This document shows, in pieces, positions 1 to 64,000 of a DNA stretch of 64,000 bases. Source of the stretch: Allodiplogaster sudhausi. Its lineage: Eukaryota; Nematoda; Chromadorea; Rhabditida; Diplogasteridae. The translations under genes and the position numbers were made by a program. The stretch is taken from assembly GCA_945643635.1 (NCBI GenBank), contig CALZFC010000256.1, forward strand, positions 1,231,001-1,295,000, read 5' to 3'. The notes beneath the pieces are model-generated. The model was given only the letters and a program-made list of their open reading frames with translations. It searched no databases and was not told the DNA's origin. How positions within the stretch are numbered: the first letter of the stretch is position 1; each line of letters opens with the position of its first letter.

Positions 1-59
1 CACGACGGTCGCGGATGCGGATACGTTTCCGTTGCCATTCGTGGCCACTGCTGCTCCGC
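1..59 (-). CDS. Possible further exon of the MOSPD2-like gene (partial)
   Basis: Read on the minus strand, an open Gly/Ala/Val/Asn/Ser-rich frame runs off the window edge. Entering after a weak AG at 60-61, its phase (1) fits a donor at 602/601 of the exon upstream. It would be a flexible linker between the CRAL-TRIO part and the MSP domain that the family carries further downstream, outside this window. The acceptor has no pyrimidine tract, so this exon is uncertain. Confidence 0.3.
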
Positions 60-126
60 CTCCATATGCATATTTATTGCCTATTCATTCATTTTATTCT
101 TTAAACTAATTTATTTAAAACTTTTC

Positions 127-432
127 AACGTACCGAATTTTCTCTATTAGTATCCCCGGGGTACTATTGTTTCAATACCCTTGCGCAGGAGGGGCACTAT
201 TAGAGAGAGGGGTACTATTTTTCATTGAAAACATTAAAAGTTTGATAACAAGATTTTTTTCTCTCAACAGCAAAGCATAATAGCTCGACATCAGTGGAAT
301 CATCACTGGACGACTCGAGCTAAGGACTATGGGGGCACTATTGCAGGTGGGGGGTCTACTAGAGGGAGGTGTACTATTTTTCAACGACGATGTCAGAGGG
401 GAGTACTAATAGAGATAATAAGGTATATTATA
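127..432. mobile_element. Degenerate pogo/Tigger-like MITE, copy A
   Basis: The ends resemble inverted copies of TATTTTCTCTATTAG (129-146, and the complement near 405-425). The interior matches, in opposite orientation, parts of the better-preserved copies at 19375-19742 and 23092-23526, including the ATGATTCCA and CTCGAGCT segments. It sits in an intron or flank of the minus-strand MOSPD2-like gene. Confidence 0.5.
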
Positions 433-601
433 CAGCGAGATGAAAGAGCCATCAATTCAATCAATCAATTTTCCTTTAGATCGGGCTGATTGTGTGATTG
501 ACTGAGATATTAAAATGGATAAAACCCCATATATGTACATAATATGCATCTCTGTGCCCACCAATTAATACCCATTAAATATGAACCTCCTCCTCCTCCA
601 C

Positions 602-2854
602 CGCCATTGCCAATGACGAGAGGCGAGCGTCGATGTGCTGCTTCGTCTTCCTCCTCGAACTTGACGGACTGCAAATAAAAATAAACGATGGAAATATCAA
701 TTAATTAATTAACCAATTAATTGACTCAATGCAGTTATAAATGGAAAACAATTCTCAAAGTAGTCCGATGAGATATTATAAGTGGAAAATGGGGGAAGGA
801 TTAATTGTGAGAGAAAAATTCACGAAAAACTTATCCTATTTTATATGAATCACATGAGAATATGCTTCTCTTATTATTAAAAAAAAAGAAATTAAAATTA
901 AAATATCATTATTAATATTTTTAAAGTATAATCCTGAGACCCTCTTGATGGAGGGGAAGTTGTCGAGGTCGGGCCGCGCGTTCTCGTCCGCCTCTACGGG
1001 CGTCCCGTCGCCGTTCCGCGCCGGCATGCAGCGCGCCAGCTCGTCCATCGTGAACTCGAACGGGTCCTGAATGAGAAAGTGTAGAATGGACAATGGCACT
1101 CGAGGACGCACTAAAAAGTTTTTAAACTATTTTTGGGCATACAACGAGCTTAATTTTTTTTTACAGAAGAAATTCTACAATGTAAGAAACATTTTTTTAT
1201 GATATGAAAACTATATAAATTTGTGTGTACAAGGTACGTGAAAGATACTGATAAAGCTAAAGTACAAAAGTGAGAGAGGGGAATGGCGACTTTTGAGTGG
1301 GTTTGATATGGCACGACCGGTGGGTGCTGGCAAACATTTGGTGATTGACAGATGAGGCTTAGGGAGAAGGGCAGGGCCGAGAGAGAGAGAGAGAAAGAGA
1401 GAGGAAGCGAGGGAGAGATAGAGGAAGCGAGAGAGAGGAAGCGAGATAGAGAGAGAACAAGAGAGAGAGAGAGCGAAAGAGAGAGAGAGGAAGCGAGAGA
1501 CAGAACGCGAGAGAGAGAGAGAGAGGAAGCGAGAGAGAGGAAACGAGAGAGAGAACGCGAGAGAGCGAGAGCGAGCGAGAGATGGAGACAGACAGAACAG
1601 CTGTGCGGGCGAAAGTAGCCGTTTCGTTTAGCGTCTTTCTTTCTTTCTTTCTCTCTCACTCTTATTATTCTGTCTAGCAGTCTTTCGCTCTTTCATTCTA
1701 GTTATATCACTCTTTCTCCCCCCAAGGCTTCCGAGGTTTTTTTTATGCTCTAGACCACGCTCTTTCTCTCCTTCTCTTTTTCCGGGTTCATTGATTACAT
1801 CTCTTTCTATCTCTCTCTCTCTCTTCCCTAACATCGCACCCTATCTTTAGAAGAAATACTCAGATGACCACATGCAATTGAGGAAAAAAACAAATTATTT
1901 TTTCTCACTCAAACACCTCACCTGAGAAAAAATAATCTTCAAAATTAGAAGCATTCATGAGCTGGATACATACACAAATATATGTATTTTTTGTACATGT
2001 ACATATGTATGTACCCAGCTCGAGCGAAAAAGCGAGAGATATATAGAGAGAGACAGAGAGATTGAGCGACGAACAAAGAAGCGAATAATTGAGACAAACT
2101 GTCAAAAAAGTGAGAGGAAACAAGTAATTCTATGTCAATCTACATATATCTTTGCGTAGTCTTGTCGTTGATAAGGTAAGAATGTCACAGTCTTAAATGT
2201 AAGAGTACATAGATTATTGAACGCTTTGGTCCTACTTAATCGGTTATCTAGTGAAAGAAAGAAGCTTAGAGAATAATGATTTAGAGATAGAGAGAGATAG
2301 GGAGTGAGAGAGCGAGAGAAAGAGAGAGAGGGAGGGAGAGAGTGAGAGAGAGAGAGAAATATGGAGAAGCAAAAACGAATTCGCGGTTACCATGGTTATA
2401 TAAGTTATGCATGCAGATATTGCATATTATTCCTTACCGTGGAAGATATGCAGTAACGGGGAATAAATAAGACGGGAATAGCATAAGCAGTACGTGTAGA
2501 AAGATTGGGAGAATGGAAAAGAAATAAAACAGAGAGTGGGAGAGAAGGAGAGGGAGGGAAAGAGAGCGAGAGACAATTAGAAAAAGTGAGAGAGAGAAAA
2601 AAGCGAGAAATAGAGTGAGAGAGTGAGTGAGAGAGAGAGTGAGAGGGAGAAGGAAAGAAAATGCCGCTCTGCGTGACAGTTCAGAAGCCTTTGAGATTAG
2701 TCGCAGTCAAAAGTGGCTAAGGCATGACAGCTGGGAGCTTAAAAAAAATCTCTCCTCTCAAATATCCGTCTGGGGATGAATATGCAAAGGATATTCATAT
2801 CAGTGAACGTCCAGGCAACACGCAAGGGGATTTGCGAAATAAGAAGAGGGCGAG

Positions 2855-2899
<45 letters not shown>

Positions 2900-3120
2900 G
2901 AGAGAGAGAGAGAGGGATGATTAGAGTGAGAGAGAGAGAGCAGAAGAGATAAAAAAGCAAGAGCAAAAAAGTAGTACGACATGAAATACGAGCAATGAGG
3001 AGCTAGCTCTCTCTCGAATATCATGCCAATTGGCAGGGCCAACTAGAAGCAGCACATGCGTGCATGTTCCGTGCTCACCATCAGCTCAAATTACGAGTAG
3101 AGGGAGAGGCAGGTGCAGTA

Positions 3121-3169
<49 letters not shown>

Positions 3170-3180
3170 CATATAAATAA

Positions 3181-3217
<37 letters not shown>

Positions 3218-4336
3218 TGTATATATATATATATATGTATATACATATATACATATATATATTGTATATATTAGATAATTTTTTTATGCAATAAATGTCT
3301 GTGAAATAAATTTAAGCTGATGTAAAATGCAAACAGAGAAAAACATCTATACCGACCAAGTACTAAAGTTCACGTTTTGCAAAATAGACGAACTGCAAAC
3401 CCCCCCCCCCCTCTTCCAACTGTCCAAAGGCTTTACAACACAACTAAGCATCCGCTCATACCAGAGCAAGTGGTCTTGCTCTTGCTCTCTCTCTCCGATT
3501 CTTACCTCTCCTCCTCTCTCTTCTCTTCCTCTCTCTCTCTCTCTCGCTCTCTCTCTCTTCCTCTGTCTTCTTCGCTTCCTCCTTGGTCTTCTGCTCATTC
3601 CGAGTTGGACTAGGGAGTTCGCCTAGCTTCAGATCCCCCTTCAACGTGTCCATTACAATCTCGTCCCTTCTAAAGTACCAGGTTGGCCGATGAGAGAGTA
3701 CGAGAGAGCGAGAGAATCGGGATTAGGAGCGAGAGAGAATGAGAGAAGAAGAGAGAAAGAGAAACATGAAGAGAAAGAGAGAGTGCGTGGCAGCGAACGG
3801 AACAAGAGGCGTCTGTCAACGAGATGCAGATAGAAAGAAAGGGAGTGTTTTAGAGAGTGTGTGAATGAGGGAGGAATTAGAGACAGGGAAAGGTGGAAAT
3901 CAGTAAGTTGGCAGGGAAGAAAAGAGACGCGAAAGAAAGAGTGAATGAAAAGGATGAGCACTGACAGTGATTTATAGATGGGCAGAAAAAAAGTATAGAA
4001 ATAGCAGAATTGGAGAGACTGAGAGAGAGAGAGAGAGGAGAGAGGGGCCAAAAAAGGTAATGTCCAACTGGAAGGATGTCCTTTGTGTCCATGGAAGCCG
4101 CATGCGTCCGCTCGCTCTGAGGGCTTTCAAGATTAATTAGCAGGCGAAGCCCCGGCATGGTTAGACGAAAGAGAGGGAGAGAGAAAGAGAGAGAGAGAAG
4201 AGGGAGAGAGAGGGGATAAAGGGATAGACAGAGAGAAATAAGGAGAGAGAGCAAGATATAAGGAGGGAAAAGATAAAATGTGCGAGAGCTTAGCGGAATT
4301 GGAGGATGAGGAAGGACGACAACGAGACTTGACGAG

Positions 4337-4379
<43 letters not shown>

Positions 4380-4747
4380 ATGAAGACTCAGAAAAAGATA
4401 TCTAACAAAAATGAAATATTGAATTGCATTCGAAGGTGGCATTTGAACTACATGTTGAGGTTGAAAGACAAGCAAACTAAAACAGTCGGCGCTCTATCAT
4501 TCATCTACCCTAGAATACCTTTGTATTCTTGGGTGAGATTGGGGTGAAATTACGCCCCCCCCCTCCACATCTTTCCTCTTGGTTAAGGCCAGAACCGTGT
4601 TTTGCAGCCTCGATTACCTAGCGAGTCCCTCGTGTGCCCTGCTCCCTCTAGTCAGCCACCCTCTGGGGCGTACTCTGTTGTTTGCGACCGGCCGGCCATC
4701 TCACTACACAATGCATACAAACCGAAGAACTGCCACTTGTGGACGAG

Positions 4748-4778
<31 letters not shown>

Positions 4779-5303
4779 AGAGGGAGAAATGGAATGACAA
4801 TAAAATGGAGAATGACAGAGTGCGACAGAGAAAGATACAGGTAGAAAGAGACAGAGAGCGAGAGAGAGAATAGACAGAGCGAGAAGGAAGTAAGAGAGTG
4901 AAAGAAGCAGAGATAGAGCGCACCGTGCTATCAGCTAAAAGCCTCCCCTCCTTTGTGCCGATACGCTTAAGAATTCACAGTTGAGCGAAAGACCTCTAGG
5001 AAGTATTTGGTCACTCGAAGTTAGAGGGAGTCTTCTTGCAGAATGCAATTTGAGACGCATTGGTATGTAGATGAAAACACGATTAAACAGGGACGTAAAT
5101 GGTGTACGCGAAACGTCCTCGCTCTTACTGGCCATTGAAAGGACGAGATCTCTGATTAATGCACCCATCGAATGTCTGCTCCGGGTTTGCAGCCAGAATT
5201 ATATATCGATGGTAAAATGGAAAGAGAAAGAGAGAGATAGAGAGAGAGAGAAAGAGGGAGGGAGAGAATAGAGAGTGAGAGAGGGAGGGAGAGAGAGACA
5301 GGA

Positions 5304-5352
<49 letters not shown>

Positions 5353-5635
5353 AAGAGAGCAAGAGATGAACCGAACAGAAATAGAGAAAACGAGAAAGAA
5401 ACGCGTTCGTTCGAATTGGTTCGAGCGAGGAAAACGACCGGAAGCAAGTGAATGGTTGAGTGGGATCCGAGGGGGTCACTGACAGAAGGCGGCCATTCTG
5501 TTTTTGCATCTGAGTAGAGAGAGAGCAAGGAAGACGAGGGGCATAAAGACAGAGAGAAACGGAGGAACAGGGAATAAACCAGTGAGAGAGTCAGAGACAG
5601 TGAAGAGAGAAAAGAGAGAGAAGAGACAAATTGAG

Positions 5636-5679
<44 letters not shown>

Positions 5680-8073
5680 TGGTCAGTGCACGGTCATCAA
5701 GGATGGATGCGAAGCAGCCACTCTGACATCTGGAATTGGAGACGAGGGATCTCAAAACGCGCGTAGACCAGAGAAATACTATGACATATGTCCTTTGATG
5801 CAGCCCCGTGATCCAAGTCCATCACGTCATAAAAGATTCAGCAACTGTTCAGCACAAGACTAGCGACGCTAATATATTGAGTAACTGAATAAAAAGAAAT
5901 GCCTAACGCAAGAAACTAGAAAAAAACTGAACTGAAGAAAATTGGGATAAAGTTGCTTAAATTTAGAAAAGAAGAAAAAGAATGAATCTAACGCACTCGG
6001 TTGGCAGAGACTCATGACCGAAAGTGCAGTAACTTTTTGATATAAAAACCTTTTTAAAAAAACTACAGTATGCCATCTTAACGATAATGTACCACCTAAT
6101 GTAAGCTCCAGTAACCCACTGACGTCTCCGCCCATGGCGATCGGTAGAAAGACAGACGGGATGAACTGCCTGATCGACTCGCGCGTCACGAGCTGCAGCT
6201 GCGGATGCCCGACGTCCAGCCACGAACGGATCACCTGGCAAAAGGCACGGATTCGGGACGGAGTCGAATATGTTACCCTCCGGGCTCTAAGACCCCTTCA
6301 AAGTAAGGTGGAATCTCGAACTATTAGGAGATCCTTCTAGGTTAGTTCACTGTTCCTACATACCTCAAAAATAATTTATTGTTATTTTTCATATGGGATT
6401 TTAAAAGTCGATAACATTGTTGTAAATGCTTGCACTATAATCTTGTTTGAAATTACTGTCACACATACAATTTAATAAGGAGATTTGAACAGATAATAAG
6501 TAGATTTAATTCGTAATTAGCAGCCACCTTCCAGCATGCGCCGAGCATCGACGATGTCTCGTAGACGAGCAGATCCTGCGCGCAGTTCGGATAGTAGAAC
6601 TTGAGGGCGTGCAAGATGAACTTGAAGAGATTGTAGTCCTGAACAAATGTTTGTTTGCGACAATAGAATACGCAATGATTGCCGCTACACAATCATTGTG
6701 CATTCTGTGCAATTGGCCCGCAGCTCAATATTGGACAAATGTACACGCTGTTTAACTGTGTGCGCTAGCATTGTGCCGTTACATTAAAAAAACAATTTTT
6801 ACGCCCGTTTGTTGTTTTACAACAGTCGTGAAATCAAGAGTTTTTATTTAGTGCGTCGTCGAGTGCCACGGTGCATTCTGTCATTTCTCATTCCTCACTC
6901 TGCACACTTACCATGTTCTTGAGTGTTGCGTGCGTCATGTCGACGACGACGGAGAGGGGCGCGCCGCGCGACTCGTTGAAGTGTCGCTCGAGCCAGAACA
7001 CGAAGAGTCGCTCCGAGTCACGCTCGCCGTTCAGATGCGCCGCCATCCGAATCCACACTAGAAAGCAAACAATTTAGAAGTAAAAACAAAGCTAGAAAAT
7101 AATATTGATTTTGTTTTGTAGCGGCTGCTGCTGTAAACCGCTTTTTTAAATGGCTAATTAAAAAAAATTTAGCACTTCAATTCAGCAAGATAATTTCACG
7201 ACGGTTTATTCATATTTTGTAGCTTTTATAACACAGTAACGAGAGAACATGAATACATCGGATGCATCGTAAATATCCATACGAACAGGCAAAACAAATA
7301 TTCATATATTTAGGTATTCTTGTTTTGTATTCATCAAGTTTTGCCGCTTTGAAAATAAAATGCATTTCGGTCACAAGATTTTGGGAAAGTTTTAATTTTA
7401 AAAAAAGATTTAAAATACTAGTAACTAATTTAAAAAAAAAATTTCAGATCAATTTATTTAAAAAAAAAAACAATTTACCATCACTTTTCTCAAAGCGAAA
7501 TACATGCGAAATGTACAGGTGGTTCTGTGACGCTTATTACCTTGAAAGGCAATGGCAAACAAATCACTTAGCTACCCATTTCTTGTAGAATTCATAAAAA
7601 AATATATATCGTGCTAAAACATTGAAAATAAAGATTGTATGTATAAAATAAGCTTTAAAGAAGATATATATTTTCATGTGAAGATTTATATTATTTTTTT
7701 AATTTAAAAAAAGATATTAACACACATATCGAGCCCTGCTCTACATCGTAGCCATGAATGAACATGAGCCGCCGGTCGAGGAGCGGCTTCACGGAAAGCA
7801 TGCCGATTTCTAGAGTGAGAAAAAAACAAGAGATTTATTTTTTTCAGAAGTAAACATGAAAAGAAAAAAAAAAAACAAAAGAAAAAACTTGGCTCCGTGC
7901 CAAAAAAGGCGCTGACGTTCGACTCGGAATGCATTGCGCCATCGGATGCACTCGGCGACGACAGCCAAGACGACGTCGACGTCGCAGTCATAGCACGAGA
8001 GGAAGGCCGCTAGCCACCACTCTTCTCGCATGATTCGCGCCGCGTCCAACTGCGAGCAGCGACGGAGGCCATC
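602..8073 (-). CDS. MOSPD2: MOSPD2-like CRAL-TRIO (Sec14-type) lipid-binding protein, partial
   Basis: Minus-strand exons, in order: 8073-7917, 7809-7726, 7057-6912, 6638-6528, 6234-6124, 1066-941 and 668-602. All junctions are GT-AG and stay in phase. The product aligns by eye along human MOSPD2: an N-terminal CRAL-TRIO helix ([12 protein letters not shown]), [47 protein letters not shown], then DPFEFTMDE, equivalent to the human stretch after the lipid-binding domain. MOSPD2 tethers membranes at ER contact sites through a C-terminal MSP domain and a transmembrane tail; both must lie beyond position 1. The start codon is not secured: the exon at 8073 begins in phase 0, and the candidate first exon at 8509-8463 does not join it in frame. 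Oddity: the intron between 6123 and 1067 is 5,057 bp and full of GA/CT repeats, whereas the other internal introns are about 100-670 bp. Confidence 0.85.
1067..6123. repeat. GA/CT- and TA-rich repeats filling one intron
   Basis: This is the long intron of the minus-strand gene. It holds many imperfect (GA)n blocks (1378-1600, 2285-2360, 2520-2660, 2855-2945, 3690-4260, 4745-4880, 5220-5350, 5636-5680), CT blocks (1630-1830, 3480-3560, 4338-4377) and an alternating TA tract (3122-3265). The Arg-Glu and Ser-Leu open frames across it come from these repeats. I see no exon in the interior. Confidence 0.9.
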
Positions 8074-8462
8074 CTGTGTCAACATTAATATTATTATTAT
8101 TATTGGGTTAATTATTTTTTTTGTTGTTTTATTGATTTGATTGACGACTTTTGCCTTGCTTTTTGTTCCAGATATTTATTTTAACTTACGTTTTTAAAGC
8201 TGACTGTATGCAACAGTGGAATGCAGGAACATACTACATATGTATGTGCGAGGAAACCGGAGAGTACAATGCTTATTTCACGAATTGCGTCGCCTATATA
8301 GATAGGGCTGGAAGATGGAATCCTTTCGTAAGAACGAGAGATTAGTGCTGGTATGCGAATCTTTTTTTACGTGATATATCTCCACATATGTACAGTTTGC
8401 ATCATAAAAATTTACTTGCCTATTTTTGACTTTCTTTCTTCTCTTCCTTTCTCTATGCATAC

Positions 8463-8509
8463 CTGCTTTGCCGAGCAATATTGGATTCTTTTTCTTTATG
8501 ATCACTCAT
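8463..8509 (-). CDS. Candidate first coding exon of the MOSPD2-like gene
   Basis: An ATG at 8509-8507 opens a 15-codon frame (MSDHKEKESNIARQS) ending at a good donor (CAG then GTATGC). The composition and length suit the polar start of MOSPD2. The exon ends in phase 2 but the next firm exon starts in phase 0, so an unseen small exon would be needed between them. Confidence 0.3.
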
Positions 8510-9030
8510 TTTAGTTCTCTTCGTCTCTTTCAAGTCTCATGAGGTTTGTGATGAATTCTACACTAAATACGGGGGCGTATTTCGTCGTCAAATGCGAGCG
8601 AAAACGAGAGACCTCACATTTGTCGCCGTATTTGACTGACTACGTGGTGGCTCATGTGCGAAATGACGAATTCGCGCCCCGCACGGATTAGCATTGATGG
8701 ACTATGTGTGTAAGATGATAGCAAAATATGTCGCAAGTCGAGGAGTGTTTTTCATGGAGCATCCATCATAAACCAACAAGACCAACAGATATACAACATC
8801 AGTCACTTTTCCAATTTACGCAAATGCTTACACACTCGTACGTACGTTCCGGCCTAAACCAGAGAAAATACTATAACCATGTGATTTTTTGAGTCTTGCA
8901 TAAGTGTGCTAATGTATGCTGTCTTATATGCTTCTACATACTCGACCATTTCCAGTGGGCGTACATAACATGGCTTTGATTGCAAAGAACGCTTACAGTA
9001 TGCTCGAAAGAAGTCTTCGTCGGATGACCT
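8510..9030. other. Intergenic sequence, no gene seen
   Basis: Unique sequence of mixed composition. Short frames on both strands lack splice context, a signal peptide or a recognisable domain. Confidence 0.5.
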
Positions 9031-9770
9031 TTCACTCTCTCTCACTCTCTCTCACTCTCTCTCACTCTCTCACTCTCTCTCACTCTCTCTCACTCTCTCT
9101 CACTCTCTCTCACTCTCTCTCACTCTCTCTCACTCTCTCTCTCACTCTCTCTCACTCTCTCTCACTCTCTCTCACTCTCTCTCACTCTCACTCTCTCTCA
9201 CTCTCTCTCACTCTCTCTCTCACTCTCTCTCACTCTCTCTCTCACTCTCTCTCACTCTCTCTCACTCTCACTCTCTCTCACTCTCTCTCACTCTCTCTCA
9301 CTCTCTCTCACTCTCTCTCACTCTCTCACTCTCTCTCTCACTCTCTCTCACTCTCTCTCACTCTCTCTCACTCTCACTCTCTCTCACTCTCTCTCACTCT
9401 CTCACTCTCTCTCACTCTCTCTCACTCTCTCTCACGCTCACTCTCTCTCACTCTCTCTCACTCTCTCTCACTCTCTCTCACTCTCTCTCACTCTCTCTCT
9501 CACTCTCTCTCACTCTCTCTCACTCTCTCTCACTCTCTCTCACTCTCTCTCACTCTCTCACTCTCTCTCTCACTCTCTCTCACTTTCTCTCACTCTCTCT
9601 CACTCACTCTCTCTCACTCTCTCTCACTCTCTCTCTCTCTCTCTCTCACTCTCTCTCACTCTCACTCTCTCTCACTCTCTCTCACTCTCTCTCACTCTCT
9701 CTCACTCTCTCTCACTCTCTCACTCTCTCTCACTCTCTCTCTCTTCTCTCTCACTCTCTCTCTTCTCTCT
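9031..9770. repeat. CT-rich tandem array, mainly a 10-bp unit
   Basis: About 740 bp of (CTCTCTCACT)n with frequent 8-, 6- and 12-bp unit-length variants. The 293-residue Ser-Leu-His frame at 8916-9797 is a by-product of the array. Confidence 0.95.
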
Positions 9771-10053
9771 GCTATGTTTTCAAACTCTTTTTTGTAAGAT
9801 CAACGAGCAATCCTATGCTCCTTCATCAATTAATGATGGTAGAGATATCTCGCGAGCTTAGCCAGCTAAATCCAGCCGTCTGAGTGAGTCAGTGTGTATC
9901 CTATTTCGAGTTGTAGATACTTTAAGTCACTTTTATTGGTATCACCTCAACATTTCTTCTCTCTTTCTCTTGTTGTTTAGCTCTCTTTCTCTACTTCTTG
10001 CCCTCTATCGCTCTTCAACTCTATTTCTCTCCTTCAGGCTCTCTGTGTCTTTG

Positions 10054-10748
10054 ACGCACTCTCTCTCACTCTCCATCTCTCACTCTCCATCTCTCACTCT
10101 CCATCTCTCACTCTCCATCTCTCACTCTCCATCTCTCACTCTCCATCTCTCACTCTCCATCTCTCACTCTCCATCTCTCACTCTCCATCTCTCACTCTCC
10201 ATCTCTCACTCTCCATCTCTCACTCTCCATCTCTCACTCTCCATCTCTCACTCTCCATCTCTCACTCTCCATCTCTCACTCTCCATCTCTCACTCTCCAT
10301 CTCTCACTCTCCATCTCTCACTCTCCATCTCTCACTCTCCATCTCTCACTCTCCATCTCTCACTCTCCATCTCTCACTCTCCATCTCTCACTCTCCATCT
10401 CTCACTCTCCATCTCTCACTCTCCATCTCTCACTCTCCATCTCTCACTCTCCATCTCTCACTCTCCATCTCTCACTCTCCATCTCTCACTCTCCATCTCT
10501 CACTCTCCATCTCTCACTCTCCATCTCTCACTCTCCATCTCTCACTCTCCATCTCTCACTCTCCATCTCTCACTCTCCATCTCTCACTCTCCATCTCTCA
10601 CTCTCCATCTCTCACTCTCCATCTCTCACTCTCCATCTCTCACTCTCCATCTCTCACTCTCCATCTCTCACTCTCCATCTCTCACTCTCCATCTCTCACT
10701 CTCCATCTCTCACTCTCCATCTCTCACTCTCCATCTCTCACTCTCTCC
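10054..10748. repeat. 14-bp minisatellite, about 49 near-identical copies
   Basis: The unit is CACTCTCCATCTCT, repeated head to tail for about 690 bp with almost no variants. It is flanked by less regular CT-rich DNA. The unit is not a multiple of three, so any frame repeats every 42 bp (14 residues). That explains the 295-residue Ser/Leu/His-rich frame, which is not a gene. The homogeneity implies recent expansion or strong homogenisation. Confidence 0.97.
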
Positions 10749-12450
10749 ATCGTGCAATCCCTCGGATATGTCTGTCTAGTTTCTCGAGAAAGCTCAACGC
10801 CAAGATGGTGTTGGCATTTGAAGGCGAGGTCCTCCGATTCGACAAAGAAAAAAGAAATTACTTGACGTGCACATTAGCGCCGTTTCTGAGAATTTAGTGG
10901 GTGATATGCTGGGGGAGGGGGGGAGGTTAAAGTTACCGTATCCTTTACACTCTCGCATAATAAACAAGTCCACTTTGGCCTATCTTTATCAGTTTAATTT
11001 TACATGTCATTTCTTCCATTCGGATACGTTTGCCGCCTACGTATCAAAACTACAGTTGAATTAGAATTATAGAGAGTGAAAGTGAGAGTTAAATAACGAG
11101 TGTGATGGAGACATTGAGGGATCAATGGAAGCTGAGAAAGAGTGAGTGGGAGATAAATTGAGATTGTTGCCACTAAGTAAGTAAAAAGTATCCAAGAAAG
11201 GGCTACAAGTGTTATTTATGCATGCTCTCAGCATACTTTTACGTCAGAAAGCATAATTCGTTGCTGTTGTATAGCAGTCGCTATAATTTGGAGAACTCTG
11301 TAAGACAGAGTCTCCGCGTGCACCTTTCCATGGCTCTCTAATTTTAGCCTAGACATAAGTAACCTGTCAGAATCTGACAAAGTATGTTTTCGTGCCTTCA
11401 TTTTAAAAATGCTGATAAACGCGTAGACCGTGAGCGGCTTATCCCGTCGAGCCCATCTTTTCCCAGCGTCGTTTTAAAATTAAGCACAACTGTCCGGGGC
11501 GCCTTAAACGGCCCGGCCCGTCTTGCCGACTACTCAGGTTGTTTTTGTCACTCCTTCCGTTTTTGCTCGCTCAGCCTTATCACCCCCGTTGTGCCCTCAG
11601 AATATCCTTTTACTCGCAAATTCCCGCACTTCCCTAAGCATACTTATGAAGGCTGCTCATCCTCACTGAGGCAAAGAAGGAACAGATGATCCCTCGCTGA
11701 TCTGAAAAAAGCGCTCCTGCCCGCTTCACCTGATCTCCGTTCCGTTATCTTTCCTTCAGCCTACACACATCAACAGTGAACGTCCCTTCATGCGCGAAGT
11801 TGCTTATCGTCCGGAGAGGACACATTCAAAAATCGCCTTGCCTTCTACAACCTAATCGTTGGAGTCAGACCGTAGCCCTTCTATGAAAGGAGATCGATAA
11901 CCATAATACAATCAATACATGTTTGAATTGCCGCACTCACCCTGGAGTAGCATTATTGCGTGTCATTCTATTGCCAAGGCTGCACAAACCCGACAAAATG
12001 TAGCACTCGCGCGTATGTGAGCGCGAAGTCCGACGCTGTTTAAAAGGCTTTAAAAAATTTCGGTGATCGCCCTCCTTTAAGCAGAATGCAGCATCCCAAT
12101 TACTGTCTAAAAAAAATTAAATCTACGACAATATGTCTTCCTGCGCTTTATTAGTTTGAATGTTGGGCCAAAAATTATGTCCTGTATAGCATATGTCAGC
12201 AAAGATATTTCAGTCACTCATACATATATCCGCCTGATACTACTTCACTAAACGTGTCAAACTATTACTTCAAGCAAAGAAAACGCAGCATGGCGTTAAT
12301 GTGTTGTTTTTTATGTGTAGTCGTTTAATGTCAAATGATTCTAACATACGCATGATAAGACTTTTGGTTGCAAAGTTGCAAAGCAGAAAGTTGCAAAATC
12401 TTACTTTTGTAAAAGGAAGAAAAAAACTCACGTTTGAATTGGGGCCTTTT
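10749..12450. other. Intergenic sequence, no gene seen
   Basis: The frame at 11384-11689 (101 codons) has no splice context, domain or signal sequence. Nothing else supportable was found. Confidence 0.5.
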
Positions 12451-12464
12451 GCTAAAGACAAAGC

Positions 12465-12550
12465 GAGTGAGCGTGTGATTAAGATAGTGAGACTACAATG
12501 GTCATGAAAATTCAAATATACTACGGTTGAGTTTCGTGTACTTTTAGCTT
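12465..12550. repeat. Short dispersed repeat, copy 1 of 3
   Basis: The core shares GTGATT, GACTACAATGGTC and ACGGTTGAGTT, in the same order and spacing, with 20601-20682 and 35345-35425. Confidence 0.55.
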
Positions 12551-12613
12551 GGAAAGAACAAAAAAAAGAGTTGCAAATGAGAGAAGAATTAGGAAGTTAG
12601 CAAGAATCCATTC

Positions 12614-12941
12614 TTAAAGGATCACTCCGGCGAATGTTTTCGCACCCGTTAAGTAATTGGTGTTTGAAAAAACCAACCCTTCTAAAATTCTTATATCATC
12701 CCATGCCCTCTTTCTCGGCTACGCTAGGCATGGGGAGGGAGGGTGGAGTAGCCATGATCATGAGCTCAAAGAACGATCGCGGGAGGAAAATGTACCGTAA
12801 TCCCGATCAAAAACAGTTAATATATAAGAAACTAAACATTGTTTTGAAATGGGACCACTTCTAATGGATGTTTCTGACCGATCTTCATAGATTAAGAACA
12901 TAAAACGAGAACTTGTATATTCGCCGGAGAGGTCCTTTAAT
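12614..12941. mobile_element. MITE-like element with TTAA at both ends, about 328 bp
   Basis: The left end reads TTAAAGGATCACTCCGGCGA. The right end, read in reverse, gives TTAAAGGACCTCTCCGGCGA: an inverted pair of about 20 bp differing at two positions. TTAA at both outer edges fits a piggyBac-type TTAA target site. No transposase is encoded. A lone related end lies at 21749-21772. Confidence 0.6.
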
Positions 12942-14950
12942 TAGCGACTAGGCTCTGGAAAGTTATCGGGCTGGAGGGCAGAAGTCGGTCCAATACGGAT
13001 TGTTGTTGTAATGGAATAATGGTTAGGAGATTTTATCTTGTAGAGTGTTCTGCTTTCTCGAAAGTTTTGGAACTGACTAGTTTTTTTTCGGATTAGCGGG
13101 GTTTTCCGGTATGCTTTGAAAGTATCAAGGGACAGAAGTTTGCGGCGTTTCCGAAACGGTTTAGAAGCTTCATTGTCCGAGGGAAGATGGTTTGTTTGCA
13201 CTTCCAGCTCTGTTTGAAAAAAAAAGATGCGGTTAGTTCGGTAGTGGTGTAAAAAGTATAAGTGAATTTGTATAAAATGTCATACTTTATGAACAAAATA
13301 GATGGTTCTTGTCCGCGCTTCAGCAAACTATGGATTTTGTGCTTTTATTTTCTGCACTCCTTTTAGCTTTACTGAATTTATTAAATAGCAGTAATGTTTA
13401 GTTTTTTTTAAAATGAATTTTTAAGAATCATGCTTTACATTAAGTTAAATCAACTACATATATTTATATATAACTACAACTACATATAAAGTATGTAGCT
13501 ACACATATATGTACAAACCTAATCATCACAAAACGTCGATCACCTAAATTTCTAAAAACAAAAACATATCTTCGCTTGAGTGCCAGAATAAAATATATGT
13601 AAAAATATGTATATAATCATTGTATTGTTACAGTGCTGGCTGATGTAGCATAAAAAAGGGCATATGTATTTCTGAATGATGAAAAGCAGTTTCAGTGGTG
13701 TTCTATTTAAAGAAAACATTTTCTACTGTTGGCACGTGCGCCAAACTAAAATAAATAAAGGGTAAACACTTTTCGAGTTGCTAGGAAAGCTCTACAAATT
13801 TCTTTTGTCCCACCTTCCCCTATGTATGTAAGTACTTGTGATTTGTTAACTAGCTGCTGAATGGATATGAGACAATGCAACATAGGAAAACAATGTGAAA
13901 TCAAGCATTCCTTATTTTTTTGTTTTGTAAAACATTACGTAATTAGTTGTCTTGGATAAAACCCTATTTTGTTTTGCAATAAATGGAGCGTGTTAATTTG
14001 CAGGAAAAAATTTGATCTTCAGAAACAGTCAGAGGGAACTTCTAGCTTCTAGTGACGGTTGTTGTCTTCTTCTCTTGCTCTTGTAAATCATGCATACGTA
14101 CAGTCAATACGTCTCAGAAGCTCTCAAGAAAAATTTCTCAAGAATATTTTGAAGTTTGAAAATTTGTTTAATGAATAAATTTGTGTCGAATCGGACTTTC
14201 CGACTAGTGAACTTATTGTTTTACAGTTTAAAATTTATTTTCCTTTATTTCTATGGTTTATTGCCTTTCTTTTTGGAGTTGTTCTATTATGAAGATGAGT
14301 GTAGACAATTCATTCACCGATATTTTCGTAAAATGAAGTCAGCAAGTTTTCGAAACAATGAGAAAATAGCCCTTCAATTGTTTACACAAGTTGCTCAGGT
14401 TAATTAGCGATAAGTCATTTAACATTCAATAGTCGAAGTCCAATCAGTTTTGAACAAATTTACGGCCATAATTAATGATTTACCGTATTCTTCTCTTATC
14501 CTTCTCTGACGGAAGCGCCCCGATCTCTGACCATTGGTTAGGATTTGCTTGATCTCTAGCCCAGCGGCCAAGAGTCCCCTCTAGGCTAGTCTCCGTCTCG
14601 CTCTATCCCCTTGCCTACGCCGACCATTGCGTTTCCCTGGAGCTCACTTGCAATCTATGTAGCATTGGGACCCCGCCTCTCTGAGTTTTCCGATTTAAAA
14701 TCGCATCATCATTAGTTCTCGTTTATATCACTGGCGATTCTTTCTCCAACATCTCATAACATCTTCATAATTCTGCTCTATATGCAGAGTCGAATGTCCC
14801 CTCCCTCTTCCGTTTTTTTTTTCTTCTTTCTCGTGACATTTTCAAGCTTAAAAACAGAGTAAGTGTGATTTGTCGCACCAAATCATGGCTCACTCTGCCA
14901 CTTTTGCCTCGGCTGTACCATTTGTATTCAAAAACAATTCATTCAGAAGC
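12942..14950. other. AT-rich intergenic region upstream of SP1
   Basis: No exon could be supported. The frames at 13093-13326 and 14156-14407 have ordinary AT-rich composition and no splice context. An extra in-frame ATG lies at 14870, upstream of the chosen SP1 start. Confidence 0.5.
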
Positions 14951-17900
14951 ATGAGATTCCTCTCGACTTATCGCCTTCTCTTCGTGCTTTCCTGTGCAAT
15001 TCTGCTCAGCGACGCTGGCAATTCGCATCCCAGAAGAAGGCTAAGGGGTAGGGTTTTACTTTTGTTGTTTATCGAAATCATAAAGAGAGTTGTATGTTGT
15101 TGTTTATTTCAAATCTTAAACAGGGATTTTGTCAAATATTTTACAAAAAATTTTTTTAATGAATATATTATTTGTATAAAATAGTACTTTTTCAGTCGAA
15201 ATATCTCTGAATTACAATGATTTAAGAGAGCCTCTCTGTAAGACTCAAGGAGGCCGCTATGGACGCCTGCCCTAGAAATTCATAACTTTTCTACAACCTT
15301 GAAAACGTTATGAGGGATGTATCTATTGTTCATAACGAAGTCTAGGCAGTCAGAAAGTTTAGAAAAAATTTTTTCACTTAGATATAAGTCGTAATGTTCA
15401 TAAATTTTGGATGACCATAACTACCGTTATACTCAATATTTCTGAATAATCTTTTCACTGTTAGATTCCTTGTTCAAAACTACACAAAAAAGTCCGTGGA
15501 GACCATTTTCGAAAAATTTAATTTATATGACTTTTCTCCAATTTAAGTTTTTAAAAAGTCGTTTTCAGGCAATAACTTTTTTTTTACTATTACGTCCAAA
15601 AAACTGAATGGTCCATGAGAAAGAGCAGGAAAAACTACACAGAATATGTTTTTGCGAGGAAAAATCTCGGATACTTTTTTTGGGTATCTGCATTTGAATA
15701 TGGGTTTCTGAGCAAATTTTGGCTTTGGCTGCAAACCATAATTTCTTTCAAACTTCATAAATTTTAAAACGTATTAGTCCATTCGATGTAATTTGTTATC
15801 CTCTTTAAAATGGTATATACTTTGTATGCAAACGAAATTAGTCTAAAGACCTAAAATTGACTTTTTGTGTTTTTGGCCAAATGCTGGTGTTAAAATACTC
15901 ATTCTTTGGATCATTAATGGGTCATATAGACCGAATTACCACATAATATTTATTATACAAGAAAGAGCAGTTAAAACTGAGTCGGGTACAGCTTTTTAAT
16001 CAAAATCTGAGGATACGTTTTTTGGGAATATGCATTTGAATGCTGACCGTTGAAGACGATATTGCTGCATATTTTTTGGCAATTATTTCAAATTAGTTCT
16101 TTTGAAACATCTAGCACCTAATAATATGTATTCCAGGATTCTTTGAAGTTCTTTCATGATATACCACTTAAAAGTACTCTAAAAGTCAAGAAATTTCATT
16201 TTTACGAGCCTAGAAGGCGAAATAAATGTATGAAAACTCCTTAGAAGCCAACTATCAGGGCATTTGTGAATCGGATTACCAAAAAGGTCATAACCATTCG
16301 AAAGAGCAGAGACTTTTACATAATATATCCTTCGATGAAAATGCAAAACCTGTACATTTTTAAGAAATCTTGAAATTTCAAAAAAAATCCACGAGATGTT
16401 TCGACTATTTTGAGCTGTTCTGCGAATGCTGGTACCAATGGAACTTATGTTCTGAAAACTGTGCCATTAGGTAGTTTGAGACGAGAAACATAAATTTGAC
16501 GTTGATTTTCTACTTTTGACTACCATCCATGGTACTTTTGCCAAAGGAATGAAATATAATATGCAGAAAAATTTCATTTCGATCAAGTGAACCATGGATG
16601 GTAGTCAAAAGTATAAAATCAACGTCAAATTTATGTTTGTCGTCTCAAACAACCTAATGGCACAGTTTTCAGAACATAAGTTCCATTGGTACCAGCATTC
16701 GCAGAGCAGCTCAAAATAGTCGAAACATCTCGTGAATTTTTTTGGAAATTTCAAGATTTCTTAAAAATGTACAGGTTTTGCATTTTCATCGAAGGATATA
16801 TTATGTAAAAGTCTCTGCTCTTTCGAATGGTTATGACCTTTTTGGCAATCCGATTCACAAATGCCCTGATAGTTGGCTTCGAAGGAGTTTTCATACATTT
16901 ATTTCGCCTTCTAGGCTCGTAAAAATGAAATTTCTTGACTTTTAGAGTACTTTTAAGTGGTATATCATGAAAGAACTTCAAAGAATCCTGGAATACATAT
17001 TATTAGGTGCTAGATGTTTCAAAAGAACTAATTTGAAATAATTGCCAAAAAATATGCAGCAATATCGTCTTCAAGGGTCAGCATTCAAATGCATATTCCC
17101 AAAAAAAGTATCCTCAGATTTTGATTAAAAAGCTGTACCCGACTCAGTTTTAACTGCTCTTTCTTGTATAATAAATATTATGTGGTAATTCGGTCTATAT
17201 GACCCATTAATGATCCAAAGAATGAGTATTTTAACACCAGCATTTGGCCAAAAACACAAAAAGTCAATTTTAGGTCTTTAGACTAATTTCGTTTGCATAC
17301 AAAGTATATACCATTTTAAAGAGGATAACAAATTACATCGAATGGACTAATCCGTTTTAAAATTGATGAAGTTTGAAAGAAATTATGGTTTGCAGCCAAA
17401 GCCAAAATTTGCTCAGAAACCCATATTCAAATGCAGATACCCAAAAAAAAGTATCCGAGATTTTTCCTCGCAAAAACATATTCTGTGTAGTTTTTCCTGC
17501 TCTTTCTCATGGACCATTCAGTTTTTTGGACGTAATAGTAAAAAAAAAAGTTATTGCCTGAAAACGACTTTTTAAAAACTTAAATTGGAGAAAAGTCATA
17601 TAAATTTTATTTTTCGAAAATGGTCTCCAGGGACTTTTTTGTGTAGTTTTGAACAAGGAATCTAACAGTGAAAAGATTATTCAGAAATATTGAGTATAAC
17701 GGTAGTTATGGTCATCCAAAATGTATGAACATTACGACTTATATCTAAGTGAAAAAAATTTTTCTAAACTTTCTGACCGCCTAGACTTTGTTATGAACAC
17801 TAGATACATCCCTCATAATGTTTTCAAGGTTGTAGAAAAATTATGAATTTCTAGGGCAGGCGCTCCTGGACCTTTACTGAGAGGCTCTCTTAAACACATT

Positions 17901-19330
17901 TCAGCAAAGCGTCACCAAATGAAAGCAGCTACAGTCATCACTCGCTACGTCGACTGCGGGCCGATTCGCAGTTTCTTGCGTGCGTTCAGAATTGCTAATG
18001 AACACGAGACAAAAAGCAAATAAAAACTTGCAAAACATTTATGCGATTTAGAAATGAAATGCGATCTAGAAGAACGTTTCGACGAGCTTTTGTGGTAGTC
18101 TAGCATGGCTGCTAAATTATAGTTCGCCTCAAAACGTAGCAGTACAGTAAGAGGCATCCAGCAATTTTCTCGAAAGTTTTAATTTACGATCGTTTCTTCC
18201 ATTTTAATTTGATGAAGAAATATTTTTTTTGGTTTTTCATGCCTGAAAGTACCGAAAATGGAGAAATTGAAATTTTTTAAACTGATACGAAAAATATTCT
18301 GGGATCTCTAAATAATTTCTTGTTTTTCAAAAAATTGCCCTTTTTAACTTTTAAAAAATTCTTTAGGTTTAAACAAAAAGTTTAAGTTACAATGCCGTTT
18401 CAAGGCCATCTAATGACCTACAATTGTTGGAATTTAATACACTCATAATAGAATACAGAAACGTTGGTTCGCATATATTGCGAATTGCCTGCGCGGTTTT
18501 CAACGGACACTGAAATGTTGTTAGGATTGCATACACGGACCTTTGTTGCAGAATTTCAATAATTTTTTTAAAATAATAATTTGAGTACCAGAGAACAGTA
18601 AAGATGAGTAATCACGCTAAAAACAATTCAGCTTGAAATACATACATCATATGCTTGGCGTCTCTGGCGTGATTTTCGTCTTTCTGCGGTAAATAGTCTA
18701 ATCCTTCACTTGTTTTAATGCTTTTCGTAGTACGCAAGCGATTTAAAGAGGTAGAGAGATTAGTTGCTTCGATATGGTATAAAAATATTTCCTTGAGAAG
18801 GAAGTAAGTAAAGTGTGACAGAAGAGACTGAACTACACTGACAGACGGTAGAAGTTGAATGCACTCTCGGAAAGGTTCATTAAGCAAATTACTTTGATTT
18901 AAAAGGCAAGTGTTTGTTTTTATCTCTGCAAGATTATGTACCAGAAGTTGCTATGCTACAGGTCACTGTGATAAGCCAAAGAATATCGACAGCAAGAACG
19001 CGGTTCGCTATCACCCGAATCAGTACCTCAGCTTCGGCGGCGAGGAGACGAAGAACACGAATCATAGCTCCGCTTCATGCCCATGTATGTACATACATAC
19101 TACATTATTAAAGAATCCTTCTATACGTAGATAAGTTTGTAGAAATAGTATGAATGTAAAGTAAATTAACGTTTTATAACTATGGTTTGTCATGTACTGA
19201 GATACAAATACTTATGGATTTAGACAGCCGTTTTATCAACCATTTTGGCGGACGCCGCCGCTACTTCTGCTGCTGCTCGCCCAGCCGCGGCTGCAACTAC
19301 CAGGTCGACGGCTGTCAAGTCACGTATTAA
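14951..19330 (+). CDS. SP1: secreted cysteine-rich peptide, cluster member 1 (133 aa)
   Basis: Exons 14951-15047, 17905-17979, 18962-19084 and 19224-19330; every junction is GT-AG and phase 1 is kept throughout. The start was chosen because AGAAGCATG and the following MRFLST match SP2 (MRLLST); an in-frame ATG at 14870 would bury the signal peptide. Residues 1-23 are a signal peptide. RRRLRAKR at about 28-35 is a furin-type basic site. Then come YVDCGPIR (47-54), RHC (58-60), ASCPYSRFINHFGGRRR and YFCCC ending at 115, followed by GCNYQ and DGC. The mature part has eight Cys: DCG, RHC, SCP, CCC, GCN and GCQ. Unlike SP3-SP5 it has no Gly/Tyr-rich block and no acidic EFTFE exon. Intron 1 (2.9 kb) is mostly a fold-back repeat. 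I do not recognise the family; defence peptide, matrix protein or signalling ligand are all possible. Confidence 0.7.
15221..17894. repeat. 2.67-kb inverted repeat (fold-back element) in intron 1 of SP1
   Basis: The left arm 15221-16533 and right arm 16591-17894 are near-perfect reverse complements about 1.3 kb long, separated by a 57-bp spacer. The outer ends begin TTTAAGAGAGCCTCTC on both sides. No coding capacity is seen; the short frames inside each arm mirror one another. Transcribed through, it would form a very long hairpin in the SP1 pre-mRNA. The TTTAA/TTAAA outer edges suggest insertion at a TTAA-like site. Confidence 0.95.
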
Positions 19331-19374
19331 GATTCCTCTCAAGGCTTACCCTAAACAAAAAAACAACTCTATGT

Positions 19375-19742
19375 ACTGTATTTTCTCTATTTGTGCCCCA
19401 CCCTCTATTAGAACCCTCTCCCTTCCAATAGTGCCCCCAAATAGCCTAATACCTCGGCTCGAGACGTACCTCGAATGAATCCTGGAGGCATGGGATGCTC
19501 TTCTCAATGAATGGATTGCAAATTCATTCGAAATCAATTATAAAACGGATATTCCTGTGATGATTCCATCGAATCCGAGCAACAAATCACTCTTTTAAAG
19601 AATAAAATGTTGTTAGCAAACATTTAGTCAATTACATTCAAAAATACCTCTCTCTCTAATAGAATCCCCCTCTAAGAGTGCCCCCTCTCACATGGCCATT
19701 AAAAGATAGTACCGCCGGGGCCCTAATAGAGAAAATACGGTA
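19375..19742. mobile_element. pogo/Tigger-like MITE, copy B
   Basis: It begins TACTGTATTTTCTCTATT and ends AATAGAGAAAATACGGTA, imperfect inverted termini flanked by TA. The interior has a decayed plus-strand frame (ILEAWDALLNEWIANSF, about 19480) that resembles the end of pogo/Tigger-type transposases. It sits about 45 bp past the SP1 stop, so it may supply 3'-UTR sequence. Confidence 0.7.
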
Positions 19743-22201
19743 AATTCAGCTTTTGAGAGACAACAAAAATCAGGAAAATTCAGATAAGTTGCGCTCCTTT
19801 AACCGGAATAATTTTAGTTTTACCAATATTTATTCTGGAATGAAAGTTATCAATATTTTGTATTTTAATCTACATATATTAATTTTTTGTCTCTGTTGTG
19901 CAAAGCTACATATCAGCGATTTCCGCGATATATAATACCCAGCAGACAGAGCCCATGTGATTGCACTAGCTTTCTGCATACATAAAAAATCAAGTCAGTA
20001 TATTGGGAGATTCATTATGCGCAAAATTTTTATTTATTGTACGTAGAGCCTTGACGAACAGAGCAAATCTTGCTATTAATATCATAAAATTGTAGATTTG
20101 TATTTTATTTATTTTGCTCACTTCTTCAGCCGCTCATCGTCATTACATGTATAATTCTTTTTTACAGCACTTTTAACGCGCTAAACTCATGCACCATTCG
20201 TCATCATTTATTGTCTTTTATTCTTCTTGCCTTGCATATAAAATCATTAAGCTTATTTACAGCAATAAAACAATCGTAGTTGGGGATCTTAAATTTTAAG
20301 AATAATTTTTTTTTAGAGAAATCTACAGCCAATATCGAAGCATTGCTATTACAGTTTTTAATGGATTTCTTTTTGTCGCCATTGCAAAGTTCAAAGGAAA
20401 AAAAGCATCTGTTAGAATACATAGCCCTTAACCAGTTTGCCACTTTCGCTATCAGCTCTAATCATATCAAGGCAGAGACTGACAAACGCAAGATGATAGC
20501 GAGGGAATAGGGGATAGAAAGGAAGCAAAAATCTTTCCCCGATCGAAAAAAATTTACTAAAGTTTAAAGGGGTCTTACACTTGCCCAAGGAAGAGAGAGG
20601 ATGTGATTTAGAGAGACGTGACTACAACGGTCAGAGAAAAATTATAAATATATATTACGATTAAATTACGTGCTCCTTTATGTAACATTGGAATCGGAAA
20701 AAAAAATCTTTTTTTTTTAATTATGGCTTAAGCATGATGATAAAATAATGTTCATAAAATAACGTTTCGAGGTATTTGGAAGCTGGAACTCAGCGAATTT
20801 TAAAGGTGAGTTACTCGATGTAGACGTAAATCGAGAGTATCAATAGATTACAATAAAGTAAACAAGAGGTGCGATTCCATGCCAGGGGTTATGCAAACAG
20901 CTCTAAGCATTCTAAATTAAGGAGCAAAGACGTTTATGTCCGCATGTTTACCAAAGGAAAAGTCGCATGATTTATATTCGTTGCCTCTCTCTATCTATCT
21001 CTCACATTCCTCTGTCTTTCTTTCAGTCTACATCTCTCTCTTTCTCTCTTCCTCTGTCTCTCTCTCTCTGCCTTTCTCTGTCTATCTCTGGTGCTATCTT
21101 TCTCTGTCTTTCATTCTTTCACTCTCTCTCTCAATGGATCACCTTCTTCTTCCATTTCTCATACTCCTTAAAGAAATCATATACGTATGAATGAATAAAA
21201 GACTGATTCGAGTTCAGAGAAAAAGTTTTTGCTGCATAAGTGATGACGTTCATGTTGGATCTGGATAAAAGTTACAAAGAAAAGAGGAAAAATAAACAAA
21301 GGATTCGTCGCGTAATATTCTAAAATCAAGGCTATGAGATGCGTGCTTCTTTTGAGAATTTCCTAGCTCCTTGAAATTCTCTAGAAAGCACGCATGTTAC
21401 GCACTTTTGTTAAATATTTCCATTTCATGTGTGATCATCACGCATGTTTACATTTCTTAATGACGGAGAGCTCTTCAGTTCATTCATCGTAAGAGGAAGT
21501 ATGCAAAATAATGGTAGGTACATACCGTAATTCTCGGAATTTTTTTCAACGAAACAATAGCTTTCTGCGGTGTGGGGGGAGGCGATACATGAGTTTCAAA
21601 TCCCGCCCTTTTCGTTATTCTTATTTTTAATCGTCAAATCGAGTAGTTCTCTTTATGATTCTGCATAGTTGTAGATCAGCACGGCAGTATAGTGCCGATC
21701 GCTATTATTCCAACTAGAAACATCCACAACGAATATTTTATAATACCTTAAAGGAGGTCTCCGGCGAATTAAACGTGTCTCGTTTCTCCGCCTTTTTATC
21801 AGGTTGAGCTAAAAAATTTCGATTGCAAGTGTACCGAAGTCACAAAAATCCCTCTACCCAGAGAAAATTAACAGTATTCTCTACCCCTCACGTCCTTTGA
21901 TAGAGGTAATATTTAAAATTCCCTCCATTATCAAAAATCTTAAGACAAAGCCACGTGGCCGACGAGGCCATTAGACTCCTATACTAGTAACGCATACATA
22001 CATACTGTGGGCGCAAGCGAAATTGGCAGGGTATTTCTCAATAAGTCCGCTCCCAAGCCAAATGTGTAACCAGAAATTTCTGTGGAGAGCCGAACTTTTT
22101 ACATTCATATCTGTCAAGGACTTTGTGGTATTAGTTTTCCCTTATGATCTCCCTTAATTTAGAGAAAAATTGTTGAGGGCAAAATGGTATACAGAAATTC
22201 T

Positions 22202-22234
<33 letters not shown>

Positions 22235-22672
22235 CCCTCTCTCTCTCTTGTGTCTCTCCCAGCCTCTCTGTCTCGATCTCACTCTCTCCCTCACAAGCAC
22301 AATACTCATCTTGCCGTCTCTATTATATTTTTGGAAGATGTATATTATTACTATAATTAATATTTACATCCAAGTTGAGCCAAAGTCGTACTTGCTATGT
22401 CCGCGAAAAATCATTCAGAACTTCTGGCGCGGAAAGTGTTGCTGACGAGTTTCTTCCAAAATTTTTTTAAGCTAAATCACGGGTCTTTGATTTACACATT
22501 TCATAGAGCAATATGTTTTTTTTTTTCAAAAAAAAAACGTATCGCTCAAAAATTTTCATAAACTAAATAAATTAATCTTGTTATACATTTTCACGTGATA
22601 TTTATGTTATAAATGCGACTGGGCTTCTTTTGTCTCTTCCTCAATTATGTTATGTCAATTCCTTCTAGAAGC
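19743..22672. other. Intergenic region between SP1 and SP2
   Basis: AT-rich, with CT tracts at 20985-21135 and 22203-22300, the second about 400 bp upstream of the SP2 ATG. It includes a copy of the short dispersed repeat and a lone MITE end (21749-21772). No exon could be supported. Confidence 0.5.
20568..20682. repeat. Short dispersed repeat, copy 2 of 3
   Basis: The core (20601-20682) shares GTGATTTA, GACTACAACGGTCAG and TTACGTGCTCCTTTA with copies 1 and 3. This copy is bounded by TTTAAAGG on the left and CCTTTA on the right, suggesting a very small TTAA-type MITE. Confidence 0.55.
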
Positions 22673-23544
22673 ATGCGACTCCTTTCTACTTCCTGGCTCC
22701 TATTGGCTACCGTAATCTTCAGTGCGATGGTTTATGGCGCGTCAAATCCGAGTAAATATTTGCGTTAAGAAAATTGTCCTATTATATTGTTTTGAAGGGG
22801 AGGATACCGCTGAGATTACTGTAAAATTGCATGCATTTCCAGAGCAAATTTAGAGATGCAGAGAGTGTGAAAAGTTTAGAAGCACAAAACATGAAACAGA
22901 ACATTTTAATATGATTTTTATTTGTATTTTTTTTAAATTTCGCTCTGCGCTATTAAATTTAACTTCTAGCAGAGCAGCATAAGAAAATGGCGATACCTTC
23001 GACCGTAATCACGCATTACGTCGACTGCGGGCCGATTCGGAAGATATTGCGTACGTTAAATAAAAATTTCAAACTATGTATAAATGTATACAGTATTTTC
23101 TCTATTAATCCCCCCTTTTATAAGAACCCCCCCCCCTTTAATAGTTGCCCCCTTTTATAATGTAATTGAAAATAAGGACCTCTCCCTCTAGTAGAATCCC
23201 CTCCCTCCTTTCAATTGTGCCCCCCCCCTCTAATAGTCTCATACCTCAGCTCGAGGAGAGCTACATACTAAGTTTCTACCTCGAAGAGGTCCTGGAGGCA
23301 TGGGATGCTCTTCCAAATGAATTGATTTCAAATTCATTAAAAAGTAATGGCAAAAGGGGTATTCCAGAGATGATTCCATTGAAGTCGAGATATTTGTTTT
23401 TAGAATAAAATTTAGTAATTAAACTTTTCGTGTTAAATAATAGGACCCCTCCCTCTAGTAGTACCCTCCCTCGCAAGATTTTGACAAATATGCAGTACCT
23501 CAGAGTACTAATAGAATAAATAGGGTTTTATAAATATGTCTATA

Positions 23545-23585
<41 letters not shown>

Positions 23586-23919
23586 TTATCTCAAATAATC
23601 GTAATATATGCAACTTTGTTAACACATTTTAGGTCGCTGCACGAGTCCAAATCTGACCGGCCTCCACACTCACATATACGCCAGCCTTGCCGGAAAGAAG
23701 ATCAACAGCAGCGCTTTTTGTCCATGTTAGAGTTTCATTTGAAATATCTATGCGCGCAAATATGGATAAAGGTAAGTTTGATGACACATAAATGGTAAAA
23801 TTCGCTGAGTCCACCATTACGCGGACCGCGTTTCTCCTTCATATAATTACATAATTATCAGATATTTAGACCGCCGCTTCATCGAACAATTTGGCGGACG
23901 CCTCCGTTACATCTGTTGA
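22673..23919 (+). pseudogene. SP2: decaying secreted-peptide paralogue, premature TGA in the CCC motif
   Basis: Exons 22673-22751, 22970-23050, 23633-23725 and 23870 onward; same structure and phases as SP1. Visible: signal peptide MRLLSTSWLLLATVIFS, then THYVDCGPIRKILRRC and INSSAFCPYRRFIEQFGG. In the last exon the motif that should read CCC is TGT-TGA-TGT, so translation stops at 23917-23919 after 100 residues. Beyond it, traces of the domain end (HQLDVG) continue in another frame, so there is also a frameshift. The donor after exon 3 (GTTAGA) is weak, and intron 2 has been invaded by a MITE. Either a pseudogene or a truncated peptide that lost the C-terminal disulphide domain. Confidence 0.65.
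23092..23526. mobile_element. pogo/Tigger-like MITE, copy C, in intron 2 of SP2
   Basis: It begins TACAGTATTTTCTCTATTA and ends near CTAATAGAATAAATAGGG. The plus-strand frame near 23280 contains LEEVLEAWDALPNELISNS, resembling the C-terminal part of pogo/Tigger transposases; the rest of the transposase is absent. An alternating TA tract follows at 23548-23582. Confidence 0.7.
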
Positions 23920-26147
23920 TGTTTCACGAATCGGGCCACCAACTCGACGTCGGCCTAGAGTGACTGGCTAGACACAATTTAAAAGAGCCATAAACCCACT
24001 TTTAAATTCGCGCTCTTTCTAACGAATAAAGCGCGCGAGAATATGTACAATCTTGATTTAAAAAAATGATTAAGGTAGAGAGTTGACATACATATATGTA
24101 TGTTGACGTATACGTCTGAAGTCATTGCTGTCTACAAAAGGATTCATATTTATTTTGTCTTTGTTTATTAATATATTTGCGACCATTTTGCATAGCGAAG
24201 ATAGTAATCGTACATTTATTATTATTTCTAACATTAAAATTTTGTTGTTGCGCTGGATCCGTTGAACACTAATTGTGTCGGATAAACTTCTGGATTGTTA
24301 TTTAACAAGTAATGGGGTGAAAAGCAAAAATCAATAATTAAACAATTACCTATCAGTTTGCTGCAAACTTGCAAACAGATACGTTGGTCTCACTTGCTTA
24401 CAAAAGTAGTCGAACAAAATTTTTCCCTATCGAAGCTTGACTTTTTTCCCTGCTGCCATGGAATGTTGTATTGGGAGCAAGGGTGGGCAAAAACCGGCCC
24501 GGACCAGGCCCGCTAATGTATATTAGGCCCGGGCCGGGCCGTAAAATTCACCAGCGGGCCGGGCCGGGCGGCGGGCCGCCCACCCCTGATTAGGAGCTAC
24601 ATATGTATGTCGTCTAGTCCACAGATTTCACAAGGCATTCAAAGGACGGTTATAATGGTTCTGTACTCGCTTAAATGCGTTTAATCCCATTATTGTATTT
24701 ACGTAGACATATATATCTCAGAATATTAAACATTCGTGGCAGCTTGTCAATACAAGTTAATAATCCTATCTCTTTCTTCTCGTGATCGTTTGGTTGCGAA
24801 AGTACAAGTGTTTAACACCTGCAAGATGCGGAAGAGTTAGCCAATCAGCTACATTCTAGGCCATAGAGGTCAGCGCAGGCAAAATGGAAAGAATTCGCGC
24901 GCGAAACAGAGAGAGATGTGAAACAATGAGTTCGGAAAGAGAGAAAGAGAGTGCGACGAGAGGACGGAGAGAAAGAGAAAGAGAGAGAAAGACATATAGA
25001 GAAAGAATGGGAAATGTTCGGCCAACAACGGAAAGCAGGTCGCACGCAACAGGCCATGCCGCCCTGCATTCCATCTGCGAAACATCATCAATGTGATATC
25101 GTTCGTACCAAACTATACTCTCACGTGAGTAAGCCAATGCTTGTAGAAATACGTCGCCCAACCCTGATCTCTCTTTCTCTCTCCATCTCTCTCTCTCTCC
25201 CGATTCAGCCGACAGTAAGCGAGTAAAGACAGAGAAAGAAAGGGAGGGAGAAAACGTTGACTGAGGTGAGAGACGAGTAGAAAGGAGCAGAACGGCCGTT
25301 TATGAGATAAAGAAAAAACTGAATGAGATCATGGAATCAGATATGGGAAGCGAATAAGATGGAAGGATAGAGAGCGAGAGAAAGAGAGACAAAGAGGGAG
25401 AGAGAGAGAGTGAATAAAGGAAGAGAGAAAAGAGAGAATTCAGAGTTCGCCCAAGAGGAAGCAGCATTCTTAGCGTCCTGTTGGCGGCTAATGCACAAAG
25501 ATAAATGGGCCATGTGCAGCGCTTGCGATGTATGGATGGAGATATTTTTCCTTGAGAGGATTAGAGCTGGGTGAAGAGGGGAAAACAGAGAGAAACGAGA
25601 GGGAAAAGGGTAGAGCAGGAAGTAGTAAGAAGGAGAGAGGGAGAGACAGCGAGAGAGAGAGAGAGAGAGCGAGAAAGAGGTAAGAGAGAAGGGTCTTTTG
25701 ACCACCTTGCAAGTAATAGGGCAATAGAGCGTTCAAGAAAGGAAGTAAGAATGAGATAGAGAAAAAGAAAAAGAAAGAAGAAAAGAGCGAGAGTGCAAAT
25801 TGCATGCATTCATAGTCGACGTGATCAGTCCGCTGAACAGAGCATCTTCGATAGCACCACGAAATTATTTAAGGTAAAAGGTCGCAAAGCTCAATGGACA
25901 TTTTGATCTCATGTGACACTTTGGTGGGTGTTGTTATTTTTTTGCGCGTTTTATGGCGTAAAGCCAAAATTATGAAGAAAAATAATAATGAGAATATTAT
26001 ATTTCGCGGTTTAACCCCAAAACAAGCTTTAAAATAATTATAATATAATAATATTTCGCGGCGTAACTTATATTATTATAATTATTAATATTATATTATT
26101 ATCATGCATGAAGAATTTCTAGTTCCAATCACAGAGCCGATATCAAG
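23920..26147. other. Intergenic region between SP2 and SP3
   Basis: Holds the small hAT-like MITE at 24478-24588 and polypurine blocks (24900-25010, 25230-25440, 25560-25800). No exon could be supported; the Arg-Glu and Ser-Leu frames follow the repeats. Confidence 0.55.
24478..24588. mobile_element. 111-bp GC-rich hAT-like MITE
   Basis: The ends are CAAGGGTGGGC and GCCCACCCCTG, an inverted pair with one mismatch. They are flanked by the 8-bp direct repeat ATTGGGAG / ATTAGGAG (24470-24477, 24589-24596), with one mismatch. An 8-bp duplication and CA...TG ends are typical of hAT elements. The interior is GGCCCG-rich and self-complementary, in strong contrast with the AT-rich surroundings. Confidence 0.75.
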
Positions 26148-27272
26148 ATGCGCGCATCAATGGCGATGATTCTTCTCCTCTCGCTGGCCCTCCTGCCACT
26201 GATCGCTGGCGGCGGCAATTCGACAGATTCTAGCGAACGTGCCGTTGCAGCGATATTATCAGCGCCCACTTCTGACTCCGACACGGTCAACGGCACAACA
26301 AAGTACTCTTGTCTACAACTTCAAGTTCATTCAAAAACCTTCTACAAGCGTGCGAATTCTGACACTAAAATTGAAGATATGTTGCTCTATTTGTTGTACG
26401 AAAGCATGAGAAAGACTTTTCCCTACTTTCAGCTCAACATCAGACGAGTTCACGTTTGAGAACGGTGAAATGAAACGCAAGTTGGTGAGAGGTAAGCCAG
26501 TTTTTGTGTCATTCAAATTTTGTAGGTCAATTGATCCCTGAATGATATATACAAAATAGCTATTCGCTTTTGTCTTTATTTATATCTATTTATTTATCTC
26601 GGTTATGACGACAAAACACTGATGGTGAGAAAATATTATATATTTATAGCCAAACGATCTTCGTCGTCTTCAAGCAGTACTTACTACGTGAACTGTGGAC
26701 CGATTCGCCGCTTGTTCCGTAAGAAGCTAATTGTTTTTCTAAACATTTATTTTTTCTACTATTGTTTACACTTATTTTGTTTGAAATTGAATTTTTCTTC
26801 AAAAGATATTTTTTTTTCAATGCAATCTCATTGCTAGGCCGCTGCTCGGGTCCGACGCTCATACGTGCCGATGTCTACAAGGCGTACAAGCACTATTATT
26901 ATGGCGGATACGGAGGCTACTTTTATCCGTACACCAGCTATTACGGCTATTACAACAACAACAACTATGGTGGATACGGGGGATACGGCGGATACGGTGG
27001 ATATTATGGCCAGAGCAACAGCTACTGCTCTTGTCAGTTGCAAACAAAAGGAGAAGAAGAGTTCACACAAACGTATTAAAAGTCGAAATTAATTTGTTTA
27101 ACACTAGAAGAATGATACGTAAACATTTGAAGAAAAAAAAACAAAATAGTTTACAGACAGCCAATTCATCGACTACTACGGCGGCCGCGCCCGCTACTAC
27201 TGCTGCTGCGGCGGTGCAGGCTGTAGCTACCAGTTCGATAGCTGCCAAGTCGCGTACGGTGGCAAGAAATAA
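26148..27272 (+). CDS. SP3: secreted Gly/Tyr-rich cysteine-rich peptide, cluster member 3 (197 aa)
   Basis: Exons 26148-26302, 26433-26491, 26650-26718, 26838-27032 and 27157-27272; GT-AG throughout, with phases 2,1,1,1. Signal peptide 1-20 (MRASMAMILLLSLALLPLIA). A Ser/Thr-rich propeptide and an acidic exon (DEFTFENGEMKRK) lead to VRAKRSS, a furin-like site. Then come TYYVNCGPIRRLFRRC and a Gly/Tyr-rich stretch of about 45 residues (YGGYGGYGGYGGYYG). The end is SYCSYSQFIDYYGGRARYY-CCC-GGAGCSYQFDSC-QVAYGGKK. The mature part has eight Cys. This member carries every module of the family, so it looks closest to the ancestral organisation. GY-rich secreted peptides are known as antimicrobial, cuticle or shell/silk matrix components in invertebrates; which applies here is unknown. 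Confidence 0.75.
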
Positions 27273-28734
27273 GCGGCATAGTCATTTTAATTTAGAGTTT
27301 CATCGATTTGCTCTCGCAAAAATTAAACAAAGATATATTTTACGAATTCGATTAAATTTCCTTTTTTGGACTTTTACTGTAAAGGAGTATACTACATACA
27401 TACATACCTATATAGTTTTTTTTTCTGTTTTGCTTTCTTTTCTTGCAACGATTGGTGCCACGCCCATGATATTTATTGACTCTTCTCGCCTCATATTCTT
27501 GAACGAGGTTAATGATTAATGATAACTCTGGCTGTTCTACCACTATAATGACTATGTGAACCTATATGTATACAACGATTGGCCAGCTCGGCCGTGATAT
27601 TTATTGATGCTCTTGAAAGACGTTGACATGTAAGGCCGATGGGATTTTGGCGAAATTTTCTCTCGTTATCCTATGAATTTCACGTGCTAATAAAGATTTC
27701 AGTTTACTATTTATGTTGGCACTTTTAGTGTAAAACATAGAAGGAGAAATTGAAATCGAAAGCGAGAAATCTAAAGAGAAAAAGAGTAAAAGACAGCAGA
27801 ATATAAAAATCGCTCTCGTTCTGGCAGGCAACGAGAGAGGAAGAGAATAAAAGACGATGCGAACTTTTGAACGCTGTCCAAGAAAGTAATTGTGATGAGG
27901 AAAGGGAATGCAATCAATGGAAGAGTGCGAAGATATTTTAAGGGGCACGAAACCCGACTGTAGTCTATTTGAATTTCCCGATTATCGAACAGGCGTCTAT
28001 TACATACATATATTTCTAACACGTTTTCATTCCTAGCCTTAACTCCAGTTGAATGTGCATATTTAGCAAAGATAAGTAAGATGCGATGTCCGTGTTGTAC
28101 TAAGTGGACAAAGAGCAAGTAATGCACGGGTTTTTAGACACAATCTTTGCACACTAAATAACGGCTAACACATGCATGATCTGAGCCTGTTCTTCTTCCT
28201 TGCATTATACAGGATTAAAATATATAGTACACATTACGGACGCTACTTTCCATGCGCATAAAATCACCTAAAGTTTTAGCGCTTCAAAGTAATCATACAT
28301 ATGCCTGATGAGAAAGTAGATTATTCGGAAAGAGAATTTCACTAGCTGCATATCATGATATCAAAATTGAACTTTATTTTTTCATGATATTTATACATTC
28401 TTCATTAAGAAACATCTCATTTGAAGAGTTTGACGAATTTGCAGCAACCTAGACTATTGGCGTTTGGTACAAACTAGAACTGCTCGATTTTGAGCATTGT
28501 GGTCGCGCTTGTTCGCTGTTCTAGTCAGACGGAGATTCGGCATTCGCTGAATTGGCGAGAAGAAGGAAGAACAGGCGACTGGGCAGCTAATGCTAAGGCC
28601 ATCTCGAGCAGAGATCCACATCGGAGAAGGCGAACAAAGCGGACAATGTGAATGATACAATAGGACTGCACAAGCGAAATTAGCGGGGGTCGGTGGTCCA
28701 GAAGAGCATTGAATGAAGCAATAGAGAGAGAGAA

Positions 28735-28786
<52 letters not shown>

Positions 28787-29078
28787 TGTTAGAGAGAGTG
28801 CGAATTCAAGAGACGGAGAGTGAGTAGTAGAGTGGTAGAGGCGACAATTAAGAGGAAAAGATGACGTGACTCGGAATCGCTGATCAAAAGTGTCCTTCTG
28901 CTAAACAACGCACATTTCCTAACGTTAGGGTATTTAATTCCAATCGTCTGTGGTGCAACAACACGTGTGTGTGTGTATTTTCTTCCGTTTTGTAGTGCTG
29001 CAAGCCTTCTTCTCCTCGTTCACTTTCATCGATCAGTTTAATTTCCATTCTTTCCCATTCAAAACTATATTTCAGAAA
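27273..29078. other. Intergenic region between SP3 and SP4
   Basis: AT-rich with a (GA)n tract at 28719-28800, about 280 bp upstream of the SP4 ATG. Frames on the minus strand at 27601-28127 have no signal or splice support. Confidence 0.5.
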
Positions 29079-30506
29079 ATGCTTCCTGCCCTGACTCTTT
29101 CGCTTCTTGTGCTCCTCATTCTCACACAATTCGCACTTGGCACAGGGAACCACTCGCTGCCCGAAGAGCCCTCCAATGTACAAGAGAAGAGTGTCGCTAC
29201 CGAAGGGTGCGTGATATTCATTCTTGTGAAGTCAAGAAATGACCAAGCTCGTTAACTTATAATAGAACAGTAAACTTTTACCGTACGCTTTAACGCTGAA
29301 AGCTCTCTCAAAAAAGGTGCCTCCGCAATTAGCAATTAAGCATTACACCCTCAATTAATAATGCTGTGAGACAAAATTCTTTAGATTGTCGTCGTCTGAA
29401 TTTACGTTTGAAAACGGCGAAAAGCGACGAAGGCGAACGAGAGACAAAGGTGATTTTCTTTTTGGTGATCGCACTCCTTGCAATGAGTTTTTTTTAAAAT
29501 AAACATATCTCGAGTATGCAGTAATCGGCTTTTACGCGTCAAGGCCTTTACGTATGTCACTTTTGATCTACAGGTGGAGATGAGAAATTACAACTCGTTT
29601 GCTACCTGGAACAAAAAGGAATGAAATACGCTTTAGCGCAAAAAAAAAGAAAAATGGAAAACAAACACACCCCTTGCAGTCATTTAGTTCATAATAACAA
29701 TTTACATTTGTTGTAGTCACATTGAAGTTTTAATAAATAGTAAGTTGGTCTAGTAAATAAAATTTATTTTCTAGAAAAGCGATCGGGGAGCGGTGGCGGC
29801 GGAGGCGGTGGCGATGTCGGCGGCGGCACTTCTGGAGGCGGCGGTGGGAATTCGGCAGGGGGCGGAGATAACTACGCCAGCTCCAATGACTACACTTACA
29901 CTTACATCCCATCCTACAACTACCTCTACATTCCGTCAGCGACGAGCAGCGCCAGCAGCTATTACGGACGATACTACGGTGGAGGTTACGGTAGCAATTA
30001 TGGACGATACTACGGTGGTTACGGCTACGGTGGCTATTACAATCCGTACGGTAGCTACTACAGTAACTATTACAACTACCCGTCTAACTATTATAACTAC
30101 TACAACACGAACAGCCAGCAGAGCGGCGGAGGAGGCTACTACTGCTCGTGTAAGTACATAGTTTGAGCGCATTTGATTGATAGCACTTGAGAAAAAGATG
30201 CAGAGACATGGGTGTTTCATTGTAACCTCTTGTTGGGATCTAGTAGAGAGAAAGAGAGAGGGTGACTGAGAAAAGAGATGGAAAAGATACAGAGAAAATT
30301 ATTTCATTTTCAGATGCCTAATTAACTCTGTTGTATTAAGCATTGAAAACAAACAATCGTGGAAGATAATTAATTCCCCTGTTTCAGACTCCCAGTTCAT
30401 CGACTACTACGGCGGCCGCGCCCGCTACTACTGCTGCTGCGGCGGGACGAGCGGCTGCACTTATCAGTTCGACAGCTGCCAAGTCTCGTACTATGGCAAG
30501 AAATAA
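29079..30506 (+). CDS. SP4: secreted Gly/Tyr-rich cysteine-rich peptide, cluster member 4 (228 aa)
   Basis: Exons 29079-29206, 29385-29449, 29775-30149 and 30388-30506; phases 2,1,1. Signal peptide at about 1-20 (MLPALTLSLLVLLILTQFAL). Exon 2 gives SSSEFTFENGEKRRRRTRDK, and the next exon starts EKRSG, so several basic cleavage sites precede the mature peptide. The long exon 3 encodes a poly-Gly block and then a Tyr-rich block built on YYG, SYY, NYY and GYG units. The end is YYCSYSQFIDYYGGRARYY, CCCGGTSGC, TYQFDSC, QVSYYGKK. The YVNCGPIR exon of SP1-SP3 is absent, together with its partner RC, leaving six Cys. Confidence 0.75.
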
Positions 30507-31623
30507 TCTGACCACTCCTAACATTTTGTCTCTATCGAGAAGACAAAATGAAATTGCTACGCCCATCTAAAAAACCGCTTGACGCTCTCCTCGAGGAATT
30601 AAAGTGCAAAAGCACCTTTATGTATATTTTTTTTATACTAAAAGAGAATCCACAATTTCGGCGATTCCTTGAAGTTCTGTGTATCCTTTTAAAATTACCG
30701 AACAAAATCGCTTCAGATGGCAACTTAATTGTTTTACATTTACATATTTTCTCGCTCTATCAAGACTTGTTCACGATTTAAGGCAATAAAAGTATCTTGC
30801 AAGTTTGTTTTGGCAACGGTTGTGTGCGATGCTAAATAGCCGCTCCGCCAGTAGAGCGTTGCGAACGAAAGCGGCGGAGAGAAACGAGTTCGCAGAGATT
30901 CATATGATATCTGTCGAGAAACGGGCAGACTAGGAGAGATTTGGTAAGAGGCAGGAAAAGCGAATGGAGTTTGCACAATTTGATAAGACGAAGAAGAAAG
31001 GGACGGCTCCGTGAATACAATGGAGTTTTGATGAAAATGATAGAGACTATGGCGGGAGATAAAGATGAAAGTTCGGGATGGAGAGAAACAGCGCAAAGGA
31101 GATTGGGTAGGGCGTGGAGCGAGAGTGAAGGTATTCGAAACTGCATAAGGGAACAGAACATGGAGAGGAGGATGAGAAGAGAATCACAGAGAAGACGACG
31201 AGAGGAGTAAGGAAGGATGGTAGAGAGCAGTAAGAGGAAAAGGGAAGTAAAGAGAGCGAGCGACAGAGAGAGAGAAAGAAAGTGAGAAATAAATGGAGTA
31301 AGAGAGAAAGAGAGAGACAGCGAGAGAGAGCGAGAGAGAGAGAGAGAGAGAAAGGCAGAGAGAGTAGCGCGAAGTTGGTCAAACGGATAACATCTGCTGA
31401 AGAGAGCTACCTCGCAAGTATTTGAAGGTAGTGGGAGACAATTAAACGGTTCAACAGTCAAGATGATCTCGTGTTTTCTATCGCATTGCGAACGAAAGTT
31501 CCGTGTCGTTCCATTCAGTGGACCAGCGATCATTTTATTTATAATTGATATTAAATGCTAATGTATTATTTGTTCTTATTTAATATTTAAAAAAGCATTA
31601 ACATTTTAGTGACTCTTAACGCT
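30507..31623. other. Intergenic region between SP4 and SP5, with GA tract
   Basis: Polypurine DNA from about 30940 to 31365, densest at 31245-31365, about 260 bp upstream of the SP5 ATG. The minus-strand Ser-Leu frames come from this tract. No exon could be supported. Confidence 0.6.
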
Positions 31624-33056
31624 ATGCTTGCTTCCACTGTTTTTACACAACTTCTCCTGCTTTCCTTGGCACTTCTCGTGGTGGCCGAGAAGAGGAGTAC
31701 TACAAAGTGCATCAATGCGAACAACAAATCGACAAAGTCTGGCAGATATTTTTTCTTCACTTTTTTTTGCTTACTATTAAAAAAAAAAGTTTATATGCTT
31801 GCGCTTATTCACAAAGTAAACAGATATACATACATATGGACAAAAAAAGCAGTTTCTACAATGATATTTTCGCGATTGCTTAGGCCATCGCAGCGCGAAT
31901 TCACCTTTGAACACGGAGAAAGGCGACGGAAGCGATCGGCTAGTAGAGGTAGGCAAATTGTTCTTTTAGCAAATATTTCGTAGCTTTTAGCGAATCGTTA
32001 GTTCGGTTAAAATTTTCTGCAACCATATTTTGAATGTAATAGTATCCTTTCATTTTCTTATTTTCACAGTGTTAAGATTAAAGGCAACAACTTCAACGTC
32101 AAAATATAGTGGTCGTATAATTACTAATATATAATTCTGGAGAGAGAAAAAAAGAAGAATATTTTCTAGCAAGGCGAGGCGTATCGTCTAGCGCGGGCGG
32201 CGGGGGCGGGGGCGGAGTGACTTCGAGTGCGCATGGTGGTGGAGGTGGCTACACGTCTAGCGCGCATGGTGGCAGTGACCGGTGAGACAACGGGAACATT
32301 TTAAGAAGGCACAATTTTTGGGACAATTGCAGAAGTGACAATTGTTCTTCAATTTTCAAGTTAAGGAACATTAATTCGGGAGGAAATTTTTTTAGAGACA
32401 ATTTCGTTGACAATTAGAAGGGCCTTGTATGGGTACTTGTTGGAGATATGAACATATGTACATAATTTGGTTTAGGAAACTTTAGTCACAATCCTGAGCA
32501 ATAATGACTTTTAATCTTGACAATTTGGTCGACATTTACAGGAGTGACGATCATTACGCGTATCAGTCATGGTCAACATGGGACATAACACCTGTAGACA
32601 CCTTCAGCACCAGCAGCTCAAGTAGTTCGAGCAGCTACTATGGAAGATACTACGGAAACAACTACTACGGAGGATACGGATATAACGGCTATTACAACGG
32701 CTACTCGTATCCCTATAATAACTATTACAATTACTACAACCGCAACTACTCGCCATACAACGGCTACTACGGAAACTACTATAATGGCTATAATAACAAT
32801 AATTACAACAACAACTATAATGCGTACTACCAGCAGAACACTTGCTCGTGTAAGAATGTTTACTTTATTCAATATGCTTTCAATTTATGGTATTAATTAC
32901 AAAAGTATTGAAATGTAACTATCATAGTAGACAATTAGTTAGTCTGTTTCAGACAGCCAGTTCGTCGACTACTACGGCGGCCGCGCCCGGTACTACTGCT
33001 GCTGCGGAGGCACCACCGGATGCACTTATCAGTACGACAGCTGCCGGGCTGTGTAA
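31624..33056 (+). CDS. SP5: secreted Tyr/Asn-rich cysteine-rich peptide, cluster member 5 (233 aa)
   Basis: Exons 31624-31736, 31884-31948, 32170-32281, 32542-32849 and 32953-33056; phases 2,1,2,1. Signal peptide MLASTVFTQLLLLSLALLVV. Exon 2 gives PSQREFTFEHGERRRKRSAS, with basic sites continuing into ARRG. Exon 3 is Gly/Ser-rich with a repeated YTSSAHGG-type unit. Exon 4 is Tyr/Asn/Gly-rich (YNGYYNGYSYPYNNYYNYY). The C-terminal domain is TCSYSQFVDYYGGRARYY, CCCGGTTGC, TYQYDSC, RAV. Six Cys in the conserved domain; an extra Cys (KC) lies in the propeptide. The CGPIR module is absent, as in SP4. Confidence 0.75.
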
Positions 33057-33822
33057 GCTTGGAAGGAATTGGCGGAACCATAAAGAAAATGAACGACTTG
33101 ACCGGGTCTCAATGAAAAAAAACCTTGTGAATAATTCGATGTTGTCCTCTGTTGCTACGATGTCCCACTTGACTGACCAAAAACCAAGCTCTAAATGTTG
33201 TATAAGGACGTGCTAAAATGAATTCGCTCTTCTCTACTTCCTTATTGAGCTGTTGTATTATAGCGCTGACTAAGCGACGTCTGAAGTATGCCAATATGGG
33301 TTTTCATAAAGGAATACGATGAATTGTAGGTCACACTTAAAACAATATATAAATGAACCTGACAATGAGGGTTGATAGGTCGAGTGAGAGGGAGAGAGAA
33401 AGAGAAAGAACGAGAGAGAGAGAGAGAGAATGACAGGATTAGAAAGCGAGAGAAAGCGAGAGAGATAGAGAACCAGAGATCGAAAGAGAAGGAGAGAGGA
33501 AACTTATGGTTTGAGATCAAGGAAAACGGGAAGAGATCCTATTTATCAAGTAGATTGATAACTACGACCTCGAACTAATCGTGATTCTCGTTTTCTCTGA
33601 ATATATCAGCATAAAATACAGGTTACACATATCAAGTAAACGCGTACGTACATAGTAGGTCACACTTTATCACTAACATCAGTATTCCCATATGCGCTCA
33701 CTGTTTTATCTATAAGAAGTACTTGTAGATCAAGCTGTTATAAACTAGCTTGTGTTCATCAGCATATTAATTGCATGTGTCTAATAAATAGAAGACTCTA
33801 ATAAATATATTTTTCAAGATGC
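33057..33822. other. Intergenic region between SP5 and SP6
   Basis: Contains a polypurine tract at 33380-33500, about 330-440 bp upstream of the SP6 ATG. No exon could be supported. Confidence 0.5.
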
Positions 33823-34866
33823 ATGCTTCACCAGCCGCTTCTATTACTACTATTCATCCTTGCGCTTACTTGCTCCGCCGAGAAATCGTCAGAGCCGTTT
33901 AATATAATTATTACACAAAACACCCGAAAATGATTTGTAATATTAAAAAAAGACTATTGATTAAAAATTTTTTTAAAGCTTTTCTAATGACGCGCGCGAG
34001 ATGCACCATTTAATGAGGCGGAAGCTGCTGCTGTTCATCAAAACAGGTAACACTATTACAACGTTTGAATTTTAAATTTTACCGCCCACAAGCATCCTCG
34101 TGACCACAGGAAAGCGGTCTCGAGATGCGCCGTGGATGGTGAGAGAGTGCACATCACGGATGATGCGGCCCATTCGACTATTGATCGGTTAGAGATATAA
34201 AACTGTTTCCTCCTTGCTAGAAAGCAACTGCTCAATTATGTTTTTTTCAGGTATAGATTTCAGGTCATAATTCTAAAAAAAATATATATTTTTTAGATGT
34301 CCAATCAGTTAAAAGCACTCTAAGGAACCAAAAACTCAATCCTGAAATACGCGCGTTTTGTTGATGCTGAGAGAGACGAGACTAGAAAATTGAGGGAAAT
34401 GTCATTAAATTACGCCAGACTTCCATCCACCTTCATTTTTAAAAACGTATTCCTTTGAACTTCAACAATACGCTGCAACACATTTGTTTGAAGGTGCTTG
34501 TCCATCGGGAAGTTTCGCCAAGTTTCGCATTGATGAACCAACAACGTCTGCGTATTTTTACAGCAACAACGCTTAACGCAATAATCATTGCTATTGTAAG
34601 GACAGTTGATAATTTGCACGTATTTCAATGAGATGAGAAATTTCTTAATTAAAGTTTTAAGGATTGGAAGAGCGAGAGTGCGAGAGAGAGAGAAAGAGAG
34701 AAAGAGAGTGAGAGAGAAAGGGAGAGATTCTCATTTTGAGAGATTCTCATCTCGTTTCATTGACTTCTTCGCTGGTCGCGCGCGCTTCTACTGTTGCTGC
34801 CGAGATGGCAAAGGCTTGAACGGATGCACTTATCAGTTTGATGAGTGCCGGTCGACAATTTTGTAA
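33823..34866 (+). CDS. SP6: divergent secreted cysteine-rich peptide, cluster member 6 (137 aa)
   Basis: Proposed exons 33823-33887, 33979-34046, 34110-34187, 34297-34359 and 34727-34866; phases 2,1,1,1 match SP3. Signal peptide MLHQPLLLLLFILALTCSA. Exon 2 (SNDAREMHHLMRRKLL) occupies the place of the EFTFENGE exon. GKRS is the cleavage site. Exon 3 ends MRPIRLLIG where other members read CGPIRRLFR. The last exon reads YSHFERFSSRFIDFFAGRAR-FYCCC-RDGKGLNGC-TYQFDEC, keeping the terminal domain but with a seven-residue insertion that looks like a local duplication. The CGP, RC and CPY cysteines are missing and a new Cys (REC) is present, six in all. The last acceptor follows a GA tract instead of a pyrimidine tract, so exon 5's start is the weakest call. 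Confidence 0.55.
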
Positions 34867-35576
34867 TGACATTTGTTATCTACCAAATGACAATTCATGC
34901 AAATATGAATTTAGTCCTTTTTTCACCAAATTATGCAGTTTGCACTCTGTATCCAGTGTATCTTTTAAGATTAATAAAAAATCGTATTGAACTATATAAA
35001 ATTATGCATGCTGGTTACAAAATAGTAATACGGACAGTAACATAAAATGTTCGGAAAAAAATCGTACCGGCTGAAAGCGTTGCCGGAACTCGTAGATGGC
35101 CGCTGCGAGTCGGCTCGAATCTGTCGAGATGGTCGAGAGGCGACGAGACGAGCGGAGAGACATTTTGATTATCGACTGGGCGATTACGTCATGATGGCAT
35201 CGCTGGCGATCTGCCAAGACAGAATAATATATATAAAGATGTATTACAGTGCTCGAATCAACTGTTTTGCCAATATAGAATGGAAAACTCGCGTTTTATT
35301 TGTAAATAAAAAAGAAAAATAACGCGGCACAAGTACAAGAGATCATGTGATTTAAAGAACCGGTACTACAATGGTCGGTAAAATTTATAAAGATTCCGGT
35401 TGAGTTACATTCTCCTTTAAAGTGAAAGGGGTAGGCTGGTAAGGAGCATATAAATTTGATAGACATATGTGCACAATAGAGCAACATTAAAAGCCAAGTA
35501 AGAAGATCTTTACGATGAATTTTGTTCGTCTGGCAAAGGAACATCAAACAACTCTAATCAATAGAGAGAGAGAGGG

Positions 35577-35609
<33 letters not shown>

Positions 35610-35630
35610 TGAGAGAGATAAGTCGTGACG
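34867..35630. other. Intergenic sequence downstream of SP6
   Basis: An AATAAA at 34973-34978, about 110 bp past the SP6 stop, is a plausible polyadenylation signal. The rest holds the third copy of the short dispersed repeat and a GA tract (35563-35618). The plus-strand frame at 35047-35322 has no other support. Confidence 0.5.
35345..35425. repeat. Short dispersed repeat, copy 3 of 3
   Basis: Shares GTGATTTA, GTACTACAATGGTC, CGGTTGAGTTACAT and CTCCTTTAA with the copies at 12465 and 20601, in the same order and spacing. Confidence 0.55.
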
Positions 35631-35743
35631 ATGCGACAGTCAAGGTACATTGTGCTGTGGTTTTTGTCAATCATCAGCTTTTTCTTCATCTTTTTGCCTG
35701 GTTCCTTTTCTTCCACTTCCTCTCCGAAGCTGTCGTCACTCAA
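35631..35743 (+). CDS. Orphan signal-peptide exon
   Basis: An ATG just downstream of a GA tract opens MRQSRYIVLWFLSIISFFF, then IFLPGSFSSTSSPKLSSL: basic start, a hydrophobic core of about 17 residues and a Ser-rich region, typical of a cleaved signal peptide. A donor (AA then GTAGCC) at 35743/35744 gives an exon ending in phase 2, as exon 1 does in SP3-SP6. Without splicing the frame stops at 35745-35747. No following exon was found with confidence: the SP C-terminal domain is not seen before 38 kb, and the lysine-rich gene at 38109 begins in phase 0. Confidence 0.45.
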
Positions 35744-38108
35744 GTAGCCAGTAAGAGCGCATGAGAAACTCTCTGCATCTCTCTCTCCCTTTTCGCTCTT
35801 TTCATTTTTCGTTCGCTTTCTCTCACTAAATTTTTCGCTCTTTTCGCACCGCTATTTATCTCTCACACTCTCTCCTTGTCTCTGTCTCTAGATTTCTTCT
35901 TTTTCCGTGGATGTCGAAAAGCAGAGGATTGAACAGACCGAGAGAGAGAGAGAGAGAGACCAGAAAGGGAACGACGACGAGAGACGCGAGAGAAAGAGAG
36001 AAGGCCGCGGTGAACAGCGGAAATGCAAACAGCCTGGATATTCGGGATCTGGTGGGAGACAAAAAGTTGAACGAAGCAGCCAGTCAATGAATTCGAAGAG
36101 CAAGAGTGGCATAAAGTTAGCGAAACAAGAAAATGCTGAAAAAATTAATTAGATTCCATGGTGGAAGATCTGTCAAAAGGCTTAAATCAAATCGGTCAAA
36201 GCATTTCAATTCCTGCGTCTAATTTTTTTTATTATGGTATACTATAATATGAAATCTAGAAACACCACAAAATCACTAACTGAAAAAAACAATGCACACG
36301 TCACATTAATGGAATTTATTTCAAGCGTAAAGTACAACTTGTAATTGCAAGCTGTAATGCTATCTAAGAAAAAAGTGAAGCTTTTCTCCTTTCAGTATTA
36401 TATTTCTTTTCATATTTAGTCAGGAGGGCCAAAAAACAGAGAAATTAAAGTTTTTTTGATCACTTAATTAACGAAATTATTTAGATTTTGACGAAATGAA
36501 TATTTTCTAAACTGCGGAGTATAACTAACGGTGAATCCGGGATTGCAAGTTCCCGAAAAAAAAAGATCAAGCACATTCACACTAATAAACAGCAAGCACA
36601 AGGAGATCCAGGGGGGGGGGGGTGAAAGGAAGACGAAGAAGCAAGCATATGCCACAGCTGGGAAGAGCCGACACTCGATACATCTCTCGTTCTCTCATCT
36701 CTCTTTCTCTCGCTCATCTCTCTTTCTCTCTCTCATCTCTCTTTCTCTCTCTCATCTCTCTTTCTCTCTCGCTCCTTCTCTTTCTCGCTTACCTTTTCCC
36801 TCCCTCTCTAACTTCCTATCTTCTCCTCCTGAGGCACACTCGGTCATTTCTCTCTCTATCTCACTTTCTCATTATATCTTGTGCACTCTCTTGACTATTA
36901 TCGCCCATGCCACTTGTTGCCCTCTTTTATGTGTTTCCCGTCTCTCTCCCTTGCTCTCATTCCTCTCGTCTCTTTCTCTCTCTTTCTCGCTCTCTCTCTC
37001 TCTCGTCTCTCTCTCTTGCTCTCTTTCTCTCTGTCTTTGCTGTCTCTTTTTCTCTCTATCTCTTTTGATCTCGCCTCGGGCCACAATATTCTGTCATTTC
37101 GCACACTGACAGCTCACTGAAACATATCAAATTCAGTATCTAGACATCCTCGTTCACCCATTTCTGCATTCATTCCCGGAAGCCTGATTTTCTTTACTTT
37201 CCCGGAAAGTAGGAGAATCAAAGGTATAGCCTTGCCTCAAGCTATGCCTCAGGTGCTCCATGCTTATGGGATAAAGATTGCTGATGGAAAATTAAAAACC
37301 AGGGACTTACATAATTGACTTCAGGCCATAGGAACCGCGGATTAAAAGGAAACGCAAAGTCTCTCCTTGGCCATTTATAGTTCTATGTGTGTTCCTAAAA
37401 AAAATAGGTGGGAGTTTCCAAACCTGAACAGATATTACAATTTACCGATCCGAAATAAAAGACCCACCTCGATGCTACGATATTTTTTTATTTTACTGGG
37501 TGACTACGGCCGGGGGTTTTCAAATTCAAATGTGGAAAAGAACATTTCGCAGTTAAAAAGAAATTTCATAAATACATCTCTTTTTCATAATAATTTGTTC
37601 ATGAGCCAACAGAATCTTCTTCTTTACCTTCAGCCAGTATAGCCCGTCCTGTTTTCTCATTCGCTCGTAGATATCAAGGTCTTGCAACAGAATTCTTCCC
37701 GAAAGCTGTATTTTTTTTTAGCTCGCATGCACGTGCATATATAAAAAAAAAATTTCATATGTAAAATATGCGTACAAAATATACTTTTTCCCCAATATAC
37801 ATACATGTACTTTCAAATAGCACGTAAGCTAGTTCTTTCCACATTAAATGCAATCGTGCAGCTATAAAGTAGTTATAAAGTGCAATGTTAATTTTGAGTT
37901 GAGGCTTCCAGCAAAGTCAGTCTTCCTGAAATCACCAGCGACGAGTGGTCGCCTCGAGGGAATCTTCCCTTTTTTCATCCTAAGTTTCCGATCTACGGCG
38001 TATCCGAAATGGGGAATACTCAGGCTGTACGATCTTTTTATTGCTCTCTTTGAATCAATTATTTTGTCTAATATTTATATTCCTTTTCTTTTTCCTTCTC
38101 ATTTATAG
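35744..38108. other. Repeat-rich region without a supported gene
   Basis: CT/GA blocks at 35770-36010 and 36690-37075, otherwise AT-rich. A plus frame at 35892-36152 (FSVDVEKQRIEQTE ... GIKLAKQENAEKIN) follows a TAG acceptor and might be an exon. It is half repeat-derived and its phase does not match the exon at 35631. Confidence 0.45.
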
Positions 38109-41100
38109 CCGGCAGCCCCTCCTGCCCCGCCTCCGACTACGGCTCCACCTCCGGCTTCTTTGTTGACTCCGGCTCCACTTCCGCCTTCTACCCTGTCTTC
38201 GGCTCCACTTCCGCCATCTACGTTGACTCCGGCTCCACTTCCGACTACTAATCTGACTCCGGCTCCCCAATCCGCTGCTCCTCCTCCAAGTGCCACAGAT
38301 GCGCCCACTGCATCCTCCAATCCCCCCGCCGTACCCCCATCTCTATCTCCTTCACCTTCTCAACTCCCTGCTCCTCTGCCAGAAGTAAGCGCCGTTGGGG
38401 AAAGTGGAGAAAGGAATGCCAAGGACAACAACGAATCCATGTAGAGTCCAGCCGATTCTCGGCAGACTGAGCAGTCTTTAGAAGTTTGTCTTTCCAACGG
38501 ATTCGCCTCAATTGTATCACCCAACATAGTATATATTTTTTTGAATTATAATTATCTTTTTAACAGGCTCCTTCAGTCGACTTCGCGAAGGAAAATGTGA
38601 AGAATACTATGGAGGAGATGAAGAATGTGGAGAAGAAAGAGACCGCTATAGAGGAGGCAAAGGAAGAGAATGTAAACTCTCCAGAACAGCCGCCTGATGC
38701 AGCAGCCGACGAAGGAATGAATTCGCAGGCCGCCCATGAAAAGGCGGGAATTTGAATCATTAAAATAATTTGCATTATTGCAAATTATTTTAAAACAACT
38801 TTATGACAATCTCGAAAAATAAGATTAATACTCTTATTTTTTAAGATCTCAATGACGAGGATCTCGTCAAGTAACACATCGACCACTCCTGTTTCGCCTG
38901 CCATTTCCGAACCGCCCGTTAGCTTGTCATCTACTCTGCCAGTGTAGAGTATTAAAAATATAAAAGAAGTTAAATAAATAAATATAGCAAACCAAGTGTT
39001 AATTGTTTAGATTCCTGGCCAAGCTGTGGTGGAGAAGAAGAAGAAGAAGAAAAAGAAAAAGTCCAAGAATAAGATGAAGGATGACGAAGAGGCAACTCTG
39101 GCAGATGGAGAGACAAAGGAAGACGAAAAGCCAGCCACGGCGTCGAGCGTCTCCACGGCGTCCACCCCAGCCACGCCAACTTCTTCAGTCTCTTTTTTAC
39201 TCCTCACAAATTGCAGAATACTGTGATCAATATTTTCCTTGAGGCAACTTCCGTAATCGGCGAGAAGAAGAAAAAGAAAAAGAAGAAGAAAACAAAGGAC
39301 CACAAGTACGCCGCGCGGTCATTAAAAAAAAGCAACATTAAATTCCGCATCATATTTTTTTATTTTTTTAAAAAATCAGAAAATTGAAATATTAATTGTA
39401 AGATATTTAAAATTTGAAAATTTCAATCTTGATGTTTTAATAAACATTTTCAGGAGAAAGAACGAGGATCTGACGGAGCTAGACGGCCTTCGTCTAAAAG
39501 AAGAAGGAAAGGAGGAAGGAGAGACGCCGGAGAAAGAAAAGGCGCCAAAAGAGGCGGCGAAGAGTCAGCCACGCGCCCAGCCGACGAACGACGAAATGAG
39601 CGAGCAGCAAGAGGGAGAAGCAGAAAAGAAAATGGCGCCCATAAGCGCCCCTTCGGTTCTCCATTTAATCACAGTCAAATCGACGATATTTCGTTATAAC
39701 TCAATAAACATCACTCAATAAACAATCAAAAATAATGTAAATAAATATGAAAGAATATAAAGTACTAATGAATGTAACAATTTCTGTCTGCAGACTCCTA
39801 CCTCGACAGCCACAACAACGGCGACCTCTTCTTCCAGTAGCAGTGCATTGAACACACCACCGAAGAGTCCGGTTCGTCATATTGGACAGAACCTATTCTG
39901 TTTGAAAAAGATCGCCAGCAAATTCATGTTTCAATCTTTAGGATGGAGATATCGGTCCCGACAAGAAGCAGAAGAAGAAAAAGAAGAAGAAGAAGGACAA
40001 AAAGTGCGTATATGGCTTTCTCCTTGCTCTCACTCAATATGGGCTTCGCCGCCGCTTTAGCTGTTTTTTTTTCTTTCAGGAAGAAAGGGTCTGACAACGG
40101 AGCCAACGAGAAAGAGAAGGATGCACAGGCACATCCATTTTTCTAAATAAATTATACTTTTCCTGCAGCATTATTCTAATAATATGTAATATCCTAAAAC
40201 TAATTATATTTATCCAAAAAATCCTTTATTATTCATAAATAATCTTTCTCAATTGACGTTAAATTGATGGTGAGTAAAGTGCAACACTTCTGCATCTTCA
40301 GAATGGGAGCGAGAATGAGAAGGCCGCTGAGGTTGCTCATCCTGAGAAGGGCTCCTCGGATGCTCCTCCTCCTCTAGCGCCAGCCGATCCTTCCCTGCAA
40401 ATTCCTCGTGAAGTGTGCCCTTCATTTCATTGTTTAATATTTTGTTCTTTTTTAAAATTAAATTTCAAAATGAAATTTCTTTGTGTTTCTAATCCTTGAA
40501 ATTCTAAGCAGGATAACGTGGAGTCCTCCGCAACCACGACTCCAAGTTCCACTTCCGTGACGCCGCTCAGTCAAGCGTTCTTAGTCAGATGACAATGTCT
40601 TCTTTACTAAGAACTCAAGAAGAAAAGAGGAAAAAGAACTCTTTATAATGACTTGGATTCTTTCAGGATCAGGACACTCTGCCCATAATCTCCAAGCAGA
40701 AGAAGAAGAACAAGGATAAAAAGAAGAAAAAGAAGAAGAAGAAATTCGACAGCCTTCGGTTATTTTACTGAATAATATAGACTGGTGATATCTGCCTGCG
40801 GAGGATGAGTACGGTCAATGACATGAATTCTGTTGAGAAAGCCCACGGACATGCCTGAGAAGGAGGAAGGCAAGGAGGGAGGAGAGGGAGCTGGAAAGGA
40901 AGACGGGAATATAGTGCCTGTGCAGCAAGAAACTCCGGCAGAGCCGACGACTGGCGAAGATGTCGGTTAACGGCCTATTTCACTGTTCCATGCTATCTCT
41001 CTCTCTCTCTCCACTCTTTCTCTCTCCACTCTCTCTCTCTCCCTCTCTCTTTCTCTATTTTCCTGTCTCTCTATCTCTCCATGTCTCTCTCTTTATCTCT

Positions 41101-41698
41101 CCCTATCTCTCTTTATCTCTCCCTGTCTTGTATCTGTGTCTATCTTGTAGGCAGCCATACCAACTGGAGAGTCGACTGTGGAAGGTGAAGAGGAGGCGGT
41201 CCCCAAGAAGAAGAAGAAAAAGGGGACGGCCGGAAAAAGGCATCAATTTGTTTTCTCTCGGCCTTCAGAAATGATTTGCTCTCGCAGACCCTCTTTTTCT
41301 CTCTCTCCCTCTCACTTCTCGTTATCTCTCTCCCTCTCACTTCTCGTTATCTCTCTCCCTCTCACTTCTCGTTATCTCTCTCCCTCTCACTTCTCGTTAT
41401 CTCTCCCCCTCTCACTTCTCGTTATCTCTCTCCCTCTCACTTCTCGTTATCTCTCTCCCTCTCACTTCTCGTTATCTCTCTCCCTCTCACTTCTCGTTAT
41501 CTCTCTCCCTCTCACTTCTCGTTATCTCTCTCCCTCTCACTTCTCGTTATCTCTCTCCCTCTCACTTCTCGTTATCTCTCTCCCTCTCACTTCTCGTTAT
41601 CTCTCTCCCTCTCACTTCTCGTTATCTCTCTCCCTCTCTTTACTTTTTCTGTTGCAGCCCCATCGACAAGTGACTCGAGCCATAATCCTCCCTTATGA
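38109..41698 (+). CDS. Modular disordered protein: Pro/Ser/Thr-rich, poly-lysine and acidic exons in rotation (5' end missing)
   Basis: Proposed exons: 38109-38384 (Pro/Ala/Thr: LTPAPLPPSTL repeats), 38567 onward (Glu/Lys helix-like: KENVKNTMEEMKNVEKKE), 38846-38941 (Ser/Thr/Pro), 39011-39187 (nine Lys, acidic, Ser/Thr/Ala), 39244-39305 (poly-Lys), 39454-39655 (acidic, EEGKEEGETPEKEKAPKE), 39794-39871 (Ser/Thr), 39942-40003 (poly-Lys), 40080-40128 plus 40302-40412 (acidic), 40512-40583 (Ser/Thr), 40667-40758 (poly-Lys), 40838-40961 (acidic), 41151 onward (acidic, then six Lys). The last piece, 41658-41698, ends PSTSDSSHNPPL. Splice phases are consistent apart from exon 2's end and the final junction. 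No folded domain is visible; the poly-Lys runs could act as nuclear signals or polyelectrolyte segments. AATAAA follows at 41749. The start was not found. Confidence 0.65.
41299..41636. repeat. 25-bp tandem repeat, 13 copies, in the last intron of the lysine-rich gene
   Basis: The unit contains CACTTCTCGTTAT followed by CTCTCTCCCTCT, nearly invariant over 13 copies. Other CT-rich DNA lies at 40995-41130. The Ser-Leu frames here are repeat products. Confidence 0.93.
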
Positions 41699-41748
41699 AT
41701 TAGTAAATAAATCCGGAAATTCCATTGGCATGTATGTGATAAATGTAC

Positions 41749-41754
41749 AATAAA
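41749..41754 (+). terminator. Likely polyadenylation signal of the lysine-rich gene
   Basis: AATAAA about 50 bp after the proposed stop codon (41696-41698). Confidence 0.5.
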
Positions 41755-41998
41755 TATCATTTTATTTTAAGGAAAAGCTAATTTAAAATTAGAACAATGT
41801 ATGAGACATTACGTTGCATTCGGCTTTGAGTACGTTGTATGAGTCCATGAAGGACTACAATTGAGACAAGAATGTCATTAACGATGAGTGCACGACGCGA
41901 GCGCTCAATTACCGTTCGAAACTGCACGAAAATATGGGGGATAACCTCAGGTCACGAGAGAACGGAACACTCTAAAAGTACAGTACATCATAATTTTT

Positions 41999-42599
41999 CA
42001 GAAACTCTGAGCAGGATCGGCTTCGCCCACCCTTGCTACGTGCCTATCACAATTTGTAGAAGAAGAAAAAAAATTAAAAAGGAAATAATTGCTTTTAAAA
42101 AATCTGTGAAAAGCCTAATCTAAAATGAAAAAAAAATTCATTAAAAAATCCAAGGCGATCAGCACCGAACGAAAGGATGGCGTCACAAATGCATGATCTT
42201 CTTCTCGCTGGTCGACTGCTTCGTCGACTCCGATCATGTCCTACTTTCCGCTCTTCCTCGTTTACCTCTACGTGCCGCAGACCAGAGTACCTCTACATGG
42301 ATCTTTATTTGTTAGTTTAGTTTTTTTTTACGAATTTAGCAAAATATAATACAATATAAAATAATAATAAAAATACGTTAAAATAGATGATAATGGAAAG
42401 AGATTAATGTTACTAAAGAAAAATGCAGGCCTACGTCGACCCGACCGTAACGGCCATTGATTCGTACCTCGCAGCGCGACCCGGAAGCGCCTCCGGGACG
42501 CCGGCGCCTAGTAGCAGAAATCCTGCGGCGACAAGCCGGCCGATGCCGCCTGACCCGTACCCTCCACTACCCCCTACTCGCTCCCCATTTAACGAATAA
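41999..42599 (+). pseudogene. REEP5/6 (DP1/Yop1)-like membrane-shaping protein copy with frameshifts
   Basis: Pieces of the family occur in order: LSRIGFAHPCYVPI (about 42007-42050; family pattern IGFGYPAY), KAISTERKD (about 42153), W..KCMIFFSLVDCFVDS, IMSYFPLFLVYLYVPQTR and YLYM (up to about 42300). The terminal exon 42429-42599 is intact: AYVDPTVTAIDSYLAARPGS followed by a Pro/Ser-rich tail ending FNE. REEP5/6 proteins shape tubular ER through hairpin membrane segments. The pieces within 42150-42300 lie in successive different frames, implying at least two or three single-base indels, so this is either a decayed copy or a stretch of poor base calling. AATAAA overlaps the stop codon. Confidence 0.5.
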
Positions 42600-44106
42600 A
42601 GGAGATAAAGGAAATATCGAATAACAAAATGATGGGAAAGTTCTCACTTTCGTAATTGATAAGAAATGATCTTGTGATCTGACAATTTTCTGTTGTTCAA
42701 AAATACTTTCTCGAAGGGAGGAAATTGATCATTTATTATATTATTTATGCAAATGACGACCTTACCAAGATCCTTGGTGCCAACTTCTTCCATCATGCAT
42801 CAAATCTCCAAGAAAGGCGAAGACTCATGGCGCTCCACGGAATCCATTAACCCGTTGAAATAAAGCGTTGATTGATTGATTAAAATGTAAAATGGCCTCA
42901 AAAAGAATGGCATAAAATATTTCAAAGGTCCCAAATAACTAACATGACAATATATATATATATATATGTATCTCAGAAATCGCATAGAGCAACAGTAAAA
43001 CGTATGAGCCTTCGAAAATCATTCAGAAAAAAAAGCCATTCGATTAAGTCTACATCATTCAAAAGTTTAAAGCCTTCGTCATATAAAAGCTACCACCAAT
43101 TCTCTTTCTCTCTCCCTTTTTGAAAGGGCTGTAGGCTGGACTCTTTTTATATTTCTTGATTTACTTTTCCCTTACTTTTTGTTGCCAAAAACGAGAATTG
43201 TATACGGGTCATGCCCAATTTTTTTCTTTGATCCCTGTAGATTCTGGGCTAGATCTGTGATCTCTATGTACATTCTAGTGTCCAGCTACCACCAACTCTA
43301 TTTCTCTAAGGCTGGACTCTGTTTTTTTTGTATTTCTTGATTTACTTTTCTTTTACTTTTTGTTGCCAAAAACGAGAACTGTAAACGGGTCATGCATAAT
43401 TTTTTTCTTCTGGGCTAGATCTGCCATCTCTATGTACATTCTAGTGTATAGCTACCAGCAACCCTATTTCTCTCTAACTTTTTAAAAGGGCTGTAGGCTG
43501 GACTCTTTTTTTTTATTTCTTGATTTACTTTTCGCTTACATTTTGCTGCCAAAAAAAAGAATTGGAGAAATAACATTAATGTTTCTGGCGTGAGCTTCGC
43601 AAACGTTTTAATTACAATTTCAAACTTTTCACTCCATCGACGTCCTTTTGAGAACGTACCGTAGGGTTTTAATTATGTTTAACAGTGTAGAAAACATGAC
43701 TTCGATTTTCTCCGAAATGCCTGCTAATTGTAAGTTATTCTCCAGCCATGAACCCTCATCTCTGCGTGATATTTCGCTAGATTCCGCGAATAAAAATCAT
43801 TTGCTTATAAAAAGAAATATGCGAATAGTTCGATTATTTGGCTCTTTGTCTTTTTTCGTTGGTATTCTGTTCGTTGTTTTTTTTTCACGGAGCTTTAGTC
43901 GATCTCAGATAAGATTGAATGTTGTAGGCAGCACTTCTCGAACGGACTTTATCACAATTCTTTCTTTCAAAGGGCCAGATGCCCTCTCAAGTCCGTTCCG
44001 GTCCTCTTCTTCAATCGGCTCTTCTCTCCACTCACGACACGGAGGGATTCTTAAACCGTAACATAATTTGAGTGGGGGGGGGGAACAAATATGCGAAAGA
44101 AATAGT
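42600..44106. other. Intergenic region with an imperfect tandem repeat
   Basis: 43088-43561 holds about 2.5 copies of a 166-196 bp repeat. Each starts AGCTACCA, continues through GGCTGTAGGCTGGACTC and TTTCTTGATTTACTTTT, and ends with a CTAGATCTG/CTATGTACATTCTAGTG block. A plus-strand frame at 43648-44061 (137 codons) has no splice or domain support. Confidence 0.6.
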
Positions 44107-45101
44107 CTATAAATAAAATGTAGACCTCGTCTCCGCCGTCCCCTCCCGCCTCCTCCCTCTTGACCGTATTCTTTTCACCCTCCTTTCCGCCATCGTCCAC
44201 TTTCCATTTGAAGGCTGGAAGAAAAATATTTTAAAAAAACCTATTGTATCATCTTTAAACCTTTAAAGTTGTATCATCTATTTTTCTAACTTTTTTCTAA
44301 ACCCAATAGAAACCAAGAACATTTTTTAACTTCTTCTTTAAAATACTGTTTCATTTCCTCCGCATTCACTTACTCACGACGAGAGAAACGACGTAGAAGA
44401 GGACGAGGAAGGCAATCGCGCCGTAGAAGACGAAAGGCGACAAAGTCTGCAATTCTTATCCTTTTTATATCGTTTATATTAGAATAATAGTTCTCTCTGA
44501 TTGATTATGAAAATGAATATAATGTATATATGTATGTATATACATACATTATATTTCTATTCTTAAGGTATATTTTAAGAATTCTAGAATGATTCCAGCC
44601 GGGCCAGTCGACCTCATCCGGGGCAGTCGTTGTCAGCTGAATGCAAATTTATTTAGATATTTAAGATCTTTTAAAATATAATAAATACAGTAAGCTTGAT
44701 TAATTCTCGTGTAACTGATGGAAGTTGATTCTGTGAAATGCATTATTCCATTGGAATTTTGGAATCGACTGTTTTTTGACTTGAAAAGAGGTGGCAGCAT
44801 CGGGATAGAAGAAGCACTTGACAACCTCTTCCGCCGCCTTTTCTCTCTCAAAGAGCTTCTTCGCCTGTTCGACGGCCCACTTCTTGAACTCTTCCGCCTC
44901 GTTGCACAGCGCTTCGCCGCATGAACAGCGGTAGATCAGCGAGTCCGTGACATTGACGTCATTGAGCCTGCGGCAGTACGCTGCTTCGACGGCAGGGAAG
45001 CATGTGGCTGCCTCCGTGATGTTCACGAGGTTGGCCGAGCTGTCGAGGTTGACGAAAGAAGCGCACGACTTCCCACCGCAGTCGTTAATGCCGGCGCATT
45101 T
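44107..45101 (-). CDS. Ly6/uPAR-like single-pass membrane protein, partial
   Basis: Minus-strand exons 45101-44826, 44636-44613, 44446-44378 and 44214-44107, all phase 0. The first gives a Cys-rich ectodomain: KCAGINDC, KSC, NITEAATC, AYC, then YRCSCGEALCN. The CxC...LCN ending is the typical close of a Ly6/three-finger domain. A Lys/Glu-rich linker (EEFKKWAVEQAKKLFERE) follows, then a tiny exon (LTTTAPDE). The third exon is a transmembrane helix (FVFYGAIAFLVLFYVVSLV) and the last a short basic tail ending at a TAG. NVT and NIT are possible N-glycosylation sites. The exon with the start and signal peptide lies upstream of 45101 and was not identified; the 8-codon exon is uncertain. Confidence 0.55.
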
Positions 45102-45558
45102 CTGTAATATTTAATTTTATTTAATAAATAGTCAGCGAAACAGAAAGAGTGGTTTTTAGAAAGCAAGACTTCAATAAATATTCTAGCATTGGGTTGATAA
45201 GGTAAATAGCTAAAATATTTAAATTCAAATTATATGTATGTAGACAAACGAAGACGCAAGTTGGAGACGCACAAAAGGCTCCTTGCCCATTCTTTCCGCT
45301 GCTTCCCTCGAGAAGAGTCGACTGCCAACCGCGGGCGATGCGAGGTGAAATGACTCGGCTCCGAGCAGATAACACTCAAGTCTACTTCGGATCAACTTGT
45401 ACTTTCACAACATTCACGTGAACTTTTCTTGATGAACTCACGACTACTTTGCTGGATGAAATTATAATTTAAGAACAGCAGAGAGTTAGCGTTCATTTTC
45501 TTCTGATCTCCTTTAACATTCCCACGTTTGAAGGAGAAACTTACTTCTTTGCACATGG

Positions 45559-45593
<35 letters not shown>

Positions 45594-45599
45594 ATTCTG

Positions 45600-45643
<44 letters not shown>

Positions 45644-46567
45644 AATATATATATATTGTCAGAATAATAAAAAAAACACTTATTATCTGAGATAACAATT
45701 ACTGCAAGCTTGACCCTAGTACTCTGCATTAACGATGAAGCACGAGAGAAAACAAGGAAGAGCATCAACAAATGGGAGCTCAAAAGGTTTGAGTGTATGT
45801 ACATAGTAGCTAGAGAGAAGAGAGAGGAGAGAGAGAGTGTGTGAGCGAGAGCAATAAAAAGAGAGAAAGAGATAGAGAGAGAGAGGGCAAATTCATAATT
45901 TTTTTAAGTTTCTACATTTAATTTGTTTCAAGAAAGATAGAATCCGATTTTCCTCCTTCAAGAATCCGATTTTCCTCCTTCAGATTCTTTTTAAGCTTGA
46001 AATACAAGAGTATATACATACATACTTATATACATACTCAAACTATTTTCGTGTTTGACATGCTCAGTGTGTTTTACACACAACTTTTAGTGTGCCGTCA
46101 GTTCGGTAATGATTTGCTTGAATTTAAAAATTCCAGGTGTACTGAATGCTCCTTTTGCTGCTATTAATGTCCGTTCTCATAATTAGTTCTAGTTTGATGG
46201 CAGTGCGTCTGTTATTTCGGCGCTTACTTAGACGGTTTAAATTGTGTGCGAAACCGTTTCAATCGTGACAAGCTGTGCCCGTCGTCATTCTTTGCCGCGT
46301 TTTGAAGTGGGTGTGAATGTGAAAACTTTCCTTTTCCCCCCTCACATAGTAGCTTCGGCTCTGTTGACTCCTCATTATTTCTCGTACGATCCTCCTTTTT
46401 TTTGTTTCGTGCTCATTCTGTGCCATTATTTTCATGGCTCATTGTGTCATTCTTGTCCGAGTGTGTGTGCTGTTGTTGCTCTCATTTGATAAGGCTTTTC
46501 GTGTGAATTGAATATCAATTATACGAGAGTGAATAGTTCTTTTTCTCCCTTCGTTGAGAGGCCAGAG
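45102..46567. other. Divergent intergenic region between the Ly6-like gene and the first PARP gene
   Basis: Contains alternating TA tracts (45562-45590, 45604-45656) and a GA tract (45815-45890). The stretch 46084-46520 is partly repeated upstream of the second PARP gene (54776-55130), so it probably holds shared promoter/5'-UTR sequence. Confidence 0.55.
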
Positions 46568-49500
46568 ATGAACGAACAGGTAGACGCCATGAATGCGAAC
46601 GGCCAAGTTGACCGCTGCTTGATGTTGGCCGAGTCTTCCCGTACGTTTAATAACGATTACGGTGAGCCATTCCTCACTCTTCCTCGGCTTAATCGCTAAT
46701 ACAAAGAGCCAGAGCCATTAAATGGCTATTTCAACGAGTCGCTCACACAACTTTTTGTTCATGATGAGCGAAAATAGCTTTTCGCTAACTCATAAAAACG
46801 CTTAAAATGCTTCTTTTCAAAGTGTTCTTCACCATTTGTAATCTTTAGCAGAAGTTGATTCGGACGTGGAATGCCTGGATGACGACGACTCTGACTTCCT
46901 CGATGACTCGGACAGTCTTCCGGACTTCACTGAGAGCAATGTTGTAGTGAGTTTTACCCCATTTCTCTCGCGGTGCTCACGCCGCTTTTTCTCCTCTTTT
47001 TTTTAATGATTCTACCAGTAATCTGCTGAAACTCTTCTTGCAAGGTTATCATTTGATTTGATTTGACGATTATTTGATTATTGTCATTGGGAGCTTCTTT
47101 TCTTTACATTTTATTCTTTTCTTCCTTGCAGCCTCCGCCCTTTGCGAGTGGCTCGCGAACGACTTGAAGTTGCTCAACTGCAATTTCCGCCGCATCGAGG
47201 ACACGCTCGGCATTCGTGCTGGATCTGTTGAGGTCTCTTGATTTCATGATAAGCAATATTAAAAACAATCCTTTCTCAAGAATGTTCCCTCCTATAATTC
47301 TCTTTTGTCGCTATTTATGCATATTTAATTCCCTTAACCTTTTTGTTTTTCCTTGACAGGAGTCACGGATCTCTGATCACAATTTCTGCTGCATTATTCT
47401 CAACTTCGACTTTACTGGACTTTCGGTGATTAAAAAAAACCTTTTTTTTCTTTCTTTTATTTTCACGTCATACTTGAAGGCTTATTGAGCACTTCACTGT
47501 TAATGTAACATTTACGATGCAATAATGATTTGCCTAATGTGACAATTACTAATGCCGTTATTTTGCCTAATGGAAAAATCTCCTGGACAAAATTCTTTTT
47601 ATTTTTGTATGCAAATTTCTTTAAATTGCAAGCAACAAAAGGGAATTTGTTAATTTTTCCCTTACCTTTTAAGCCGTCGTTGCGCAAATACTGGGAGATG
47701 GAAGCCGATTACATTTCTATCAGGATGGACCACATCTGTCGAGTGCACTATCGTGCTGGACAAGGTTGAAAACCCAATATTAATTAATTCATTTTATCTT
47801 TTTAAATAATTTTGGGAATTTCCGTTCTTTTAAATCTTAATTTTTGCTTACTAAAGAAAGTTTTAAAAATTTGCAACTACCATTCTTTTCGAAACTCAAA
47901 TTTGTTCGTCTCTGTGGTGGAAAAGCTACTGTACTCGGTTGTTGTTTTATTATTACTGTAATTTTTCAGATCGTCCCAAGTTTTTCGCAGCGAAGCCAAT
48001 GGAGGAGCCCTCCGTATTCGTACTCGGGGAACAGCTCAAGAATGTGAGCAGCCCAAATTTGCATTTTTTATTTTATACCACACAAAATCCAACAGTTGAA
48101 AAGCGGAAAAAGTTTTGAATCCAGCAGTTGAAAAGCGGAAAAAGTTAATATGTTCAAGAAAATTGTTTTCTTAAGGAGAAAATTGTTCATTTCTCTATTA
48201 TCTAACTTATGTATTTTTTAAGTTAAATTTTCCAACTGTAAAAGAAATGTTAATCAAATTTTAGCTCGCTTCTGATTATGCTAGCACGCAGTTTGCGAGC
48301 ACTGCAAACACGAGCCACTTCCTCGGCGATCTATATGAGATGATTTGCGAGCGAATCAAGAAGGCTACCGAGTTAGCCTTATTCCCATCATTATTACAAA
48401 CCAAACTATTTTGTGCTATTTTATCTACTTTGGTCGTTTACAGATAGTAATGTAATAAAAAATAGAGTACTTCCGAGAAACTCTTCGATTTCAGAGTAAT
48501 CAAAAGGAGAAAAAAGTAGAACTCGCAATGATTTAGATACTGTATCATCTGCAATGAGAAGCTTCGTTTCGCGGGAATCATGCCTTCAATCTGTGACCGG
48601 CCCCTCTGTACTTATCAGTGTGAAGAACTCGGTTTGTTTATGGTTTTTTTTTTAAAATTTCAAGAGAAAAAGTAAGCATCGAGAAAAATGTATTCTTAAT
48701 ACTGTGTCCCAAAAAGGAAGAACATGCTTTCTCGCAGTAGCCGTGGCTTTCATATACATACATAGATACATATATGTATGTGTAAGAGACATACGATGCA
48801 ATTTCAAAAAAAAATTGGCAAGAAACATACATCTAATAGAGTAATTTCTTATTTCTGAACTGTTCTGTTCACTTGATGACCATGCTGATGACTTTTTCCG
48901 GCTGATTTTCGGGGCTAAATTTCCGGAAGTTCCTCAAAGGAACTTGTGAAATGGCCTGATTGTTTTTTTAATACTAATAATGAAAGAAGTTCTGCTTCTT
49001 CTTCTCATTACCCCATTTGAGCCGATAAAAGGAAGAAAAAAAAGGATCCTTTTAGGAGAATTATGTTCTTATGTTTTGGACAAGTTTTTTTAATAGTGTA
49101 CTTTAATAAACAATTTATATTTACAGGTCTTTTCGATGGTCTAATGATCCCTCGCGTTCCTGCGGATGAACTCGATCTTCTGTTCAGTCTCTTCAACGCT
49201 GCCAACGTATCCAGCCGTAGAGATCTCATTCTCACGCCAACGCCACAGCTTAGGTATGACAATTTTTTTTAAATTGAGGATAAAACGAAAATACTCTTTC
49301 TTGTAACAGTTATTTATTTATAAAGTACTGAATTTCCAAAAGAAAATGTTTGTGCAATGCTTGTATTTTGAAGTCTAAAACATATTTTTTTTTTAATTTG
49401 CATGAAATAATCCTTTTACTCATTTAGGGACGAACAATTCGAAGCTTTTGGCAACGAAATCAAAGTTATGAAGGCGAGCATGGACGAAGAGCTGGCCAAG

Positions 49501-52140
49501 GCAAAGACGCCAGCAACAGGCATTGGTGAGGAGGGGGATGGACTTTCCGGCCACGGCCTCAGGGCGCCGTGGGCGGAAAGTCATCGATTCTGCCATCAGT
49601 CATTTGAGCAGGCAAAAAGTCTTTATTTTGTTATGATTAAAGAAAAAAAGGAGAAAAAAAATGCGTTTTGCATCATTTGATTAGTTAAAAAGTTGGGGGG
49701 AAAGGAGAAAATTGGTCCATTCTGTTCGCCGGAAGAGAACAGGGCGCTTTGCTCGGAAGCCATGGTTTTAGTGAATGTTACAATTTCTTCACAAATAATC
49801 ACGCCGTTGTTTTATCGATTAAGGCATATTTATTTCAGCAATTACCAAGGTGATCGGAAGCAAAAACTTCGGCTCGACTCCCAGGGGCTTGTTCGAGGGT
49901 CTCGCACGGAATATCCCATGCATCCGCTCCTTCATGTCCTCGCCTCAGGAATACCGTGAATTCCGCGCTAAATTTCCGGTCACTGGCAAATTCATCGAGT
50001 GGTTTGTAACTACCTTTTTTTGGATATTTGTGATCATTGTTAGCAAAATTTTTTTTATTAAAATAAAAATGATTTTAAATGAAAATTTACAAGAGGCGTA
50101 GTATTAATTCATTTGATTGATTGTGGGAAAATAAATTAATTGAGGCTCGTCATCACGAACAAGACGTACCTGCTTCGCGTGCCTGTAACGATGACACTTG
50201 GCTTCCTGAAGACTCCGTACCAATTCATCATTGTCGCGGACACGCCCTCCAAACAGGCAATTTTATTATTCTTATTTTTTTTCCTAAGAAAAATTTATAG
50301 AAAAAATAGGACAATAAATATGATAATAAAAAAGCAAAAGAATAAAACAAATAGAAAATAATAAAAAATTAACTAGAATTTGAAAAAAAAAAACTTTTTT
50401 TTACAGGAGCTTTTCGAAACGCGCAAAAGAGAGAACAACGGACAGACTCGCTTTCTATTCCAGTCAGTTTCATTTTCATTTTGAGAAGAAAAAAACAGTA
50501 TATTAGATGGGCCGAGTTTTGAATGTAAAAAAAATTTCAGGTGAATTTTATCATACAAAAAAAATATATATGTATATAACCTTAAAAAATTGAAACAATA
50601 ATGCGACTTGAATTTAAAGGCGAGATTTTTCTTGTGTTTCAGCGGATCTCCCTTCGAGAATTGGCACTCGATCATGCGGAATGGCCTGAAGGTCATGTCG
50701 GGGACAAAATTCATGACCACGGGCGCTGCTTACGGCAACGGCATCTACCTCTCCGACAGCGCACGGCTCTCGCGCGGATACAGCATGAGATATAGCACCC
50801 AGCAGAATCAGGTCTTGAGATTGAGAGGGAGAGAGAAGAGAGAGAGAGAGAGAGGAGAGGGAGAGAAAGGAGAGAGAGAGAAAGGAGAGAGAGGAGTGAG
50901 AAACAGAATGAGAAAGACACTACATTTCTTGTCCACCATGACGATGTTTCAAGACAGAAATTAGAAAGCACCCAGCGCGAAATAGTCGTTGATTTTATAG
51001 TGACTGGCTAGTTCTCTATCTCTTGATCTTTTATGGGCTAATTCGAGTTTTAGAATTTGAGTGATTTTGAATCTGAATTTCATTGTAGGCAATTTAACAA
51101 AAATATTTTATGATTCTAAAATTTTCTTGCAAAAAAGTTTAAAGATTTCTTCAGTAATTTAAATTAAAAGAAATAGTGGTTATGATTTTTTTAATTCTTT
51201 TATTTTTCATTTTTCCTTTTTTTCAGTCCCCTTGCAAACGGGAGTGCTGCTTGAATCGCCCACCACTCCCCGGCCGTTGCGCTTACGCCCTTGCAATTAT
51301 TGAAGGTTCCTCTTTCCAATCAATAATTGATTAATTAATTATTACTCTAGTTAATTAGTAATTAAAGGAAGAATAGAAATGGATTGTTCGTCCGTAAGAA
51401 CACGAGATGTTAATTGTTGCTCAATTGGCGAATAAACGTGATGAAGCACATATAGCATAGCATTAGCTTGTTTTACTTATTTATTTATTTGATAAGGCTA
51501 ATTGTTATATTTTATTTTTTAGCTTCTTTGACCGAGAGAAGAAAAGTAATAATTTGGAAATAAATCGGTCGTCGTTTTAGTCGTCGATCACCCGACAATT
51601 CTGAGGCAGGGCTGCACGAACATCTTCGTGCTCGAGAATGAAGAATACGCGTCCGTGCGCATGCTTCTGCTGTTAGTTGACATATATTTGTTCTCCGTTC
51701 CGTGGAATCTGTTGATTCTTATTGAATTTACTCTACCTAAATGAATTTTAATATTTTCTCGTTTTGTCTTGAAATTTCGTCTTCTCTCTTTTTTTTTCGG
51801 CCTAAAGATGTGAACCATGAATTTTGCCGGTTCGAAAGTCAGAGCGCGGAGACCAAGGATTCGCTGTCCGTCGACGACGCGGAGCATATTAGAAATGTAC
51901 GCTTTTTATCTCTGTAAATTTTTATGCCTTTTTATTAGGTATATATATAAATATATATTTTTATAATTCGCTTCAAAAATTTATTTCAAATAATTGAGCC
52001 AAAGGATGAAACATAATAATAATATAGAGAATGAGAAAAAAATTTATATATCCTTGGAAAATATATTAATACGAAAGTACATATTTCAGTTGGTGGATCA
52101 CTTCAAGAATTCGCCGCTCGATCAAGTTTCTATGGAGTAA
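46568..52140 (+). CDS. PARP6/8-like mono-ADP-ribosyltransferase, tandem copy 1 (about 577 aa)
   Basis: Eighteen exons: 46568-46661, 46849-46950, 47132-47232, 47360-47425, 47674-47764, 47970-48043, 48265-48371, 48537-48631, 49127-49253, 49428-49525, 49839-50001, 50145-50256, 50407-50462, 50643-50811, 51227-51305, 51581-51671, 51839-51896 and 52090-52140. Phases are continuous. An acidic N-terminus (DVECLDDDDSDFLDDSDS) leads to the region before the Cys box. The Cys box is YCIICNEK ... ICDRPLC, matching the CxxC...CxxxxC of PARP6/8, then GLFDGLMIPRV and TNKTYLL. The catalytic domain has HGSPFENWHSIMRNG and GAAYGNGIYL, supplying His and Tyr of the triad. The family attaches single ADP-ribose units to proteins. 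Odd points: the donor after 50256 is GC, and exon 17's start is ambiguous, so the third triad position is Gln or Cys rather than Tyr. Confidence 0.85.
50812..50905. repeat. GA tract at the start of PARP copy 1 intron 14
   Basis: The intron opens directly into a polypurine run on the sense strand. The equivalent intron of copy 2 (60666-60780) does the same. Confidence 0.85.
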
Positions 52141-52835
52141 ACTGCTTCATTCAAGATGTCCGTTGCTTTCGACGCTTACCTCATTTTAGCTATTTCTAGC
52201 TGATTTGTTCATTTACCCATCTAGATCAGTGAAGACTTTTTGTTAGGCTCTGTTACCGGTTGAATCCATTAGATGGTTTGTTTTAAACAGTTGTATTGAA
52301 TACGGTGCGTTAAGCACAGATCAATAGTTGTTTGCAACATTATCGCTACTGTATTTGTTTACCGAAATTCCATATATTCACTTGAGTTACTCTATTTATC
52401 TATTCTTTTTCTCTTTTTTTTTTGGTAGTGGAGCTAAAGTTTTATTGTAGTTACTTAGTTAGGTGCCCAGCGAAAAGCGTCATTCATGCATTCATTCTGT
52501 CTCTCACTTAGTGCTCACTCAGATATCATTCCTGCGGCCATTTCATTGCACTCCAGAGATCTGAAGGATTCTTCCTTTCTGTTCTAACAAACTGGTTCAG
52601 ATTCATTATTCAGTTGCGCTCCTCTAAAGTTTTACCTAAAATTGGAATGAGCTTCTTCCTTTGTTTCCACTTTACTGCCTGCTACCTAATATTGTTTCGC
52701 AAAGCGTGTTTCCACTCTGTTATTCGATTTATGTACATTGTTGTGCGATTTCACCTACGATTTCAAGTTGTTGAACTGTACACGATGAACGGAAGATGGA
52801 GAGTGGTCTGAATGTCACGGAGATGTATATCTTAT
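52141..52835. other. Intergenic sequence after PARP copy 1
   Basis: AT-rich 3' flank of PARP copy 1; no exon or clear AATAAA close to the stop was identified. Confidence 0.45.
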
Positions 52836-54611
52836 ATGAACAGTTCTGTGTTGCCTGGATGGACCGCATGGCAAAGATTGAATACCGCCGAGATGGAAGA
52901 GATGGTTGCCCCCACGCATGGCAAGGGCCTCGCAGAGGAGCAGGCCTCCAACTGCGTCTCCCACAACGAAAACCTGGAGCACGGTATGCAGGAGTGGCTC
53001 TAAACTACTGTATTCCTTTGTGTACATTCTGCTCGATATGGGCGGCAAAAAGAGTGATGAAGGTGAAACCTCTCCGTTGAGTTTCCAAGAAGTCCGCGTA
53101 CACTTCGTTAGCTCGTCGAATTGCACCATCGATAGGGAATGTGTGCTTGCCTCAGCAAAGCAGACAGAATTATCTACTAATAATGCATATGGACTCAATG
53201 AAAGACAACTTCTCAAAAGGTAGTAAAATTAAATGTTAAAATGAAGTGCTGACATGTAGTTGGCTGGCAGCCATGAGAAGAGCGAAGGGAGGATGATGAG
53301 CAGCAGGGAGTGAGGATGCAGAGAGAGCAGCAGCCACCCGCTGCATCAGAGAGGCCAGCTCAGCAGCCAGCGACATTAGCAACGCCAGCTGCGGGTAATG
53401 ACGGTTCACCAGACAGTCCACGGTGGATCTGCAGGGAGAGAGGGAGAGAGGAGAAGGAGAGAGAGTTAGAGGGAGAGAGGAGAGGGAGAGCGGGGTGGGA
53501 GAGAGGAGAAGGAGAGAGAGGGAGAGGGAGGGAGGGAGAGAGTAGAGGGAGAGAGGAGAGGGAGAGAGGAGAGGGAGAGAGGGGTGGTAGAGAGGAGAAG
53601 AAGATAGGGGTGGGAGAGAGGAGAAGGAGAGAGAGGGAGAGAGGACAAGGAGAGAGAGAGAGAGAGTGAGAGGGGGAGAGAGGAGAACGAGAGAAAGAGG
53701 CAGAGAACGGAGGGAGAGAGCAGAAGAAGAGACAGAGGGAAAAAGGGGAGGAAGAGAGGAGAGGGAGAGAGGGGTGGGAGAGAGGAGAAGGAGAGAGAGG
53801 GAGAGAGGGGAAAGAGAGAGAGAGAGAGGGAGAGGGAGGAAGGGAGAGGGAGAGAAGGGTGGGAGAGAGGAGAAGGAGAGAGGGGTGGGAGAGAGGAGAA
53901 GGAGAGAGAGGGAGAGAGGAGAAGGAGAGAGCGGGAGAGAGAGAAGGAGAGAGAGGAGAGAGGGAAGAGAGAGAGAGAGAGGGAGTGAGAGAGCGAAGGA
54001 GACAATTTGGAAGAGCTCTCCGATGGTTCCTCTTCTCTTCTCCACTCCACCGTGACCAACGACAACAACGAGGACAAGGCCACTCTCGTTATTCGGCGCC
54101 ATCGGTCAGCACATTTTATGGCCATTTATTATTTATTCGCTTGTAATTCATTTGTAAATCAGGCCTTTTCACTCAATGATGCACGTTACGAAAATTTCCA
54201 AGTGAAACTGCCTGAATTTCTTCGACTGATCAAATGCAGAATTATCAGGAGAAATTAGTTAGATAATCACACGTCAAATTATTACACTACTCGAAACCGG
54301 AAAATCGACCATGGTTCAATGAAGAAGAAGTAAACCAGACAGTAACGGCACTCTTTCCTTTTCTCTACTTCTCTCCTTCTTTCGCATTCTCGCTGACAAT
54401 GAGCTGCATGCCTTTCACTTATCTCACTCACAATCAGTGATATGTACGTGCTGGTACATTGTTTTTCTAGTTGTGCTGTGCATTCCTTAAAAAAACAATG
54501 TAAATTGTTTGAATTATTCCCTTTAGCTTCTTCATTATGTTTCGATCTGTGGTGCTGAATTTTACTGCGCTATGGCTTATTTTCATCGATTGGAAACGTA
54601 AACTACGGTAA
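52836..54611 (+). CDS. Candidate small tail-anchored protein (about 112 aa) with a GA-array intron
   Basis: Proposed exons 52836-52983, 53999-54104 and 54527-54611; phases 1 then 2 fit exactly, with GT-AG borders. Exon 1 gives MNSSVLPGWTAWQRLNTAEM and then a polar, acidic region (GKGLAEEQASNCVSHNENLE). Exon 2 is Ser/Asn/Asp-rich (GDNLEELSDGSSSLLHSTVT ... VIRRHR). Exon 3 gives RSVVLNFTALWLIFIDW and the basic end KRKLR, so a cytosolic domain with a single C-terminal membrane anchor is likely. I do not recognise the family. Intron 1 contains the 0.55-kb GA array, and the second acceptor directly follows it. It lies between the two PARP copies on the same strand. Confidence 0.45.
53430..53998. 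repeat. 570-bp polypurine (GA/GGA) array
   Basis: Imperfect repeats of GGAGAGAGGAGAAGGAGAGA-like units, almost without pyrimidines on the plus strand. The minus-strand Ser-Leu-Pro frame (53236-54102, 288 codons) is a by-product. Confidence 0.93.
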
Positions 54612-55358
54612 CCTACTGAACGTTTTTCCCTGGAGGATCAAGGAAAAAAAGAACTACTTGAATTCAAGAAAAGTGAAAAAAATAATCAACACTGTCGCTA
54701 GCGATAAATCCCAACTCCGAAGGTGATCATTCAAATTATTTTAGTGTGGTAAGTGTACTGTTTTTCCGAAAACATTTTAGTGTGCACTCAGTGCGAGTTT
54801 GAATTTGGAAATTCCAGAAGTGCTGAATGTTCAGTGTGCTTTTTGCGCAGCAATTAGTGCTCGCTCTTATGATTGATGTTTGTAAGGCTATGCGGCTGAT
54901 GTTTCTACGCTTCTTTAGACGACTCAAGTTGTTGTTGAAAAGTCGTGCAAGTGTGTGTTTCTCAGCGTCCTTCGTCATATTTGCTTGGCTCGTTTAGATT
55001 CGTATGAAAGTATGAAAACGTCTCATTTCCCCTCATCTAATTTACTTCTGTTATTGGCTACACATTGCTCGTGTCCTGTTGGGAGGTTCTTGCTTAATGC
55101 GATAAGGCTTCTCGTGAAGTGAATCGTGAACAGAAACCGAATATTGGTTTGCCCGTTATGTTTCGCCAATGTATTTCGGTATATTTTGTGGTTCGATATG
55201 ACATGCGAATAGGAGTGGTTAAGCTGTACATTATCACAAAATCTGGAGAGCGTTCTGGGCCATGGCGCTGAAGTATTCTGCGTTATGGCGTCTTTTAATA
55301 GTTTTGAAAGTGCAGAATGCGATAGTCTAACGTAAGCCCTTTTTCCGTTGAGGACCCG
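54612..55358. promoter_or_regulatory. Upstream region of PARP copy 2, duplicated from that of copy 1
   Basis: Blocks such as TTTTAGTGTGC, a near copy of AAATTCCAG..TGCTGAATG, and GATAAGGCTT-TCGTG occur here (54776-55130) and at 46084-46520 in the same order before PARP copy 1. Retained similarity in non-coding DNA suggests the duplication included promoter/5'-UTR and that some of it is constrained or young. Confidence 0.45.
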
Positions 55359-57843
55359 ATGAGTGATTCTCCAGAAGTGATAGATTTGTACGACTCGGAC
55401 GGCGCAAGCATAGACCAGGACGATTCCAAGAACGTTCGTTTTCCTTTGTCAGATTCGCTTTCAGACCCGGTGATCAAACTAGTGGTAAATGTAATTAGTT
55501 TCTAATTTGGCCTTTAAAAAATCACCTTTTTGTAATATAAAACAAGTTTTGTTCTCGAAATGACATTTATTCGACCGCGAGAGTTGATCGAAAGGATGAC
55601 GCTCGAGTGTCCATGCTGATTGTTTTGTTTATTATAGAAATTCTTATTAAATTCCTGATTCAGCAGAAAGTATTTTAAGGCTTCGCCCGCGAGCTCTGCC
55701 CCGGAGGAAGAAGAAGAAGAAGAAATGACCGGGTGCACCGACTCCGAGAGCTCCTTTACCTTTTGCGAAGATGTCTTCAAGGAGTGCGACGAGGTACTAC
55801 TGTAATTGAAAATTATTATACAAGGTATACTGTAATTGTAAAAAGTTTTTTTTAATACAAGGTATACTGTAATTGGGAAGAGTTTTTTAATACAAGGTAT
55901 ACAGTAATTGGAAAGAGTTTTGTTTTAATACAATATATACTGTAATTCGAAAGAGTTTTTTAATACAAGGTATACTGTAATGGAAAGAGTTTCACCAAGT
56001 ATAGTTTAATTGGTATAACGGGCACACAATAATATTTTATTATTTTCGATGTTCTAAATACAAATCTGTTTAATATAGATAAACAGAGTTAAAGAGAGAC
56101 GAAACAACTAGATAATTTGACAGGGAATACTTTTTTGTATCATTTGTCGTTATTTAAACACCCTATTGATTTGGCGATTTTCGCGAATGTAGCTTTTACT
56201 CGAGGATTCCGTATTTATGGTTTATAAAGAAAAAAATCTTTAATCTACTATTCAATTTATGTTGGATTGTAATATATGAAATCAATTTTTTTTTACTTCA
56301 GGTTCCGAAGCTTCACGAATTCCTGCAAGCCGACATTCGAATGGCAAACGCGCGTCTTCGAAAGGTGGAAGAAATGATTGGAGTGCCCGCCGTGCAACTT
56401 GATGTAAGGAACCTTATTTTTTTTTATATTTTTTTTATAATTTTATTATTTATGGTTAAAAATGTGCTGTCAATTTGACAGCCCTACCCTATTTTTTGGA
56501 CTCCCCACCATGTTTTTGAATAACATTTAGAGAGAAAAAAAACGTCTAACCCAACCTTTTTTTTCTTTGTCTTCTGTGCCCTCGACACTGGCTTTTATTC
56601 CCTGTTTTCATTATCTATTTATAAATGTTTTTGTTTAATGTATGTCTTTAAAAAGGTAATTCCTGCTTATATTTGTCTATGTGTGTAGTTGGAAATATGC
56701 TCTGGTTTTGAATCTGAACAGTAAAATACAGCAATTTGACTTTGTTAATAAACAAAAACTTTAAAATTCAAATAGCACCAACATTTCTAGCATTTTTTTA
56801 GGATTCCTTGGAAGCGTCTCCAGCGTTCTGCTCGGTGGTGCTGAATATTGATCTCAGCATGATACAGGTACATTCGAAAAGAGTTGTCTGAAGAAAGACA
56901 GAAATATTTTAAAATATAGCAGTCTTTTGCTAAGTATTGTAATCAGGGAACAAATGCCACTTATAATTAGCCTTTATCTGAGGAAAGATTTCTTAAATCA
57001 TCCATATTTGTAGTTATTTAGACGACATTCTTTTTTTTTAGTTTTATGTCTAAAAGAAGAATTATGTCTCTAATTGCAAAGGAGCGGATCCGTCAGTTGT
57101 GGGAGCTGGACTTTTCTTACCTGGCAGTTGTCGTCGATCGAGTCTACCGTGGCCCGTTCCGTCTTGCGCCACGTAATTTCCAAGCTTATTATTATTTAGC
57201 TTTTGTTTAAATTCAAATTTAAATTTAAAAAAAACAATAATCATCTAATTTCAGAGAGCTTATATTATTTGGGTTCTAATTTATTTTTGTAAAAAAAATT
57301 ATTATCATTTATATATATATTTTTTTTTTGCTTTTCTTCCAGGACTCCCAACTGTCCACGCGCGAAAGGGCATCGACAAGCCATCTGTCTTCATTTCTGG
57401 AGAGCAGTTGAGAAATGTTGGTGTGTTTTATTTTCTCTCGCTATCTTCCTTTCTCTCTTTGTTTCTTTGTTTATATCTTCTTCACTCTCGATCCCTCCCT
57501 CTCTCTCTCCATCTCTATCTCTCTCTCTCCCCCCCCCCCTCTCTCTAACTTACTCTCACTTTCTCTTTATCTCCGAACCCCTACCCAACTAATAAGTTCG
57601 TTCAGTTCTCCATGGACCTGATCAAATCCGGCTACATCCTCCCATCCAACGAACTCATGAACCCGGCAGAGTACGGCTCTTTCTTCAAGCATCTCTACGA
57701 TGAACTCTCGAAGCGACTGATGAGTCTGGCTGAGTAAGTTCTCTCTCTCTTTCTCTCGCTCACTTCTTTTCACCACACTTTCTCCCATTTTCTTTCTCAT
57801 TTTCGCTCTCACTTTCTCCTTCCCACTTTCGCTTCACCATTTC

Positions 57844-57885
<42 letters not shown>

Positions 57886-60800
57886 TCTCTCTCTCTCTCT
57901 GCCTCTTCAGCTTCTGCATCGTCTGCAACCAGAAGCTCCTGCAACCCGGTCTGCTTCCATCGATCTGCGACCGCGAACTCTGCACTTATCAGTATAATGA
58001 ACTTGGTCAGTTTTCAATAATTTTCGCCAAGAATTAGCACAATAATAAGGGAGTTAGTTAAAATACGGTACTTTTTTTAAATTATAAAGATAGAGTTGTT
58101 TTAAATAAAATGGGGCCTTACTAAAACTTTATTTGTAACTTGTGTGACTTTGCTATCGATTATTTTTTAGAAAGGGAAAAAAATGTATATTATTCCGGTC
58201 GCCAATTACTAATACCAATTACTAATACCCTTCCTATCCTTAACTCATTAATTGACTATTGTTCCAGGCCTCTACGACGGTCTCCTGGTCCCGCGCGTCT
58301 CTGCAGATGTGATGGATCTTCTCTTTGCCTTCTTCTTCATTGCAAACTCCTCCAGCAGACGAGAGCTCATCCTTACACCGGAGCCGCCAATCAGGTTGGG
58401 CTTTTTATTTTTATGTTTATTTGACTTATTTATTTTTATTCTTAATTTAATTTGTGTTTTTTTTTTAAATTCTATTTCTATTGCCTTTCCTAGGACTTCG
58501 AGGCATATTATTTTTCTACACCTGTAATGCTTGTAGCGATGTATAAAAATAATGAAAAAAATTATTTTCCAAAATAAATTTTGCCAGCTCTATTAACTTT
58601 ATGACTGGTTTCGAGAATTGTAACGAGATAGAAAAGTTTTATTAATTTATTTCTTTTGAGGGACATGGACAAGCTGAAAGCGGAGGTGATGCGGCTGGAG
58701 GGCTACGACCGAGCTGGCAGATATGCGAATTGGATGGGTCAGCATTTGTTTATCTCTCTCTCTCTCTCTTTCTTTTTCTCTCTCTCTCTCTCTCTTTCTC
58801 TTTTTCTTTCTCTTTCTCTTTCTCTTTCTCTTTCTCTTTCTCTTTCTCTCTCTCTCTCACTCTCTCTCTCTCTCTTTTTCCCTCTCTGTCTCTCTCTTTC
58901 TTTCTCTTTTTCTCCCTCCCTCTCCCTCTCTCTCACACACTTTTTGATTCTTGCCATTTGTATCATAATCAAGGAAATACTATTTTTAGATGTCAATTCA
59001 TTAATAATCATTTAGCAGATCATCGTGTACTTTGTTCTTCTTTTAATTGAATAGTTAAAAATTAAAAAAAAAATACTAGTAAATTAAAGTAAATTTGCAG
59101 CAGTGCCAGTGAAGGGCGAAGCATCCAAAGCGAAAGAATTGCTTAGCTCGATGGCGCAGCTTCTGCCCTGCCCGAGGCAGCTTCTCGACCCGCCTGCAAA
59201 CTGGAGGGATTTCAGGGAGAAGAACAAGAATATCGCTTCATTTATTGACTGGTTCGCTTAATTATTATTGTTATTATTATTATTGTCATTATTATTATAA
59301 TTCATTATTGTTATTATTGTCATTATTAGCATTATTATGAGAACCCTAAATGTGATGTATCCATAAATGGATTTGCATCACCACTAAAAAGTCTAGATAC
59401 TCTTGAATTGTATGAAACAATTCGATTGGACATACTCCACTTTTTGAAATCATCAGGCTTCATTGATACAGGATTTTTTTTTTTTTTGAAAGGTTGTATC
59501 AATGTGGTCGCCGAGAAGGTGAGAGAGGGAGAGAATGTTGTGGAGAGCGAGGAAGTTTGGAGAAAGAGAGTGAGAGAGAAGGTGGGAGAGCGAGGAAGTT
59601 TGGAGAAAGAGAGTGAGAGAGAAGGTGGGAGAGAAAGAGTGGTCGAGAGAGAGAGAGAGAGAGAGAGAGTGGAAAAGTGAGTGGGAATGAGCTAGAGAGA
59701 GAGAGCGAGAGAGAAGAGTTGAAGAATTGAGGCTCGTCGTAACCTGCCGCGCCTACATCCACCGTCTCCCCCAGCAGCTGCAGATCTCCTTTGCGAGCAC
59801 TCCCTATCAGTATATGTGCGTTGCAGACTCTCCAGCCAAACAGGTTATTTTTTAAATTTTATTTAAAACCAACAAGTGTATTATTATTGTTATTTATTTC
59901 TACATTAAACTGTTTTAAAGGTTTATATTTTTCAAATTAATATAATGGTACTAGGAATAAAAATATAACATTTGGAAAATTGGTATGCAAATACCTTTTA
60001 TGTATTTATTCCTATATATAAAACAGAGAACAACAGATATTCTTGATATGTTATAATTATTAATTTTTACATTGAACTGTATTTATAAATTTAATATTAT
60101 TTAAGTAGATGTGATGGTAGTAGGAAGGAAATTTTGAAAAATTCGAAAAGAAAAATCAAATATATTTTTATTGTGTGCAGGCCATATTCGAGCGACACAA
60201 GGCAGCGAATGGTGGCAAAACGGTGTTCCTGTTTCAGTCAGTGTTCCGTTTCATATCTTCTTTATAGTTTTTTTTTCTCAAAACTAAACAAAGGAATGGA
60301 TTTATCAATAAAAATGCGTGGAATAATTTGCTTCAAATTACATTTGTAGTTTTCCAAATTAACTTGTTTGTGTTTAACAAGAGTAATTGTCATCATTAAA
60401 TATAGGTTAGTCAAAAAGTTGGTGAATTGTCAAAAAAAATATATGTATATAGAAAAAATAGTCAATAAGTATTGATTTAAATAATTGGTATTGATTAATG
60501 ATTAAACTGATAACTTTTAGTGGCTCGCCAATAGACAACTGGCACTCTATCATCCGGAACGGCCTGCAAGTTCTCTCCAACACCAAACTCATGATTAACG
60601 CCGCGGCCTACGGAGCTGGCATCTACCTGGCATACGACCCGAACCTCTCCATTCAATATTCACAGGTAGAGAGGTGGGAGGGAGAGAGAGAGAGAAGGGT
60701 GGAGAGAGATAAGAGAGGGAAAGAGAATAGAGAGAGATAAGGCCGAAAAGAGAGAGACAGGGGAGAGAGGGAGAAAGATGGGATGGTTTCAATCAAGAGA

Positions 60801-61384
60801 ATCGAATACATAAAACTGTATTTCATTCACTTGGCTGTATTTATCATATAAGTGTGTTTTTTTAGAATATAATATTTTGAAATAATACGAATGATTTTGG
60901 TGACGGTGGAAATGTAGAAACTTCTAGAAATCTAAAAGGAATACATCTTGAGGCCAAGACACACGCGTTCACTTCGAATGGAAAGGCGTGCTCGGGCGAG
61001 TGCTGCAAGCAACGTCTCCCGCTCAACTCCACCTGCACCATCGCACTCTCACTCGTTGAAGGTTACTCTCTCTCTCTCTCTCTCTCTCTCTCGCTCTCTT
61101 CTTTCTCCTTTTCTCTCGCTCTCTCCCTCTCTAAATTTCTCTCGCTCTCTCCCTCTCTAAATTTCTCGCGCTCTCTCTGATCTCTATCATCTCTACTTTT
61201 ATTTTAATCTCAATCTTCATGCCTTCTTTGCTTCCTTTTTCAGCTCTATCCGTCTTATACATCTAATTCATTTTCAAACTTTTCCTTTCTCCTATCAAAC
61301 GCACTCTCTCTCTCTCTCCGTCTATATTTCTCAATCTATCTCTATGTACATCTCTTACCATTTCTCCCTCTTTCGCTATCTCTT

Positions 61385-61436
<52 letters not shown>

Positions 61437-61686
61437 GCTCTTTCCCTTTCTTTCCCTCACCCACTTTGTTCTAGTATATTGCTTAGGTTGTAATTCTGAA
61501 CATTACCTTTCAGTCGTGAACGCACCTCAGAAGCTGAAGGAAGTGTCTGCCCGTCACATTTGTGTGCTCACGGATCCTCAATACTGCAGCATCCGAATGT
61601 TGTTCCTGTACGTGAATATTATATATTTTTATTTTTATTTATTTATTTATCTTATTGTTTACTTACAGTAATTTAATTAATAAATG

Positions 61687-61721
<35 letters not shown>

Positions 61722-62256
61722 CGGAAAATATGTTCATTTAATTTGTGTGAACTCGAATATACGTATCTATGAGAATTCCATTGATCGTGTGATCATTCTG
61801 GAAAAAAAGATTTACGTTTAGTGAGGTAGACAGAGTCAATTGATGGAAACTTAAGCCAATAGTAAAATAGAATAAAGTCGTCAAGTATAAATTGGCTGTA
61901 TAGTAAAAAAAAAGCATACAAATTGCAGCTACGAGCGAGCACCTCAGCTTCGAAACGGCATTCAACCGAGCGATACGGAAGAGATCAATAAGGTTATTTT
62001 CTAATCTTTCATTTTCTATTTATTTTTCCTTTTTTTTCTTTCTTAATAATTGTTTTTTCTTATTATTTTTTTTTCAATTTAAATATGAATTGTGTAATCG
62101 AATTGCTTAATGCATGATAAGCTCTAGCTAAGTAAAAGTATATAAATAAATATTAAAATTTAATCTGTTGATGATATCAAATTTACCTTCATTTTACAGG
62201 TGCTCGAAAAGTTCAAGACGGCCAACGTGGAGGAGCGAATCAATATTGCCGTCTAA
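55359..62256 (+). CDS. PARP6/8-like mono-ADP-ribosyltransferase, tandem copy 2 (about 581 aa)
   Basis: Eighteen exons: 55359-55433, 55671-55793, 56302-56403, 56802-56867, 57082-57172, 57343-57416, 57606-57733, 57911-58005, 58268-58394, 58661-58737, 59101-59251, 59732-59843, 60181-60236, 60521-60665, 60953-61061, 61514-61607, 61929-61992 and 62200-62256. Seven internal exons (4, 5, 6, 8, 9, 12, 13) have exactly the same length as in copy 1. The N-terminus is acidic with a poly-Glu run. The Cys box is FCIVCNQK ... ICDRELC. The catalytic domain is FLFHGSPIDNWHSIIRNG, AAAYGAGIYLAY and SIRMLFLYE, giving His-Tyr-Tyr as in PARP6, PARP8 and PARP16. It therefore looks like an intact mono-ADP-ribosyltransferase. 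The first two exons are the least certain. The acceptor of exon 12 follows a GA array. Confidence 0.85.
55790..56010. repeat. About 40-bp tandem repeat starting at a splice donor of PARP copy 2
   Basis: Five to six imperfect copies of a unit with AATACAAGGTATACTGTAAT and a GGAAAGAGTTTTTT part. The first copy overlaps the exon 2 donor (GAG then GTACTACTGTAAT), so most later copies carry a donor-like AAGGTATAC. Confidence 0.85.
57744..57910. repeat. CT tract in PARP copy 2 intron 7
   Basis: CT-rich intron ending in the acceptor CTTCAG at 57905-57910. Similar CT tracts lie in the introns at 57420-57560 and 58752-58940. Confidence 0.8.
59515..59722. repeat. GA array at the 3' end of PARP copy 2 intron 11
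   Basis: A sense-strand polypurine run ends about 10 bp before the acceptor used for exon 12 (59732). A partial internal repeat of about 50 bp (GAGCGAGGAAGTTTGGAGAA) occurs twice. Confidence 0.85.
60666..60782. repeat. GA tract at the start of PARP copy 2 intron 14
   Basis: Same intron position as the tract at 50812-50905 in copy 1, suggesting it predates the gene duplication. Confidence 0.85.
61064..61452. repeat. CT-rich intron 15 of PARP copy 2
   Basis: CT runs at 61064-61180 and 61300-61450; a short GCTCTCTCCCTCTCTAAATT unit is repeated twice near 61115-61165. Confidence 0.8.
61688..61717. repeat. Alternating TA tract in PARP copy 2 intron 16
   Basis: (TA)n run of about 30 bp. The other long TA tracts are at 3122-3265, 23548-23582 and 45562-45656. 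Confidence 0.85.
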
Positions 62257-63522
62257 TTTCGTCACGATAGGAGAACAATATCGCCTCAAGTAACTTTGAT
62301 GTTTTCCCAGGCTTACTTTTACACATATAAATTGTATATTCGATTGTAGCGCTTATTATTAACTTGCTTTGTTTATCTTTTTAGGTTACAAGGTACCTTT
62401 AATTCTAGCTGATGATTAGAAAGATCTAGCCAAATAAGAACCCGCTCAATTAACTGTCTTTTCACCCTTCTCATTATCACATGTCCTGCTCTTCCTATTT
62501 ATCTACTTGCTATATGAATCTCACACCACTTGTGCCTCTACAATTTGTACGCCGCTTTATTCCGCCTCTTACGAAGTGCAGTTCTTCTTGTACGTGTCCA
62601 CAATTTAAGAGCAGGAATTTAGTCGAAATTGAGTGTTTTATTCGGCGAGTTTTTGTACTTGTGTTTTGTGGCTCAAACACGCAGGTAATTTTTACAAGTA
62701 TATTAGGCATTAATGTCTACATCATGTATACATTTCATACATGCCCCGTCAGAAGGAGGCTGTTTTTTTATTGTTCTTCTATATAAGGCATTCCTATTTG
62801 GGATCATTCCCCGATCGCACTGTACACTTTAATTTATATTCCATGATCGAATTCAAATGGAGCCGAGACGACGTGATGTCTGTGAATTTTTTTGAATAAA
62901 GGAAGATTTTGCCGTTCTGTTGTCTTTAAGAACATCCTGAGGAGAATAGAATACGTATGCATTATGTGAAATATGTACAAGATGTATATAAGTTTTAATT
63001 ATATACATTTGCTTATCTCGATTCCAGTAATCGCGCTAAAAGAGATGTTGATATTTCAGCTAATTTCGGAAAGGTTTATATGTACCAGTTCGTAGAAAAA
63101 TTTCTGCATTAAAGAAAGAATAGTTCATTTCACTCCTCTTTATCTTCACGCATCTTTTTTCTCTGTCGATTCTCTATTTCTCTCTCTCTCTCTCTCTCTC
63201 GCTCTCTCTCTCCTCTCGCTCTCTCTCGTTCTCTCTCTCTCTCTCTCTCTCTGTAATGTCTCACGCCCTCCTAGTGACATTCGAGAGGACATTCTACTGG
63301 AACAGCGGCGTGCAACTACGCGGTGCCAATTAGAATCGATCTTCCGGAATGGTTTCCTAGCAATGTTCATGTAGTACATAAGGACAACATATAAATCTAT
63401 TTATAACAGATCTTATGTATATTCTCAACTAGCTGTTTTTCATTCTCTAGCAAATATAGATATTTAAGAAAAAAACGCTTGCGCAACAGCTCACGCCATC
63501 TGCTATTCTGAATCGTAGAGGA

Positions 63523-63560
<38 letters not shown>

Positions 63561-63730
63561 ATGTCTCTCTGTCTGTCTGTCTCTCTCTCTGTCTGTCTCT
63601 CTCTCCCTGTCTCTCTGTCTGTCTCTCTCTCTCTATCTCTGTCTTGCTAGCCTAGACAGTGATTGTGAATGAGTCATAATGACGACATAAGCTTTCATCT
63701 CCATCTTCCTCTGTCTCTCTCCCTCCTCCA

Positions 63731-63765
<35 letters not shown>

Positions 63766-64000
63766 GTCTCTCTGTCTCTGCTTCCAGTCTCCACCGCTCT
63801 CCATCCACCTTCACTTTCCCTTTCTTTACACTTCGAGTACTCTTATACACTCACGTGCGCATCTATTGACTCAGACATAGTCCGAGACCTGCTTATATAC
63901 ATATGTAAAATGTTAGTAATTGACTGAAATTGCCTGAGCTTCGGATTAATTTACTTTGATGTGGTTAAATACGAGTATGTCCGCATTTTTCGCTCTGCCG
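62257..64000. other. Intergenic sequence downstream of PARP copy 2
   Basis: AATAAA occurs at 62893, far from the stop. CT/GT-type microsatellites lie at 63179-63252, 63523-63650 and 63729-63790. No exon could be supported. Confidence 0.5.

What the first reader, a model, noticed from the sequence alone, without database searches (positions are those of the whole stretch)
14951..34866. A tandem cluster of six secreted peptides forming an apparently undescribed family
Seen: six same-strand genes over 20 kb. All have a signal peptide and an exon-encoded C-terminal domain of the form Y-S-x-F-I-x-x-x-G-G-R-x-R-Y-x-CCC-x(4-9)-C-x-Y-Q-x-D-x-C, broken by a stop in SP2. SP1 and SP3-SP6 have basic cleavage sites, SP3-SP5 a Gly/Tyr-rich middle. 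The terminal exon always joins in phase 1. Known: GY-rich secreted peptides occur among invertebrate antimicrobial and matrix proteins, but none I know carries this CCC domain. Inferred: a rapidly evolving preproprotein family spread by tandem duplication and exon loss.
Basis: partly seen in the sequence, partly recalled or inferred. Interest (0 to 1): 0.88.

Follow-up and report, generated by a model that had tools for sequence, protein, structure and literature searches.

The report
Modular disulfide-headed secreted peptide cluster
A 20-kb stretch of DNA, likely from an invertebrate, carries four gene copies with intact reading frames, one broken copy and one likely broken copy of a peptide family with the same cysteine-rich tail; the peptides are predicted to be secreted and would most likely work as defence peptides at the body surface.

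Summary
Six same-strand copies of one terminal exon (the CCC domain) lie at 19.2-34.9 kb; a profile built without SP1 and SP6 still finds both (E 5e-13, 9e-14), and the reversed window gives no hit at E up to 0.5. Four copies (SP1, SP3, SP4, SP5) splice into complete precursors: signal-peptide-like start, basic site, arm, six-cysteine head, terminal exon in phase 1. SP2 is broken by a TGA in the CCC codons. The head is C-x16-CCC-x(4-8)-C-x6-C. SP1 and SP3 carry an extra C-x9-C pair; SP4 and SP5 lack both cysteines, so they likely form one detachable disulfide. The head is under purifying selection (dN/dS 0.03-0.21 in 8 of 10 pairs); the arms differ. Pfam, NCBIfam, PDB, a 5.8-billion-protein set and two contig collections gave no relative, but much of that is prokaryotic or viral, so novelty is unproven. 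Best reading: a birth-and-death cluster of secreted defence peptides, with GY-rich arms as in the C. elegans nlp-29 cluster and a disulfide head as in hyastatin. A structural matrix is a close rival. No expression data.

The parts
14951..15047 (+). SP1 exon 1: signal-peptide-like start and basic pro-region (HPRRRLR)
   Evidence: ends phase 1, donor GTAGGG
15221..17894 (.). 2.67-kb near-perfect inverted repeat filling SP1 intron 1 (foldback-type element, TTAA just inside both ends)
17905..17979 (+). SP1 exon 3: (R)AKR site, RYVDCGPIRSFL (C1)
18962..19084 (+). SP1 exon 4: RHC (C2), polar arm, SCP (C3); not GY-rich
19224..19330 (+). SP1 exon 5: CCC domain, ends QVTY stop
22673..22751 (+). SP2 (broken copy) exon 1: signal-peptide-like start
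22970..23050 (+). SP2 exon 3: HYVDCGPIRKIL
23633..23725 (+). SP2 exon 4: RCTSPNL to SSAFCP
23870..23958 (+). SP2 exon 5 relic: RRFIEQFGGRLRYIC then TGA (23917-23919); no C-x-Y-Q-x-D-x-C after it in this frame
26148..26302 (+). SP3 exon 1: signal-peptide-like start, pro-region; ends phase 2
26433..26491 (+). SP3 exon 2: EFTFENGEMKRKLVR
26650..26718 (+). SP3 exon 3: (R)AKR site, Ser run, YYVNCGPIRRLF (C1)
26838..27032 (+). SP3 exon 4: RRC (C2), GY-rich arm with YGGYGGYGGYGG, YCS (C3)
27157..27272 (+). SP3 exon 5: CCC domain, ends YGGKK stop (amidation-like)
29079..29206 (+). SP4 exon 1: signal-peptide-like start, pro-region; ends phase 2
29385..29449 (+). SP4 exon 2: SSEFTFENGEKRRRRTRDK
29775..30149 (+). 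SP4 exon 3/4: EKR site and GY-rich arm, YYCS (C3); no C1/C2
30388..30506 (+). SP4 exon 5: CCC domain, ends YYGKK stop (amidation-like)
31624..31706 (+). SP5 exon 1: signal-peptide-like start; ends phase 2
31884..31948 (+). SP5 exon 2: REFTFEHGERRRKR site
32598..32849 (+). SP5 exon 3/4: Ser run and GYN-rich arm, TCS (C3); no C1/C2
32953..33056 (+). SP5 exon 5: CCC domain, ends CRAV stop
33823..33900 (+). SP6 (likely relic) exon 1: signal-peptide-like start, similar to SP5 (AEKSS)
   Evidence: its end is not defined, the coordinate given is approximate
34520..34595 (+). SP6 exon-4-like piece with TAA before NNHCY; its start is not defined
34747..34866 (+). SP6 CCC domain; no AG at the family acceptor place, GA microsatellite upstream

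Best explanation
This is a tandem birth-and-death family whose four intact copies encode precursors that are predicted to be secreted and likely cut at a furin-type basic site to release a peptide made of a variable arm and a C-terminal six-cysteine head, and which would most likely act as a host-defence peptide at a body surface. The sequence shows the signal-peptide-like start, the basic site (RAKR in SP1 and SP3, RRRKR in SP5, EKR in SP4), the arm (Gly+Tyr 45-55% in SP3-SP5, 10% in SP1) and the head C-x16-CCC-x(4-8)-C-x6-C. Inferred: three disulfides lock the head; C1 and C2 (C-x9-C, cationic in SP3) form a fourth, separable loop, because SP4 and SP5 lack both together; SP3 and SP4, which end in G-K-K, are trimmed and amidated; the arm self-associates or binds a surface polysaccharide while the head gives stability and target binding. 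The host organism is not identified.
For: Six homologous copies in 20 kb on one strand, one broken and one likely so. Complete spliced models with shared exon modules. Head under purifying selection, dN/dS 0.03-0.21 in 8 of 10 pairs. Predicted mature SP1 and SP3 are cationic: SP1 +8.1; SP3 +7.4, or +5.4 if G-K-K is trimmed; each has 8 Cys. YGGYG occurs in SP3, SP4 and SP5, the motif that PMC6780910 (passages) shows for nematode nlp and caenacin defence peptides; [quoted passage not shown] elegans. PMC2866484 (passages) describes hyastatin, a Gly-rich arm joined to a six-Cys C-terminal domain needed for its antibacterial activity. C1 and C2 are lost together in SP4 and SP5.
Against: SP5 is nearly neutral (+2.4) and SP4 is +0.4, or -1.6 if G-K-K is trimmed (before the gain from amidation): unusual for membrane-active defence peptides. 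Tyr at 24-29% of SP3-SP5 fits cross-linked matrix proteins as well. The nlp-29 cluster shows excess non-silent change in four branches (PMC2453101, passages), whereas the head here is constrained. No relative of known function was found. The AlphaFold model of the head is weak (pLDDT 66, pTM 0.30) and was not compared with other folds. The pro-regions of SP1 and SP5, and weakly SP4, are basic rather than acid (segments chosen by eye). No expression, processing or activity data.
Confidence: 0.4

Rival explanations
1. Structural matrix or adhesive peptides: the GY-rich arms self-assemble and cross-link through tyrosine, and the six-Cys head oligomerises or docks the chains, in a cuticle, eggshell, cocoon or glue.
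For: Arms of SP3-SP5 are 45-55% Gly+Tyr with Ser and Asn runs; low charge in SP4 and SP5; the head, not the arm, is conserved, as expected for an assembly domain.
Against: SP1 (and the SP2 relic) keeps the head but has no GY-rich arm; a furin-type site and two G-K-K ends are more usual in defence or signalling peptides (established knowledge).
Confidence: 0.35
2. Processed signalling peptides (neuropeptide or hormone-like): dibasic cleavage and C-terminal amidation yield a disulfide-rich ligand.
For: KR or RKR sites in 4 of 4 intact models and G-K-K ends in SP3 and SP4.
Against: Long low-complexity arms in SP3-SP5, arm content differing between copies, G-K-K absent from SP1 and SP5.
Confidence: 0.1
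3. Gland products used on other organisms (venom-like or secretory effector peptides) diversified by tandem duplication.
For: Conserved cysteine scaffold with variable neighbours, tandem array, broken copies.
Against: Residues between the head cysteines are mostly conserved rather than hypervariable; host and tissue unknown.
Confidence: 0.1
4. Gene-prediction artefact: repeated open frames without real transcripts.
For: No RNA evidence in hand; junctions were picked by eye for GT-AG and phase, so their agreement is partly by construction.
Against: Exon GC 0.48-0.54 against intron 0.22-0.39; dN/dS well below 1 in the head; modules found independently in several copies by pattern and tblastn.
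Confidence: 0.03

Closest known systems
C. elegans nlp-29 cluster and caenacins (GY-rich epidermal defence peptides)
   Same: Tandem cluster of six small GY-rich peptide genes, YGGYG motifs, duplication and different structure between species (PMC2453101, PMC6780910; passages).
   Different: As I recall, those have no six-Cys head. The nlp-29 cluster shows excess non-silent change in some branches, while the head here is constrained. Sequence homology to them was not tested directly.
Hyastatin, penaeidins and type II crustins (crustacean defence peptides)
   Same: Gly-rich (hyastatin, type II crustin) or Pro-Arg-rich (penaeidin) arm before a cysteine-rich C-terminal domain, six Cys in hyastatin and penaeidin (PMC2866484; passages).
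   Different: No Pfam family reached its cut-off, and neither a penaeidin nor a WAP row appears among the four sub-threshold rows at E up to 10. The CCC triplet and the furin-type pro-region differ (recalled for the known families).
GY-rich eggshell, cuticle and adhesive proteins (flatworm eggshell, mussel foot proteins; recalled)
   Same: Tyr- and Gly-rich secreted chains.
   Different: As recalled, those lack this head and the basic cleavage site; SP1 here has the head without a GY arm.
PDB 'proteinase inhibitor' 1ytp and 1fyb (potato type II kind, as I recall)
   Same: A 14-residue look-alike around CC-x-G-T-x-G-C-x-Y, the best PDB row for the head profile (1ytp); 1fyb at E 3.9.
   Different: E = 1.6 and only 14 residues; treated as chance.

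Membership tests
nlp/caenacin GY-rich defence peptides | GY-rich with YGGYG or YGGWG motifs | tested here: met
   YGGYG in 3 of 4 intact models (SP3, SP4, SP5), not SP1
nlp/caenacin GY-rich defence peptides | Basic mature peptide | tested here: inconclusive
   SP1 +8.1, SP3 +7.4 (+5.4 without G-K-K), SP5 +2.4, SP4 +0.4 (-1.6 without G-K-K) at pH 7
nlp/caenacin GY-rich defence peptides | Sequence homology to nlp/cnc proteins | not tested
   No nlp or cnc sequence was fetched; the protein-set searches gave no relative
nlp/caenacin GY-rich defence peptides | Induction in epidermis by infection or wounding | not testable with these tools
   No expression data
Hyastatin/penaeidin | Low-complexity arm followed by a six-Cys C-terminal domain | tested here: met
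   SP3, SP4, SP5; SP1 has the six head Cys but no low-complexity arm
Hyastatin/penaeidin | Match to a family profile | tested here: not met
   No Pfam family above its cut-off for any of 5 queries; the 4 sub-threshold rows are other families
Type II crustin | C-terminal WAP (four-disulfide core) domain | tested here: not met
   No WAP row in Pfam at E up to 10 (HMMER's filters drop most rows above about 0.1)
Amidated prohormone-type peptides | Dibasic or furin-type cleavage site after the signal peptide | tested here: met
   Present by sequence in 4 of 4 intact models; cleavage itself not tested
Amidated prohormone-type peptides | C-terminal Gly-Lys/Arg amidation signal | tested here: inconclusive
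   SP3 and SP4 yes, SP1 and SP5 no
Selenoprotein (for the SP2 TGA) | SECIS element downstream | tested here: not met
   No Rfam family at gathering score in the window; the conserved residues after the TGA are also lost

The most novel reading that the evidence does not exclude
A new disulfide scaffold, C-x16-CCC-x(4-8)-C-x6-C, is used as a constant head onto which one locus splices interchangeable arms and a detachable cationic C-x9-C loop through phase-1 exons: a modular surface-defence peptide system specific to one invertebrate lineage, joining an nlp-type GY-rich arm to a disulfide head in one molecule.
Probability: 0.35. Interest if true: 0.62.

Novelty: new variant of a known kind. Interest (0 to 1): 0.46.

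Why it matters
If right, it adds a small, genetically encoded disulfide head whose spacing no profile library searched here describes, and a clear natural experiment: the same head with and without a GY arm, and with and without the C1-C2 loop, in neighbouring genes. That makes the roles of arm, loop and head separable by synthesis and assay. It also shows exon-level modularity in a secreted-peptide cluster.

Tried and rejected
Selenocysteine for the SP2 TGA: it stands at a conserved Cys codon, but no Rfam family, SECIS included, reached its gathering score and the downstream Cys pattern is gone; rejected in favour of a broken copy.

SP6 as a sixth working gene: no acceptor AG at the family place, GA repeat there, TAA in the exon-4-like piece. 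Use of some other acceptor cannot be excluded from sequence alone; left as likely relic.

Homologue searches that found nothing: SP3 head region (no candidate sharing three words), four-row alignment A1 (6848 candidates, none at E up to 10), SP1 residues 33-133 (no candidate), GTDB genomes (32 pattern matches, none confirmed), IMG/VR (43 pattern matches, none confirmed). PDB by sequence: only rows at E 0.93 or worse. NCBIfam none at E up to 1 (A1 rows). GTDB, IMG/VR and NCBIfam are prokaryotic or viral and the animal content of the protein set is not stated, so silence is weak evidence.

Organism: no tRNA gene (ARAGORN, bacterial code) and no Rfam hit; the PARP exons do not place it. Foldseek was not run because the head model is weak.

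Literature: the searches listed no paper that I recognised as describing such a family; I saw listings with the starts of abstracts, plus passages of PMC2866484, PMC2453101 and PMC6780910.


Full report
What was checked. The finding names six same-strand genes at 14951-34866 sharing a CCC exon. A six-frame scan for CCC followed by a further Cys gave 8 rows: five family members on the + strand (19268, 27201, 30432, 32997, 34792) and three unrelated ones; a broken sixth copy lies at about 23875. To avoid circularity I left each of the five readable members out of the profile in turn: each was still found at E 8e-14 or better, and SP2's fragment at 0.0004 to 0.004. Leaving out SP1 and SP6 together still gave 5e-13 and 9e-14, and SP2 0.011. 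The reversed window gave nothing better than 0.12 in any run; one unrelated real frame reached 0.33.

Gene models. Four genes splice into full reading frames. SP1: 14951-15047, 17905-17979, 18962-19084, 19224-19330; 133 aa. SP3: 26148-26302, 26433-26491, 26650-26718, 26838-27032, 27157-27272; 197 aa. SP4: 29079-29206, 29385-29449, 29775-30149, 30388-30506; 228 aa. SP5: 31624-31706, 31884-31948, 32598-32849, 32953-33056; 167 aa. All 13 introns are GT-AG. The first intron is phase 2 in SP3-SP5 and phase 1 in SP1; all others are phase 1. Junctions were chosen by eye on phase agreement between paralogues, not by a trained splice model, so that agreement is partly by construction, and no transcript was available. 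Independent support: exon GC is 0.48-0.54 and intron GC 0.22-0.39.

Modules. Exon 1 is a signal-peptide-like start. Exon 2, EFTFE(N/H)GE plus a basic run, was found in SP3, SP4 and SP5 only (+ strand 14-36 kb). Exon 3, with YV(D/N)CGPIR, was found in SP1, SP2 and SP3 only (whole window, both strands). Exon 4 is GY-rich in SP3; in SP4 and SP5 one exon begins like exon 3 (EKRS, or a Ser run, the latter a weak tblastn match at E 0.028) and goes on GY-rich; in SP1 and SP2 exon 4 is polar. Exon 5 is the CCC exon. SP3, third of six, carries all modules. The basic site sits at the exon 2/3 boundary: RAKR in SP1 and SP3, EKR in SP4, RRRKR in SP5.

Cysteines. The last Cys of exon 4 (CS or CP) and the split Tyr codon extend the domain: C3-x16-CCC(4-6)-x(4-8)-C7-x6-C8. 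SP1 and SP3 have two more, C1-x9-C2, in exon 3 and at the start of exon 4. SP4 and SP5 lack both, which suggests, as inference, that C1 pairs with C2 and that the remaining six pair among themselves. SP3 ends YGGKK and SP4 YYGKK, which looks like an amidation signal (inference from known precursor processing); SP1 and SP5 do not.

Composition and selection. Predicted mature peptides: SP1 98 aa, net +8.1, 8 Cys; SP3 123 aa, +7.4 (+5.4 without G-K-K), 8 Cys; SP4 161 aa, +0.4 (-1.6 without G-K-K), 6 Cys; SP5 122 aa, +2.4, 6 Cys. Gly+Tyr of the whole mature peptide is 14, 42, 50 and 41%, of the arm alone 10, 45, 55 and 45%. Over 25 aligned head codons, dN/dS is 0.03-0.21 in 8 of 10 pairs; in the other two (SP1-SP6, SP3-SP6) dS is saturated. 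SP6 was thus likely under constraint for much of its history. Few codons are involved, and gene conversion between SP4 and SP5 is possible (84% DNA identity runs from 30338 in the intron into the exon). The short exon 2 and exon 3 blocks also show more change per silent than per non-silent site in every pair (10-11 codons each).

Broken copies. SP2 has TGA at the middle Cys codon of CCC and has lost the later C-x-Y-Q-x-D-x-C pattern. SP6 has a TAA in its exon-4-like piece and a GA microsatellite where the acceptor AG should be.

Relatives. None in Pfam (4 sub-threshold rows over 5 queries, the best E 0.0015 to an unrelated mitochondrial family), NCBIfam, PDB by sequence, the protein set, GTDB contigs or IMG/VR. 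The genome search did not complete (and ten repeats). GTDB, IMG/VR and NCBIfam are prokaryotic or viral and the animal content of the protein set is not stated, so absence there says little about animals. The organism is not identified; multi-intron genes and PARP exons say eukaryote, and the peptide type suggests, as inference, an invertebrate animal.

Structure. AlphaFold2 on the five-row exon-5 alignment gave three short beta strands at mean pLDDT 66 and pTM 0.30. This is a hint only; the model lacked C3, which lies in exon 4.

How it likely works. Shown by sequence: secretory-type start, basic site, arm, head, tandem copies with decay, constraint on the head. Inferred: furin-type release, disulfide-locked head, surface defence. 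The two nearest working analogues are the C. elegans nlp-29 cluster, six genes for GY-rich peptides that raise resistance to a fungus when present in extra copies (PMC2453101, abstract and passages; a single nlp-29 null showed no marked change there), and hyastatin, Gly-rich arm plus six-Cys C-terminal domain, the latter needed for killing (PMC2866484, passages). Against this, SP4 and SP5 are near neutral or, for SP4 after trimming, slightly negative, and very Tyr-rich, which fits a cross-linked matrix almost as well; I give defence 0.40 and matrix 0.35.

Novelty. As a combination (furin-type pro-region, GY arm, CCC six-Cys head, optional C-x9-C loop) it matches nothing I could search, but the kind, a clustered family of small secreted peptides, is well known. 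Hence new variant of a known kind, interest 0.46.

Noticed in passing
window 15221-17894 (+/-): A 2.67-kb near-perfect inverted repeat (arms 97-99% complementary in three ungapped pieces, 43-nt spacer) fills 94% of SP1 intron 1, with TTAA just inside both ends; its right end lies 10 nt before the exon-3 acceptor, so the intron RNA would likely fold into a long hairpin and part of the 3' splice signal may come from the element.
   Followed up: partly
window 50602-50961 and 60495-60737 (+): Two PARP catalytic-domain exons (Pfam PARP, E 1.8e-9 and 8e-9) with similar-looking neighbouring frames: likely tandem PARP genes.
   Followed up: partly
window 19401-19672 and 23184-23472; 131-310 against 19553-19742: A dispersed repeat just downstream of SP1 and inside SP2 (69% identity over 300 columns), with a further inverted match at 131-310; it could have helped unequal crossing-over.
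   Followed up: no
window 44703-45110 (-): An open frame rich in cysteine (CAGINDCGGKSC, CSCGEALCN), no Pfam match at E up to 0.01; perhaps an exon of another secreted protein.
   Followed up: no
window 8900-10780, 41150-41700, 53230-54100 and others: Very long CT/GA-type simple repeats that read as SLSLSL or ERERER frames; one GA repeat overlies the SP6 acceptor region.
   Followed up: no
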